A stretch of DNA of 64,000 nucleotides from Entrophospora sp. SA101. Lineage: Eukaryota; Glomeromycota; Glomeromycetes; Entrophosporales; Entrophosporaceae. The notes below the pieces were generated by a model. The model saw nothing but the letters and a program-made list of their open reading frames with translations, searched no databases and was not told the DNA's origin. This document shows, piece by piece, positions 1 through 64,000 of this stretch. The DNA lies in NCBI GenBank assembly GCA_958430865.1, contig CAUDNR010002190.1:25134-89133 (forward strand), in the 5' to 3' direction. Every line of letters begins with the position of its first letter. The first letter of the stretch is position 1. The position numbers and the translations under genes are program-made.

Positions 1-159
1 AACACACAAGACATCATTTTGGAATGCTTAAAAGATTTTTACTAAATTTGAACTCAATATAGGATTCATTAAAATTTGGTTGCATAATAATGATAATGAA
101 TTGTTAAGTAATTTTTGTGTATGGATATTTAATTAATCAAATGCTTGTTATATTATTGA

Positions 160-415
160 TAAATTAATACTGTTGACAATGTTAGAGAAACCAATGTTCC
201 TGTATTAGAAGAACTTATTTAACCTATCTAATGCTATGCCAGTTGATAAATTTTTAAATAATCCAGAAGAAGGGATGGTTAATGGGGTTCTGATAATGAT
301 AAAATTACTGAGGGTCTTGTGAAAGCATTTAAAAAACAATTGGAAGTGCCTACTGAAGGATCAATTCTGATACCTGTAAAACAATTCGGTCTTATGCGGA
401 TCGGTTAGCTTTTTT
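160..415 (+). pseudogene. Degenerate coding-like remnant
   Basis: Conceptual translation in shifting frames gives protein-like stretches such as VDNVRETNVP, VDKFLNNPEEGMVNG and DNDKITEGLVKAFKKQL, ending VKQFGLMRIG and a stop. At least two frame changes and an in-frame stop prevent a single ORF. The family is not recognised. The same remnant is in the other repeat copies at about 9900-10155, 22880-23135, 37539-37794 and 57006-57261. A chance translation cannot be excluded. Confidence 0.25.
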
Positions 416-1139
416 AAAAAGTCATCGAAAGAGAGATTTAGAATAATAATATTATTATTAATATGATATTAATATCTAAATGACCCGTTCAAACGCTAAA
501 CTATCGGTTTTGACAATTGATACTTAACCTTTTGCACTTTGCCTTTGAAACGCTCAAAAACAGTCAAGTAAGCACGACTTGCGTACTATGTAAAAAATTT
601 CTCATAAAAATTTACAATAGTTGACATTCAAAATAAATTTGTTGCTCGAACGCAATTCGTCACGAAATCCCCAAAAGTTGTCGAGTGGACAAGCCTCACG
701 TGAAAGTACAAATTGGAAATTGTCGAATTTTTAAAAGGCGTTTCCCTTCGTTAACTTGGGCTATAAAAAACATTTTGAGCTTTGTTTCGCCTAAATAATA
801 CTTTTGATGATTCTTTTGCTTTTCGTTTGCACATTTTATTAAACTAAATTTATGGATTATTGTTTTTAATAATATTTATATTGTATTCGTTCAATCCTCT
901 GAAATTGATGTAATTGTTTTTGTGAGCGGGAAATCATATCGTCAATTGTTATCATTATTAATTCCGTCACATCTGACAAAGTTGACGAAATGGTAAATGT
1001 GACGAAAAGGTGAAAATTATGACAATATAATTAATTAGAAATAATAAATTTAGTATGTGCTCTTAAATTTATATCGTGACTTGTTCATTAAGATTCCTTA
1101 TTGAAATGCCAGATTTGTAAATGCTGGCTCAAATATAGG

Positions 1140-1330
1140 GTTTCTATTAGAATAAGGTTTATTTAAATTATTCGTTTTATTCGTTAAGAATCTTATTCGA
1201 ATAAAATGAATAAACTAATACTAATACTAATAATTCGAATAAAACCGATAATTCGAATAAAATTAATAAAATTTGATAATTCGAATAAAATCAATTAAAA
1301 ATTCGAATAAAATTAAGGATTAATATTAAT

Positions 1331-1366
<36 letters not shown>

Positions 1367-1370
1367 TCGA
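1140..1370. repeat. ATTCGAATAA-rich tract and (TAA)n microsatellite
   Basis: Low-complexity DNA made of repeated AATTCGAATAAAA words followed by about 14 TAA triplets (near 1325-1365). Copies occur at about 8945-9175, 23860-24090, 36584-36814 and 57879-58109. No coding potential is seen. Confidence 0.8.
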
Positions 1371-2559
1371 ATATCATATAGTGATAATAATAATAAACAA
1401 TAGCAACTGACTTTTTATTTTATTTTCTTAAGCCATAGTAATAATATTGATTATAAACACAAAATAGTTTTACAAATGGGTTAAAACCCTTAACAATAAA
1501 AATAAAAATCATATAGAATTTGTTGCATCAAGCTGTGAATTAATATTTTACATTTTATAAACGAATAATTCGAGTAGACAGATAAAACGATAATTCTAAT
1601 AAGAATTTGTATTACACTACTCAAATGTCAATGATAATTTGTCCTCCACTGGGAAGATCGGTATCCACATTTTACCAAAAAGCCTGTTAATATTAAAATT
1701 TTCAAAGCTCATTTTCTGCTAAATGTTCGTAAATTTTCAATATGGAGAAACGTCAGCATTTGCAAATTACTTTATTGTATTTGAAATACATCTCACTTTC
1801 TTTAGAGCAGAAAATGATTATTGTAGTGAAGCTAATGAAATTGAAAGTTATTTATTAGGGTCCCCAACATGATGTTTTCCCAACAACTCATTTCATTGAC
1901 TAACTGACCACTTTATACAAATTAAATCGAGGCTAGTTTTATTAATTGCACTTTAGAAAACACACTGTCGGAAAACGGTTGACTAAATGTCAGTCAATCA
2001 TTTCGGTGACGGATATCTGCATCACTAATTATGACACTGTATATATAACAATGTATATTCTGATAAACAACACCCATTCTTTAATGGTTGTTTCTATCAA
2101 TGCTAAGGATACGTAAAATTTTTATTTGATCTCAAATATGAAATAATTTTATGTCTTCATCATAAAGAATTTAATTTTGCTTACAAGATAGGTTTTTCCC
2201 AGCTCAGCAAACCATCAACTTCTACCAATAACATCTACCACAGTCCCGCTTAGGTTTTTTAACAATAGATAAATATAATATATATTGAACAGATTCAAGA
2301 CAAAATTTATAATCAAGTAAATCTTTTTCTTTGTTTTCAATATTTCTTTGATTTTTTTGCAACGGGTAAATGTGTGTATAATAAACAGCAATTAAATCTT
2401 TATTTAATTTATTCAACTTGCACTTTTTTATACTAAAGGTTTGATTTATATATTTAATTGAATCATTAATTACATTGAATAGTTAATTATATTGAATAAT
2501 TAAATATCAAAATCAAACCTGTTTTCACTTTTATTTGATTCTTCAAAATTTTTCAGCTT

Positions 2560-2706
2560 AGTAGGTAACAGTATAACGTAAGTAGGTAACAGTATATATA
2601 TACTGTTACCTACTTACGTTATACTGTTACCTACTTACGTTAGACTGTTACCTACTTATGATTAGACTGTTACCTACTTATAGGTATATTGCTACCTACT
2701 TATTTT
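2560..2706. repeat. 76-bp perfect palindrome and TAGGTAACAGT repeats (copy A)
   Basis: About seven short units with the core TAGGTAACAGTATA are arranged as two in one orientation and five in the other. Positions 2560-2635 form a perfect 76-bp palindrome centred on TATATATA, so this DNA could form a cruciform or a long RNA hairpin. The array is conserved in all five copies of the unit (also 7609-7755, 25280-25426, 35248-35394, 59299-59445). Confidence 0.9.
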
Positions 2707-2978
2707 ATAGCTACTCATTTTGACCTCTAATAAGCTTGTTATTTGCTTCCTTTTAATGATTTGATGATATGTAGATCGCATTTATATTGCCATTTAAGAG
2801 CTACTGAGACATGTGCCAGTGTGGCATGTGTTTTGCTTTTGCCTCGTCATTCGTATGCTGGTTTGATGATTGTGGCCGATTTCTACTATTAGGCTACATG
2901 GGTAAAAAATATATCTGACGATGCATTCAGCCATATATCGTCATTTGTGGGCCCGTTGTGAGGGCTATGTCCGAACCT

Positions 2979-3235
2979 GGCACGTAGTGCCTTAGCTTTC
3001 TGGTTAATTCCTCAATTAGGGCCAGAGTTGAGGCATGTAGTGCCGAAATAGTATTCGTGACCTGGCTTTGTATGATGTGTTCGAATATCAATTAAGAATG
3101 AGGCACGTAGTGCCGAATTGTTAACTGTTATAATGCATTCAAATATCACCCAATGATGAGGCACGTAGTGCCGAATTGTTATCATGTCTGGTAATATACC
3201 AAAGCATCCGATGATGAGGCACATAGTGCCGAATT
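2979..3235. repeat. GGCAC-GTA-GTGCC hairpin array, diverged copy
   Basis: Five to six copies of the 13-bp inverted repeat GGCACGTAGTGCC or one-base variants (GGCATGTAGTGCC, GGCACATAGTGCC), each usually followed by GAATTGTTA. Spacing is about 55-70 bp and less regular than in copies C, D and E. ORFs read through this array are by-products of the repeat. Confidence 0.85.
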
Positions 3236-3854
3236 GTTATCCCTACTTGGTAATACGTAAAAGCACAATTTTTTCTTACCTCTTTCCTTATATTATTCTA
3301 CCTTTACGTATTACCGCGAGTATGCTATGTTTTTCGATTCTAGAACTCTTTCTCGCATAGTTAGTGCCTTCGAGTACTTTCACATCGTGTCAAAAAATTG
3401 GATTACATTTTTGATAACCTTTGTATATTACTGAATTGACATAAAGTACTAAAATCATGTGACACAAAAAACTGTAACGCAATCAATCATTTTGATTCAT
3501 AGTAATATCATGTAACGTGACCACTTACATGGAATTTTACCATTCATCTCAACTAGGTAGGTATGTAAATCAGATGACGACAACCCGCAACCCAAAAACT
3601 CTCTTTGATAAGTATTTGGTTGCCCATCCAAAATTGCATGACACAAAAAACCCCTTTATATGATCCAGGTATTGGAATATTAATTTTTGATTTGAATTTT
3701 TCTGCATACTCATTGTAAGAGGCGACAAAAAAACCCCTACCTGAGATGAATAACTAGTTAAATGTAGCAATCTCTCTCCTACAGAAATTACTACTATAAC
3801 TAGATGATATTGTCTTAGTACCTTATGCTTGCTTTATTGAAAGATTTATAACAA
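3236..3854. other. AT-rich flank without a supported gene
   Basis: No convincing gene is seen. Positions about 3620-3850 match the flank upstream of the other copies of the same gene remnant (26640-26827, 60640-60819 and, inverted, 34045-34215). The shared words include GACACAAAAA, TATGATCCAGGTAT and AAATGTAGCAATCTCTC. Confidence 0.7.
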
Positions 3855-3976
3855 TTACGCATATTCAATGAAGGCTAAAGATTTATTTTTCAGCTCTTTT
3901 TTATGCGGAGTAGTAGGAACTTTCATTTTAGCCTCAAAGTTTCGTTTATATTCCAAGAAATCAGCTTCACTCCGGT
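3855..3976 (-). pseudogene. 3' end remnant of the large cassette ORF
   Basis: The minus-strand translation ends LEYKRNFEAKMKVPTTPHKK, then a short segment ending FIEYA and a stop. This matches the C-terminus of the 590-codon ORF at 32259-34033 (LEYKRNFETKLGIPTTPHKR ... FIEYA). Only the last 40 or so codons remain, and the remnant is fused upstream to a 16-bp minisatellite. Equivalent orphan tails are at 26828-26966 and 60820-60958. Confidence 0.8.
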
Positions 3977-4230
3977 CCCGTTTACTTCGTCGAAAATTAT
4001 TTCGTCGACAATCATTTCGTCGAAAGTCATTTCGTCGAAAGTTCATTTCGTCGAAAGTTCATTTCGTCGAAAGTTCATTTCGTCGAAAGTTCATTTTGCC
4101 GAAAGTTCATTTTGCCGAAAGTTCATTTTGCCGAAAGTTTATTTCGCCGAAAGTTCATTTCGTCGAAAGTTCATTTCGTCGAAAATTATTTCGTCGACAG
4201 TTCATTTCGTCGAAAATTATTTCGTCGGCT
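3977..4230. repeat. 16-bp minisatellite (GTTCATTTCGTCGAAA)n
   Basis: About 15 tandem copies of GTTCATTTCGTCGAAA, with an internal block of GCCGAAAGTTCATTTT variants. Because 16 is not a multiple of three, all frames stay open and give the periodic Arg/Lys/Phe/Ser-rich ORFs on both strands (3868-4325). These are not taken as genes. A short related segment lies at about 7346-7377, just before the first N gap. Confidence 0.95.
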
Positions 4231-5545
4231 TATGTATCGTACTAATGATAAATGAGGTGATGATAGTGATGGCAACAGTATTGACATTGAATATTTTAGT
4301 ATTGGTAATAATTATTGTTTTTTAGTAGAGTGTGTGTATCAGACAAATTGGTAATATTCCTTTCATGATACATAAATTTGAGTTATTCGTATACTTGCAA
4401 ACTAATTAGCACTCTGATTTTACCTGAATTTTCTGAATTCAATCAGGAATGTATAATATCTAATTACAATCATACAAATGTAAATTATACTAATAATAAA
4501 TAAATTAAATGGTTACGCTAAATCATTAAATCGAAAATTAGTTTTTGAAATTATTAAAATCGTATGATTACATGGGTCTGACAAGCTGTTTCTCAAAATT
4601 CAAACTATTTTGTCGAGTTGGGTTTTTCAACATTTTTTATACAGAGGTAGGTATATTAGACCAGAAACCAAGCCATCAGACGAATTTTTTTGTACTTTAA
4701 TTACAAAAGTATAATAATAATATCGTGTTAAATAAAAATTTTTGTCAATTTTTGGCTAGCATCATAATTATGCATGCTCTATAACTTGTTTTTTAAAAAA
4801 ACAATAATAATAAATTTTTTTTTGTTACATGCATTATTTATTTGATAATTTTAGTATTTAATTTTAAAATCAAATTGGTTATTGTTACCAATCACTTGCT
4901 AACTTGAAAAAGTATACAATATATCTGATTTTATTTAAACAATTAGAAATGTGTGTTTGTTTGTTGTACATCAAGTTTTTTTTTCTTCCTTTATTCAATT
5001 GACAAAATAATCAAAATAGGCTTCGGGTCATTTTTAATTTCTAAAATTTTTGCACATTTTTAATTTGTAATATAAGGAATTTGGCAAAAACCCACTTTGT
5101 ACAAAGATGGGTTTAAAAAATTTTAAAATCAACAATTAATTATTGTTACCAATCGCTTGATACTCGGAAAGAGTATGGTTTACTTGTTGTCTACATAACA
5201 ATTTTAATTTCTAAATTTTGCGCATCTTTAATTTGCAATATAAAGGAATTTGGCGAAAACCCACTTTGTACAAAGATGGGTTTAAAAAATTTTAAAATCA
5301 ACAATTGATTATTGTTACCAATCACTTGATACTCAGAAAGAGTATGGTTTACTTGTTGTCTACATGACAATTTTTTCATTATAAATACAACTATAATTCG
5401 CAAAGACATCAGAATAAAATTTTCTAATTAATTAATTTGATAACTTTATCATAAATAATAACCTTATCATAAATAAATAATAACTTTATCATAAATAATA
5501 ACTATCATCACATATTTACTACCTTATTTACTACCTTTTTTAAAA
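4231..5545. repeat. AT-rich intergenic DNA with a 170-bp tandem duplication
   Basis: No gene is seen. Positions about 5031-5200 and 5201-5373 are two direct copies of a 170-bp unit that contains CCCACTTTGTACAAAGATGG and a TATTGTTACCAATC segment; a third, diverged partial unit precedes them (about 4860-4920). The block ends about 170 bp before the transposase start. Short ATAATAACTTTATCATAAAT repeats follow at 5440-5510. Confidence 0.75.
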
Positions 5546-6974
5546 ATGAATACTGTTTGTGAAATCGTTTCTTCTAATCGTGGCAAAGACAAAATTAATG
5601 TTCATGGTTTTATTATGTGCAAAGATAAAAATAATAACAATTCTTATTACTGGCGTTGTGAAAAACATGATGCACTACAATGTAAAGGCCGAGCAGTTAC
5701 CAAGTTTGTCGAAGGACAACATCGTCTCCAAAAAGTTACAGATCATAATCATGCTGCGGAGGCAAGCCGATTCAATGTTATAAGAACTGTCAATACTTTA
5801 AAAGAGAGAGGAAAAGAGACTAATGAACTACCTGCACAAATTATTCAAACCACAACTGCTAGTATCTCTCACGAAGCATATTTATACCTTCCATCTCGTG
5901 ATGCACTTCGTCAAACAATTAATCGAATTAGGAGTTCTGATCTTCCTGTAGAACCAGAATCTTTAAATGAACTTATTGTTCCTGAAGATTTGACAAAGAC
6001 TCTAAGTGGATCAGACTTTTTGGTTAAAGATATTCTCCTGGATGAAGATAGAATATTGCTCTTTACAACCATTGCTAATGTCCAATATCTGGAACGATCC
6101 CCTTTCTGGATTATGGATGGGACATTTAAAACAGTTCCAAATATATTTAGACAATTATATTCAATTCATGGACGTGTTGGTAGAGATGAAAATTCACAAA
6201 TAGTACCACTTGTCTATGCATTAATGTCCAGAAAATCGGAAGAATGTTATAGGGGTTTGTTTCAGGGATTGGTTGATTTTGGTGATGAAAATGGTGTTCT
6301 TCTCCGGCCACAATTTATTTTGACTGATTTCAAACGAGCAGCCATCAATGCTGCTCGTAGAGAATTTGAAGGTGTTCAAAACAAGGGATGTTTATTTCAT
6401 TTTGCTCAGAGCATTTACCGGAAAGTACAAAGTTCTGGACTTAGTGTTCAATATGGAACTGACGAAAATTTCAGTTTAAAAATTAGACACATTCCTGCCT
6501 CCTGACGACATTCCTGCAGCATTTGATGAATTAAAGGATCATATTCCTCAAGAGGCTAACGAAATCGTAGAATGGTTCGAAGAGTACTATGTGCATGGTA
6601 GAACAAGACGCACATTAAGACATGGGAATGTAATTCGTGCAACACCATTATTTCCACCTGACTTCTGGTCAGTCGTTGATAATATCGATTATGCATTTCC
6701 ACGAACTCAAAATTCTGTAGAGGCTTGGCATCGAAGATGGAGTGCCTTAGTAGGTACTGCACATTTAGGTGTTTACAAAATCATAAAGGAATTGCAGAAA
6801 GAACAAAATCGAGTTGAGCTTGATGTAGAATCGATTTTACGAGGAAGACCACAGCCTTTACAAAAAAAACAGGACCGTGAACGTGAAGCACGAATTCAGG
6901 TAGTGTTCAATGACCGTGATAATAGAACACTTATGGACTTTCTTCGGGGAATGGCTCATAGCATTTCATTTTAG
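5546..6974 (+). pseudogene. MULE transposase with FLYWCH zinc finger, frameshifted
   Basis: A Mutator-like (MULE) transposase that would cut and join transposon ends in the nucleus. The first 319 codons hold an N-terminal FLYWCH-type finger (Cys38, Cys46 and a DHNH motif at 66-69), then the DDE core: WIMDGTFKTVP with catalytic Asp191, ILTDFKRAA with Asp261 and CLFHF (Cys282, His285). The frame stops at 6503-6505. In the next frame, open from about 6489, the protein continues with FLPPDDIPAAFDEL, and a NSVEAWHRRW motif supplies the third acidic residue; it ends at 6974. One single-base shift between about 6480 and 6497 explains the break. Either the copy is dead or the base is a sequencing error. 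No terminal inverted repeats were recognised. Start is the ATG at 5546. Confidence 0.9.
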
Positions 6975-7440
6975 TATTGCTATTTTATTAAATACTGTAC
7001 ATTATTAATTGTATTTTTTTTTTAAAAATAAAAGACATTATTATTATGAATAATCAAAATTCAACCAATTCTTTATTTTCTATTGATTTAGTTATCTACT
7101 ATTATAAAATATTCCGATCAATACTATTCGTATGAATTATTTGTATTTGTATTCGTGTTACGTTTTGTCATATTTATTAATTATTAATTATTTCATAATG
7201 CGATATTTAACGTAAGAAAACGACTAAATTAAACTTTGAGTAATGTTGAACCAACAACGGGATGATATGACAACAATGGAAAATTTACTAGAACATTCAA
7301 AAAAATCATTTTTTGTTTTATTAAATAAATTTGTCTCTTAAATTGGTCACGTTTACTTCATCAACAATCATTTCGTGTTATATCAAGGTAGTTTCGAAGT
7401 TATATCGAGAGATATGGTCAAGAGAAGAGTTAGAAAGAGA
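6975..7440. other. AT-rich flank of the MULE
   Basis: No gene is seen. AATAAA-like words after the transposase stop (about 7025-7035) may serve polyadenylation. 7346-7377 resembles the edge of the minisatellite at 3977. The segment ends at an N gap. Confidence 0.6.
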
Positions 7441-7450
7441 NNNNNNNNNN
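7441..7450. other. Assembly gap (10 N)
   Basis: Ten Ns. The right arm of the A/B palindrome starts about 25 bases after it, at about 7475, so the gap lies almost at the palindrome boundary. Confidence 1.
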
Positions 7451-7608
7451 ACGCTTGTTACTCGAATGCGAGGCAAAAGCAAAACACATGCCACACTGGC
7501 ACATGTCTCAGTGGCTCTTAAATGGCAATATAAATGCGATCTACATATCATCAAATCATTAAAAGGAAGCAAATAACAAGCTTATTAGAGGTCAAAATGA
7601 GTAGCTAT

Positions 7609-7755
7609 AAAATAAGTAGGTAGCAATATACCTATAAGTAGGTAACAGTCTAATCATAAGTAGGTAACAGTCTAACGTAAGTAGGTAACAGTATAACGTA
7701 AGTAGGTAACAGTATATATATACTGTTACCTACTTACGTTATACTGTTACCTACT
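7609..7755. repeat. 76-bp palindrome array (copy B)
   Basis: Inverted copy of the array at 2560-2706; it keeps the perfect palindrome and all units. Confidence 0.9.
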
Positions 7756-7898
7756 AAGCTGAAAAATTTTGAAGAATCAAATAAAAGTGAAAACAGGTTT
7801 GATTTTGATATTTAATTATTCAATATAATTAACTATTCAATGTAATTAATGATTCAATTAAATATATAAATCAAACCTTTAGTATAAAAAAGTGCAAG

Positions 7899-8093
7899 TT
7901 GAATAAATTAAATAAAGATTTAATTGCTGTTTATTATACACACATTTACCCGTTGCAAAAAAATCAAAGAAATATTGAAAACAAAGAAAAAGATTTACTT
8001 GATTATAAATTTTGTCTTGAATCTGTTCAATATATATTATATTTATCTATTGTTAAAAAACCTAAGCGGGACTGTGGTAGATGTTATTGGTAG
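7899..8093 (+). CDS. Small ORF in the repeat unit, doubtful
   Basis: A 64-codon frame starting with TTG, rich in Lys/Asn/Tyr and ending KKPKRDCGRCYW. No family is recognised. It recurs unchanged in every copy of the unit (2222-2416 -, 24942-25136 -, 35538-35732 +, 58961-59155 -), but the whole unit is near-identical, so this is not evidence of selection. It could be an exon fragment: the GGTAG after CGGGACTGT resembles a splice site. More likely it is non-coding. Confidence 0.15.
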   Translation: MNKLNKDLIAVYYTHIYPLQKNQRNIENKEKDLLDYKFCLESVQYILYLSIVKKPKRDCGRCYW

Positions 8094-8948
8094 AAGTTGA
8101 TGGTTTGCTGAGCTGGGAAAAACCTATCTTGTAAGCAAAATTAAATTCTTTATGATGAAGACATAAAATTATTTCATATTTGAGATCAAATAAAAATTTT
8201 ACGTATCCTTAGCATTGATAGAAACAACCATTAAAGAATGGGTGTTGTTTATCAGAATATACATTGTTATATATACAGTGTCATAATTAGTGATGCAGAT
8301 ATCCGTCACCGAAATGATTGACTGACATTTAGTCAACCGTTTTCCGACAGTGTGTTTTCTAAAGTGCAATTAATAAAACTAGCCTCGATTTAATTTGTAT
8401 AAAGTGGTCAGTTAGTCAATGAAATGAGTTGTTGGGAAAACATCATGTTGGGGACCCTAATAAATAACTTTCAATTTCATTAGCTTCACTACAATAATCA
8501 TTTTCTGCTCTAAAGAAAGTGAGATGTATTTCAAATACAATAAAGTAATTTGCAAATGCTGACGTTTCTCCATATTGAAAATTTACGAACATTTAGCAGA
8601 AAATGAGCTTTGAAAATTTTAATATTAACAGGCTTTTTGGTAAAATGTGGATACCGATCTTCCCAGTGGAGGACAAATTATCATTGACATTTGAGTAGTG
8701 TAATACAAATTCTTATTAGAATTATCGTTTTATCTGTCTACTCGAATTATTCGTTTATAAAATGTAAAATATTAATTCACAGCTTGATGCAACAAATTCT
8801 ATATGATTTTTATTTTTATTGTTAAGGGTTTTAACCCATTTGTAAAACTATTTTGTGTTTATAATCAATATTATTACTATGGCTTAAGAAAATAAAATAA
8901 AAAGTCAGTTGCTATTGTTTATTATTATTATCACTATATGATATTCGA

Positions 8949-8984
<36 letters not shown>

Positions 8985-10546
8985 ATTAATATTAATCCTT
9001 AATTTTATTCGAATTTTTAATTGATTTTATTCGAATTATCAAATTTTATTAATTTTATTCGAATTATCGGTTTTATTCGAATTATTAGTATTAGTATTAG
9101 TTTATTCATTTTATTCGAATAAGATTCTTAACGAATAAAACGAATAATTTAAATAAACCTTATTCTAATAGAAACCCTATATTTGAGCCAGCATTTACAA
9201 ATCTGGCATTTCAATAAGGAATCTTAATGAACAAGTCACGATATAAATTTAAGAGCACATACTAAATTTATTATTTCTAATTAATTATATTGTCATAATT
9301 TTCACCTTTTCGTCACATTTACCATTTCGTCAACTTTGTCAGATGTGACGGAATTAATAATGATAACAATTGACGATATGATTTCCCGCTCACAAAAACA
9401 ATTACATCAATTTCAGAGGATTGAACGAATACAATATAAATATTATTAAAAACAATAATCCATAAATTTAGTTTAATAAAATGTGCAAACGAAAAGCAAA
9501 AGAATCATCAAAAGTATTATTTAGGCGAAACAAAGCTCAAAATGTTTTTTATAGCCCAAGTTAACGAAGGGAAACGCCTTTTAAAAATTCGACAATTTCC
9601 AATTTGTACTTTCACGTGAGGCTTGTCCACTCGACAACTTTTGGGGATTTCGTGACGAATTGCGTTCGAGCAACAAATTTATTTTGAATGTCAACTATTG
9701 TAAATTTTTATGAGAAATTTTTTACATAGTACGCAAGTCGTGCTTACTTGACTGTTTTTGAGCGTTTCAAAGGCAAAGTGCAAAAGGTTAAGTATCAATT
9801 GTCAAAACCGATAGTTTAGCGTTTGAACGGGTCATTTAGATATTAATATCATATTAATAATAATATTATTATTCTAAATCTCTCTTTCGATGACTTTTTA
9901 AAAAAGCTAACCGATCCGCATAAGACCGAATTGTTTTACAGGTATCAGAATTGATCCTTCAGTAGGCACTTCCAATTGTTTTTTAAATGCTTTCACAAGA
10001 CCCTCAGTAATTTTATCATTATCAGAACCCCATTAACCATCCCTTCTTCTGGATTATTTAAAAATTTATCAACTGGCATAGCATTAGATAGGTTAAATAA
10101 GTTCTTCTAATGCAGGAACATTGGTTTCTCTAACATTGTCAACAGTATTAATTTATCAATAATATAACAAGCATTTGATTAATTAAATATCCATACACAA
10201 AAATTACTTAACAATTCATTATCATTATTATGCAACCAAATTTTAATGAATCCTATATTGAGTTCAAATTTAGTAAAAATCTTTTAAGCATTCCAAAATG
10301 ATGTCTTGTGTGTTACTACTTTGTACATCCCGGATATTCACAATTGAAAGTTTTTGTTCCAAGATGACATTTTATGTGTTTAATCAAAGCTCTGGACGAG
10401 CCGAGCCAGCTCGATTTGATGCTATATACTATTTCATAATGTTTTTATTTTTGCAACCCATTACCTAAAAAATAATTTAAGAGCATATTCTCTTGATTTC
10501 AACCCGAACTTGAAAAATTCAAGTTTAACTCGGGCCTGAATCAACT

Positions 10547-10651
10547 TATAGTTTCTATTTGAACAAGTTTATTTGAATTATTTATTGTATTTGAATAAAA
10601 CGAATAAACGAATAATTCGAATAAGAATTTGCATTGCGAATAGAAACTATA
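10547..10651. mobile_element. 105-bp MITE-like element with 13-bp inverted ends
   Basis: Begins TATAGTTTCTATT and ends AATAGAAACTATA, a perfect 13-bp terminal inverted repeat with outer TA dinucleotides. The interior is AT-rich with CGAATAA words. Copies lie at about 22384-22488, 38186-38290 and 56510-56614. Just upstream, about 10498-10540 contains the hairpin AACTTGAAAAATTCAAGTT. Confidence 0.55.
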
Positions 10652-10718
10652 GCTCAACTTGATAACAATAAATATTTTTTAAACGTTTTGCATTGCGTTT
10701 TTCTCCACAAATATTTTA

Positions 10719-10837
10719 TACAGTTAAGCATCGTTTCGACGAATTATAATTAAACTCGCATCGCGAATTTTTAAAATCATATAAAACTCGTTGAAACGTG
10801 ATTTTAAATAGATTCGTTGAAGCGAGGTTTAACTGTA
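10719..10837. mobile_element. 119-bp pogo/Tc1-like MITE (copy B)
   Basis: Left end TACAGTTAAGCATCGTTTCG; right end, read inverted, TACAGTTAAACCTCGCTTCA. The two share a CAGTTAA start and a TA at each edge, the pattern of a TA target-site duplication. No coding capacity, so it is non-autonomous. It lies about 750 bp upstream of HRD3 and recurs at 22198-22316, 38358-38476 and 56324-56442. Confidence 0.75.
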
Positions 10838-11181
10838 TGCATATGTTTCAGAACTTAAAAAAAAGATTTTTTATTAGAAGCACAAATATTGTTAAAACAT
10901 AGAATCATTTGAAATTTTTTAAAATTTTCGGAATTTTAGTCTGTTATAAAGAAGATTATTATGCAGGAAATAATAAACTATTTTGTAAATATTGTTCAAT
11001 AAACGAACTCAAGTTTGTGTAAAAAGTAGCCCATATATTCTATAATAAAGTATGACGTCGATGAATTCTACCCTTAAAAAAATTTTTCCCCAATTTAAAG
11101 CAGAGCCTGGCTGGGCAATTATAATTGAAGTCATGTGCTCAATGCTAGAAAATTTATTTTTGTCATCCTGGTAGATCCACT

Positions 11182-11469
11182 TTAAAAGCTATGAGCATTA
11201 AATTTTGACAGAATAGATGGTTCCCATTTAAGGATACCGGCTGCAACTTTTGATGATGGTTGCGTCATATAAAAATGATTGCAACCACTGGTTGCAACCG
11301 TCTTTACGACCATTTTTTTTTCCTTTTTTGGATTGCGACATGGAACATTATTCCCATTATTTAAAAAATGAGATTTGATGATGATACCTTTTACTTTTAT
11401 ATAAGTTTTAATCAATGGATCTTGATTCCAAAAAGCTACATTTTTTACTATGTTATTTCGGTAAATCAC
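11182..11469 (-). CDS. Small hypothetical protein divergent to HRD3 (copy B)
   Basis: A 95-codon frame from a minus-strand start 120 bp upstream of the HRD3 start, so both would share a promoter region. It is Lys/Asn-rich, contains CRNPKKEKK and GCNHFYM segments, and has no signal peptide or membrane segment. No family is recognised. It could be a terminal exon or a gene fragment. Copies are at 21566-21853 (+), 38821-39108 (-) and 55692-55979 (+). Confidence 0.3.
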   Translation of the reverse strand: MIYRNNIVKNVAFWNQDPLIKTYIKVKGIIIKSHFLNNGNNVPCRNPKKEKKMVVKTVATSGCNHFYMTQPSSKVAAGILKWEPSILSKFNAHSF

Positions 11470-11589
11470 GTGTTAGATACTGTGTAAAGTTTTACAATGT
11501 AGCTATACATGTGACAACGTGGAAAATTTTGCTTGAATAATCATTCTTCTACAAGTTGAAGAATTATGTAATATATATTATTAATCTTT

Positions 11590-14500
11590 ATGAGCAACAG
11601 TAATAATAATAATAAGAGAGAAATGTGCAAAAAATTTTTACTTATTTTCTACATTACATTTTATGTGATTAATTATTATATATTTGTTCAAGTTGAAGCG
11701 GCAACCCCTACTAGTGAAGCGTCTCAAAGCACAAATACACCTTCGATTCAATCATCAATATCAAATAATGTTAAATATAATTCTTACAATAATGATCATC
11801 AAATCAATGGTATGTTAAAATAAATAAATAATGAATTGGTTGACTCATTGATACATTAAATGATTAATTCTAAGCCCTCACCATCTATTCCATTTTTACA
11901 TTTGGATAGCTGATGAATTATATCAAACAGCATCGACACTACTATATTCAATAAAGGGATTATTATCATCAAGAGAAAAAACATATACTACTACTAACAT
12001 TAGCGATGACAATTCAGATCTTAATATTTTCAATATTTTCTACAAGTATTTTTCTAAAACCATTTATTTTATATTTAAAATAAATCTACCACAATCATCA
12101 CCATCTTTAGAATTTCAAAATATGGGAAAGCAACTAGCAACCAATAATATAATAAAAGAATTATTAAAAGTCATAGAACTATTATTAGAAAAAGCTGCTT
12201 TTGAGTTTGGCCATGATGATGCTTTGTATACTTTGGCAGACATGAACTTTGCAAGTGTTTCTTTACTTTTTTTTACTTGAGTAATTCATGATAAAATATT
12301 TAACAACTTTATTTTTTTATTAGTATGGAAAATATACATATCCTCGTAATCTTACAGCAGCTTTTAATTATTATCAAGAATTAGCAAATAGATCTGGTAA
12401 TTCAACTGCCCAACAAATGATTGGTTTTATGTATGCAACTGGAATTGATGATGTGGTTGAAAGAGATCAAGTAAAGGTATTGTGTATATTTGTGTCGAAA
12501 TTTATTGGTTTGAAAAGATTTTTAGGATATCAACAGATACATATATAGCTTACATTTATAATCACAATATCTCCTTTATAATTAATCGATCAGGCATTAT
12601 TGTACCATAAATTTGCCGCATCTGGTCACGATACTGCTGCTGAAATGACTTTGGCATATCGTTATTTAATGGGAATTGGCGTACCAAAAAGTTGTGAAGA
12701 TTCTTTGTTTTATTATAAACGTGTTGCTGACAAAGGTAAACTTTCAATTAATTATATAGTAAAGGAAGATAATTTATACAAATTAAAATCACAATAATCG
12801 ACATTATCTACCCATTTTTATAGCTATTGAATATTATAAATCAGGACCAATTGGTGGTCGTCAACTTCCTCCAAAAAAAATTAGATTATATGACGAGAAT
12901 GGTGGTATTTATGGATATGGCGCAAGTGCTAGTTCACCTTCTAAATTAATTAATCAACCTGTTTGGGATGATATTTTAGAATATTATCAATACATGGCCA
13001 ATAAAGGTGATATCAATGCTCAGGTAATTTCAATCAATCTATTTATAAAAAAATATATTAGTGTAAATGATCAATATATATATATTTATACAACAGATAG
13101 GTTTAGGCCAATTATTTTATCAAGGAACTAGAAGTATTTCTCAAAATTTTGAATTGGCATTAAAATATTTAAAACTTGCTGCAAATCAATATTGGAAGTC
13201 ATCATCATCGTCGTCGTCAGGTGCTTCAATGTTAAATGATCCAATCTTATCATATTCATTATCTTCACCAACATCATCTCCTCCTACAACTAATCTAGAA
13301 GTTGTCCAAGCAGCTGGTCAAGCAGCTGGAATATTAGGTCAAATGTATTTGAGAGGTGAAGGCGTTGAACAAAATAATCGAACCGCCTTGAAATGGTTTC
13401 TTAGAGGTGTTAAACTTTCTAATCCTACTGCACTAAACGGACTTGGTTTGATGCATATGAACGGTGTTGAAGTTCAAAAGGTATAGTTTGATTTTTAAAA
13501 AAGAAAAAATAACGATTATATTAATTAATTCATTTCTAATTATGTTAGAGTTATGAAAATGCAATGAATTTGTTTAAACTCGCAGCCAAATTAGATTATC
13601 CTGATGCTTCGGCTAATTTGGGCTTAATATTTTGTACTTGTCAACGTATATTTAACTAATTTCAATATTACTTTTTCAAATAAATACTTATTAATTATTT
13701 TATTTTTAATTTTTCAAGTTCAAAAAGGAGAATTCAAATTAGCATATGATTGCTTCCAAGAGGCGGCAGATCAATCAAATCATCTACTTGCCGTTTATTA
13801 TTTAGCTGAATTGTCTACAAATGGTTTCGGTACTAATCCATCTTGTTCAACGGCCGTGACTGTAATTATCATGAATAAATTTTTTTGTTTAAAAAAAATT
13901 TTTTATATTCACTATTATTTTTTTTAGTTGTATAAAAAGGTTGTAGAAAATGGTGACTGGTTGTATTCAACGTTTCCTGAAGCTTATAAAGCATATTTAT
14001 CTGGTGATAAAGAAAGTGCATTTATTCATTATTTATTAGCATCTGAAAGAGGATATGAAATTGCACAATCAAATGTTGCTTGGCTACTAGATAGGGGTTT
14101 GTTTTTTGTCATTAGCTTATTTTTTTTTTGTTGTTTTTTTTTTTTAAAAAAATTTTTTAATTTTAATTCAATCAACATAAAAGACAAGTCAATGTGGTGG
14201 TATCTGCCACAAATAAATTCAAAAATCAATGATCCTGTTCAAGAACGATTAGCTTTAATTTACTGGACAAGATCTGCAAATCAAGGAAATATTGATGCAA
14301 GAGTAAAAATGGGCGACTATTATTTTAAAGGTTTAGGAACTGAAGTTGATTTTGTTAAAGCTGCCACTTGTTATCAAATAGCTGCTGAAGTTCAATTTAG
14401 TGCTATGGCCATGTGGAACCTTGGTTGGATGTATGAAAATGGAATTGGTGTTTTTAAGGTACTAGGAGCTTCTTTCTTAAAAGTAAACAATAAGCAAAAA

Positions 14501-15201
14501 TAAAAATATAATTAACAAAATAATAAATTTAGGATTTTCATCTTGCTAAAAAATGGTATGATCGATCATTAGCAACAAATCCCGATGGTTATTTACCAAC
14601 AACATTATCTTTAATCAATTTACATATTAAAAGATTATGGGAATATTTTAGTGGTAATAATAATAATGTTAATAACAATAAAATAATAGACAAGGAAGAC
14701 AATACCAATAATAAAAACAATGATAATGATAACAATAACGAAATTGTTGACAATGGCCAAAAAATAGGAAAAACATCAAATAATAAAGAAAAAAAGGATG
14801 ATGAAACAGATAACGGTGGTAATAATAATTCAATTGAAACAATCTTCCTCTCTTCTCCTCATTTACCAATTGCTTCTCCTTCTTCTTCATTGACTTCTAC
14901 CAACGACAATTCTAATCCTAATAATGATATAAAACATACTCGTAAAGATTGGGATCTTATTGGACCAGAAGGCGAAAAATTAATAGAAAAATATAAAGCA
15001 CATAGATATGGCGGTGATGATGATGATTTTGATGAATCGCCATTTTCTTCTTTTGCTACAGAAGAAGAAGATGATGACGATTTACTTATTTCATTAGACA
15101 TATTTATTATATTATTTTGCTGTTTCTTCCTTGCATGGTTAATTTATTTTAGACAATTAAGAAATCATGCTATTAATGACAACAACAATAATATTCAATG
15201 A
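11590..15201 (+). CDS. HRD3: HRD3/SEL1L-like ER-associated degradation protein (copy B)
   Basis: Likely the ER-membrane partner of the Hrd1 ubiquitin ligase, which recruits misfolded luminal proteins for retrotranslocation. Eleven exons were assigned by eye from GT..AG ends and phase: 11590-11809, 11910-12256, 12324-12476, 12594-12735, 12824-13023, 13097-13480, 13549-13645, 13719-13861, 13928-14096, 14184-14458 and 14533-15201. They give 932 residues (yeast Hrd3 is 833). There is a hydrophobic signal at about residues 14-37, then about ten Sel1 repeats such as AAEMTLAYRYLMGIGV, AAGILGQMYLRGEGVEQN, ALNGLGLMHMNGVEV and AMWNLGWMYENGIGV. After an Asn/Asp-rich linker there is one C-terminal membrane segment (about 895-917). 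Intron 9 (87 bp, very T-rich) is in frame, so its retention would add 29 residues. A coding-like tail continues in the +1 frame to 15331 (see findings). Exon ends are inferred; no transcript data were used. Confidence 0.9.
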
Positions 15202-15564
15202 AGAGATGGAATACCAGCAGGCGGTAATGCAAATAGTTATTAATGAAAATGGAAATATAATAGGAGGGGTTGGTGGTGAAGATGAGATTACTTTTGGTAG
15301 AAGATATGACTATGTCGATGATAAATGGTGATGACTCTACGCACAAAGACTTGTATGGGAAAATATTAGAGGCTTTAATAATATTTTTCACCGCTAAATT
15401 TATACAGTTTTTACCTTTAATTAATTATAATAAATGAGTATGTAATTGTGTTAAAAGAAAAATTTAGTACGACTGAGAGATTGGACAAGAAAAATATAAA
15501 AATATAAAATTGAAGAGACTCGGAATATATTATATACATTTTTTTGTAAGCTTTTTATATTTTA

Positions 15565-15733
15565 TTATCAGGCAGGTCCTATGTAATCACTGGCAGAAAT
15601 AAATAAACTTATTTTTGCAACTTTATATTATAATCATGTGATACAGTCACTTTTATTGTTTAATAATAAGAATATATTTGGATTAAAGAAAAAAAATTTA
15701 TTTCTGCCAGTAATACGTCGGACCTACTGATAA
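15565..15733. mobile_element. 169-bp MITE with 40-bp inverted ends
   Basis: Left end TTATCAGGCAGGTCC and right end, read inverted, TTATCAGTAGGTCCG; both continue into ACTGGCAGAAATAAAT, giving imperfect terminal inverted repeats of about 40 bp. The interior is AT-rich and non-coding. Further copies are at 43447-43615 and 49691-49859. Confidence 0.75.
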
Positions 15734-16285
15734 CAAGCCTTTGAAGCAATTTTACTTACGTCATTTTTGACTTGACGGCTGCAAATTTGGCAACATTTCG
15801 TCAAACAACAACATTAGACAGCCTATAATAAAAGTAAGAGAATTATGATTTTATCGATTATCGAAATTTCATTATGATTATGAAATTATAGAGTGTAATT
15901 TAATATAACTGGCATTAGTTATTGAATTTAGGCGATTATGAATTTATCGAATATGAATTTAACGAGCTTTGACTGTGTTCGGGAAATTCTTCTGTCAGTT
16001 GGCCAAAAGTACTTCTATATTTTATTATGGCCTTCCATCTTCTAAATGTAATATTACTATATAGGTAATATGTCATCCCTAAAAGTATATTTATCACTAC
16101 TAGGCCCGAGCTTCATTCGGGTAGCAATCAAAACATCACTAGCAAAACATGAATGACTGATTGTATTGTCAAATGCAAAAACTGCCAACTGCGCCTGGAA
16201 AGGAAATGCCTTGTTTTGAATCTGTAAAGATAAGAATGAATAAATAAATACCTTCCTTTCGTCAACAAATCACTGATATTGATGA

Positions 16286-17040
16286 TTAATCCAAGTAGAT
16301 ATCTTTACGAATTTTCTGGTGATTACATCCAAGTTTTCCCAGCCACACATGTACAATTGGTTCACTTATTTTTTTTTTCTTCAATTTCAATTGAAGGGAA
16401 TATTTCTTCTTCATGTATTTTTTAAAATCTTTAATACACTTTTTGACCAAAGGTATTCCACGAGTAATCCATGAAGGTTTTCACCATACATTAAACTTTT
16501 GATTTTTGGTGTTTCCATCTTCTTGAAATTGGAAGTATATCGCCCATCCTTTAGAAATTAATTAGACCATGTCCGAATCAAACAAGCACATCAAGGTTTT
16601 GCACCAATATGCTCTGCAATTATTTTGCTTGCATTATGTGCACCATAATCTTTAATGCGTAATCTAAAAGATTGGCGCATTGTTTGGAAGCGTATTTTAT
16701 CACCAGAATCATTATTTTTATCTTTCTCTAGAACTGATAATGTTGACAAAACGTCCTCAAACTTTTTAATTAAATCGATTTCACCACTTTCTATACATAT
16801 GGTCATCATTATCATTGCTATCAACCACAATATCATCTAGAGAATCTTTTTTTTGGAAAAAATGGTGTCAATTGCTAATCGTAATTACCAATATAACAGA
16901 AGATATTTTTGAATAGGACTTGCTGCCATCGTTTTTCAAAAAATTGAAGGTCAAAATCATTCTCATCATACCAAATTTCATCATTTGATTCATTGTCAGA
17001 TGATGATTTACCAATTATTATTTCGTCCAAGGAAATCATA
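16286..17040 (-). pseudogene. Degenerate DDE-transposase N-terminal fragment
   Basis: Read on the minus strand, the segment starts with about 54 acidic codons (SDNESNDEIWYDENDFD). An 81-codon frame follows, with RQSFRLRIKDYGAHNASK, then broken frames giving FLKDGRYTSNFKK and VHVWLGKLGCNHQKI. The order (acidic leader, HTH-like part, KDGR motif, WLxKLG motif) resembles the region before the catalytic domain of DDE-endonuclease transposases I recall from Rhizophagus. Several frame changes and stops, and no catalytic domain, make it a relic. The family call is from memory of motif style. Copies: 42141-42894 (+) and 50412-51166 (-). Confidence 0.5.
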
Positions 17041-17833
17041 TATATTTACATCAGGACCTAAAAGTTTATTATTATCAAAAACATTAAAATTTTGTCTCTT
17101 GCATTTTTTTTAAATGACTATTTTGACGTTTAGGAGGCAAAATGTGGTTAGGAACATAAAACATGTTTTTTGATATTTATATTAAATTTTTAAAGTCTTG
17201 CATCTATCTCACTATTGTGCCAAGAAAACATGGTCTGATTTTCTCACCGTTGTAATCCTTATAATATAGATATATATTATGCAAAAAACTCAATTTTGGT
17301 CAGAGAGGTCCCTAACCACATATTCCTGGAGCTTCCGTATGAGACTTATATATTTGATCTAGATAGTTGACCGACTACCTAATGGGCCTGTTTCTATTGT
17401 CCAATTGCCCATACATAGAACCTAAGCTACACAATGGCATGATTTTCACTGTCGTAACATCACAATTACACTTATAAACCTTTTTCTTAAACTGTCAAGG
17501 TCTTTCTTTCTTAGATTAATGGTATTGTTATTAAAAATTATCGTGTTACGCCACTCCTTAAGAGAAAATATATAATAATCGTTTAAATAAACAAAAAGGA
17601 TTTATTATAATTAATTAAAGGTAAAAACTGTATAAATTTAGCGGTGAAAAATATTATTAAAGCCTCTAATATTTTCCCATACAAGTCTTTGTGCGTAGAG
17701 TCATCACCATTTATCATCGACATAGTCATATCTTCTACCAAAAGTAATCTCATCTTCACCACCAACCCCTCCTATTATATTTCCATTTTCATTAATAACT
17801 ATTTGCATTACCGCCTGCTGGTATTCCATCTCT

Positions 17834-20800
17834 TCATTGAATATTATTGTTGTTGTCATTAATAGCATGATTTCTTAATTGTCTAAAATAAATTAACCAT
17901 GCAAGGAAGAAACAGCAAAATAATATAATAAATATGTCTAATGAAATAAGTAAATCGTCATCATCTTCTTCTTCTGTAGCAAAAGAAGAAAATGGCGATT
18001 CATCAAAATCATCATCATCACCGCCATATCTATGTGCTTTATATTTTTCTATTAATTTTTCGCCTTCTGGTCCAATAAGATCCCAATCTTTACGAGTATG
18101 TTTTATATCATTATTAGGATTAGAATTGTCGTTGGTAGAAGTCAATGAAGAAGAAGGAGAAGCAATTGGTAAATGAGGAGAAGAGAGGAAGATTGTTTCA
18201 ATTGAATTATTATTACCACCGTTATCTGTTTCATCATCCTTTTTTTCTTTATTATTTGATGTTTTTCCTATTTTTTGGCCATTGTCAACAATTTCGTTAT
18301 TGTTATCATTATCATTGTTTTTATTATTGGTATTGTCTTCCTTGTCTATTATTTTATTGTTATTAACATTATTATTATTACCACTAAAATATTCCCATAA
18401 TCTTTTAATATGTAAATTGATTAAAGATAATGTTGTTGGTAAATAACCATCGGGATTTGTTGCTAATGATCGATCATACCATTTTTTAGCAAGATGAAAA
18501 TCCTAAATTTATTATTTTGTTAATTATATTTTTATTTTTGCTTATTGTTTACTTTTAAGAAAGAAGCTCCTAGTACCTTAAAAACACCAATTCCATTTTC
18601 ATACATCCAACCAAGGTTCCACATGGCCATAGCACTAAATTGAACTTCAGCAGCTATTTGATAACAAGTGGCAGCTTTAACAAAATCAACTTCAGTTCCT
18701 AAACCTTTAAAATAATAGTCGCCCATTTTTACTCTTGCATCAATATTTCCTTGATTTGCAGATCTTGTCCAGTAAATTAAAGCTAATCGTTCTTGAACAG
18801 GATCATTGATTTTTGAATTTATTTGTGGCAGATACCACCACATTGACTTGTCTTTTATGTTGATTGAATTAAAATTAAAAAATTTTTTTAAAAAAAAAAA
18901 ACAACAAAAAAAAAATAAGCTAATGACAAAAAACAAACCCCTATCTAGTAGCCAAGCAACATTTGATTGTGCAATTTCATATCCTCTTTCAGATGCTAAT
19001 AAATAATGAATAAATGCACTTTCTTTATCACCAGATAAATATGCTTTATAAGCTTCAGGAAACGTTGAATACAACCAGTCACCATTTTCTACAACCTTTT
19101 TATACAACTAAAAAAAATAATAGTGAATATAAAAAATTTTTTTTAAACAAAAAAATTTATTCATGATAATTACAGTCACGGCCGTTGAACAAGATGGATT
19201 AGTACCGAAACCATTTGTAGACAATTCAGCTAAATAATAAACGGCAAGTAGATGATTTGATTGATCTGCCGCCTCTTGGAAGCAATCATATGCTAATTTG
19301 AATTCTCCTTTTTGAACTTGAAAAATTAAAAATAAAATAATTAATAAGTATTTATTTGAAAAAGTAATATTGAAATTAGTTAAATATACGTTGACAAGTA
19401 CAAAATATTAAGCCCAAATTAGCCGAAGCATCAGGATAATCTAATTTGGCTGCGAGTTTAAACAAATTCATTGCATTTTCATAACTCTAACATAATTAGA
19501 AATGAATTAATTAATATAATCGTTATTTTTTCTTTTTTAAAAATCAAACTATACCTTTTGAACTTCAACACCGTTCATATGCATCAAACCAAGTCCGTTT
19601 AGTGCAGTAGGATTAGAAAGTTTAACACCTCTAAGAAACCATTTCAAGGCGGTTCGATTATTTTGTTCAACGCCTTCACCTCTCAAATACATTTGACCTA
19701 ATATTCCAGCTGCTTGACCAGCTGCTTGGACAACTTCTAGATTAGTTGTAGGAGGAGATGATGTTGGTGAAGATAATGAATATGATAAGATTGGATCATT
19801 TAACATTGAAGCACCTGACGACGACGATGATGATGACTTCCAATATTGATTTGCAGCAAGTTTTAAATATTTTAATGCCAATTCAAAATTTTGAGAAATA
19901 CTTCTAGTTCCTTGATAAAATAATTGGCCTAAACCTATCTGTTGTATAAATATATATATATTGATCATTTACACTAATATATTTTTTTATAAATAGATTG
20001 ATTGAAATTACCTGAGCATTGATATCACCTTTATTGGCCATGTATTGATAATATTCTAAAATATCATCCCAAACAGGTTGATTAATTAATTTAGAAGGTG
20101 AACTAGCACTTGCGCCATATCCATAAATACCACCATTCTCGTCATATAATCTAATTTTTTTTGGAGGAAGTTGACGACCACCAATTGGTCCTGATTTATA
20201 ATATTCAATAGCTATAAAAATGGGTAGATAATGTCGATTATTGTGATTTTAATTTGTATAAATTATCTTCCTTTACTATATAATTAATTGAAAGTTTACC
20301 TTTGTCAGCAACACGTTTATAATAAAACAAAGAATCTTCACAACTTTTTGGTACGCCAATTCCCATTAAATAACGATATGCCAAAGTCATTTCAGCAGCA
20401 GTATCGTGACCAGATGCGGCAAATTTATGGTACAATAATGCCTGATCGATTAATTATAAAGGAGATATTGTGATTATAAATGTAAGCTATATATGTATCT
20501 GTTGATATCCTAAAAATCTTTTCAAACCAATAAATTTCGACACAAATATACACAATACCTTTACTTGATCTCTTTCAACCACATCATCAATTCCAGTTGC
20601 ATACATAAAACCAATCATTTGTTGGGCAGTTGAATTACCAGATCTATTTGCTAATTCTTGATAATAATTAAAAGCTGCTGTAAGATTACGAGGATATGTA
20701 TATTTTCCATACTAATAAAAAAATAAAGTTGTTAAATATTTTATCATGAATTACTCAAGTAAAAAAAAGTAAAGAAACACTTGCAAAGTTCATGTCTGCC

Positions 20801-21445
20801 AAAGTATACAAAGCATCATCATGGCCAAACTCAAAAGCAGCTTTTTCTAATAATAGTTCTATGACTTTTAATAATTCTTTTATTATATTATTGGTTGCTA
20901 GTTGCTTTCCCATATTTTGAAATTCTAAAGATGGTGATGATTGTGGTAGATTTATTTTAAATATAAAATAAATGGTTTTAGAAAAATACTTGTAGAAAAT
21001 ATTGAAAATATTAAGATCTGAATTGTCATCGCTAATGTTAGTAGTAGTATATGTTTTTTCTCTTGATGATAATAATCCCTTTATTGAATATAGTAGTGTC
21101 GATGCTGTTTGATATAATTCATCAGCTATCCAAATGTAAAAATGGAATAGATGGTGAGGGCTTAGAATTAATCATTTAATGTATCAATGAGTCAACCAAT
21201 TCATTATTTATTTATTTTAACATACCATTGATTTGATGATCATTATTGTAAGAATTATATTTAACATTATTTGATATTGATGATTGAATCGAAGGTGTAT
21301 TTGTGCTTTGAGACGCTTCACTAGTAGGGGTTGCCGCTTCAACTTGAACAAATATATAATAATTAATCACATAAAATGTAATGTAGAAAATAAGTAAAAA
21401 TTTTTTGCACATTTCTCTCTTATTATTATTATTACTGTTGCTCAT
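17834..21445 (-). CDS. HRD3: HRD3/SEL1L-like protein (copy C)
   Basis: Mirror copy of the gene at 11590-15201, with identical ORF segments throughout. Exons mirror to 21226-21445, 20779-21125, 20559-20711, 20300-20441, 20012-20211, 19555-19938, 19390-19486, 19174-19316, 18939-19107, 18577-18851 and 17834-18502, again giving 932 residues. The +1-frame coding-like tail is present at 17704-17835. B and C are tail-to-tail, with their 3' ends 2.6 kb apart. Either this is a second functional gene or the inversion is an assembly product. Confidence 0.88.
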
Positions 21446-21565
21446 AAAGATTAATAATATATATTACATAATTCTTCAACTTGTAGAAGAATGATTATTC
21501 AAGCAAAATTTTCCACGTTGTCACATGTATAGCTACATTGTAAAACTTTACACAGTATCTAACAC

Positions 21566-21853
21566 GTGATTTACCGAAATAACATAGTAAAAAATGTAGC
21601 TTTTTGGAATCAAGATCCATTGATTAAAACTTATATAAAAGTAAAAGGTATCATCATCAAATCTCATTTTTTAAATAATGGGAATAATGTTCCATGTCGC
21701 AATCCAAAAAAGGAAAAAAAAATGGTCGTAAAGACGGTTGCAACCAGTGGTTGCAATCATTTTTATATGACGCAACCATCATCAAAAGTTGCAGCCGGTA
21801 TCCTTAAATGGGAACCATCTATTCTGTCAAAATTTAATGCTCATAGCTTTTAA
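21566..21853 (+). CDS. Small hypothetical protein divergent to HRD3 (copy C)
   Basis: Exact counterpart of the 95-codon ORF at 11182-11469; unknown family, low confidence. Confidence 0.28.
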   Translation: MIYRNNIVKNVAFWNQDPLIKTYIKVKGIIIKSHFLNNGNNVPCRNPKKEKKMVVKTVATSGCNHFYMTQPSSKVAAGILKWEPSILSKFNAHSF

Positions 21854-22197
21854 AGTGGATCTACCAGGATGACAAAAATAAATTTTCTAGCATTGAGCAC
21901 ATGACTTCAATTATAATTGCCCAGCCAGGCTCTGCTTTAAATTGGGGAAAAATTTTTTTAAGGGTAGAATTCATCGACGTCATACTTTATTATAGAATAT
22001 ATGGGCTACTTTTTACACAAACTTGAGTTCGTTTATTGAACAATATTTACAAAATAGTTTATTATTTCCTGCATAATAATCTTCTTTATAACAGACTAAA
22101 ATTCCGAAAATTTTAAAAAATTTCAAATGATTCTATGTTTTAACAATATTTGTGCTTCTAATAAAAAATCTTTTTTTTAAGTTCTGAAACATATGCA

Positions 22198-22316
22198 TAC
22201 AGTTAAACCTCGCTTCAACGAATCTATTTAAAATCACGTTTCAACGAGTTTTATATGATTTTAAAAATTCGCGATGCGAGTTTAATTATAATTCGTCGAA
22301 ACGATGCTTAACTGTA
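22198..22316. mobile_element. 119-bp pogo/Tc1-like MITE (copy C)
   Basis: Inverted copy of the element at 10719-10837, with the same TA-flanked CAGTTAA ends. Confidence 0.72.
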
Positions 22317-24050
22317 TAAAATATTTGTGGAGAAAAACGCAATGCAAAACGTTTAAAAAATATTTATTGTTATCAAGTTGAGCTATAGTTTCTATTCGCA
22401 ATGCAAATTCTTATTCGAATTATTCGTTTATTCGTTTTATTCAAATACAATAAATAATTCAAATAAACTTGTTCAAATAGAAACTATAAGTTGATTCAGG
22501 CCCGAGTTAAACTTGAATTTTTCAAGTTCGGGTTGAAATCAAGAGAATATGCTCTTAAATTATTTTTTAGGTAATGGGTTGCAAAAATAAAAACATTATG
22601 AAATAGTATATAGCATCAAATCGAGCTGGCTCGGCTCGTCCAGAGCTTTGATTAAACACATAAAATGTCATCTTGGAACAAAAACTTTCAATTGTGAATA
22701 TCCGGGATGTACAAAGTAGTAACACACAAGACATCATTTTGGAATGCTTAAAAGATTTTTACTAAATTTGAACTCAATATAGGATTCATTAAAATTTGGT
22801 TGCATAATAATGATAATGAATTGTTAAGTAATTTTTGTGTATGGATATTTAATTAATCAAATGCTTGTTATATTATTGATAAATTAATACTGTTGACAAT
22901 GTTAGAGAAACCAATGTTCCTGCATTAGAAGAACTTATTTAACCTATCTAATGCTATGCCAGTTGATAAATTTTTAAATAATCCAGAAGAAGGGATGGTT
23001 AATGGGGTTCTGATAATGATAAAATTACTGAGGGTCTTGTGAAAGCATTTAAAAAACAATTGGAAGTGCCTACTGAAGGATCAATTCTGATACCTGTAAA
23101 ACAATTCGGTCTTATGCGGATCGGTTAGCTTTTTTAAAAAGTCATCGAAAGAGAGATTTAGAATAATAATATTATTATTAATATGATATTAATATCTAAA
23201 TGACCCGTTCAAACGCTAAACTATCGGTTTTGACAATTGATACTTAACCTTTTGCACTTTGCCTTTGAAACGCTCAAAAACAGTCAAGTAAGCACGACTT
23301 GCGTACTATGTAAAAAATTTCTCATAAAAATTTACAATAGTTGACATTCAAAATAAATTTGTTGCTCGAACGCAATTCGTCACGAAATCCCCAAAAGTTG
23401 TCGAGTGGACAAGCCTCACGTGAAAGTACAAATTGGAAATTGTCGAATTTTTAAAAGGCGTTTCCCTTCGTTAACTTGGGCTATAAAAAACATTTTGAGC
23501 TTTGTTTCGCCTAAATAATACTTTTGATGATTCTTTTGCTTTTCGTTTGCACATTTTATTAAACTAAATTTATGGATTATTGTTTTTAATAATATTTATA
23601 TTGTATTCGTTCAATCCTCTGAAATTGATGTAATTGTTTTTGTGAGCGGGAAATCATATCGTCAATTGTTATCATTATTAATTCCGTCACATCTGACAAA
23701 GTTGACGAAATGGTAAATGTGACGAAAAGGTGAAAATTATGACAATATAATTAATTAGAAATAATAAATTTAGTATGTGCTCTTAAATTTATATCGTGAC
23801 TTGTTCATTAAGATTCCTTATTGAAATGCCAGATTTGTAAATGCTGGCTCAAATATAGGGTTTCTATTAGAATAAGGTTTATTTAAATTATTCGTTTTAT
23901 TCGTTAAGAATCTTATTCGAATAAAATGAATAAACTAATACTAATACTAATAATTCGAATAAAACCGATAATTCGAATAAAATTAATAAAATTTGATAAT
24001 TCGAATAAAATCAATTAAAAATTCGAATAAAATTAAGGATTAATATTAAT

Positions 24051-24086
<36 letters not shown>

Positions 24087-25279
24087 TCGAATATCATATA
24101 GTGATAATAATAATAAACAATAGCAACTGACTTTTTATTTTATTTTCTTAAGCCATAGTAATAATATTGATTATAAACACAAAATAGTTTTACAAATGGG
24201 TTAAAACCCTTAACAATAAAAATAAAAATCATATAGAATTTGTTGCATCAAGCTGTGAATTAATATTTTACATTTTATAAACGAATAATTCGAGTAGACA
24301 GATAAAACGATAATTCTAATAAGAATTTGTATTACACTACTCAAATGTCAATGATAATTTGTCCTCCACTGGGAAGATCGGTATCCACATTTTACCAAAA
24401 AGCCTGTTAATATTAAAATTTTCAAAGCTCATTTTCTGCTAAATGTTCGTAAATTTTCAATATGGAGAAACGTCAGCATTTGCAAATTACTTTATTGTAT
24501 TTGAAATACATCTCACTTTCTTTAGAGCAGAAAATGATTATTGTAGTGAAGCTAATGAAATTGAAAGTTATTTATTAGGGTCCCCAACATGATGTTTTCC
24601 CAACAACTCATTTCATTGACTAACTGACCACTTTATACAAATTAAATCGAGGCTAGTTTTATTAATTGCACTTTAGAAAACACACTGTCGGAAAACGGTT
24701 GACTAAATGTCAGTCAATCATTTCGGTGACGGATATCTGCATCACTAATTATGACACTGTATATATAACAATGTATATTCTGATAAACAACACCCATTCT
24801 TTAATGGTTGTTTCTATCAATGCTAAGGATACGTAAAATTTTTATTTGATCTCAAATATGAAATAATTTTATGTCTTCATCATAAAGAATTTAATTTTGC
24901 TTACAAGATAGGTTTTTCCCAGCTCAGCAAACCATCAACTTCTACCAATAACATCTACCACAGTCCCGCTTAGGTTTTTTAACAATAGATAAATATAATA
25001 TATATTGAACAGATTCAAGACAAAATTTATAATCAAGTAAATCTTTTTCTTTGTTTTCAATATTTCTTTGATTTTTTTGCAACGGGTAAATGTGTGTATA
25101 ATAAACAGCAATTAAATCTTTATTTAATTTATTCAACTTGCACTTTTTTATACTAAAGGTTTGATTTATATATTTAATTGAATCATTAATTACATTGAAT
25201 AGTTAATTATATTGAATAATTAAATATCAAAATCAAACCTGTTTTCACTTTTATTTGATTCTTCAAAATTTTTCAGCTT

Positions 25280-25426
25280 AGTAGGTAACAGTATAACGTA
25301 AGTAGGTAACAGTATATATATACTGTTACCTACTTACGTTATACTGTTACCTACTTACGTTAGACTGTTACCTACTTATGATTAGACTGTTACCTACTTA
25401 TAGGTATATTGCTACCTACTTATTTT
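25280..25426. repeat. 76-bp palindrome array (copy C)
   Basis: Same sequence and orientation as 2560-2706. Confidence 0.9.
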
Positions 25427-25698
25427 ATAGCTACTCATTTTGACCTCTAATAAGCTTGTTATTTGCTTCCTTTTAATGATTTGATGATATGTAGATCGCA
25501 TTTATATTGCCATTTAAGAGCTACTGAGACACGTGCCAGTGTAGCATGCGTTTTGCTTTTGCCTCGTCATTCGTATGCTGGTTTGATGATTGTGGCCGAT
25601 TTCTACTATTAGGCTACATGGGTAAAAAATATATCTGACGATGCATTCAGTCATATATCATCATTTGTGGGCCCGATGTGAGGGCTATGCCCGAACCC

Positions 25699-26064
25699 GG
25701 CACGTAGTGCCTTAGCTTTCTGATTAATTCCTCGATTAGGGCCAGAGTTGAGGCACATAGTGCCGAAATAGTATTCGTGACCTGGCTTTGTATGATGTGT
25801 TCGAATATCAATCGAGGATGAGGCACGTAGTGCCGAATTGTTATCCTATTTGGAAACGCGAGGATGAGGCACGTAGTGCCGAATCGTTATCCTATTTGGT
25901 GACCCGAGGATGAGGCACGTAGTGCCGAATCATTATCCTATTTGGTAACCCGAGGATGAGGCACGTAGTGCCGAATCGTTATCCTATTTGGTAACCCAAG
26001 GATGAGGCACGTAGTGCCGAATTGTTATCCTATTTGGTAACCCGAGGATGAGGCACATAGTGCC
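25699..26064. repeat. GGCAC-GTA-GTGCC hairpin array (copy C)
   Basis: Eight copies of GGCACGTAGTGCC (two with GGCACATAGTGCC). The last six are spaced regularly, about 44-46 bp apart, inside the unit GAGGATGAGGCAC...GTGCCGAAT, then CGTTATCCTATTTGGTAACC. Each core is a hairpin with 5-bp arms and a 3-nt loop. A related GGGC-TAT-GCCC hairpin precedes the array (25682-25692). Confidence 0.93.
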
Positions 26065-26827
26065 GAATTGTTATCATATCCGTTGATACCCCAAAGCATA
26101 ATTTTATATATTATATATCTTTCTGTAATAATTATACCTTGGGGTATCACTTTTTTTCGATACCTATTTGTATGTAACCCCAAAGCATAATTTTATATAT
26201 CTTTCTATAATAATTATACCTTGGGATATCATTATATCGAAAACTTTGGGATAATACTATAGAAAACTTTGGAATAACACTATATCGAAAACTTTGGGAT
26301 AACACTATAGAAAACTTTGGAATAACACTATATCGAAAACTTTGGGATAACACTATAGAAAACTTTGGAATAACACTATATCGAAAACTTTGGGATATCA
26401 TTATCAAACATGTATCAAAAAACGTGAACACTATTTATAATCAGAAAATGAAACCTGGGGTACCACTAATTCGAAAACTTTGGAGTATCACTTTTTTCGA
26501 TACCTTGAAGTATCATTTTTATTGATATCTAAATTAGGCAACACAAAAATGGTTATCGAGGAAGCTGAGCTTCGATTCTCTGACTCATACATACCTTATA
26601 TATCGGAGGTACTTACCTGAAATTTATCTTAATCAAAATCGCGCGACACAAAAATCCCTTTATATGATCCAGGTATCGGAATATTAATTTTTGATTTGAA
26701 TTTTTTCTCATACTTATTGTAAGAAATGCTTACCCGAGATGAATGACTAGTTAAATGTAGCAATCTCTCTTCTCCAGAAATTACTACTTAACTAGTTTAT
26801 ATCACCTTGAAAGATATATAACAACAA
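26065..26827. repeat. Tandem CTTTGGGATA repeats and cassette flank
   Basis: No gene is seen. Positions 26228-26405 are tandem units built on CGAAAACTTTGGGATAACAC and AGAAAACTTTGGAATAACAC, about 46 bp per pair. Two copies of CCCCAAAGCATAATTTTATA precede them. The flank 26640-26827 is shared with the other orphan tails. An ORF over the tandem units (26147-26431, minus) is repeat-derived. Confidence 0.8.
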
Positions 26828-26966
26828 TTACGCATATTCGATAAAGGCTAAAGAGTAGGTTTTTAATTCTTTTTTGTGCGGAGTAGTAGGAATACCTAAT
26901 TTAGTTTCAAAATTTCGCTTGTGTTCCAAGAACTCAGCTTCATTCATGCTTTCGCGCTCTTTTTTC
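26828..26966 (-). pseudogene. Orphan 3' end of the large cassette ORF
   Basis: Minus-strand tail matching the last 45 or so codons of the ORF ending at 34033 and facing it across the cassette, so the cassette body (26967-33893) lies between inverted copies of this gene's 3' end. The match stops at the run of pyrimidines after AAAAAAGAGCGCGAAAG (read inverted). Confidence 0.8.
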
Positions 26967-27016
26967 TTTTTTTCTCTCGAGTTCGAAAAAAAAGTGATAC
27001 TCCAAGGTATATTTAA

Positions 27017-27211
27017 CTAATTCTCATTAATTATTTTTTTCAAATAATATAAATAAAAGGCATATTCTATAGCACTATTTATATCTAAAGAAATCGATTC
27101 TTCATCACTTTGAAGAAATTTTATAAGCTTTGTTTTTACGTCATTTTCAATTTTTTGCCAATTTGGATTGATATTATCTTGAGAACTCATTTTGTATAAT
27201 AACTGTTTCAT
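27017..27211 (-). CDS. Small cassette protein of about 57-64 residues
   Basis: A 64-codon frame downstream of the coiled-coil gene and on the same strand; a second Met at codon 8 (MSSQDNINPNWQKI) is an alternative start. It is acidic and predicted helical (DVKTKLIKFLQSDEES). The nearly identical copy at 61057-61203 stops early at codon 49 because a GAA is TAA there. No family is recognised. It may be a separate small gene or a relic. Confidence 0.4.
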   Translation of the reverse strand: MKQLLYKMSSQDNINPNWQKIENDVKTKLIKFLQSDEESISLDINSAIEYAFYLYYLKKIINEN

Positions 27212-27259
27212 ATAATTTTTAAGAATTAATAAATTTATTTAACTTCTATTTTTTCTTCA

Positions 27260-28291
27260 TTATCCGACGATCCACATATCCCGCAACTGCTCACTTTTCC
27301 TTCCTAACCCCGATGTACGTCTCAATACCACAAACCACATAACTGCGATAATTAATAGAATAAGACAAATATATGCTGATAGCAGTGACATCAAAGAGGA
27401 GGTATGATTTTCCGGCTGTGCAAGGTACGGGGCCACGTTCCTTATCTCCTGGGTTGGGAATATATCTTTATTAGTTTTGCTAATATCGATTTCATCACTT
27501 ACCTTGGGAATAATCTCAGTATTTACTCTTGGAGATTTGGATATAGGAGTACTTTCATTATCAGTGTAATCCGGTATAATAGTATCAATTTTTCCAGCTT
27601 GATCCATATTTTTTTTACGTATAAAATATTGACTGAGATTTTTGATAGGTTCATTAGACACGTAAGTGTCATTGCTTTGCAATACTGCAGATATATCGTC
27701 AGACTTGGTCATGGAACTTTGTTCCTCGCACAGCGTATTTTTTTCGTCGTTTCCACCAAGTACGGGCTTTGATATACCCTCCGATTTCAGACAGTCAAGT
27801 TCACTGACTTTTGAAGCTAACTCATGTTCTACTTCAGCTATTTTAGACTTGAGGGATAATATCTCGGATTCTTTTTTCAATGAGTCGTTTTGAATCGAAA
27901 TCACATCTTTCTGGGCTGAAGACAACTTACTTTTCAATATATCGATCACAGACTCGAGCGATTCGATTTTCTTGGATTTTGTAGCATTCTCAGCCTTGGA
28001 TTCAGCAAGAGAAAGATCTTTACGAATATTCTCAGAGGTAAGGTTAGTATTTTCAATTTTCAACCGCTTAGTCTCACCAATAAGTTCTGAAGCGTGGGTA
28101 TGTAACTTCTGTTTATCACTATTAACATTATCAAATGCACTTTCCCATTGCTTTCTTTCCCGGTCCCACTGTTTTCTTTCCCGATCCCACTTCTTATTTT
28201 GTTTTAATTGAGTATCTCGCAATGTTTTATTGCAAGCATTTAATTCGGATATAATTTTTACACCATAACGCAATTCTTCATTGATATCCAT
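27260..28291 (-). CDS. Coiled-coil protein with C-terminal membrane anchor (cassette 1)
   Basis: 343 residues from ATG. Residues about 20-190 are a long heptad-rich, charged coiled coil with a tandem WDRERKQ at the start. A Ser/Asp-rich middle follows, then one strongly hydrophobic segment (about 299-323, AYICLILLIIAVMWFVVL) and a 20-residue tail ending LRDMWIVG. That layout fits a tail-anchored membrane protein facing the cytosol. The paralogue at 61251-62438 has the same order and shares QYF-[IL]-R-x-KNMDQAGKIDT, EIIP, DEIDISKTN and an unchanged membrane segment. It is divergently transcribed from the HTH gene at 28565, with tandem repeats between them. Function unknown. Confidence 0.75.
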   Translation of the reverse strand: MDINEELRYGVKIISELNACNKTLRDTQLKQNKKWDRERKQWDRERKQWESAFDNVNSDKQKLHTHASELIGETKRLKIENTNLTSENIRKDLSLAESKAENATKSKKIESLESVIDILKSKLSSAQKDVISIQNDSLKKESEILSLKSKIAEVEHELASKVSELDCLKSEGISKPVLGGNDEKNTLCEEQSSMTKSDDISAVLQSNDTYVSNEPIKNLSQYFIRKKNMDQAGKIDTIIPDYTDNESTPISKSPRVNTEIIPKVSDEIDISKTNKDIFPTQEIRNVAPYLAQPENHTSSLMSLLSAYICLILLIIAVMWFVVLRRTSGLGRKSEQLRDMWIVG

Positions 28292-28348
28292 AATATTAAT
28301 AAAACTTGCTTCGTTAAAAAATTAAAAATTTTGAAAGCAATAGGAATA

Positions 28349-28500
28349 TTTGATATATTTGATATATTTGATATATTTGATATGTTTTATTTTTTTTCGA
28401 ATATTAGGGAACTCTTTTTTTATTCTACATATTTTTTCCGATATATTACATTTTTTCGATATATTACATTTTTCCGATATATTACATTTTTCCATTATTT
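28349..28500. promoter_or_regulatory. Tandem iterons in the divergent promoter (cassette 1)
   Basis: Four copies of the 9-mer TTTGATATA (28349-28384), then three copies of a unit containing TCGATATATTACATTTTT or TCCGATATATTACATTTT (about 28436-28495). They lie between the divergent coiled-coil and HTH genes. A role as binding sites is inferred from position only. Confidence 0.45.
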
Positions 28501-28564
28501 TTTATATTTTAATATATTGTATTTTCCAAATAAAAATAGCTACTGTGTAGTTACTTCCAGCATT

Positions 28565-29152
28565 ATGGTTAGACCACGTATAAAATTTGGCACACCTTTA
28601 TTTTCTTCAGCAGATTATGATTATATTATGCAATGCCGTGATTTGGAACCAAGAAATGAAATTTTAAAGGATTTATTAAAAAAATATAGAACATCATCAA
28701 AACGGATTTATCAAATCTGGAGAGAAGAAGCTAATAGGGTTGCTTGGGATCAACCTATACCTCAAACATATAATCACGATACTAAGTGTCTTGAGTCGGA
28801 GACTCGTGGCTTTGCCACTGACACTAGCTCCGCTAATATATCAAATTCTGCTACAGATGTTCTTCATATAGAATCCCTGTCTTTAGATAGAGATAAAGTC
28901 CCATTGCTATGTAGGACCGAAGAGTCAACCCTAAAGGGTTATAATATATCAGAAGAACCAAGTAAACGAACAAAAACAAAGAGATCCAAATCTGTTCGAA
29001 AATCCAACTTGCCTATTATCACCAAAGACTTAATAGAAAAAATAGATGAAAAGCCTGCATATTCTACAGATACATTAGCCTCTTTTAGACGTGCAGTAGA
29101 AGAAGGCAAGGAAAATTTATCAAATTCGAAATATAAAATTGATGAGTTATAA
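28565..29152 (+). CDS. Small HTH-like DNA-binding protein (cassette 1)
   Basis: 195 residues from the ATG at 28565 (MVRPRIKFGTP); an upstream in-frame extension to 28331 is low-complexity 5' leader. Residues about 15-55 form helices with the pattern RNEILKDLLKKY ... SKRIYQIW, like a homeodomain/recombinase-type HTH. The paralogue at 62711-63205 has IRKSKNKVPKYVL ... NRVEDIW at the same place. A Lys/Arg-rich block (KRTKTKRSK) follows in the C-terminal half. The middle contains two abutting mini-hairpins in frame (28793-28818) and a third at 28927-28940. It may regulate the cassette or bind its repeats; that is inference. Confidence 0.6.
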   Translation: MVRPRIKFGTPLFSSADYDYIMQCRDLEPRNEILKDLLKKYRTSSKRIYQIWREEANRVAWDQPIPQTYNHDTKCLESETRGFATDTSSANISNSATDVLHIESLSLDRDKVPLLCRTEESTLKGYNISEEPSKRTKTKRSKSVRKSNLPIITKDLIEKIDEKPAYSTDTLASFRRAVEEGKENLSNSKYKIDEL

Positions 29153-29302
29153 TCTCCGAATTTTGTCTATTCTATTGCAAAGCAGGGCGACCCTACTCTC
29201 TATTTTCTTTACCAGGTAATCCAATGTAGTGATAAACAAGAGTATTAAGATTAGTGATAATTTTTGTTGCATCATACATTTCTTTCTCATACCTCTCGCA
29301 AT

Positions 29303-30277
29303 TTACGCATTTTTTTTTAACACCTTTGGTACTTGCTCTGCTAATGATGAATCGTCAGAATCTGGGATAAAACGCGCAGGAGCATGCCATTCCTCCAATG
29401 TTATATTGTCATCCTTATCACTATCCGTCTCTTGAGAAATTTGATCGGATACCAAAGACTTATCATTCTGAGATGCGGTAGCGCAATTTACTTCAAGATT
29501 ATTTTTGACATTGTGCATAGTTACAGGAATAATATGATCCTTACCATTAAAAGGAATTTTTAACTCATCTTTGGCCCAATCTATAGCACATTTGTATTTC
29601 TTGAGAAGTGGATTCGAAAATATTAATGTTGGCTTTTTATATTTCACAACTACAAAATCTTCATATATAGTAAAACCTGGAGGGAATGTTATTGGTAAAT
29701 TACGGATGACACCAATGGATTCAGTTGGAACTGTAGCAATACCACTGAGATCATATATCTCTGATTTATCAATCTTCCCACCCACACGTTTAACAATGTC
29801 GTCTGTTACAATCGCGGGTTGGGCGGCCGAATCTAATGTCATTGCTGGAATTTTCAGACGCTTAATCTTACATGGTATAGTTGCGATAGTTGTAGTAGGT
29901 TCTTTCTTTATAACGAAGTCTATCTCCATAGGATCATCTAATGTTTCTTCTTCCTCTGAATCGGGTATTGCTGGAACCGGTTCTCGATAATCTGTAAAAT
30001 TCGATTTTTTGATAGATGGGAGTATATCAGATGGGTTCTCAATCTTAGCTTTAAGTTTCTCAATCCAATCTATAGGTGCGATACCATCAAGCATATCTAG
30101 TATAACTCTTTGAAGTGATTTATCAATAACAGTTGATTTATTTCCAGACTTATTGCTTTGCAATGACTCTTTGAGTCTACCAGAAGCAGGAGTATTTTTT
30201 TGTTTTGTCTTGCGAGGTTTGGATTCCTTTTTGACTTTGGACTCCTTAGATTCGGGCTTTACTTGTTTTTTTTTGAT
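29303..30277 (-). CDS. pro: Retropepsin-like aspartic protease (Pro, cassette 1)
   Basis: The frame is open from 30277, overlaps the end of gag and lies in the -1 frame relative to it; no ATG is near, so it is probably made as a Gag-Pro fusion. An independent TTG start would be at 30163. Downstream of that start, residue 111 begins the active-site-like MTLDSAAQPAIV (DSA in place of DTG/DSG). The end of the fold follows as LIFSNPLL, then KKYKCAIDW and LKIPF, as in retropepsin-like domains of Gag-Pol proteins. An acidic tail of about 70 residues follows. The protein would process Gag. Ala replacing the catalytic-loop Gly is unusual, so activity is uncertain. No RT or RNase H follows; the next gene (28565-29152) is on the other strand. 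Confidence 0.72.
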   Translation of the reverse strand: MKKKQVKPESKESKVKKESKPRKTKQKNTPASGRLKESLQSNKSGNKSTVIDKSLQRVILDMLDGIAPIDWIEKLKAKIENPSDILPSIKKSNFTDYREPVPAIPDSEEEETLDDPMEIDFVIKKEPTTTIATIPCKIKRLKIPAMTLDSAAQPAIVTDDIVKRVGGKIDKSEIYDLSGIATVPTESIGVIRNLPITFPPGFTIYEDFVVVKYKKPTLIFSNPLLKKYKCAIDWAKDELKIPFNGKDHIIPVTMHNVKNNLEVNCATASQNDKSLVSDQISQETDSDKDDNITLEEWHAPARFIPDSDDSSLAEQVPKVLKKNA

Positions 30278-30279
30278 TT
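30256..30279 (-). promoter_or_regulatory. Probable -1 ribosomal frameshift site, gag to pro
   Basis: Read on the minus strand, the last gag codons are TCA AAA AAA AAC AAG TAA. This holds the heptamer A AAA AAC in the gag frame, one codon before the stop. The protease frame is exactly the -1 frame here and is open from just upstream (30277). A slippery heptamer before a gag stop with the next ORF in -1 is the classical retroelement arrangement. A downstream stimulatory structure was not worked out. Confidence 0.65.
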
Positions 30280-32208
30280 AGAGACGTGTACATCAAAACT
30301 ATGATCAGATTCAACTTCAGACGAGGAATCCCCAGAATCGGAGTTATTATCTGAAGAATCATTATTGGAAGAGTTTGTATCTGAACCCGAATCTACAGCA
30401 ACCTTATTAACACTGCCTCTCTTTTTGGATCTACTCTTGGACCTTTTCTTACGAGTACACTTGCGAGAATTATGTCCAGTTCTATTACAATTCGAACAAC
30501 GGTGTTTGGATGATTTAATAACAGCGTTGACACCTGCTTCAATACCTTTGGCTATAGCCTTATTTATTGATAATTCTGACATACCCTTAGTAATTTCATC
30601 CATATCATCATTATTAGGAGTATTATTTTTCTTATTTGGTAAGAAAGGCGTGATTCTATCCATTACTCCTTTACTAATTGTATCCATGAAAGTTTGTAGA
30701 TAAGATGGACCTGCTAAAGCACTAAGACGATCTGTTGCATCGTCTATTCGAAGCCATTCTTGATCATTCAAGCGTAAAAGTGGATCTCGATATATTTTAC
30801 CTGGTTCCATTTGACTGGGTCGTAATAATTGTCCTTCTCGTCTTTGGGAAGTTGATTGCGTAGAAACAGGTTGAGATTGCGATGAAGCTATAATAGATTT
30901 TACAAAGCTTTCCGTTTCATCTCTACTCATACCCATATTGCTTGAATAATTATCTTTTGTATTAGCTTTAGATTGTGAATGAGAAATAACAGGGTGGGAT
31001 TCAGGATTATACTTACCCAACATCATTTCAGCCTTCTGTCTTTCAATTTCTTCTAATTTTGGTAGTAAAACAGAAATTGGGTGTTCGAGACCGATACGTC
31101 TTACTTCTAATTTGTTATCAGGAGAAAGACCCTGAAAGAATTGTTGTCTAACCATTGCTTCCTGATTTAATGCTGGGAGTGTTGGGTAAGCCAGTTTAAC
31201 CATTCTTTTTAAGTTTGCATAGAAACGGCCTACAGGATCAGAGCCTTGAGCAAGGGTAGTGAATACCAATTTCGTTTTTTCAGCTGTAACTGTGGGATAT
31301 GCACGCCTAAAATAATCAATTACTTGGCCAATAAAAATATTTGGAGCTATAACATTACCTCCTACATTGGCATTGGGAGCATTTGGAGCCAAGTCTGTTG
31401 GTCGTCCACCTGATGTCAGCCAGTCTTCATGCCATACAGTGTGGGACGGAACTAGTGGTATAGCAGGTTGATTTCCATTAGCTGGTGCAGTATTTCGAAT
31501 TTGAAGAGCCCCACCTCTGAACTGATTAACATTAATAGCACGTATTTGATTGTTAGTCAATCCATTAAGAGCATGAAGATTTACATGGGCACCACAATTA
31601 TCACTAATATTTTCTAATTCCCAGTTTTTGCCTTTGACATTGGTTTCATACCAGTCTTTTGAGTCATCCAATAAGCAAGTTTCAAAAATACCATGAATTC
31701 TCATTCGCATATTATGTCCAGCATTTGGATCATAATTAGCAGTCTCACACCATCGTTGAAAATCAGTAAGAAAAACTTCTGGATCTTCTCCAGCCCGACC
31801 ATGAAATTTTGGTAGTTCATATCCAGCCATTCCTCTATATTGGTTATTTATAGGTTGATTATTCTGAAGCGCAAAAATTTGTTGATTTAAATTCAAAATT
31901 AATTGCTGTGAATTGCGTTCCCTATTTTTCCACTTGATATGACTTGCCTTTCGATCCTTGAATTTATTGTAGTATTTATCAAAGATTCGATCTCGATTAT
32001 ATTCTAATAATCCTTTATCAGCCTGACATTGCTGTAGCCCCTGTTGTAATTCTCTACCATGTCTTTGACACCTCCGGAATTTAAAATTAAGTGCAAACTT
32101 ATCAAGTAATAAAGTATTAATCCGCATCTGCATTCCTTTTTCCAATTGTTTAGCTACCCTCCACCAATGACGACGTTCTTCCCGTTCATTATAATAAGCT
32201 GTAGTCAT
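30259..32208 (-). CDS. gag: Retrotransposon Gag with CCHC zinc knuckle
   Basis: 649 residues from the ATG at 32208. A basic, helical N-terminus (about 1-120) leads into a capsid-like region: YELPKFHGRAGEDPEVFL and DFQRWCE near 130-150, then after an insert PVGRFYANLKRMVKLAYP and FFQGLSPDNKLEVRRIG, typical of Ty3-type retrotransposon gag domains. A CX2CX4HX4C knuckle (CSNCNRTGHNSRKC) lies near residue 571 and is followed by an Arg/Lys/Ser block and an acidic Ser/Asp/Asn tail. It would form particles and bind RNA. The frame is intact over 1.95 kb, unlike most other mobile genes here. The ATG is only 40 bp from the N gap, so upstream regulatory DNA or an LTR cannot be judged. Confidence 0.87.
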   Translation of the reverse strand: MTTAYYNEREERRHWWRVAKQLEKGMQMRINTLLLDKFALNFKFRRCQRHGRELQQGLQQCQADKGLLEYNRDRIFDKYYNKFKDRKASHIKWKNRERNSQQLILNLNQQIFALQNNQPINNQYRGMAGYELPKFHGRAGEDPEVFLTDFQRWCETANYDPNAGHNMRMRIHGIFETCLLDDSKDWYETNVKGKNWELENISDNCGAHVNLHALNGLTNNQIRAINVNQFRGGALQIRNTAPANGNQPAIPLVPSHTVWHEDWLTSGGRPTDLAPNAPNANVGGNVIAPNIFIGQVIDYFRRAYPTVTAEKTKLVFTTLAQGSDPVGRFYANLKRMVKLAYPTLPALNQEAMVRQQFFQGLSPDNKLEVRRIGLEHPISVLLPKLEEIERQKAEMMLGKYNPESHPVISHSQSKANTKDNYSSNMGMSRDETESFVKSIIASSQSQPVSTQSTSQRREGQLLRPSQMEPGKIYRDPLLRLNDQEWLRIDDATDRLSALAGPSYLQTFMDTISKGVMDRITPFLPNKKNNTPNNDDMDEITKGMSELSINKAIAKGIEAGVNAVIKSSKHRCSNCNRTGHNSRKCTRKKRSKSRSKKRGSVNKVAVDSGSDTNSSNNDSSDNNSDSGDSSSEVESDHSFDVHVSKSKKNK

Positions 32209-32248
32209 CAAAGCAAGATCATTCTGAGAATTGTTACGCTCTAGTGTA

Positions 32249-32258
32249 NNNNNNNNNN
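32249..32258. other. Assembly gap (10 N)
   Basis: Ten Ns between gag (-) and the large ORF (+). The DNA between their 5' parts is missing, so the true distance and any terminal repeat are unknown. Confidence 1.
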
Positions 32259-34033
32259 CCCGAATTCGTGATTGTGAAAAGCGTATACTTTCTCTCTTTT
32301 ATCAAAAAAATTCCAATGAACTCTCTCGCACACCAGGTCATGAAAATATTCGTGCAGAACTTGCAATAGCTCGACCCAATGATTTGCCTACAGCAATTAA
32401 AGGACATCGTGAATGGGATAAAGATAGCATTTCCTATAAACTTGATCAATCCCCTGCTGTAACATCATTTGTTGAGGTTGAGCATCAAAAACGTCTCTCA
32501 GCAAGAAATTTTATCGAGATTTCATGTAGCCTTATTGCTAGTACTGGGGCAAGTCTCAAACTAATAAAAATGGATGAGAGCCGAGGAGTTATAGGGATTC
32601 GTAAAAAAGTTCGTAATGAAATTAGGGCTGAAGTATCGGTTATCAAGCATACAGATTTTGATGCAGTCGCCACTTCTCGAAATCTTACTCCTGAGGAAGC
32701 TGAATTTCTTAAACTTGATTCAGAACGCTCAGTTGCAGATACTATGGCACTTAAACGTTTTTATATGTGGAACCTTTATGATGGAAATGGTATGAGCATC
32801 GAGGATTGGAATAAACTCTGCGATAAAGATTTTGTAGAACGTTTTAGTCCACCCGAACCTAGAAAACATTTCTTGCATCTATCTCATTTTTACAAGCAAG
32901 GTTATGATGAAGAGAGTGCAATAGAAGAATTAAAGGCCAAAGATATCACACAATGGGAAGATACATGTTATAATGCTAAAGATAATTTCGAGGATTCCGT
33001 AGCAAAAGATTTACGCAAAACATATTCAGCAAATCATTGGGAAGCTGTATGCGGGCTTTTACAGTCGCTTGGTTTTACAGGTATAGATGATAAACGCATT
33101 CTCTGTGACGATCAGGTAAAAGTTGCATTTGAGGCATCTCGTGAAAAATTTATAGAAATTCGAAGTCAATCTTTATTGCTCTTTGGCTTCAAGTCTCGTG
33201 CAAAGGAAATACCAGATCTTAAATCGGCTATAAAAGCAATTAATGCAATTGTTGGCAATTGGTGCGGTTATACTATAAATAGTGAACGAAAATTGATAGG
33301 TCCTAAAGAAAAAAGAGTTTGGAAATATTCATATCAAATTAACCGAAAGCCATATAAACGACGTGGTTTCGATAATCAAGAAGAAGTAATGGCTAGAAAG
33401 TTAGATAATCCTGAATATCGCTCTAAAGTCCCAGTTCTTCCATCATATAAGTCAAAGGTGAGTGATGAGATTCAGGACTTTTTCGATTCTATACCTATTA
33501 CTAACAATACTACTTTAGAATATGCTGAGCGTGAAATTTCTGACTCATCTAGTAATGCGATTGATGAAAAAGCTTTATCTTTACCGGAGGCAGACACACA
33601 GTGGCTAAAAATGCCAGCTCAAGATCAATCAATCGATTCAAATAAAATAAGTGAACATAGAGAGGATCATATTCAAGATGTATGCTATGTCAATACTATT
33701 GATGAAGCCGGTACAGCTGAGAAAAAAATATCTGAATCTCTAATTTCTTTATCTTCAGAATTCCTTATTAAAAGCGAATCTGATATAGATATCCTTATTC
33801 TTCTTTTACAGCAAAAATATCAAATGTCTCAAGAAAAATTAGATCAATGGAGAAAAAAGATTGCCTTTGAAATGCGGGATAATCAAAATTACTGGAAAAA
33901 AGAGCGCGAAAGCATGAATGAAGCTGAGTTCTTGGAATATAAGCGAAATTTTGAAACTAAATTGGGTATTCCTACTACTCCGCACAAAAGAGAATTGAAA
34001 AATAAATCTTTAGCCTTTATCGAATATGCGTAA
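32259..34033 (+). CDS. Large cassette protein, 5'-truncated; possible replication/origin-binding C-terminus
   Basis: About 590 codons are open from the gap edge to 34033; the start lies in the gap. Residues after the gap include LTPEEAEFLKLDSERSVADT, then KRFYMWNLY and a helical segment, HWEAVCGLLQSLGFTGIDD, and FGFKSRAKEIPDLKSAIKAI followed by a WCGYTI motif. The helical pattern (EAE..K...R......ALKRF) resembles the part after the helicase in viral and plasmid-type replication or origin-binding proteins. This is a weak, memory-based similarity; no helicase motif is visible because the N-terminus is missing. The last 150 residues are an acidic linker and a Gln/Lys-rich helix ending FIEYA. Orphan copies of this 3' end lie at 3855, 26828 and 60820. 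Confidence 0.4.
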
Positions 34034-34655
34034 CTGTTGTTCAAGATAATACAATCTAGTTAAGTAGTAATTTCTGGAGACAAGAGATTGCTACATTCAG
34101 CTAGTTATATATCTGGGTAAAGGGATTTTTGTCGCCTCTTACAAATAAGTATAAGAAAAAATTCAAATAAAAAATTAATATTCCTAGATCAATAATAAGG
34201 AGTTTTTGTGTCGTGTAATTATGCTTTGGGTATCTACCAGATATATATTATAAAATTATGCTTTGGACGTCTATCAGATATATATAAAATAAAATTATAC
34301 TTTGGACGTCTACCAGTATAAAGATATCAACTACACGAGAAATGGTTTAAAAATCGAGAAACATGGCTGGTATTTGGTAGCATATCAAGGTATAATTATG
34401 TGTCATAGACACTAACTTCGTTATTACAGGTATATATATATTATAAAATTATGCTTTGGGTATAAAAATTGGTAGTATCCCAAAGTATTTTTAACATGAA
34501 GTGATAGTAATCGAAAGTATCAACTATGCAAGAAAGATTTCCAGGATCGCAAAACATAGTATACTGATGGTAGACGCCCAAAGTAAAATTATTACAGAAA
34601 GATATATATTATAAAAATTATGCTTTGGATGTCTACCAATAACTGCTAACAATTC
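34034..34655. other. AT-rich cassette flank, no gene
   Basis: 34045-34215 is the inverted counterpart of 26640-26827. 34220-34640 has repeated phrases around ATTATGCTTTGG and GACGTCTACCAG, loosely related to the CTTTGGGATA repeats at 26228. No coding region is seen. Confidence 0.7.
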
Positions 34656-34975
34656 GGCACTACGTGCCTCATCCTTGGGTTACCAAATAGGATAACGATT
34701 CGGCACTACGTGCCTCATCCTCGGGTTACCAAATAGGATAATGATTCGGCACTACGTGCCTCATCCTCGGGTCACCAAATAGGATAACGATTCGGCACTA
34801 CGTGCCTCATCCTCGCGTTTCCAAATAGGATAACAATTCGGCACTACGTGCCTCATCCTCGATTGATATTCGAACACATCATACAAAGCCAGGTCACGAA
34901 TACTATTTCGGCACTATGTGCCTCAACTCTGGCCCTAATCGAGGAATTAATCAGAAAGCTAAGGCACTACGTGCC
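34656..34975. repeat. GGCACTACGTGCC hairpin array (copy D)
   Basis: Inverted copy of the array at 25699-26064, with seven hairpin cores and one unit fewer at the cassette side. Confidence 0.93.
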
Positions 34976-35247
34976 GGGTTCGGGCATAGCCCTCACATCG
35001 GGCCCACAAATGATGATATATGACTGAATGCATCGTCAGATATATTTTTTACCCATGTAGCCTAATAGTAGAAATCGGCCACAATCATCAAACCAGCATA
35101 CGAATGACGAGGCAAAAGCAAAACGCATGCTACACTGGCACGTGTCTCAGTAGCTCTTAAATGGCAATATAAATGCGATCTACATATCATCAAATCATTA
35201 AAAGGAAGCAAATAACAAGCTTATTAGAGGTCAAAATGAGTAGCTAT

Positions 35248-35394
35248 AAAATAAGTAGGTAGCAATATACCTATAAGTAGGTAACAGTCTAATCATAAGT
35301 AGGTAACAGTCTAACGTAAGTAGGTAACAGTATAACGTAAGTAGGTAACAGTATATATATACTGTTACCTACTTACGTTATACTGTTACCTACT
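35248..35394. repeat. 76-bp palindrome array (copy D)
   Basis: Inverted copy of 25280-25426; the palindrome is unchanged. Confidence 0.9.
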
Positions 35395-36587
35395 AAGCTG
35401 AAAAATTTTGAAGAATCAAATAAAAGTGAAAACAGGTTTGATTTTGATATTTAATTATTCAATATAATTAACTATTCAATGTAATTAATGATTCAATTAA
35501 ATATATAAATCAAACCTTTAGTATAAAAAAGTGCAAGTTGAATAAATTAAATAAAGATTTAATTGCTGTTTATTATACACACATTTACCCGTTGCAAAAA
35601 AATCAAAGAAATATTGAAAACAAAGAAAAAGATTTACTTGATTATAAATTTTGTCTTGAATCTGTTCAATATATATTATATTTATCTATTGTTAAAAAAC
35701 CTAAGCGGGACTGTGGTAGATGTTATTGGTAGAAGTTGATGGTTTGCTGAGCTGGGAAAAACCTATCTTGTAAGCAAAATTAAATTCTTTATGATGAAGA
35801 CATAAAATTATTTCATATTTGAGATCAAATAAAAATTTTACGTATCCTTAGCATTGATAGAAACAACCATTAAAGAATGGGTGTTGTTTATCAGAATATA
35901 CATTGTTATATATACAGTGTCATAATTAGTGATGCAGATATCCGTCACCGAAATGATTGACTGACATTTAGTCAACCGTTTTCCGACAGTGTGTTTTCTA
36001 AAGTGCAATTAATAAAACTAGCCTCGATTTAATTTGTATAAAGTGGTCAGTTAGTCAATGAAATGAGTTGTTGGGAAAACATCATGTTGGGGACCCTAAT
36101 AAATAACTTTCAATTTCATTAGCTTCACTACAATAATCATTTTCTGCTCTAAAGAAAGTGAGATGTATTTCAAATACAATAAAGTAATTTGCAAATGCTG
36201 ACGTTTCTCCATATTGAAAATTTACGAACATTTAGCAGAAAATGAGCTTTGAAAATTTTAATATTAACAGGCTTTTTGGTAAAATGTGGATACCGATCTT
36301 CCCAGTGGAGGACAAATTATCATTGACATTTGAGTAGTGTAATACAAATTCTTATTAGAATTATCGTTTTATCTGTCTACTCGAATTATTCGTTTATAAA
36401 ATGTAAAATATTAATTCACAGCTTGATGCAACAAATTCTATATGATTTTTATTTTTATTGTTAAGGGTTTTAACCCATTTGTAAAACTATTTTGTGTTTA
36501 TAATCAATATTATTACTATGGCTTAAGAAAATAAAATAAAAAGTCAGTTGCTATTGTTTATTATTATTATCACTATATGATATTCGA

Positions 36588-36623
<36 letters not shown>

Positions 36624-38357
36624 ATTAATATTAATCCTTAATTTTATTCGAATTTTTAATTGATTTTATTCGAATTATCAAATTTTATTAATTTTATTCG
36701 AATTATCGGTTTTATTCGAATTATTAGTATTAGTATTAGTTTATTCATTTTATTCGAATAAGATTCTTAACGAATAAAACGAATAATTTAAATAAACCTT
36801 ATTCTAATAGAAACCCTATATTTGAGCCAGCATTTACAAATCTGGCATTTCAATAAGGAATCTTAATGAACAAGTCACGATATAAATTTAAGAGCACATA
36901 CTAAATTTATTATTTCTAATTAATTATATTGTCATAATTTTCACCTTTTCGTCACATTTACCATTTCGTCAACTTTGTCAGATGTGACGGAATTAATAAT
37001 GATAACAATTGACGATATGATTTCCCGCTCACAAAAACAATTACATCAATTTCAGAGGATTGAACGAATACAATATAAATATTATTAAAAACAATAATCC
37101 ATAAATTTAGTTTAATAAAATGTGCAAACGAAAAGCAAAAGAATCATCAAAAGTATTATTTAGGCGAAACAAAGCTCAAAATGTTTTTTATAGCCCAAGT
37201 TAACGAAGGGAAACGCCTTTTAAAAATTCGACAATTTCCAATTTGTACTTTCACGTGAGGCTTGTCCACTCGACAACTTTTGGGGATTTCGTGACGAATT
37301 GCGTTCGAGCAACAAATTTATTTTGAATGTCAACTATTGTAAATTTTTATGAGAAATTTTTTACATAGTACGCAAGTCGTGCTTACTTGACTGTTTTTGA
37401 GCGTTTCAAAGGCAAAGTGCAAAAGGTTAAGTATCAATTGTCAAAACCGATAGTTTAGCGTTTGAACGGGTCATTTAGATATTAATATCATATTAATAAT
37501 AATATTATTATTCTAAATCTCTCTTTCGATGACTTTTTAAAAAAGCTAACCGATCCGCATAAGACCGAATTGTTTTACAGGTATCAGAATTGATCCTTCA
37601 GTAGGCACTTCCAATTGTTTTTTAAATGCTTTCACAAGACCCTCAGTAATTTTATCATTATCAGAACCCCATTAACCATCCCTTCTTCTGGATTATTTAA
37701 AAATTTATCAACTGGCATAGCATTAGATAGGTTAAATAAGTTCTTCTAATGCAGGAACATTGGTTTCTCTAACATTGTCAACAGTATTAATTTATCAATA
37801 ATATAACAAGCATTTGATTAATTAAATATCCATACACAAAAATTACTTAACAATTCATTATCATTATTATGCAACCAAATTTTAATGAATCCTATATTGA
37901 GTTCAAATTTAGTAAAAATCTTTTAAGCATTCCAAAATGATGTCTTGTGTGTTACTACTTTGTACATCCCGGATATTCACAATTGAAAGTTTTTGTTCCA
38001 AGATGACATTTTATGTGTTTAATCAAAGCTCTGGACGAGCCGAGCCAGCTCGATTTGATGCTATATACTATTTCATAATGTTTTTATTTTTGCAACCCAT
38101 TACCTAAAAAATAATTTAAGAGCATATTCTCTTGATTTCAACCCGAACTTGAAAAATTCAAGTTTAACTCGGGCCTGAATCAACTTATAGTTTCTATTTG
38201 AACAAGTTTATTTGAATTATTTATTGTATTTGAATAAAACGAATAAACGAATAATTCGAATAAGAATTTGCATTGCGAATAGAAACTATAGCTCAACTTG
38301 ATAACAATAAATATTTTTTAAACGTTTTGCATTGCGTTTTTCTCCACAAATATTTTA

Positions 38358-38476
38358 TACAGTTAAGCATCGTTTCGACGAATTATAATTAAACTCGCAT
38401 CGCGAATTTTTAAAATCATATAAAACTCGTTGAAACGTGATTTTAAATAGATTCGTTGAAGCGAGGTTTAACTGTA
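38358..38476. mobile_element. 119-bp pogo/Tc1-like MITE (copy D)
   Basis: Same element as 10719-10837, in the same orientation. Confidence 0.72.
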
Positions 38477-38820
38477 TGCATATGTTTCAGAACTTAAAAA
38501 AAAGATTTTTTATTAGAAGCACAAATATTGTTAAAACATAGAATCATTTGAAATTTTTTAAAATTTTCGGAATTTTAGTCTGTTATAAAGAAGATTATTA
38601 TGCAGGAAATAATAAACTATTTTGTAAATATTGTTCAATAAACGAACTCAAGTTTGTGTAAAAAGTAGCCCATATATTCTATAATAAAGTATGACGTCGA
38701 TGAATTCTACCCTTAAAAAAATTTTTCCCCAATTTAAAGCAGAGCCTGGCTGGGCAATTATAATTGAAGTCATGTGCTCAATGCTAGAAAATTTATTTTT
38801 GTCATCCTGGTAGATCCACT

Positions 38821-39108
38821 TTAAAAGCTATGAGCATTAAATTTTGACAGAATAGATGGTTCCCATTTAAGGATACCGGCTGCAACTTTTGATGATGGTT
38901 GCGTCATATAAAAATGATTGCAACCACTGGTTGCAACCGTCTTTACGACCATTTTTTTTTCCTTTTTTGGATTGCGACATGGAACATTATTCCCATTATT
39001 TAAAAAATGAGATTTGATGATGATACCTTTTACTTTTATATAAGTTTTAATCAATGGATCTTGATTCCAAAAAGCTACATTTTTTACTATGTTATTTCGG
39101 TAAATCAC
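38821..39108 (-). CDS. Small hypothetical protein divergent to HRD3 (copy D)
   Basis: Copy of the 95-codon ORF at 11182-11469, unchanged although the neighbouring HRD3 copy is decayed; unknown function. Confidence 0.27.
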   Translation of the reverse strand: MIYRNNIVKNVAFWNQDPLIKTYIKVKGIIIKSHFLNNGNNVPCRNPKKEKKMVVKTVATSGCNHFYMTQPSSKVAAGILKWEPSILSKFNAHSF

Positions 39109-39228
39109 GTGTTAGATACTGTGTAAAGTTTTACAATGTAGCTATACATGTGACAACGTGGAAAATTTTGCTTGAATAATCATTCTTCTACAAGTTGAAG
39201 AATTATGTAATATATATTATTAATCTTT

Positions 39229-41594
39229 ATGAGCAACAGTAATAATAATAATAAGAGAGAAATGTGCAAAAAATTTTTACTTATTTTCTACATTACATTT
39301 TATGTGATTAATTATTATATATTTGTTCAAGTTGAAGCGGCAACCCCTACTAGTGAAGCGTCTCAAAGCACAAATACACCTTCGATTCAATCATCAATAT
39401 CAAATAATGTTAAATATAATTCTTACAATAATGATCATCAAATCAATGGTATGTTAAAATAAATAAATAATGAATTGGTTGACTCATTGATACATTAAAT
39501 GATTAATTCTAAGCCCTCACCATCTATTCCATTTTTACATTTGGATAGCTGATGAATTATATCAAACAGCATCGACACTACTATATTCAATAAAGGGATT
39601 ATTATCATCAAGAGAAAAAACATATACTACTACTAACATTAGCGATGACAATTCAGATCTTAATATTTTCAATATTTTCTACAAGTATTTTTCTAAAACC
39701 ATTTATTTTATATTTAAAATAAATCTACCACAATCATCACCATCTTTAGAATTTCAAAATATGGGAAAGCAACTAGCAACCAATAATATAATAAAAGAAT
39801 TATTAAAAGTCATAGAACTATTATTAGAAAAAGCTGCTTTTGAGTTTGGCCATGATGATGCTTTGTATACTTTGGCAGACATGAACTTTGCAAGTGTTTC
39901 TTTACTTTTTTTTACTTGAGTAATTCATGATAAAATATTTAACAACTTTGAACTTTGCAAGTGTTTCTTTACTTTTTTTTACTTGAGTAATTCATGATAA
40001 AATATTTAACAACTTTATTTTTTTATTAGTATGGAAAATATACATATCCTCGTAATCTTACAGCAGCTTTTAATTATTATCAAGAATTAGCAAATAGATC
40101 TGGTAATTCAACTGCCCAACAAATGATTGGTTTTATGTATGCAACTGGAATTGATGATGTGGTTGAAAGAGATCAAGTAAAGGTATTGTGTATATTTGTG
40201 TCGAAATTTATTGGTTTGAAAAGATTTTTAGGATATCAACAGATACATATATAGCTTACATTTATAATCACAATATCTCCTTTATAATTAATCGATCAGG
40301 CATTATTGTACCATAAATTTGCCGCATCTGGTCACGATACTGCTGCTGAAATGACTTTGGCATATCGTTATTTAATGGGAATTGGCGTACCAAAAAGTTG
40401 TGAAGATTCTTTGTTTTATTATAAACGTGTTGCTGACAAAGGTAAACTTTCAATTAATTATATAGTAAAGGAAGATAATTTATACAAATTAAAATCACAA
40501 TAATCGACATTATGTACCCATTTTTATTTCTATTTAATATTATAAAATAGAACCTCCAAAAAAAATTAGATTATATGACGAGAATGGTGGTATTTATGGA
40601 TATGGCGCAAGTGCTAGTTCACCTTCTAAATTAATTAATCAACCTGTTTGGGATGATATTTTAGAATATTATCAATACATGGCCAATAAAGGTGATATCA
40701 ATGCTCAGGTAATTTCAATCAATCTATTTATAAAAAAATATATTAGTGTAAATGATCAATATATATATATTTATACAACAGATAGGTTTAGGCCAATTAT
40801 TTTATCAAGGAACTAGAAGTATTTCTCAAAATTTTGAATTGGCATTAAAATATTTAAAACTTGCTGCAAATCAATATTGGAAGTCATCATCATCGTCGTC
40901 GTCAGGTGCTTCAATGTTAAATGATCCAATCTTATCATATTCATTATCTTCACCAACATCATCTCCTCCTACAACTAATCTAGAAGTTGTCCAAGCAGCT
41001 GGTCAAGCAGCTGGAATATTAGGTCAAATGTATTTGAGAGGTGAAGGCGTTGAACAAAATAATCGAACCGCCTTGAAATGGTTTCTTAGAGGTGTTAAAC
41101 TTTCTAATCCTACTGCACTAAACGGACTTGGTTTGATGCATATGAACGGTGTTGAAGTTCAAAAGGTATAGTTTGATTTTTAAAAAAGAAAAAATAACGA
41201 TTATATTAATTAATTCATTTCTAATTATGTTAGAGTTATGAAAATGCAATGAATTTGTTTAAACTCGCAGCCAAATTAGATTATCCTGATGCTTCGGCTA
41301 ATTTGGGCTTAATATTTTGTACTTGTCAACGTATATTTAACTAATTTCAATATTACTTTTTCAAATAAATACTTATTAATTATTTTATTTTTAATTTTTC
41401 AAGTTCAAAAAGGAGAATTCAAATTAGCATATGATTGCTTCCAAGAGGCGGCAGATCAATCAAATCATCTACTTGCCGTTTATTATTTAGCTGAATTGTC
41501 TACAAATGGTTTCGGTACTAATCCATCTTGTTCAACGGCCGTGACTGTAATTATCATGAATAAATTTTTTTGTTTAAAAAAAATTTTTTATATT
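39229..41594 (+). pseudogene. HRD3: HRD3/SEL1L-like gene, 3'-truncated and altered (copy D)
   Basis: Exons 1-8 are recognisable: 39229-39448, 39549-39895, 40030-40182, 40300-40441, 40551-40708, 40782-41165, 41234-41330 and 41404-41546. Exons 9-11, with the last Sel1 repeats and the membrane anchor, are gone; the sequence jumps at about 41594 into the spacer. Intron 2 has a 67-bp tandem duplication that repeats the donor site. The original acceptor of exon 5 (TATAG) is changed to TATTT and 15 codons are lost, but a new AAAATAG at 40544-40550 restores splicing phase, replacing those 15 codons by one Glu. Without anchor and C-terminal repeats the product could not work as Hrd3. Confidence 0.85.
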
Positions 41595-42140
41595 TAAACG
41601 ATTATTATATATTTTCTCTTAAGGAGTGGCGTAACACGATAATTTTTAATAACAATACCATTAATCTAAGAAAGAAAGACCTTGACAGTTTAAGAAAAAG
41701 GTTTATAAGTGTAATTGTGATGTTACGACAGTGAAAATCATGCCATTGTGTAGCTTAGGTTCTATGTATGGGCAATTGGACAATAGAAACAGGCCCATTA
41801 GGTAGTCGGTCAACTATCTAGATCAAATATATAAGTCTCATACGGAAGCTCCAGGAATATGTGGTTAGGGACCTCTCTGACCAAAATTGAGTTTTTTGCA
41901 TAATATATATCTATATTATAAGGATTACAACGGTGAGAAAATCAGACCATGTTTTCTTGGCACAATAGTGAGATAGATGCAAGACTTTAAAAATTTAATA
42001 TAAATATCAAAAAACATGTTTTATGTTCCTAACCACATTTTGCCTCCTAAACGTCAAAATAGTCATTTAAAAAAAATGCAAGAGACAAAATTTTAATGTT
42101 TTTGATAATAATAAACTTTTAGGTCCTGATGTAAATATAT

Positions 42141-42894
42141 ATGATTTCCTTGGACGAAATAATAATTGGTAAATCATCATCTGACAATGAATCAAATGAT
42201 GAAATTTGGTATGATGAGAATGATTTTGACCTTCAATTTTTTGAAAAACGATGGCAGCAAGTCCTATTCAAAAATATCTTCTGTTATATTGGTAATTACG
42301 ATTAGCAATTGACACCATTTTTTCCAAAAAAAAGATTCTCTAGATGATATTGTGGTTGATAGCAATGATAATGATGACCATATGTATAGAAAGTGGTGAA
42401 ATCGATTTAATTAAAAAGTTTGAGGACGTTTTGTCAACATTATCAGTTCTAGAGAAAGATAAAAATAATGATTCTGGTGATAAAATACGCTTCCAAACAA
42501 TGCGCCAATCTTTTAGATTACGCATTAAAGATTATGGTGCACATAATGCAAGCAAAATAATTGCAGAGCATATTGGTGCAAAACCTTGATGTGCTTGTTT
42601 GATTCGGACATGGTCTAATTAATTTCTAAAGGATGGGCGATATACTTCCAATTTCAAGAAGATGGAAACACCAAAAATCAAAAGTTTAATGTATGGTGAA
42701 AACCTTCATGGATTACTCGTGGAATACCTTTGGTCAAAAAGTGTATTAAAGATTTTAAAAAATACATGAAGAAGAAATATTCCCTTCAATTGAAATTGAA
42801 GAAAAAAAAAATAAGTGAACCAATTGTACATGTGTGGCTGGGAAAACTTGGATGTAATCACCAGAAAATTCGTAAAGATATCTACTTGGATTAA
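42141..42894 (+). pseudogene. Degenerate DDE-transposase N-terminal fragment (inverted copy)
   Basis: Plus-strand copy of the relic at 16286-17040. An ORF of about 54 codons starts at 42141 (ISLDEIIIGK), the 81-codon ORF is 42344-42589, and the broken remainder ends after WLGKLGCNHQKI at 42894. No catalytic domain is present. Confidence 0.5.
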
Positions 42895-43446
42895 TCATCA
42901 ATATCAGTGATTTGTTGACGAAAGGAAGGTATTTATTTATTCATTCTTATCTTTACAGATTCAAAACAAGGCATTTCCTTTCCAGGCGCAGTTGGCAGTT
43001 TTTGCATTTGACAATACAATCAGTCATTCATGTTTTGCTAGTGATGTTTTGATTGCTACCCGAATGAAGCTCGGGCCTAGTAGTGATAAATATACTTTTA
43101 GGGATGACATATTACCTATATAGTAATATTACATTTAGAAGATGGAAGGCCATAATAAAATATAGAAGTACTTTTGGCCAACTGACAGAAGAATTTCCCG
43201 AACACAGTCAAAGCTCGTTAAATTCATATTCGACAAATTCATAATCGCCTAAATTCAATAACTAATGCCAGTTATATTAAATTACACTCTATAATTTCAT
43301 AATCATAATGAAATTTCGATAATCGATAAAATCATAATTCTCTTACTTTTATTATAGGCTGTCTAATGTTGTTGTTTGACGAAATGTTGCCAAATTTGCA
43401 GCCGTCAAGTCAAAAATGACGTAAGTAAAATTGCTTCAAAGGCTTG

Positions 43447-43615
43447 TTATCAGTAGGTCCGACGTATTACTGGCAGAAATAAATTTTTTTTCTTTAATCC
43501 AAATATATTCTTATTATTAAACAATAAAAGTGACTGTATCACATGATTATAATATAAAGTTGCAAAAATAAGTTTATTTATTTCTGCCAGTGATTACATA
43601 GGACCTGCCTGATAA
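43447..43615. mobile_element. 169-bp MITE with 40-bp inverted ends
   Basis: Inverted copy of the element at 15565-15733. Confidence 0.75.
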
Positions 43616-43753
43616 TAAAATATAAAAAGCTTACAAAAAAATGTATATAATATATTCCGAGTCTCTTCAATTTTATATTTTTATATTTTTCTTGTCCAAT
43701 CTCTCAGTCGTACTAAATTTTTCTTTTAACACAATTACATACTCATTTATTAC

Positions 43754-44547
43754 TAAACTCGAACATTTCTTATATCAAGTATTTTAGGTTCCAGGATCAC
43801 TAATTTTAGTGTAGACCAACATAATTATTATGATCAAGTTACCTTGCAATAATAAACCTTTATTGACTAACTTTGAATAGGGAATAACTTTGGGTCCAAG
43901 CAGAGAAAAATAAAACTCTGATAAAATCATTATTTTTGTTAAATAAAGTTATTTATTAAAAATAAAAACGTTGTCTTTATTTTCTTTGTTTAAAGCACTT
44001 TGATAAAAGGGAACAGGCGTAGTTCCTTGGTAAAGGATAACAATTGTGGAGCTTTGGCAAAGAGCCACGTTTTATTTGCAAGCAAGGTTAGGACTAATGT
44101 TGATTAACTAGTAAGTGTTAATGAAGCGTCGTCCAATAGTTAATTGAAAACACTGGTAATATTATTGTAATCGTAAACATAAGGCTGTTAAACAAGATAT
44201 TTAAAGTAAATTTGGAAACCAATTAATTGACAAGCACCAAATTATTTGCAATTAACAAACAAGAGTAGCCCAAAAGTAAGCCATAATCAGCCATGCTTGT
44301 TAAATAATCGTATTAATCAAAGCAAAATATCACCATTTAACAAGAATAAAAATGTAAAAAGTTTATTATTTAAGAAATGAAATAAAAAGATAAATAATTA
44401 TAATGAATAAATTTATAGTGGAGATTAAATTGGTCATTCATCGATTCTTTTGTTAACTATTATTACTAGAATGCTTCTTAAATAATTATAATTAAAAAAT
44501 ATTGTAATATTTCAAATTAATTGATTTTATTCACATTTGTTAACATT
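43754..44547. other. 3' flank of the kinase pseudogene (left arm)
   Basis: No gene is seen. It contains the hairpin GGAAC-AGGCGTA-GTTCC (about 44009-44025) and an imperfect GTGGAGCTTTGGCAAAGAGC palindrome just after. The mirror copy is 48759-49552. Confidence 0.7.
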
Positions 44548-45779
44548 TTAGAGAAAAGAGTTACAATCAAGATTATTTAATGTACTATTAATTGTATAAC
44601 TTCTTAAGCTTTTAGATTTAGCAATCTCTTCATCTAATATTCTACTTTTATGATATGCATCTGGATGTGATTTGTGTACTTGTTGCGAATCATCACCATC
44701 ACCACCACTACTAGTACTACTACTAATACTATCATTGATATCATTATCATCATTATTTCCTTATCTTATTAATAGAAAATCTAACCAGCTCTAGAATAGT
44801 TGGTCTTTTTGATGGATCCACATCCCAACACCTCTGCATAATTTGTGCATAATCATCAGGAATTCCCAGTAATATTGGTGGCTGTAAACCTGCACATATA
44901 TTAAGCATTAAATGATGATTGTGAGCTCTATCATCAAATGGTGGATGACCTGCAAATATTTTCCACATTAACATCCCAACACTATAGATATCAGTTTCTT
45001 TGGTGTTATTTTTGCCTCTAAATAATTCGGGTGCAACATATGATACAATTCCATAGACTTTATCTGATGATTTTTCATCAACTGGTCCACATAACCCCAA
45101 ATCTGTAATATAACAATAACCTCCTTGCAATAATAAATTACTACTATGTAAATCACAATGGATTAAATCTTTTTTATGTATATCATTTAATGCAAAACAT
45201 AAATAATAAAATATTGTATTTCTGGCTTTTAATGTTAAATTTAAATAATTTTTTTGCAAGTATTCCCTTAAATTTCCTACTGGAAAATGAGTTAAATTAT
45301 TGCATAATTTCCATTACCTGGAAATTTAGTCATACAATAGCAATCAACTATCATTGATGATCTAATTTTACAATAATTCCACTGCCTGAAATAAATAATA
45401 AAATCAATTAATATTATATAATATAGTATTGTTTTAAATGAAAACTACCAACAAACCTCATCAAAAAAGGCTTTTCCTGTATCACTTGGATTGTTTAAAC
45501 TTTTTAATACTACATATTGGGCACCATTATAACTAAACCCCTTTGTATTTTCGTCGTAATCATCAATACTTCCTCTTGTCCATGTAGCAGTATAAATCGA
45601 ACTAAATACACCTTCTGTTAACTTTGTCACTTTTTAAATTGCTCAAAAGGTATCCATTCTAAAATATAAGTTGGTAGAGATGATTTCATTTGAGATTGTT
45701 GGATAAAATCATCAATTATGTTATTTCCAGATGTCCAAGTGGTGAAAAGACTCTGTAATTGTAAACTAATACAACCTTC
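44548..45779 (-). pseudogene. TKL-like protein kinase pseudogene, left arm (truncated at gap)
   Basis: Mirror of 47527-48758. It holds the glycine-rich loop region (LTEGVFSSIYTATW), the VVLKSL lysine, catalytic HCDLHSSNLL, DLG in place of DFG, VAPEL, the DIYSVGMLMWKIFAG helix and RCWDVDPSKRPT. Frame breaks lie in the AAAAAG run before GTGACAAAG, before THFPVGNLREYL, and after NKIRK, where an acidic/Ser-rich tail continues in another frame. The upstream part is cut by the N gap at 45780. Confidence 0.88.
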
Positions 45780-45789
45780 NNNNNNNNNN
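45780..45789. other. Assembly gap (10 N)
   Basis: Ten Ns exactly where the left kinase arm ends (mirror position 47527). Confidence 1.
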
Positions 45790-45881
45790 CCGTTATGGCA
45801 AACATTTTTAATTAATAAAAAAAGGGGCCAATATTTAAATCCGTTGTAACAAGAAATCCGCTGTGGCGAGGTTTGACTGTA
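45790..45881. mobile_element. Truncated pogo-like element end
   Basis: Ends GCGAGGTTTGACTG followed by TA, the inverted form of the CAGTCAAACCTCG end at 47113. The other end is missing, probably lost at the gap. Confidence 0.55.
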
Positions 45882-46910
45882 TTATTTAATTATTTCAATA
45901 AAAATTTTTTCTTTTTAAAAATAAAATTTCATTAAAAACTTTGAAGCTTTAAATTTTATCATCTGAATCAAATTATTGTAAAAGATCAGTTTAAAAAAAG
46001 GGTTTTTATTAATTAAAATATTCTAGTTGTAAGAATAAATTGACAAAATTTTATCCATCCATTTCATCAGAAAACATTCTATGCACCTTCTACACAATTG
46101 TAGTGAGGGTTAACACATAACATAAGTGCATTATAGATTAACTATTTTTTTATAATGACTTGAAATTTAATCAAAACAATGTCAATCACACCATAATAAA
46201 TGAAAAAGCAGCCCAACAGTTATCCTGACTAATATTTAGGTTGATGACATCACCTATTTTCTATTGCAGATTCTTTTGTTGATTAATTTATTATTGAATA
46301 CATGATATGAACTCCCTGTTGTAATCTAACAATAGAAGATAAGTTTGTTTTATTTTTAAATAAATTTTTCTTATCAGTTAATTCCATATTTAATATGCTT
46401 ATTATCAAATTCACTAACTTCCATGATATTGTCATAACATATATCTTGCAAAATTATCATCATCTTGACTTTGAGAAATACAATTTCCATACAAATGATT
46501 TGTAAACTTGCAAACTGATACTGGTGGCAATTGGGCCAATCTCCTACAAAAATTACATGAAGTCCATTGAATCTGGGTCTCTAAACAATATAATACATAT
46601 AATAATTATAATGTAAATATAACATTATTTATTACCCAAACATTAAAAATAAAATAAAATTCTAGAACTTTTTGTTCAATGCACACATGTTGCCATCAAT
46701 GATAGATAAGACACATCCAGGGCTATATATTCCTTGGTAGGTAATATTCATACATATAAGTTATTATTGCCACAAAAACATACAAATTTTTGCAGTTGTT
46801 TCACGGATTACAAATTAAAATCAAGTGTATTTTTACATAATGTCATATAATTATTTATTATCATTAACATCACAAGAAAGAAGGAAATTCGTATATAGAG
46901 TTATTCTGAA
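45882..46910. other. AT-rich DNA upstream of the kinase, no gene seen
   Basis: A single-copy stretch within this window. No ORF with protein-like composition and no tRNA or repeat was recognised. Confidence 0.6.
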
Positions 46911-48758
46911 ATGCGCAATAATGCTAATACTAATAATAGTGATGAAGAAAGTAGAAAGATTTTTTTTTTCATTAATCAAAAAAAAAACAAGGAGCTTTCT
47001 GAGAATGAAAAAGAATTTTGTAAGGAAAGTATATTCATGAGTTTGAATTAAATAATGCAATATATAAATGGGGAAAACCAAAAGAATGTGACAAGTGTAA
47101 ATTGACAAGATACAGTCAAACCTCGATAAGCCGAACTTTTGGGAATCACAAAAATAGGATTGGCTTATCAAAATTCGATTTACGATACACACAGGGCTGG
47201 CAGCGTAAAGGGTTAAAAGCCTAATTTAGTAATAATCATCTTGACTAAACTTGACTAAACTTGATTGTTGTGTGATCGACCATTTTAAACCGAATTTTAT
47301 CATAAGACGAATTTTTATGATCATATAGAAAGTTATATTTTTATTATTTGTACAAACCATTAAGTTTGGTTTATCAAGTAAAGTAGAAATTATAATAAAA
47401 TTCGGCTTAACGAAATAATTTTTATTAAATATGATTTAGTTAGCCAATTTTGCATTGTTATAAAGCGAAAATCGGTTTATGGTAGTTCGGTTTATCGAGA
47501 TTTGACTGTACTCTGTTAGGTTCTGTGAAGGTTGTATTAGTTTACAATTACAGAGTCTTTTCACCACTTGGACATCTGGAAATAACATAATTGATGATTT
47601 TATCCAACAATCTCAAATGAAATCATCTCTACCAACTTATATTTTAGAATGGATACCTTTTGAGCAATTTAAAAAGTGACAAAGTTAACAGAAGGTGTAT
47701 TTAGTTCGATTTATACTGCTACATGGACAAGAGGAAGTATTGATGATTACGACGAAAATACAAAGGGGTTTAGTTATAATGGTGCCCAATATGTAGTATT
47801 AAAAAGTTTAAACAATCCAAGTGATACAGGAAAAGCCTTTTTTGATGAGGTTTGTTGGTAGTTTTCATTTAAAACAATACTATATTATATAATATTAATT
47901 GATTTTATTATTTATTTCAGGCAGTGGAATTATTGTAAAATTAGATCATCAATGATAGTTGATTGCTATTGTATGACTAAATTTCCAGGTAATGGAAATT
48001 ATGCAATAATTTAACTCATTTTCCAGTAGGAAATTTAAGGGAATACTTGCAAAAAAATTATTTAAATTTAACATTAAAAGCCAGAAATACAATATTTTAT
48101 TATTTATGTTTTGCATTAAATGATATACATAAAAAAGATTTAATCCATTGTGATTTACATAGTAGTAATTTATTATTGCAAGGAGGTTATTGTTATATTA
48201 CAGATTTGGGGTTATGTGGACCAGTTGATGAAAAATCATCAGATAAAGTCTATGGAATTGTATCATATGTTGCACCCGAATTATTTAGAGGCAAAAATAA
48301 CACCAAAGAAACTGATATCTATAGTGTTGGGATGTTAATGTGGAAAATATTTGCAGGTCATCCACCATTTGATGATAGAGCTCACAATCATCATTTAATG
48401 CTTAATATATGTGCAGGTTTACAGCCACCAATATTACTGGGAATTCCTGATGATTATGCACAAATTATGCAGAGGTGTTGGGATGTGGATCCATCAAAAA
48501 GACCAACTATTCTAGAGCTGGTTAGATTTTCTATTAATAAGATAAGGAAATAATGATGATAATGATATCAATGATAGTATTAGTAGTAGTACTAGTAGTG
48601 GTGGTGATGGTGATGATTCGCAACAAGTACACAAATCACATCCAGATGCATATCATAAAAGTAGAATATTAGATGAAGAGATTGCTAAATCTAAAAGCTT
48701 AAGAAGTTATACAATTAATAGTACATTAAATAATCTTGATTGTAACTCTTTTCTCTAA
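46911..48758 (+). pseudogene. TKL-like protein kinase pseudogene with a MITE in its N-terminal exon (right arm)
   Basis: A Ser/Thr or dual-specificity kinase of the large family expanded in Rhizophagus. The N-terminal part translates to ELSENEKEFCKES and, after a frame change, KPKECDKCKLTRYS; the 400-bp MITE (47111-47510) then interrupts. Past it the reading resumes with VRFCEGC, completing a CX2C...CX2C pair, then TTWTSGNNIIDDF and LEWIPFEQF. The kinase domain follows: LTEGVFSSIYTATW, VVLKSL, one intron (donor after GATGAG at about 47847), HCDLHSSNLL, DLG, VAPEL and RCWDVDPSKRPT. An acidic Ser-rich tail ends at 48758. At least four frame changes plus the insertion make it non-functional as written. 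The start is uncertain. Confidence 0.85.
47111..47510. mobile_element. About 396-bp pogo/Tc1-like MITE in the kinase exon
   Basis: Left end TA-CAGTCAAACCTCGATAAGC and right end, read inverted, TA-CAGTCAAATCTCGATAAAC: near-perfect inverted repeats of at least 24 bp inside a TA duplication. The interior is AT-rich without a transposase. Removing it with one TA rejoins TRYS to VRFCEGC in frame, so it inserted into coding sequence. Confidence 0.85.
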
Positions 48759-49552
48759 AATGTTAACAAATGTGAATAAAATCAATTAATTTGAAATATT
48801 ACAATATTTTTTAATTATAATTATTTAAGAAGCATTCTAGTAATAATAGTTAACAAAAGAATCGATGAATGACCAATTTAATCTCCACTATAAATTTATT
48901 CATTATAATTATTTATCTTTTTATTTCATTTCTTAAATAATAAACTTTTTACATTTTTATTCTTGTTAAATGGTGATATTTTGCTTTGATTAATACGATT
49001 ATTTAACAAGCATGGCTGATTATGGCTTACTTTTGGGCTACTCTTGTTTGTTAATTGCAAATAATTTGGTGCTTGTCAATTAATTGGTTTCCAAATTTAC
49101 TTTAAATATCTTGTTTAACAGCCTTATGTTTACGATTACAATAATATTACCAGTGTTTTCAATTAACTATTGGACGACGCTTCATTAACACTTACTAGTT
49201 AATCAACATTAGTCCTAACCTTGCTTGCAAATAAAACGTGGCTCTTTGCCAAAGCTCCACAATTGTTATCCTTTACCAAGGAACTACGCCTGTTCCCTTT
49301 TATCAAAGTGCTTTAAACAAAGAAAATAAAGACAACGTTTTTATTTTTAATAAATAACTTTATTTAACAAAAATAATGATTTTATCAGAGTTTTATTTTT
49401 CTCTGCTTGGACCCAAAGTTATTCCCTATTCAAAGTTAGTCAATAAAGGTTTATTATTGCAAGGTAACTTGATCATAATAATTATGTTGGTCTACACTAA
49501 AATTAGTGATCCTGGAACCTAAAATACTTGATATAAGAAATGTTCGAGTTTA
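48759..49552. other. 3' flank of the kinase pseudogene (right arm)
   Basis: Mirror of 43754-44547; no gene, same hairpins. Confidence 0.7.
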
Positions 49553-49690
49553 GTAATAAATGAGTATGTAATTGTGTTAAAAGAAAAATTTAGTACGACT
49601 GAGAGATTGGACAAGAAAAATATAAAAATATAAAATTGAAGAGACTCGGAATATATTATATACATTTTTTTGTAAGCTTTTTATATTTTA

Positions 49691-49859
49691 TTATCAGGCA
49701 GGTCCTATGTAATCACTGGCAGAAATAAATAAACTTATTTTTGCAACTTTATATTATAATCATGTGATACAGTCACTTTTATTGTTTAATAATAAGAATA
49801 TATTTGGATTAAAGAAAAAAAATTTATTTCTGCCAGTAATACGTCGGACCTACTGATAA
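49691..49859. mobile_element. 169-bp MITE with 40-bp inverted ends
   Basis: Direct copy of 15565-15733. Confidence 0.75.
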
Positions 49860-50411
49860 CAAGCCTTTGAAGCAATTTTACTTACGTCATTTTTGACTTG
49901 ACGGCTGCAAATTTGGCAACATTTCGTCAAACAACAACATTAGACAGCCTATAATAAAAGTAAGAGAATTATGATTTTATCGATTATCGAAATTTCATTA
50001 TGATTATGAAATTATAGAGTGTAATTTAATATAACTGGCATTAGTTATTGAATTTAGGCGATTATGAATTTGTCGAATATGAATTTAACGAGCTTTGACT
50101 GTGTTCGGGAAATTCTTCTGTCAGTTGGCCAAAAGTACTTCTATATTTTATTATGGCCTTCCATCTTCTAAATGTAATATTACTATATAGGTAATATGTC
50201 ATCCCTAAAAGTATATTTATCACTACTAGGCCCGAGCTTCATTCGGGTAGCAATCAAAACATCACTAGCAAAACATGAATGACTGATTGTATTGTCAAAT
50301 GCAAAAACTGCCAACTGCGCCTGGAAAGGAAATGCCTTGTTTTGAATCTGTAAAGATAAGAATGAATAAATAAATACCTTCCTTTCGTCAACAAATCACT
50401 GATATTGATGA

Positions 50412-51166
50412 TTAATCCAAGTAGATATCTTTACGAATTTTCTGGTGATTACATCCAAGTTTTCCCAGCCACACATGTACAATTGGTTCACTTATTTTTT
50501 TTTTCTTCAATTTCAATTGAAGGGAATATTTCTTCTTCATGTATTTTTTAAAATCTTTAATACACTTTTTGACCAAAGGTATTCCACGAGTAATCCATGA
50601 AGGTTTTCACCATACATTAAACTTTTGATTTTTGGTGTTTCCATCTTCTTGAAATTGGAAGTATATCGCCCATCCTTTAGAAATTAATTAGACCATGTCC
50701 GAATCAAACAAGCACATCAAGGTTTTGCACCAATATGCTCTGCAATTATTTTGCTTGCATTATGTGCACCATAATCTTTAATGCGTAATCTAAAAGATTG
50801 GCGCATTGTTTGGAAGCGTATTTTATCACCAGAATCATTATTTTTATCTTTCTCTAGAACTGATAATGTTGACAAAACGTCCTCAAACTTTTTAATTAAA
50901 TCGATTTCACCACTTTCTATACATATGGTCATCATTATCATTGCTATCAACCACAATATCATCTAGAGAATCTTTTTTTTGGAAAAAATGGTGTCAATTG
51001 CTAATCGTAATTACCAATATAACAGAAGATATTTTTGAATAGGACTTGCTGCCATCGTTTTTCAAAAAATTGAAGGTCAAAATCATTCTCATCATACCAA
51101 ATTTCATCATTTGATTCATTGTCAGATGATGATTTACCAATTATTATTTCGTCCAAGGAAATCATA
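50412..51166 (-). pseudogene. Degenerate DDE-transposase N-terminal fragment (third copy)
   Basis: Same relic and orientation as 16286-17040, identical in the 81-codon segment (50717-50962). Confidence 0.5.
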
Positions 51167-51959
51167 TATATTTACATCAGGACCTAAAAGTTTATTATTA
51201 TCAAAAACATTAAAATTTTGTCTCTTGCATTTTTTTTAAATGACTATTTTGACGTTTAGGAGGCAAAATGTGGTTAGGAACATAAAACATGTTTTTTGAT
51301 ATTTATATTAAATTTTTAAAGTCTTGCATCTATCTCACTATTGTGCCAAGAAAACATGGTCTGATTTTCTCACCGTTGTAATCCTTATAATATAGATATA
51401 TATTATGCAAAAAACTCAATTTTGGTCAGAGAGGTCCCTAACCACATATTCCTGGAGCTTCCGTATGAGACTTATATATTTGATCTAGATAGTTGACCGA
51501 CTACCTAATGGGCCTGTTTCTATTGTCCAATTGCCCATACATAGAACCTAAGCTACACAATGGCATGATTTTCACTGTCGTAACATCACAATTACACTTA
51601 TAAACCTTTTTCTTAAACTGTCAAGGTCTTTCTTTCTTAGATTAATGGTATTGTTATTAAAAATTATCGTGTTACGCCACTCCTTAAGAGAAAATATATA
51701 ATAATCGTTTAAATAAACAAAAAGGATTTATTATAATTAATTAAAGGTAAAAACTGTATAAATTTAGCGGTGAAAAATATTATTAAAGCCTCTAATATTT
51801 TCCCATACAAGTCTTTGTGCGTAGAGTCATCACCATTTATCATCGACATAGTCATATCTTCTACCAAAAGTAATCTCATCTTCACCACCAACCCCTCCTA
51901 TTATATTTCCATTTTCATTAATAACTATTTGCATTACCGCCTGCTGGTATTCCATCTCT

Positions 51960-54900
51960 TCATTGAATATTATTGTTGTTGTCATTAATAGCATGATTTC
52001 TTAATTGTCTAAAATAAATTAACCATGCAAGGAAGAAACAGCAAAATAATATAATAAATATGTCTAATGAAATAAGTAAATCGTCATCATCTTCTTCTTC
52101 TGTAGCAAAAGAAGAAAATGGCGATTCATCAAAATCATCATCATCACCGCCATATCTATGTGCTTTATATTTTTCTATTAATTTTTCGCCTTCTGGTCCA
52201 ATAAGATCCCAATCTTTACGAGTATGTTTTATATCATTATTAGGATTAGAATTGTCGTTGGTAGAAGTCAATGAAGAAGAAGGAGAAGCAATTGGTAAAT
52301 GAGGAGAAGAGAGGAAGATTGTTTCAATTGAATTATTATTACCACCGTTATCTGTTTCATCATCCTTTTTTTCTTTATTATTTGATGTTTTTCCTATTTT
52401 TTGGCCATTGTCAACAATTTCGTTATTGTTATCATTATCATTGTTTTTATTATTGGTATTGTCTTCCTTGTCTATTATTTTATTGTTATTAACATTATTA
52501 TTATTACCACTAAAATATTCCCATAATCTTTTAATATGTAAATTGATTAAAGATAATGTTGTTGGTAAATAACCATCGGGATTTGTTGCTAATGATCGAT
52601 CATACCATTTTTTAGCAAGATGAAAATCCTAAATTTATTATTTTGTTAATTATATTTTTATTTTTGCTTATTGTTTACTTTTAAGAAAGAAGCTCCTAGT
52701 ACCTTAAAAACACCAATTCCATTTTCATACATCCAACCAAGGTTCCACATGGCCATAGCACTAAATTGAACTTCAGCAGCTATTTGATAACAAGTGGCAG
52801 CTTTAACAAAATCAACTTCAGTTCCTAAACCTTTAAAATAATAGTCGCCCATTTTTACTCTTGCATCAATATTTCCTTGATTTGCAGATCTTGTCCAGTA
52901 AATTAAAGCTAATCGTTCTTGAACAGGATCATTGATTTTTGAATTTATTTGTGGCAGATACCACCACATTGACTTGTCTTTTATGTTGATTGAATTAAAA
53001 TTAAAAAATTTTTTTAAAAAAAAAAAACAACAAAAAAAAAATAAGCTAATGACAAAAAACAAACCCCTATCTAGTAGCCAAGCAACATTTGATTGTGCAA
53101 TTTCATATCCTCTTTCAGATGCTAATAAATAATGAATAAATGCACTTTCTTTATCACCAGATAAATATGCTTTATAAGCTTCAGGAAACGTTGAATACAA
53201 CCAGTCACCATTTTCTACAACCTTTTTATACAACTAAAAAAAATAATAGTGAATATAAAAAATTTTTTTTAAACAAAAAAATTTATTCATGATAATTACA
53301 GTCACGGCCGTTGAACAAGATGGATTAGTACCGAAACCATTTGTAGACAATTCAGCTAAATAATAAACGGCAAGTAGATGATTTGATTGATCTGCCGCCT
53401 CTTGGAAGCAATCATATGCTAATTTGAATTCTCCTTTTTGAACTTGAAAAATTAAAAATAAAATAATTAATAAGTATTTATTTGAAAAAGTAATATTGAA
53501 ATTAGTTAAATATACGTTGACAAGTACAAAATATTAAGCCCAAATTAGCCGAAGCATCAGGATAATCTAATTTGGCTGCGAGTTTAAACAAATTCATTGC
53601 ATTTTCATAACTCTAACATAATTAGAAATGAATTAATTAATATAATCGTTATTTTTTCTTTTTTAAAAATCAAACTATACCTTTTGAACTTCAACACCGT
53701 TCATATGCATCAAACCAAGTCCGTTTAGTGCAGTAGGATTAGAAAGTTTAACACCTCTAAGAAACCATTTCAAGGCGGTTCGATTATTTTGTTCAACGCC
53801 TTCACCTCTCAAATACATTTGACCTAATATTCCAGCTGCTTGACCAGCTGCTTGGACAACTTCTAGATTAGTTGTAGGAGGAGATGATGTTGGTGAAGAT
53901 AATGAATATGATAAGATTGGATCATTTAACATTGAAGCACCTGACGACGACGATGATGATGACTTCCAATATTGATTTGCAGCAAGTTTTAAATATTTTA
54001 ATGCCAATTCAAAATTTTGAGAAATACTTCTAGTTCCTTGATAAAATAATTGGCCTAAACCTATCTGTTGTATAAATATATATATATTGATCATTTACAC
54101 TAATATATTTTTTTATAAATAGATTGATTGAAATTACCTGAGCATTGATATCACCTTTATTGGCCATGTATTGATAATATTCTAAAATATCATCCCAAAC
54201 AGGTTGATTAATTAATTTAGAAGGTGAACTAGCACTTGCGCCATATCCATAAATACCACCATTCTCGTCATATAATCTAATTTTTTTTGGAGGAAGTTGA
54301 CGACCACCAATTGGTCCTGATTTATAATATTCAATAGCTATAAAAATGGGTAGATAATGTCGATTATTGTGATTTTAATTTGTATAAATTATCTTCCTTT
54401 ACTATATAATTAATTGAAAGTTTACCTTTGTCAGCAACACGTTTATAATAAAACAAAGAATCTTCACAACTTTTTGGTACGCCAATTCCCATTAAATAAC
54501 GATATGCCAAAGTCATTTCAGCAGCAGTATCGTGACCAGATGCGGCAAATTTATGGTACAATAATGCCTGATCGATTAATTATAAAGGAGATATTGTGAT
54601 TATAAATGTAAGCTATATATGTATCTGTTGATATCCTAAAAATCTTTTCAAACCAATAAATTTCGACACAAATATACACAATACCTTTACTTGATCTCTT
54701 TCAACCACATCATCAATTCCAGTTGCATACATAAAACCAATCATTTGTTGGGCAGTTGAATTACCAGATCTATTTGCTAATTCTTGATAATAATTAAAAG
54801 CTGCTGTAAGATTACGAGGATATGTATATTTTCCATACTAATAAAAAAATAAAGTTGTTAAATATTTTATCATGAATTACTCAAGTAAAAAAAAGTAAAG

Positions 54901-55571
54901 AAACACTTGCAAAGTTCATGTCTGCCAAAGTATACAAAGCATCATCATGGCCAAACTCAAAAGCAGCTTTTTCTAATAATAGTTCTATGACTTTTAATAA
55001 TTCTTTTATTATATTATTGGTTGCTAGTTGCTTTCCCATATTTTGAAATTCTAAAGATGGTGATGATTGTGGTAGATTTATTTTAAATATAAAATAAATG
55101 GTTTTAGAAAAATACTTGTAGAAAATATTGAAAATATTAAGATCTGAATTGTCATCGCTAATGTTAGTAGTAGTATATGTTTTTTCTCTTGATGATAATA
55201 ATCCCTTTATTGAATATAGTAGTGTCGATGCTGTTTGATATAATTCATCAGCTATCCAAATGTAAAAATGGAATAGATGGTGAGGGCTTAGAATTAATCA
55301 TTTAATGTATCAATGAGTCAACCAATTCATTATTTATTTATTTTAACATACCATTGATTTGATGATCATTATTGTAAGAATTATATTTAACATTATTTGA
55401 TATTGATGATTGAATCGAAGGTGTATTTGTGCTTTGAGACGCTTCACTAGTAGGGGTTGCCGCTTCAACTTGAACAAATATATAATAATTAATCACATAA
55501 AATGTAATGTAGAAAATAAGTAAAAATTTTTTGCACATTTCTCTCTTATTATTATTATTACTGTTGCTCAT
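51960..55571 (-). CDS. HRD3: HRD3/SEL1L-like protein (copy E)
   Basis: Same gene as 17834-21445 at offset 34126. Exons: 55352-55571, 54905-55251, 54685-54837, 54426-54567, 54138-54337, 53681-54064, 53516-53612, 53300-53442, 53065-53233, 52703-52977 and 51960-52628; 932 residues. The Sel1 repeats, N-terminal signal and C-terminal membrane segment are unchanged. The +1-frame tail is at 51830-51961. Unlike B and C, this copy sits next to the kinase locus, the arrangement that copy D shares, so it may represent the ancestral neighbourhood. Confidence 0.88.
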
Positions 55572-55691
55572 AAAGATTAATAATATATATTACATAATTC
55601 TTCAACTTGTAGAAGAATGATTATTCAAGCAAAATTTTCCACGTTGTCACATGTATAGCTACATTGTAAAACTTTACACAGTATCTAACAC

Positions 55692-55979
55692 GTGATTTAC
55701 CGAAATAACATAGTAAAAAATGTAGCTTTTTGGAATCAAGATCCATTGATTAAAACTTATATAAAAGTAAAAGGTATCATCATCAAATCTCATTTTTTAA
55801 ATAATGGGAATAATGTTCCATGTCGCAATCCAAAAAAGGAAAAAAAAATGGTCGTAAAGACGGTTGCAACCAGTGGTTGCAATCATTTTTATATGACGCA
55901 ACCATCATCAAAAGTTGCAGCCGGTATCCTTAAATGGGAACCATCTATTCTGTCAAAATTTAATGCTCATAGCTTTTAA
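55692..55979 (+). CDS. Small hypothetical protein divergent to HRD3 (copy E)
   Basis: Same 95-codon ORF as 21566-21853; unknown family. Confidence 0.28.
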   Translation: MIYRNNIVKNVAFWNQDPLIKTYIKVKGIIIKSHFLNNGNNVPCRNPKKEKKMVVKTVATSGCNHFYMTQPSSKVAAGILKWEPSILSKFNAHSF

Positions 55980-56323
55980 AGTGGATCTACCAGGATGACA
56001 AAAATAAATTTTCTAGCATTGAGCACATGACTTCAATTATAATTGCCCAGCCAGGCTCTGCTTTAAATTGGGGAAAAATTTTTTTAAGGGTAGAATTCAT
56101 CGACGTCATACTTTATTATAGAATATATGGGCTACTTTTTACACAAACTTGAGTTCGTTTATTGAACAATATTTACAAAATAGTTTATTATTTCCTGCAT
56201 AATAATCTTCTTTATAACAGACTAAAATTCCGAAAATTTTAAAAAATTTCAAATGATTCTATGTTTTAACAATATTTGTGCTTCTAATAAAAAATCTTTT
56301 TTTTAAGTTCTGAAACATATGCA

Positions 56324-56442
56324 TACAGTTAAACCTCGCTTCAACGAATCTATTTAAAATCACGTTTCAACGAGTTTTATATGATTTTAAAAATTCGCGA
56401 TGCGAGTTTAATTATAATTCGTCGAAACGATGCTTAACTGTA
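56324..56442. mobile_element. 119-bp pogo/Tc1-like MITE (copy E)
   Basis: Direct copy of 22198-22316. Confidence 0.72.
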
Positions 56443-58069
56443 TAAAATATTTGTGGAGAAAAACGCAATGCAAAACGTTTAAAAAATATTTATTGTTATC
56501 AAGTTGAGCTATAGTTTCTATTCGCAATGCAAATTCTTATTCGAATTATTCGTTTATTCGTTTTATTCAAATACAATAAATAATTCAAATAAACTTGTTC
56601 AAATAGAAACTATAAGTTGATTCAGGCCCGAGTTAAACTTGAATTTTTCAAGTTCGGGTTGAAATCAAGAGAATATGCTCTTAAATTATTTTTTAGGTAA
56701 TGGGTTGCAAAAATAAAAACATTATGAAATAGTATATAGCATCAAATCGAGCTGGCTCGGCTCGTCCAGAGCTTTGATTAAACACATAAAATGTCATCTT
56801 GGAACAAAAACTTTCAATTGTGAATATCCGGGATGTACAAAGTAGTAACACACAAGACATCATTTTGGAATGCTTAAAAGATTTTTACTAAATTTGAACT
56901 CAATATAGGATTCATTAAAATTTGGTTGCATAATAATGATAATGAATTGTTAAGTAATTTTTGTGTATGGATATTTAATTAATCAAATGCTTGTTATATT
57001 ATTGATAAATTAATACTGTTGACAATGTTAGAGAAACCAATGTTCCTGCATTAGAAGAACTTATTTAACCTATCTAATGCTATGCCAGTTGATAAATTTT
57101 TAAATAATCCAGAAGAAGGGATGGTTAATGGGGTTCTGATAATGATAAAATTACTGAGGGTCTTGTGAAAGCATTTAAAAAACAATTGGAAGTGCCTACT
57201 GAAGGATCAATTCTGATACCTGTAAAACAATTCGGTCTTATGCGGATCGGTTAGCTTTTTTAAAAAGTCATCGAAAGAGAGATTTAGAATAATAATATTA
57301 TTATTAATATGATATTAATATCTACTATGTAAAAAATTTCTCATAAAAATTTACAATAGTTGACATTCAAAATAAATTTGTTGCTCGAACGCAATTCGTC
57401 ACGAAATCCCCAAAAGTTGTCGAGTGGACAAGCCTCACGTGAAAGTACAAATTGGAAATTGTCGAATTTTTAAAAGGCGTTTCCCTTCGTTAACTTGGGC
57501 TATAAAAAACATTTTGAGCTTTGTTTCGCCTAAATAATACTTTTGATGATTCTTTTGCTTTTCGTTTGCACATTTTATTAAACTAAATTTATGGATTATT
57601 GTTTTTAATAATATTTATATTGTATTCGTTCAATCCTCTGAAATTGATGTAATTGTTTTTGTGAGCGGGAAATCATATCGTCAATTGTTATCATTATTAA
57701 TTCCGTCACATCTGACAAAGTTGACGAAATGGTAAATGTGACGAAAAGGTGAAAATTATGACAATATAATTAATTAGAAATAATAAATTTAGTATGTGCT
57801 CTTAAATTTATATCGTGACTTGTTCATTAAGATTCCTTATTGAAATGCCAGATTTGTAAATGCTGGCTCAAATATAGGGTTTCTATTAGAATAAGGTTTA
57901 TTTAAATTATTCGTTTTATTCGTTAAGAATCTTATTCGAATAAAATGAATAAACTAATACTAATACTAATAATTCGAATAAAACCGATAATTCGAATAAA
58001 ATTAATAAAATTTGATAATTCGAATAAAATCAATTAAAAATTCGAATAAAATTAAGGATTAATATTAAT

Positions 58070-58105
<36 letters not shown>

Positions 58106-59298
58106 TCGAATATCATATAGTGATAATAATAATAAACAATAGCAACTGACTTTTTATTTTATTTTCTTAAGCCATAGTAATAATATTGATTATAAACACA
58201 AAATAGTTTTACAAATGGGTTAAAACCCTTAACAATAAAAATAAAAATCATATAGAATTTGTTGCATCAAGCTGTGAATTAATATTTTACATTTTATAAA
58301 CGAATAATTCGAGTAGACAGATAAAACGATAATTCTAATAAGAATTTGTATTACACTACTCAAATGTCAATGATAATTTGTCCTCCACTGGGAAGATCGG
58401 TATCCACATTTTACCAAAAAGCCTGTTAATATTAAAATTTTCAAAGCTCATTTTCTGCTAAATGTTCGTAAATTTTCAATATGGAGAAACGTCAGCATTT
58501 GCAAATTACTTTATTGTATTTGAAATACATCTCACTTTCTTTAGAGCAGAAAATGATTATTGTAGTGAAGCTAATGAAATTGAAAGTTATTTATTAGGGT
58601 CCCCAACATGATGTTTTCCCAACAACTCATTTCATTGACTAACTGACCACTTTATACAAATTAAATCGAGGCTAGTTTTATTAATTGCACTTTAGAAAAC
58701 ACACTGTCGGAAAACGGTTGACTAAATGTCAGTCAATCATTTCGGTGACGGATATCTGCATCACTAATTATGACACTGTATATATAACAATGTATATTCT
58801 GATAAACAACACCCATTCTTTAATGGTTGTTTCTATCAATGCTAAGGATACGTAAAATTTTTATTTGATCTCAAATATGAAATAATTTTATGTCTTCATC
58901 ATAAAGAATTTAATTTTGCTTACAAGATAGGTTTTTCCCAGCTCAGCAAACCATCAACTTCTACCAATAACATCTACCACAGTCCCGCTTAGGTTTTTTA
59001 ACAATAGATAAATATAATATATATTGAACAGATTCAAGACAAAATTTATAATCAAGTAAATCTTTTTCTTTGTTTTCAATATTTCTTTGATTTTTTTGCA
59101 ACGGGTAAATGTGTGTATAATAAACAGCAATTAAATCTTTATTTAATTTATTCAACTTGCACTTTTTTATACTAAAGGTTTGATTTATATATTTAATTGA
59201 ATCATTAATTACATTGAATAGTTAATTATATTGAATAATTAAATATCAAAATCAAACCTGTTTTCACTTTTATTTGATTCTTCAAAATTTTTCAGCTT

Positions 59299-59445
59299 AG
59301 TAGGTAACAGTATAACGTAAGTAGGTAACAGTATATATATACTGTTACCTACTTACGTTATACTGTTACCTACTTACGTTAGACTGTTACCTACTTATGA
59401 TTAGACTGTTACCTACTTATAGGTATATTGCTACCTACTTATTTT
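59299..59445. repeat. 76-bp palindrome array (copy E)
   Basis: Direct copy of 25280-25426; the palindrome is unchanged. Confidence 0.9.
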
Positions 59446-59717
59446 ATAGCTACTCATTTTGACCTCTAATAAGCTTGTTATTTGCTTCCTTTTAATGATT
59501 TGATGATATGTAGATCGCATTTATATTGCCATTTAAGAGCTACTGAGACACGTGCCAGTGTAGCATGCGTTTTGCTTTTGCCTCGTCATTCGTATGCTGG
59601 TTTGATGATTGTGGCCGATTTCTACTATTAGGCTACATGGGTAAAAAATATATCTGACGATGCATTCAGTCATATATCATCATTTGTGGGCCCGATGTGA
59701 GGGCTATGCCCGAACCC

Positions 59718-60083
59718 GGCACGTAGTGCCTTAGCTTTCTGATTAATTCCTCGATTAGGGCCAGAGTTGAGGCACATAGTGCCGAAATAGTATTCGTGAC
59801 CTGGCTTTGTATGATGTGTTCGAATATCAATCGAGGATGAGGCACGTAGTGCCGAATTGTTATCCTATTTGGAAACGCGAGGATGAGGCACGTAGTGCCG
59901 AATCGTTATCCTATTTGGTGACCCGAGGATGAGGCACGTAGTGCCGAATCATTATCCTATTTGGTAACCCGAGGATGAGGCACGTAGTGCCGAATCGTTA
60001 TCCTATTTGGTAACCCAAGGATGAGGCACGTAGTGCCGAATTGTTATCCTATTTGGTAACCCGAGGATGAGGCACATAGTGCC
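59718..60083. repeat. GGCAC-GTA-GTGCC hairpin array (copy E)
   Basis: Direct copy of 25699-26064, with the same eight cores and 44-46 bp spacing. Confidence 0.93.
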
Positions 60084-60819
60084 GAATTGTTATCATATCC
60101 GTTGATACCCCAAAGCATAATTTTATATATTATATATCTTTCTGTAATAATTATACCTTGGGGTATCACTTTTTTTCGATGCCTATTTGTATGTAACCCC
60201 AAAGCATAATTTTATATATCTTTCTGTAATAATTATACCTTGGGGTATCATCTTTTTTCAGTCTTTAGCTGGCTTATATCGATACCTAAATCATACTTTT
60301 ATATATTTCAGGATATCACTATATTGAAAACTTTGGAATATCACTATATCAAAAACTTTGGGATATCACTATATTGAAAACTTTGGGATATCACTATATT
60401 GAAAACTTTGGGATAACACTATCAAAAACTTTGGGATATCACTATATCAAAAACTTTGGGATATCACTATATCGAAAACTTTGGGATATCATTATCAAAC
60501 ATGTATCAAAAAACGTGAACACTATTTATAATCAGAAAATGAAACTTTGGGGTATCACTAATTCGAAAACTTTGGAGTATCACTTTTTTTGATATCTTGA
60601 AGTATTATTTTTATTAATACCTAAATTAGGCAACACAAAAATGGTTATCGAATACGTACCTTATATATCAGAAGCATTAATTTTTTATTTGAATTTTTTC
60701 TCATATTAATTGTAAGAGGCGACAAAAACCCTTTACCCGGATATATAACTAGCCAAATGTAGCAATCTCTCTTCTCCAGAAATTACTACTTAACTAGATT
60801 GTATTATCTTAAACAACAG
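60084..60819. repeat. Tandem CTTTGGGATATCAC repeats and cassette 2 flank
   Basis: 60315-60490 consists of about 23-bp units built on GAAAACTTTGGGATATCACT. The units differ in number and sequence from 26228-26405, although DNA on both sides is shared. 60640-60819 is the common orphan-tail flank, shortened here. No gene. Confidence 0.8.
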
Positions 60820-60958
60820 TTACGCATATTCAATGAGGGCCAAAGAGCGGGTTTTTAATTCTTTTTTGTATGGAGTAGTAGGAACTTTCATTTTAGCTTC
60901 AAACTTCTGCTTATAATCCAAGAAATCCGCCTCACTCATACTCTCGCGCTCTTTTTTC
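60820..60958 (-). pseudogene. Orphan 3' end of the large cassette ORF (cassette 2)
   Basis: Minus-strand tail with a PTTPYKKELKNP-like segment and a changed end (TAA at 60820-60822). It is the counterpart of 26828-26966, followed by the same pyrimidine run. Confidence 0.75.
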
Positions 60959-61056
60959 TTTTTTTCTCTCAAGTTCGAAAAAAAAGTGATACTCCAAGGT
61001 ATATTTAACTAATTTTCATTGATTATTTTTTTCAAATAATATAAATAAAAGGCATA

Positions 61057-61203
61057 TTATATAGCACTATTTATATCTAAAGAAATCGATTCTTCATCAC
61101 TTTGAAGAAATTTTATAAGCTTTGTTTTTACGTCATTTTCAATTTTTTGCCAGTTTGGATTGATATTATCTTGAGAGCTCATTTTGTATAATAACTGTTT
61201 CAT
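61057..61203 (-). pseudogene. Small cassette protein, shortened by a stop
   Basis: Nearly identical to 27017-27211, but codon 49 is TAA (61057-61059) where the other copy has GAA, leaving 48 codons. The DNA beyond the stop still matches. Confidence 0.5.
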
Positions 61204-61250
61204 ATAATTTTTAAGAATTAATAAATTTATTTAACTTCTATTTTTCTTCA

Positions 61251-62438
61251 TTATCCGACGATCCACATATCCCGTAACCACTCACTTTTCCTCTCCATTC
61301 CCCGTGTAGGCCTCAATACCACAAACCACATAACTGCGATAATTAATAGAATAAGACAAATATATGCTGATAGCGATTCAATCAAAGAGGGGGTATGTGT
61401 CAAAGACACTGAGCTCTGCCCACAATTTTCCGGCTGTGCAAGGTAAGGAGTCATATTCGGTATTTCCTGAAGTGTATTGTTGTTAGTTTTGCTAATATCG
61501 ATTTCGTCACTTATCTCGGGAATAATCTCTGTATCTACTCTTGGAGATGAGGCATAGCCTCGAATTACTGATTCCTCAGGTATAGAAGTTCTTTCATTAT
61601 CAGTGTTATCTGGTATAATAGCAGAGCTAGTGTCAGTGGCAAAGCCACGAGTCTTCGACTCAAGACACATGGTATCGATTTTTCCAGCTTGATCCATATT
61701 TTTTCCACGTAGAAAATATTGACTGATGTTTTTGCTAGGCTCACTAACTGCAGATATATCAATAGATTTGATTATGGAACTTTGTTCCTCGCTCTGCGTA
61801 TTTTTTTCATTATCTCCACCAACTATGGGTTCTGATATATCCTCTGATTTTAGATGTTCAAGCTCACTAACTTTTAAGGATAATTCATCTTTCATGCGCT
61901 CCAATTCAGTTATTTTGGACTTGAGAGAATCGATCCTGGAAGCTTTCAGAGATGAGTCCTTCTGAGCTGAAAATAATTTCTCTTCCAATGACTTTATTCT
62001 AGATTGGAAAGAATTCGCCTCTTCCATTTTTTTGTAATACTTGGTTTGATAGCCAGTAAGAGAAAGTTCTTTAAGAGCACCCTGGGATACAAGATTAGTA
62101 TTTTCGCTCTGTAACTGTTTGATTTCTTCTTTGAGTTGTTTCATATTTGAGTCATTTCGTGTTTTGGCATCGGTGATTCGATTTAATTTTTTCCGGAGAC
62201 GTAAAATTTTTTCATTTTTTGATTTCAACTCTTTTGCAAGTTCATCTGATCGTGTTTCTGCAAGCACTTTGGCATTTCTAAAATCAGAACATTTATTAGC
62301 AAAAAATTCGGTTTTAATGAGTAACTCATTACGTTCAGATTCAAGCTCACGTTCTCTAGTGCTATCTAATTTATATCCACGCCCTTGAAAATTTTCGGCA
62401 ACAGTAGATCCACTATTTAAGGTATGTATTGGTGCCAT
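61251..62438 (-). CDS. Coiled-coil protein with C-terminal membrane anchor (cassette 2)
   Basis: 395 residues from the ATG at 62438 (MAPIHTLNSG); a TTG eight codons upstream is less likely. Residues about 20-190 form a charged coiled coil. The middle shares QYFLRGKNMDQAGKIDT and DEIDISKTN with the 27260-28291 protein, and the membrane segment AYICLILLIIAVMWFVVL (about 353-375) and final LRDMWIVG are the same. Compared with cassette 1 it has two in-frame inserts that coincide with mini-hairpins: 61636-61661 (TRGFATDTSSA) and 61549-61561 (IRGYAS). The coiled coil is much more diverged than the anchor. Function unknown. Confidence 0.75.
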   Translation of the reverse strand: MAPIHTLNSGSTVAENFQGRGYKLDSTRERELESERNELLIKTEFFANKCSDFRNAKVLAETRSDELAKELKSKNEKILRLRKKLNRITDAKTRNDSNMKQLKEEIKQLQSENTNLVSQGALKELSLTGYQTKYYKKMEEANSFQSRIKSLEEKLFSAQKDSSLKASRIDSLKSKITELERMKDELSLKVSELEHLKSEDISEPIVGGDNEKNTQSEEQSSIIKSIDISAVSEPSKNISQYFLRGKNMDQAGKIDTMCLESKTRGFATDTSSAIIPDNTDNERTSIPEESVIRGYASSPRVDTEIIPEISDEIDISKTNNNTLQEIPNMTPYLAQPENCGQSSVSLTHTPSLIESLSAYICLILLIIAVMWFVVLRPTRGMERKSEWLRDMWIVG

Positions 62439-62480
62439 ATAATTAGAGAATATGTTTAACAAAAAATTGAATTAATTTTG

Positions 62481-62620
62481 ATTTTTAACGTTATTTAACA
62501 ATAGCAAATGGTAACCTTTGATTTTTAACGTTATTTAACAATAGCAAATGGTAACCTTTGATTTTTAACGTTATTTAACAGTAGTAGATGGTAAACTTTG
62601 ATTTTTAACGTTATTTATCC
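62481..62620. promoter_or_regulatory. 40-bp iterons in the divergent promoter (cassette 2)
   Basis: Three full tandem copies and one partial copy of a 40-bp unit starting ATTTTTAACGTTATTTAACA (62481, 62521, 62561, partial from 62601). They lie between the divergent starts at 62438 and 62711. Each unit holds the palindromic words TAACGTTA and GTTATTTAAC. A regulatory role is inferred from the position. Confidence 0.55.
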
Positions 62621-62710
62621 ATGTAAAATATTAAATTTCGATATTTATTATCTTTTATTAAGTAAAGTAATAATCTTCGACCCAATTCGAAAAAAAAACA
62701 TCTTTGAACA

Positions 62711-63205
62711 ATGTCCACTCCACATCTAAAAACTTATTATCGCCGAGGTGCTACTATTTTAACACCTGAGCAAATCGAAGAGATTAGGAAATCCAAAAAT
62801 AAGGTTCCTAAATATGTGCTAGTAAGGAATTTCCATATTAATGAAAATCGTGTTGAGGATATATGGAAAAATAGCGAGCGTTCTCAACAGAATGGGGACC
62901 ACAGCTTATCAAATACAGTAGATCGGTTTCCTGATTCACCTCATTTACTAAACATTGGCATGGATGAAAACGTTATGCAAGTAAACTCTATTGTTACCTC
63001 AGATAAGCAGACAAAAAAGACTAGCAGAAAAAAAAAGGACAATTCTAGTGCGGAATTATCTAAAGGTGGAGATCTATCGGAATCGAAAACCATACATCAT
63101 TCTATTTTAAATAATCAGTCTACTTCGTCAGTGCCAGAAAATGAAGTGCAAGCCAGAATGTCACATTTGCGAAAATATGCTAAAGAGCTTCAAGCTGAAT
63201 CCTGA
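62711..63205 (+). CDS. Small HTH-like DNA-binding protein (cassette 2)
   Basis: 164 residues from ATG (MSTPHLKTYYRRGA). Residues about 18-55 (TPEQIEEIRKSKNKVPKYVL, then a segment ending NRVEDIW) form an HTH-like unit, equivalent to 28565-29152. A KKTSRKKK basic block and a Ser-rich tail follow. The end overlaps the convergent protease remnant by about 16 bases. Possibly a regulator of the cassette. Confidence 0.6.
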   Translation: MSTPHLKTYYRRGATILTPEQIEEIRKSKNKVPKYVLVRNFHINENRVEDIWKNSERSQQNGDHSLSNTVDRFPDSPHLLNIGMDENVMQVNSIVTSDKQTKKTSRKKKDNSSAELSKGGDLSESKTIHHSILNNQSTSSVPENEVQARMSHLRKYAKELQAES

Positions 63206-63993
63206 ATTTGAATCAATTCCTTTTCAAGATATTCAGCATAATCTAGAACTCTAAGAAATTCATCTTTGAGGTTTTGTCGTGTGTCCCAAACCTTAGAATG
63301 GAACTCTAAGATTTCAGTATCTGGAATGAAATTAAGATTAATCACGCTTTTTTTTTTAACTCTGTATCTGTCTCTTCAGAAATAGATGGAATTGCATTAA
63401 CATGTTGTACCTCAAGCTTATTTTCGACTTATGCATAGTAACTGGAATGTAAAAATCTTTCCCGTTGCAATTGATCTTCAGTAAATTCTTTTCCCCGAGT
63501 ATTTGATATTTGTGGTGTGGTAGAGGAAAGGATTGCTCAATAACAGCATAGGCTTATCATATCCAATAACTACAAAATCTAAATAAAATATACAATCTGG
63601 GGCTAGGGTTAACGGTACATTATAAACCATTCCAATAGATTTTGTCAGAACAGTGGTTGCTCTCTTGAAATAACGAGTAGTACTTTTATCGATTTTTAAA
63701 CCCAAGCGTTCAGCAATGTCTCTAGACATAAGTAAAGTATTTGAGCCAGGATCGACTGTAATTGCCAAAAGTACTAGATGTTTGATTTTACCCCGAACAG
63801 TTGGAATATCTATCACATCCTTATCCTGGATAAAGTTAATTTCCATACCTTCGACAACTTCTTCATCTTCAGTCTCGCTTTTTTGGAGTGTATCATTTGC
63901 GGTACTAAATTTCTGAAAATTTCGTAAGATTTTACTTATAGCCTCCTCTAATAAAGTGGAATTTACAAGCTCACTTTGAATTATTTCACGCAT
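63190..63993 (-). pseudogene. pro: Retropepsin-like protease, frameshifted and cut by the window end (cassette 2)
   Basis: The first 171 codons contain the active-site-like TVDPGSNTLLMS (Asp81; DPG in place of DTG/DSG) and LLLSNPFL, then stop at 63478. In another frame the protein goes on with HHKYQILGEKNLLKINCNGK and IPVTMHKSK, matching the end of the cassette 1 protease. After further shifts (near 63425 and in the A-run at about 63349-63358) an acidic/helical tail runs to 63190. Several single-base breaks show decay or base errors. The frame may extend beyond 63993, where gag would be expected. Confidence 0.65.
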
Positions 63994-64000
63994 TCGTCTC

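Follow-up and report, generated by a model that had tools for sequence, protein, structure and literature searches.

The large virus realms are told apart by capsid type, and a jelly-roll capsid is the defining feature of the assemblage that comprises Polintons, adenoviruses and giant viruses. Polintons (Mavericks) combine a B-family DNA polymerase (PolB), an rve integrase and an A32-type packaging ATPase with jelly-roll capsids, a cysteine protease and inverted terminal repeats (TIRs). The Polintons of Glomus intraradices (R. irregularis) have no detectable major capsid protein (MCP), according to the available part of PMC7805220. In five strains of R. irregularis neither an A32 ATPase nor an MCP is reported in the available part of PMC10640383, which also reads stand-alone asfarvirus-like PolB genes of this fungus as traces of giant-virus infection. 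The element described here shares with Polintons the PolB, the rve integrase and the A32-type ATPase, inverted terminal repeats in the subtype found in the window, and, at three loci with protease and integrase nearby, a match to the protein-primed PolB model PF03175. It differs in having a retroviral-type Gag and an aspartic protease instead of the expected jelly-roll capsids and cysteine protease; an asfarvirus-like polymerase is also at odds with how Polintons are defined. It comes from the same fungal group as the Glomus intraradices Polintons; Gag and retropepsin go unmentioned in the available part of PMC7805220.

The window (the whole stretch of 64,000 nucleotides of Entrophospora sp. 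SA101 DNA that was analysed) holds at 26.6-32.2 kb a cassette in the order TIR, small ORF, coiled-coil membrane protein (CC), HTH-like protein, retropepsin and Gag, the start of which recurs at 60.7 kb. The ORFs present agree with the order and strands that the original prediction gave for both loci (26828-34033 and 60820-64000). The left TIR of the first copy (26634-26966) has an inverted blastn match (26631-26966 to 34226-33895, 82%) and contains a helicase ORF tail of 45 residues (26831-26965, minus strand; tblastn). This tail had been described as the orphan 3' tail of a large ORF; it is present, but as the inner part of the inverted repeat. Next are the small ORF of 57 aa (27020-27193, minus strand; 98-100% identical in L024, L026 and 61012-61182), CC with one C-terminal hydrophobic segment (27260-28291, minus strand), the HTH-like protein, so labelled in the first reading, with 195 aa from Met (28565-29152, plus strand), and a retropepsin-like aspartic protease with the active site DSAA (29303-30163, minus strand; Asp_protease E 0.059). 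The C-terminal 663 residues of Gag (30259-32247, minus strand) include a CCHC knuckle CSNCNRTGHNSRKC and the capsid (CA) region that was modelled (31015-31845, minus strand); the N-terminus is lost in an assembly gap of 10 N (32249-32258), one of three such gaps in the window. Across this gap lie the C-terminal ~590 residues of a Herpes_ori_bp-type helicase (32259-34033, plus strand; 99.8% identical to L013) and the right TIR (33895-34223; inverted match running to 34226, homology to C543 ending at 34223). In other copies the integrase is found at this place, past the N-terminus of Gag. The second copy consists of a left TIR (60676-60958; blastn repeat copy), the small ORF (61012-61185, minus strand; 98-100% identity to the first), CC (61251-62462, minus strand), a different allele of the HTH-like protein (62711-63205, plus strand) and a retropepsin (63404-63999, minus strand; Asp_protease_2 E 4.7e-4), the frame of which has an interruption close to the 3' end and is truncated where the contig stops. 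A remnant of the TIR and helicase tail is located at 3629-3972 (blastn and tblastn).

The two window loci are not independent, because 23304-27856 matches 57323-61928 at 89% identity. The first locus is flanked by 5.3-kb inverted arms that are 100% identical (20725-26027 and 39949-34647). The 10-N gap may join different copies, and the flanks at 26.6 and 34.2 kb are inverted copies of one 5.3-kb arm. Since the Gag and helicase frames both run open into the gap at 32249-32258, neither their adjacency nor a lack of integrase can be read in the window.

By its sequence, the window copy belongs to a subtype whose TIRs (~330 bp) carry the tail of an origin-binding-type helicase. Fourteen TIR ends of this type were aligned, three of them only in part, and among the loci scanned the small ORF was found solely beside this type of TIR. 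Longer helicase homologues match PF02399 (E 2.3e-18 to 5.1e-20). Within 6 kb of 36 helicase loci the integrase and PolB were found at none, the ATPase at two and Gag at one, and these neighbour counts do not support a helicase in every copy of the element; helicase and integrase were in no case read in one element free of gaps. The sole Gag near a helicase locus is that of the window itself, across the gap. In L028, though, an N-terminal PolB-like piece stands next to the helicase. No complete element with both TIRs and a target-site duplication was resolved among the copies examined. The PolB copy of C2085 showed no convincing TIR, its best inverted match being 99 bp at 72%; the left arm of this match lies inside a frame that seems to resemble a hAT transposase.

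Dozens of further loci carry the cassette proteins in fixed order, which are therefore not a product of chance; the proposed recurrent mobile-element module was thus recovered well beyond the two duplicated loci. Chance ORFs are ruled out by this recurrence together with dN/dS below 1. In the other copies gag abuts a divergent integrase, the Pox_A32-type ATPase is located beyond the integrase, and PolB is on the opposite side. The absence of integrase from Gag-Pro, as originally predicted, does not extend to these copies: an rve integrase was found within 3 kb of Gag at 32 of 42 merged Gag loci, with a chance expectation of about 0.17 by a simple uniform calculation. Of the 30 Gag-integrase pairs within 1.5 kb, 29 were divergent, and ATPase and integrase were on one strand in all 29 pairs within 3 kb. 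A neighbouring Gag, integrase or polymerase was found at 35 of the 48 protease loci of at least 450 bp, protease being divergent from integrase (26/27) and convergent with polymerase (13/13). CC is downstream of the protease at 33 of these 48 loci, on the same strand at 31 of the 33. The HTH/membrane-protein pair, which had been thought to stand in the place of reverse transcriptase (RT) and integrase, is positioned between protease and polymerase instead. Looser counts placed integrase with Gag at 30 of 45 loci, ATPase near integrase at 29 of 58 merged ATPase loci, PolB with Gag (within 10 kb) at 9 of 29, and PolB with protease (within 6 kb) at 14 of 29. Of all 82 merged protease matches, including short ones, 28 had an integrase within 5 kb and 32 a Gag within 3 kb. 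The incomplete neighbour counts may be due to decay, to other elements, or to contig ends and N stretches. In L040, the cleanest copy, every frame from ATPase to PolB is open, PolB being cut by the locus end.

Protease identity divides 26 loci into three groups (A, B and C). The integrase identity of group B (58-100) has no overlap with that of groups A and C (35-50), and groups A and C are not separated by it. Judged from these identities, protease and integrase diverge in parallel. CC and the HTH-like protein are additions of groups A and B to the core genes. Finite dN/dS estimates, from a set without the ATPase and helicase, were all below 1; the high values, 0.68-0.83 for HTH and up to 0.69 among Gag pairs, weigh against the Polinton/Maverick-like reading favoured below. 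An internal stop was absent from 34 of the 35 gene copies used.

The presence of a Gag and a retropepsin-like protease in the cassette, as predicted, is borne out by Asp_protease matches, the CCHC knuckle and the predicted CA fold. Longer Gag frames (880-989 aa) occur in L023, L015 and L021, and of the 20 sequences in the Gag alignment 11 matched Retrotrans_gag, with E 3.1e-4 at best. Two divergent Gag types were modelled for the CA fold: for the first (pLDDT 66) the best 50 PDB rows listed were all retroviral CA, and for the second (pLDDT 90) the best 50 were retroviral, retrotransposon, Arc or PEG10 CA. These rows are VIA-align results on the candidates of Foldseek, so that folds missed by Foldseek cannot appear. 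According to the models, Gag has a retroviral-type CA fold. A BFVD fold search returned many Gag rows, none with E ≤ 0.001, and single-sequence and profile searches of Gag against PDB gave mostly coiled-coil proteins. Gag relatives were named from Rhizophagus, Diversispora, Glomus and Cetraspora. The Gag ORF of L021 has 100% identity over 92% with a protein recorded for Entrophospora sp. SA101, which makes this fungus, rather than Rhizophagus, the most likely source of the genome. The protease active site is DSGA in L021 and DPGA in L040, where Asp_protease_2 (E 6.9e-5) is just under the Pfam cut-off. Protease scores are below the Pfam cut-offs throughout; P0142 likewise stays under them for Gag, knuckle and protease, and protease searches of PDB sequences gave weak DDI1 rows alone (best E 0.053).

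Among the traits of LTR retrotransposons and retroviruses, the element thus shows retropepsin and a predicted Gag capsid fold; like Ty3, Ty1 and Copia Gag-Pro it has the CA fold, CCHC knuckle and retropepsin, but no RT was found nearby, and it possesses a DNA polymerase and a packaging-type ATPase. The predicted lack of RT held, as none of the listed RVT_1 matches (at least 71) comes closer than 6 kb to any of the 48 protease loci. Full-length relatives with RT and integrase had been named as a sign of deletion derivatives; relatives with an integrase were found, and RT was not. Simple deletion derivatives of LTR retrotransposons were rejected on the lack of a listed RT near the protease loci and the fixed association with DNA-replication genes. 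Gag, CCHC and retropepsin, being retrotransposon hallmarks, would also suit LTR retrotransposon Gag-Pro debris nested in unrelated DNA elements. This explanation is highly improbable, given that no listed RT match accompanies any of the 48 protease loci, that the orientation of Gag-Pro is fixed relative to integrase and polymerase, that protease and integrase diverge in parallel, and that the integrase does not follow gag but is oriented divergently from it.

The integrase of L023 matches rve PF00665 above the cut-off (E 5.2e-8) with DD35E intact (D96, D161, E196), and that of L040 has lost the catalytic Glu and scores under the cut-off; integrase searches of PDB sequences gave no match at E 0.1. 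The PolB model match (E 3e-42) is above the cut-off. PF03175, the protein-primed type, is near protease and integrase at three of six loci (C235, C1437, C1591), and most polymerase loci match PF00136/PF03104 instead; PolB of L015, L021 and L040 matches PF00136 and not PF03175. The closest PDB entry to the L015 PolB is 8ywg, a 1206-aa 'DNA polymerase' (E 5.6e-217; 726 bits against 72 bits for the next unrelated family), which we take to be the African swine fever virus polymerase. Some copies most likely carry a PolB of the protein-primed type and most an asfarvirus-like PolB, to go by these matches. Homologues in R. irregularis reach 73% identity over the part searched. The element shares its asfarvirus-like polymerase (L015) with the stand-alone PolB genes of R. 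irregularis and differs in that its polymerase sits beside integrase, ATPase and Gag; an A32-bearing element is a poor fit to R. irregularis, because no A32 is reported there in the available part of PMC10640383. The Pox_A32 packaging ATPase (E 5.8e-14, above the cut-off) has 75 matches genome-wide. In viral metagenomes the ATPase and the single PolB sequence found no relative, and a PolB profile found two contigs (24-30% identity) with no other element genes in the stretch examined. CC has 85 matches genome-wide and weak coiled-coil matches alone in PHROGs; all 7 copies examined have a hydrophobic segment close to the C-terminus. The first HTH-like protein had no Pfam match at E 0.1; its DNA is identical to the L021 copy.

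The cassette probably forms one side of self-synthesising DNA elements that carry Gag-Pro and make up a Polinton/Maverick-like family. The core, as assigned from sequence matches, is PolB, retropepsin, Gag and rve integrase, with an A32-type packaging ATPase in many copies. Gag and retropepsin most likely occupy the slots expected for a jelly-roll capsid and cysteine protease. PF04451 (NCLDV jelly-roll MCP) gave no match in a search with this single capsid model, in which no control gave a hit either; PF02902, a single model for the Adenovirus/Ulp1-type cysteine protease, gave 26 matches, none on the contigs of the 48 protease loci. A jelly-roll capsid too divergent to detect, with Gag-Pro as an accessory, is quite unlikely: every ORF of at least 400 aa listed between PolB and ATPase in L015/L016 and L040 has an assignment, although in L016 two ORFs without one, of 185 and 307 aa, follow the ATPase, the element possibly extending further, and the capsids of certain other protist Polintons at first escaped recognition, as far as the available part of PMC7805220 describes. 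Gag-Pro could instead be a passenger whose function is non-structural, inside a DNA transposon that abandoned virions; it might, for instance, restrict retrotransposons or other elements, or act as an RNP carrier. Arc and PEG10 are Gag-derived proteins with other roles. Both appear among the best structural rows listed, together with the likewise Gag-derived restriction factor p22 of Ty1, which, like the empty PF04451 search in which no control matched, favours such a passenger. It is nevertheless unlikely, since Gag is coupled to protease and packaging-type ATPase over deep divergence, and assembly and maturation are therefore suggested.

In the preferred Polinton/Maverick-like reading, the B-family polymerase would copy the element as DNA and the integrase would insert it. 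Gag, matured by the retropepsin, would form a shell replacing the double-jelly-roll capsid, into which the A32-type ATPase would drive the DNA; the coiled-coil protein would anchor particles at a membrane, and regulation would fall to the HTH-like protein. It is conceivable, at somewhat less than an even chance, that the element represents an integrated dsDNA virus lineage of arbuscular mycorrhizal fungi in which a Gag shell of retroviral type and a retropepsin took over from the jelly-roll capsid and cysteine protease of Polintons, an A32-type motor packs polymerase-copied DNA and, in most copies, an asfarvirus-like polymerase has also replaced the original one. No description of Gag in a Polinton was found by title and abstract start among the papers listed in open-licence PMC, and the mix of a Gag-type shell protein with DNA polymerase, integrase and packaging motor was not found in the literature searched. 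If the virus-lineage reading is true, the element is a DNA-to-DNA virus whose capsid is of the retrovirus type, and the union of Polinton-type integration and packaging genes with a Gag-type capsid would amount to a capsid exchange between realms. Gag is a candidate for the missing capsid of the Glomus Polintons, and some lone asfarvirus-like polymerase genes in R. irregularis may be parts of such elements rather than marks of repeated giant-virus infection.

The original prediction had placed a Gag-retropepsin cassette at two loci of the window, and its gene order is right at both, as judged from the re-read ORFs and from comparison with other copies. Its reading is altered by a sequence gap, an inverted repeat and a duplicated flank. 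The window sequence is scaffolded, with 10-N gaps at 7441, 32249 and 45780, and the one at 32249 falls at the very junction of Gag with the large opposing ORF (32259..34033, + strand), with both frames open into it. Compared with other copies, some 190-250 residues are missing from the N-terminal end of the window Gag (663 remain, where L015, another locus of the same genome, has 851 counted from its alignable start; the gap falls at position 248 of the frame of locus L023), and some 790 from that of the opposing ORF. The supposed orphan tail of the large ORF is part of a ~330-bp inverted repeat at both ends of the first copy (26631-26966 versus 34226-33895, 82%), found whole or in part at twelve further places (14 stretches aligned). 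The flanks of the two loci are duplicated as well (89% over 4.7 kb), and the loci are therefore not independent witnesses. One Gag ORF of the genome is 100% identical to a protein from Entrophospora sp. SA101. The cassette is surrounded, at 7463-25573 and 34647-57324, by direct and inverted segments as long as 8 kb, 99.8-100% identical and with N gaps; these are palindromic duplications of very recent date or else artefacts of assembly. Downstream of a remnant of the terminal inverted repeat (TIR; 3629-3972), two ORFs at 5546-6974 presumably resemble a MULE/FAR1-type transposase.

Elsewhere in the genome the cassette stands within a gene set that is most likely Polinton/Maverick-like, whose order was pieced together from partial loci, some with long N stretches. 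L015/L016 (contig C2085) carries a B-family DNA polymerase (PolB, +), the coiled-coil protein with C-terminal hydrophobic segment (CC, -), the HTH-like protein (HTH, +), the retropepsin-like protease (Pro, -), Gag (-), an rve integrase (INT, +) and an A32-type packaging ATPase (+). In L021 the stretch between INT and PolB is ordered alike. L023 holds the end of PolB, CC, Pro, Gag, INT and a broken ATPase; where HTH stands elsewhere it has a + strand ORF with no match, and an ORF of leucine-rich repeats separates INT from the ATPase. L040 (C1399) reads ATPase, a domain related to the integrase C-terminus (opposite strand), INT, Gag, Pro, HTH, CC and PolB; all frames are open, and PolB is cut by the locus end. 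Assignments were made by PF00136 (E 3e-42) and PF03104 (E 5.8e-14) for PolB, PF00665 (E 5.2e-8) for INT, Pox_A32 (E 5.8e-14) for the ATPase and Asp_protease_2 for Pro (E 6.9e-5, slightly below the cut-off). The domain fused to the INT C-terminus in L023 (5941-7620) is a separate opposite-strand gene in L040 (1156-1821) and, by coordinates, in other copies of the same group (group A, see below); our impression is that it is possibly nuclease-like (weak DUF2726 match, E 0.016).

Neighbours were counted from tabulated match coordinates, with some rows omitted. INT lies within 3 kb of 32 of 42 merged Gag loci, where a simple uniform calculation gives ~0.17, and Gag-INT pairs within 1.5 kb are divergent in 29 of 30 cases. 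ATPase-INT pairs within 3 kb share a strand in 29/29. Counted in reverse over the same distance, Gag occurs at 30/45 INT loci and INT at 29/58 ATPase loci; Gag was found within 10 kb of 9/29 PolB loci. Pro loci of at least 450 bp number 48, and 35 of them have Gag, INT or a polymerase as a neighbour; Pro-INT pairs are divergent (26/27) and Pro-polymerase pairs convergent (13/13), and CC lies downstream at 33/48 loci, on the same strand in 31 of these. No reverse transcriptase occurs within 6 kb of any of the 48, among the 71 matches listed. When all merged Pro matches are taken, short pieces included (n=82), INT is found within 5 kb of 28 and Gag within 3 kb of 32. Loci without the expected neighbours may be explained by contig ends, N stretches, decay or unrelated elements.

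Herpes_ori_bp (PF02399) is matched at E 2.3e-18 to 5.1e-20 by longer homologues of the opposing ORF, whose frames span 1046, 1212 and 1230 aa, and the 1230-aa homologue matches the PDB entry 'Replication origin-binding protein' (E 1.6e-7). Within 6 kb of the 36 helicase loci retained from 42 matches, neither INT nor PolB was found, ATPase occurs at two and Gag at one, the window itself; the helicase is thus confined to one subtype at most. This subtype is marked by a helicase tail inside the TIR adjoining the CC gene, a mark also present in C48, C755, C1361, C1363 and at C1348:1810-2681. Contig C48 is the one link between the subtype and an integrase, by coordinates: INT at 24570-25421 (-), Pro at 27610-28401 (+), then CC and TIR, which is the order of the polymerase-bearing copies. 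At L018, L013/L014, L028 and L027, helicase genes of this type stand alongside a 376-417-aa ORF, possibly as a separate TIR element family; L018 and L027 have an additional coiled-coil ORF (432-536 aa), which in L018 terminates in a tail related to that of the helicase. A 57-aa ORF adjoining the helicase-type TIR is 98-100% identical between copies (window 27020-27190 and 61012-61182; L024:3605-3775; L026:2319-2489), whereas the CC gene beside it has a dS of 0.78 between the two window copies.

Two polymerase types were seen. The best PDB relative of the L015 polymerase is a 1206-aa DNA polymerase, 8ywg (E 5.6e-217), which we take to be that of African swine fever virus; the C1399 polymerase (L034) is 55% identical to that of L015. 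The protein-primed-type model PF03175 matches six loci, one below the cut-off. Three of them (C235, C1437 and C1591), a group known by coordinates, are flanked by Pro and INT arranged as in other copies; Pro lies within a 1072-aa open frame in C235 and C1437, which also give a DNA match to the Gag region, and C1591 has a Gag match. These three are the nearest to canonical Polintons, and they are good places to seek the ancestral form. Grouping 26 loci by Pro identity to L040, with INT identity measured against L023, gives group A (Pro 72-100%, INT 35-50%), group B (41-46% and 58-100%) and group C (29-32% and 38-41%); INT identity sets B apart from A and C, which it does not separate. Where a polymerase was seen in group A or B it is PF00136-type, and three of the five C loci have the PF03175 type; CC was found near none of these five. 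Set against polymerase type, this grouping suggests, from identities rather than trees, that Pro and INT seem to have travelled together and that the polymerase has been replaced one or more times.

Pairwise dN/dS values, rough since several dS exceed 1 and calculated over pairs with a finite estimate, are as follows: PolB 0.13-0.24, INT 0.16-0.34 (from two finite pairs), Gag 0.28-0.69, Pro 0.09-0.56, CC 0.26-0.61 and HTH 0.68-0.83. These values fit selection on active copies. Internal stops are absent from 34 of the 35 gene copies used. All five long polymerase copies examined contain the motifs DFASLYPS and YGDTDS, and three stops interrupt one of the five; L023 retains the whole integrase triad D96, D161, E196, and L040 has lost the Glu. 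The HTH-like gene occurs as very different alleles shifting between copies (window 28565-29152 and 62711-63205; L021:4516-5103; L015:5368-5862). Between the first window copy and L021 the HTH DNA is identical, with dS of 0.61 for Pro and 0.29 for CC; the second copy and L015 are near-identical in HTH, with a CC dS of 0.15. A pattern of this kind suggests that copies recombine here, and the gene exchanged may be one for immunity or regulation.

The following steps are proposed from the gene anatomy. The polymerase would copy the element as DNA and the integrase would insert it; Gag would assemble a shell and be cut by the retropepsin, and the ATPase would fill the shell. Tethering or coating of particles is a possible role of the membrane-anchored coiled-coil protein, and control of expression a possible role of the HTH-like protein.

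Polintons are described as carrying pPolB and RVE integrase, often with MCP, minor capsid protein and packaging ATPase (PMC7805220), the most conserved further ORFs being an adenovirus-like cysteine protease and the packaging ATPase (PMC6431247). In Glomus intraradices Polintons MCP is given as undetectable, including in that paper's own analysis (PMC7805220). Among the open-licence PMC papers that literature searches listed, no title or opening of an abstract tells of a Polinton with Gag; the association of Gag with the element was seen in the Entrophospora genome. The study of five R. irregularis strains reports neither A32 ATPase nor MCP (PMC10640383); the lack of A32 in that species argues against simply carrying the Entrophospora picture over to it. 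Asfarvirus-type DNA polymerases are reported from R. irregularis (PMC5294986; PMC10640383); the five-strain study counts 15-33 copies per genome in regions other than the single large viral one, and suggests infections (PMC10640383). The present data suggest that these polymerases may have an origin other than infection.
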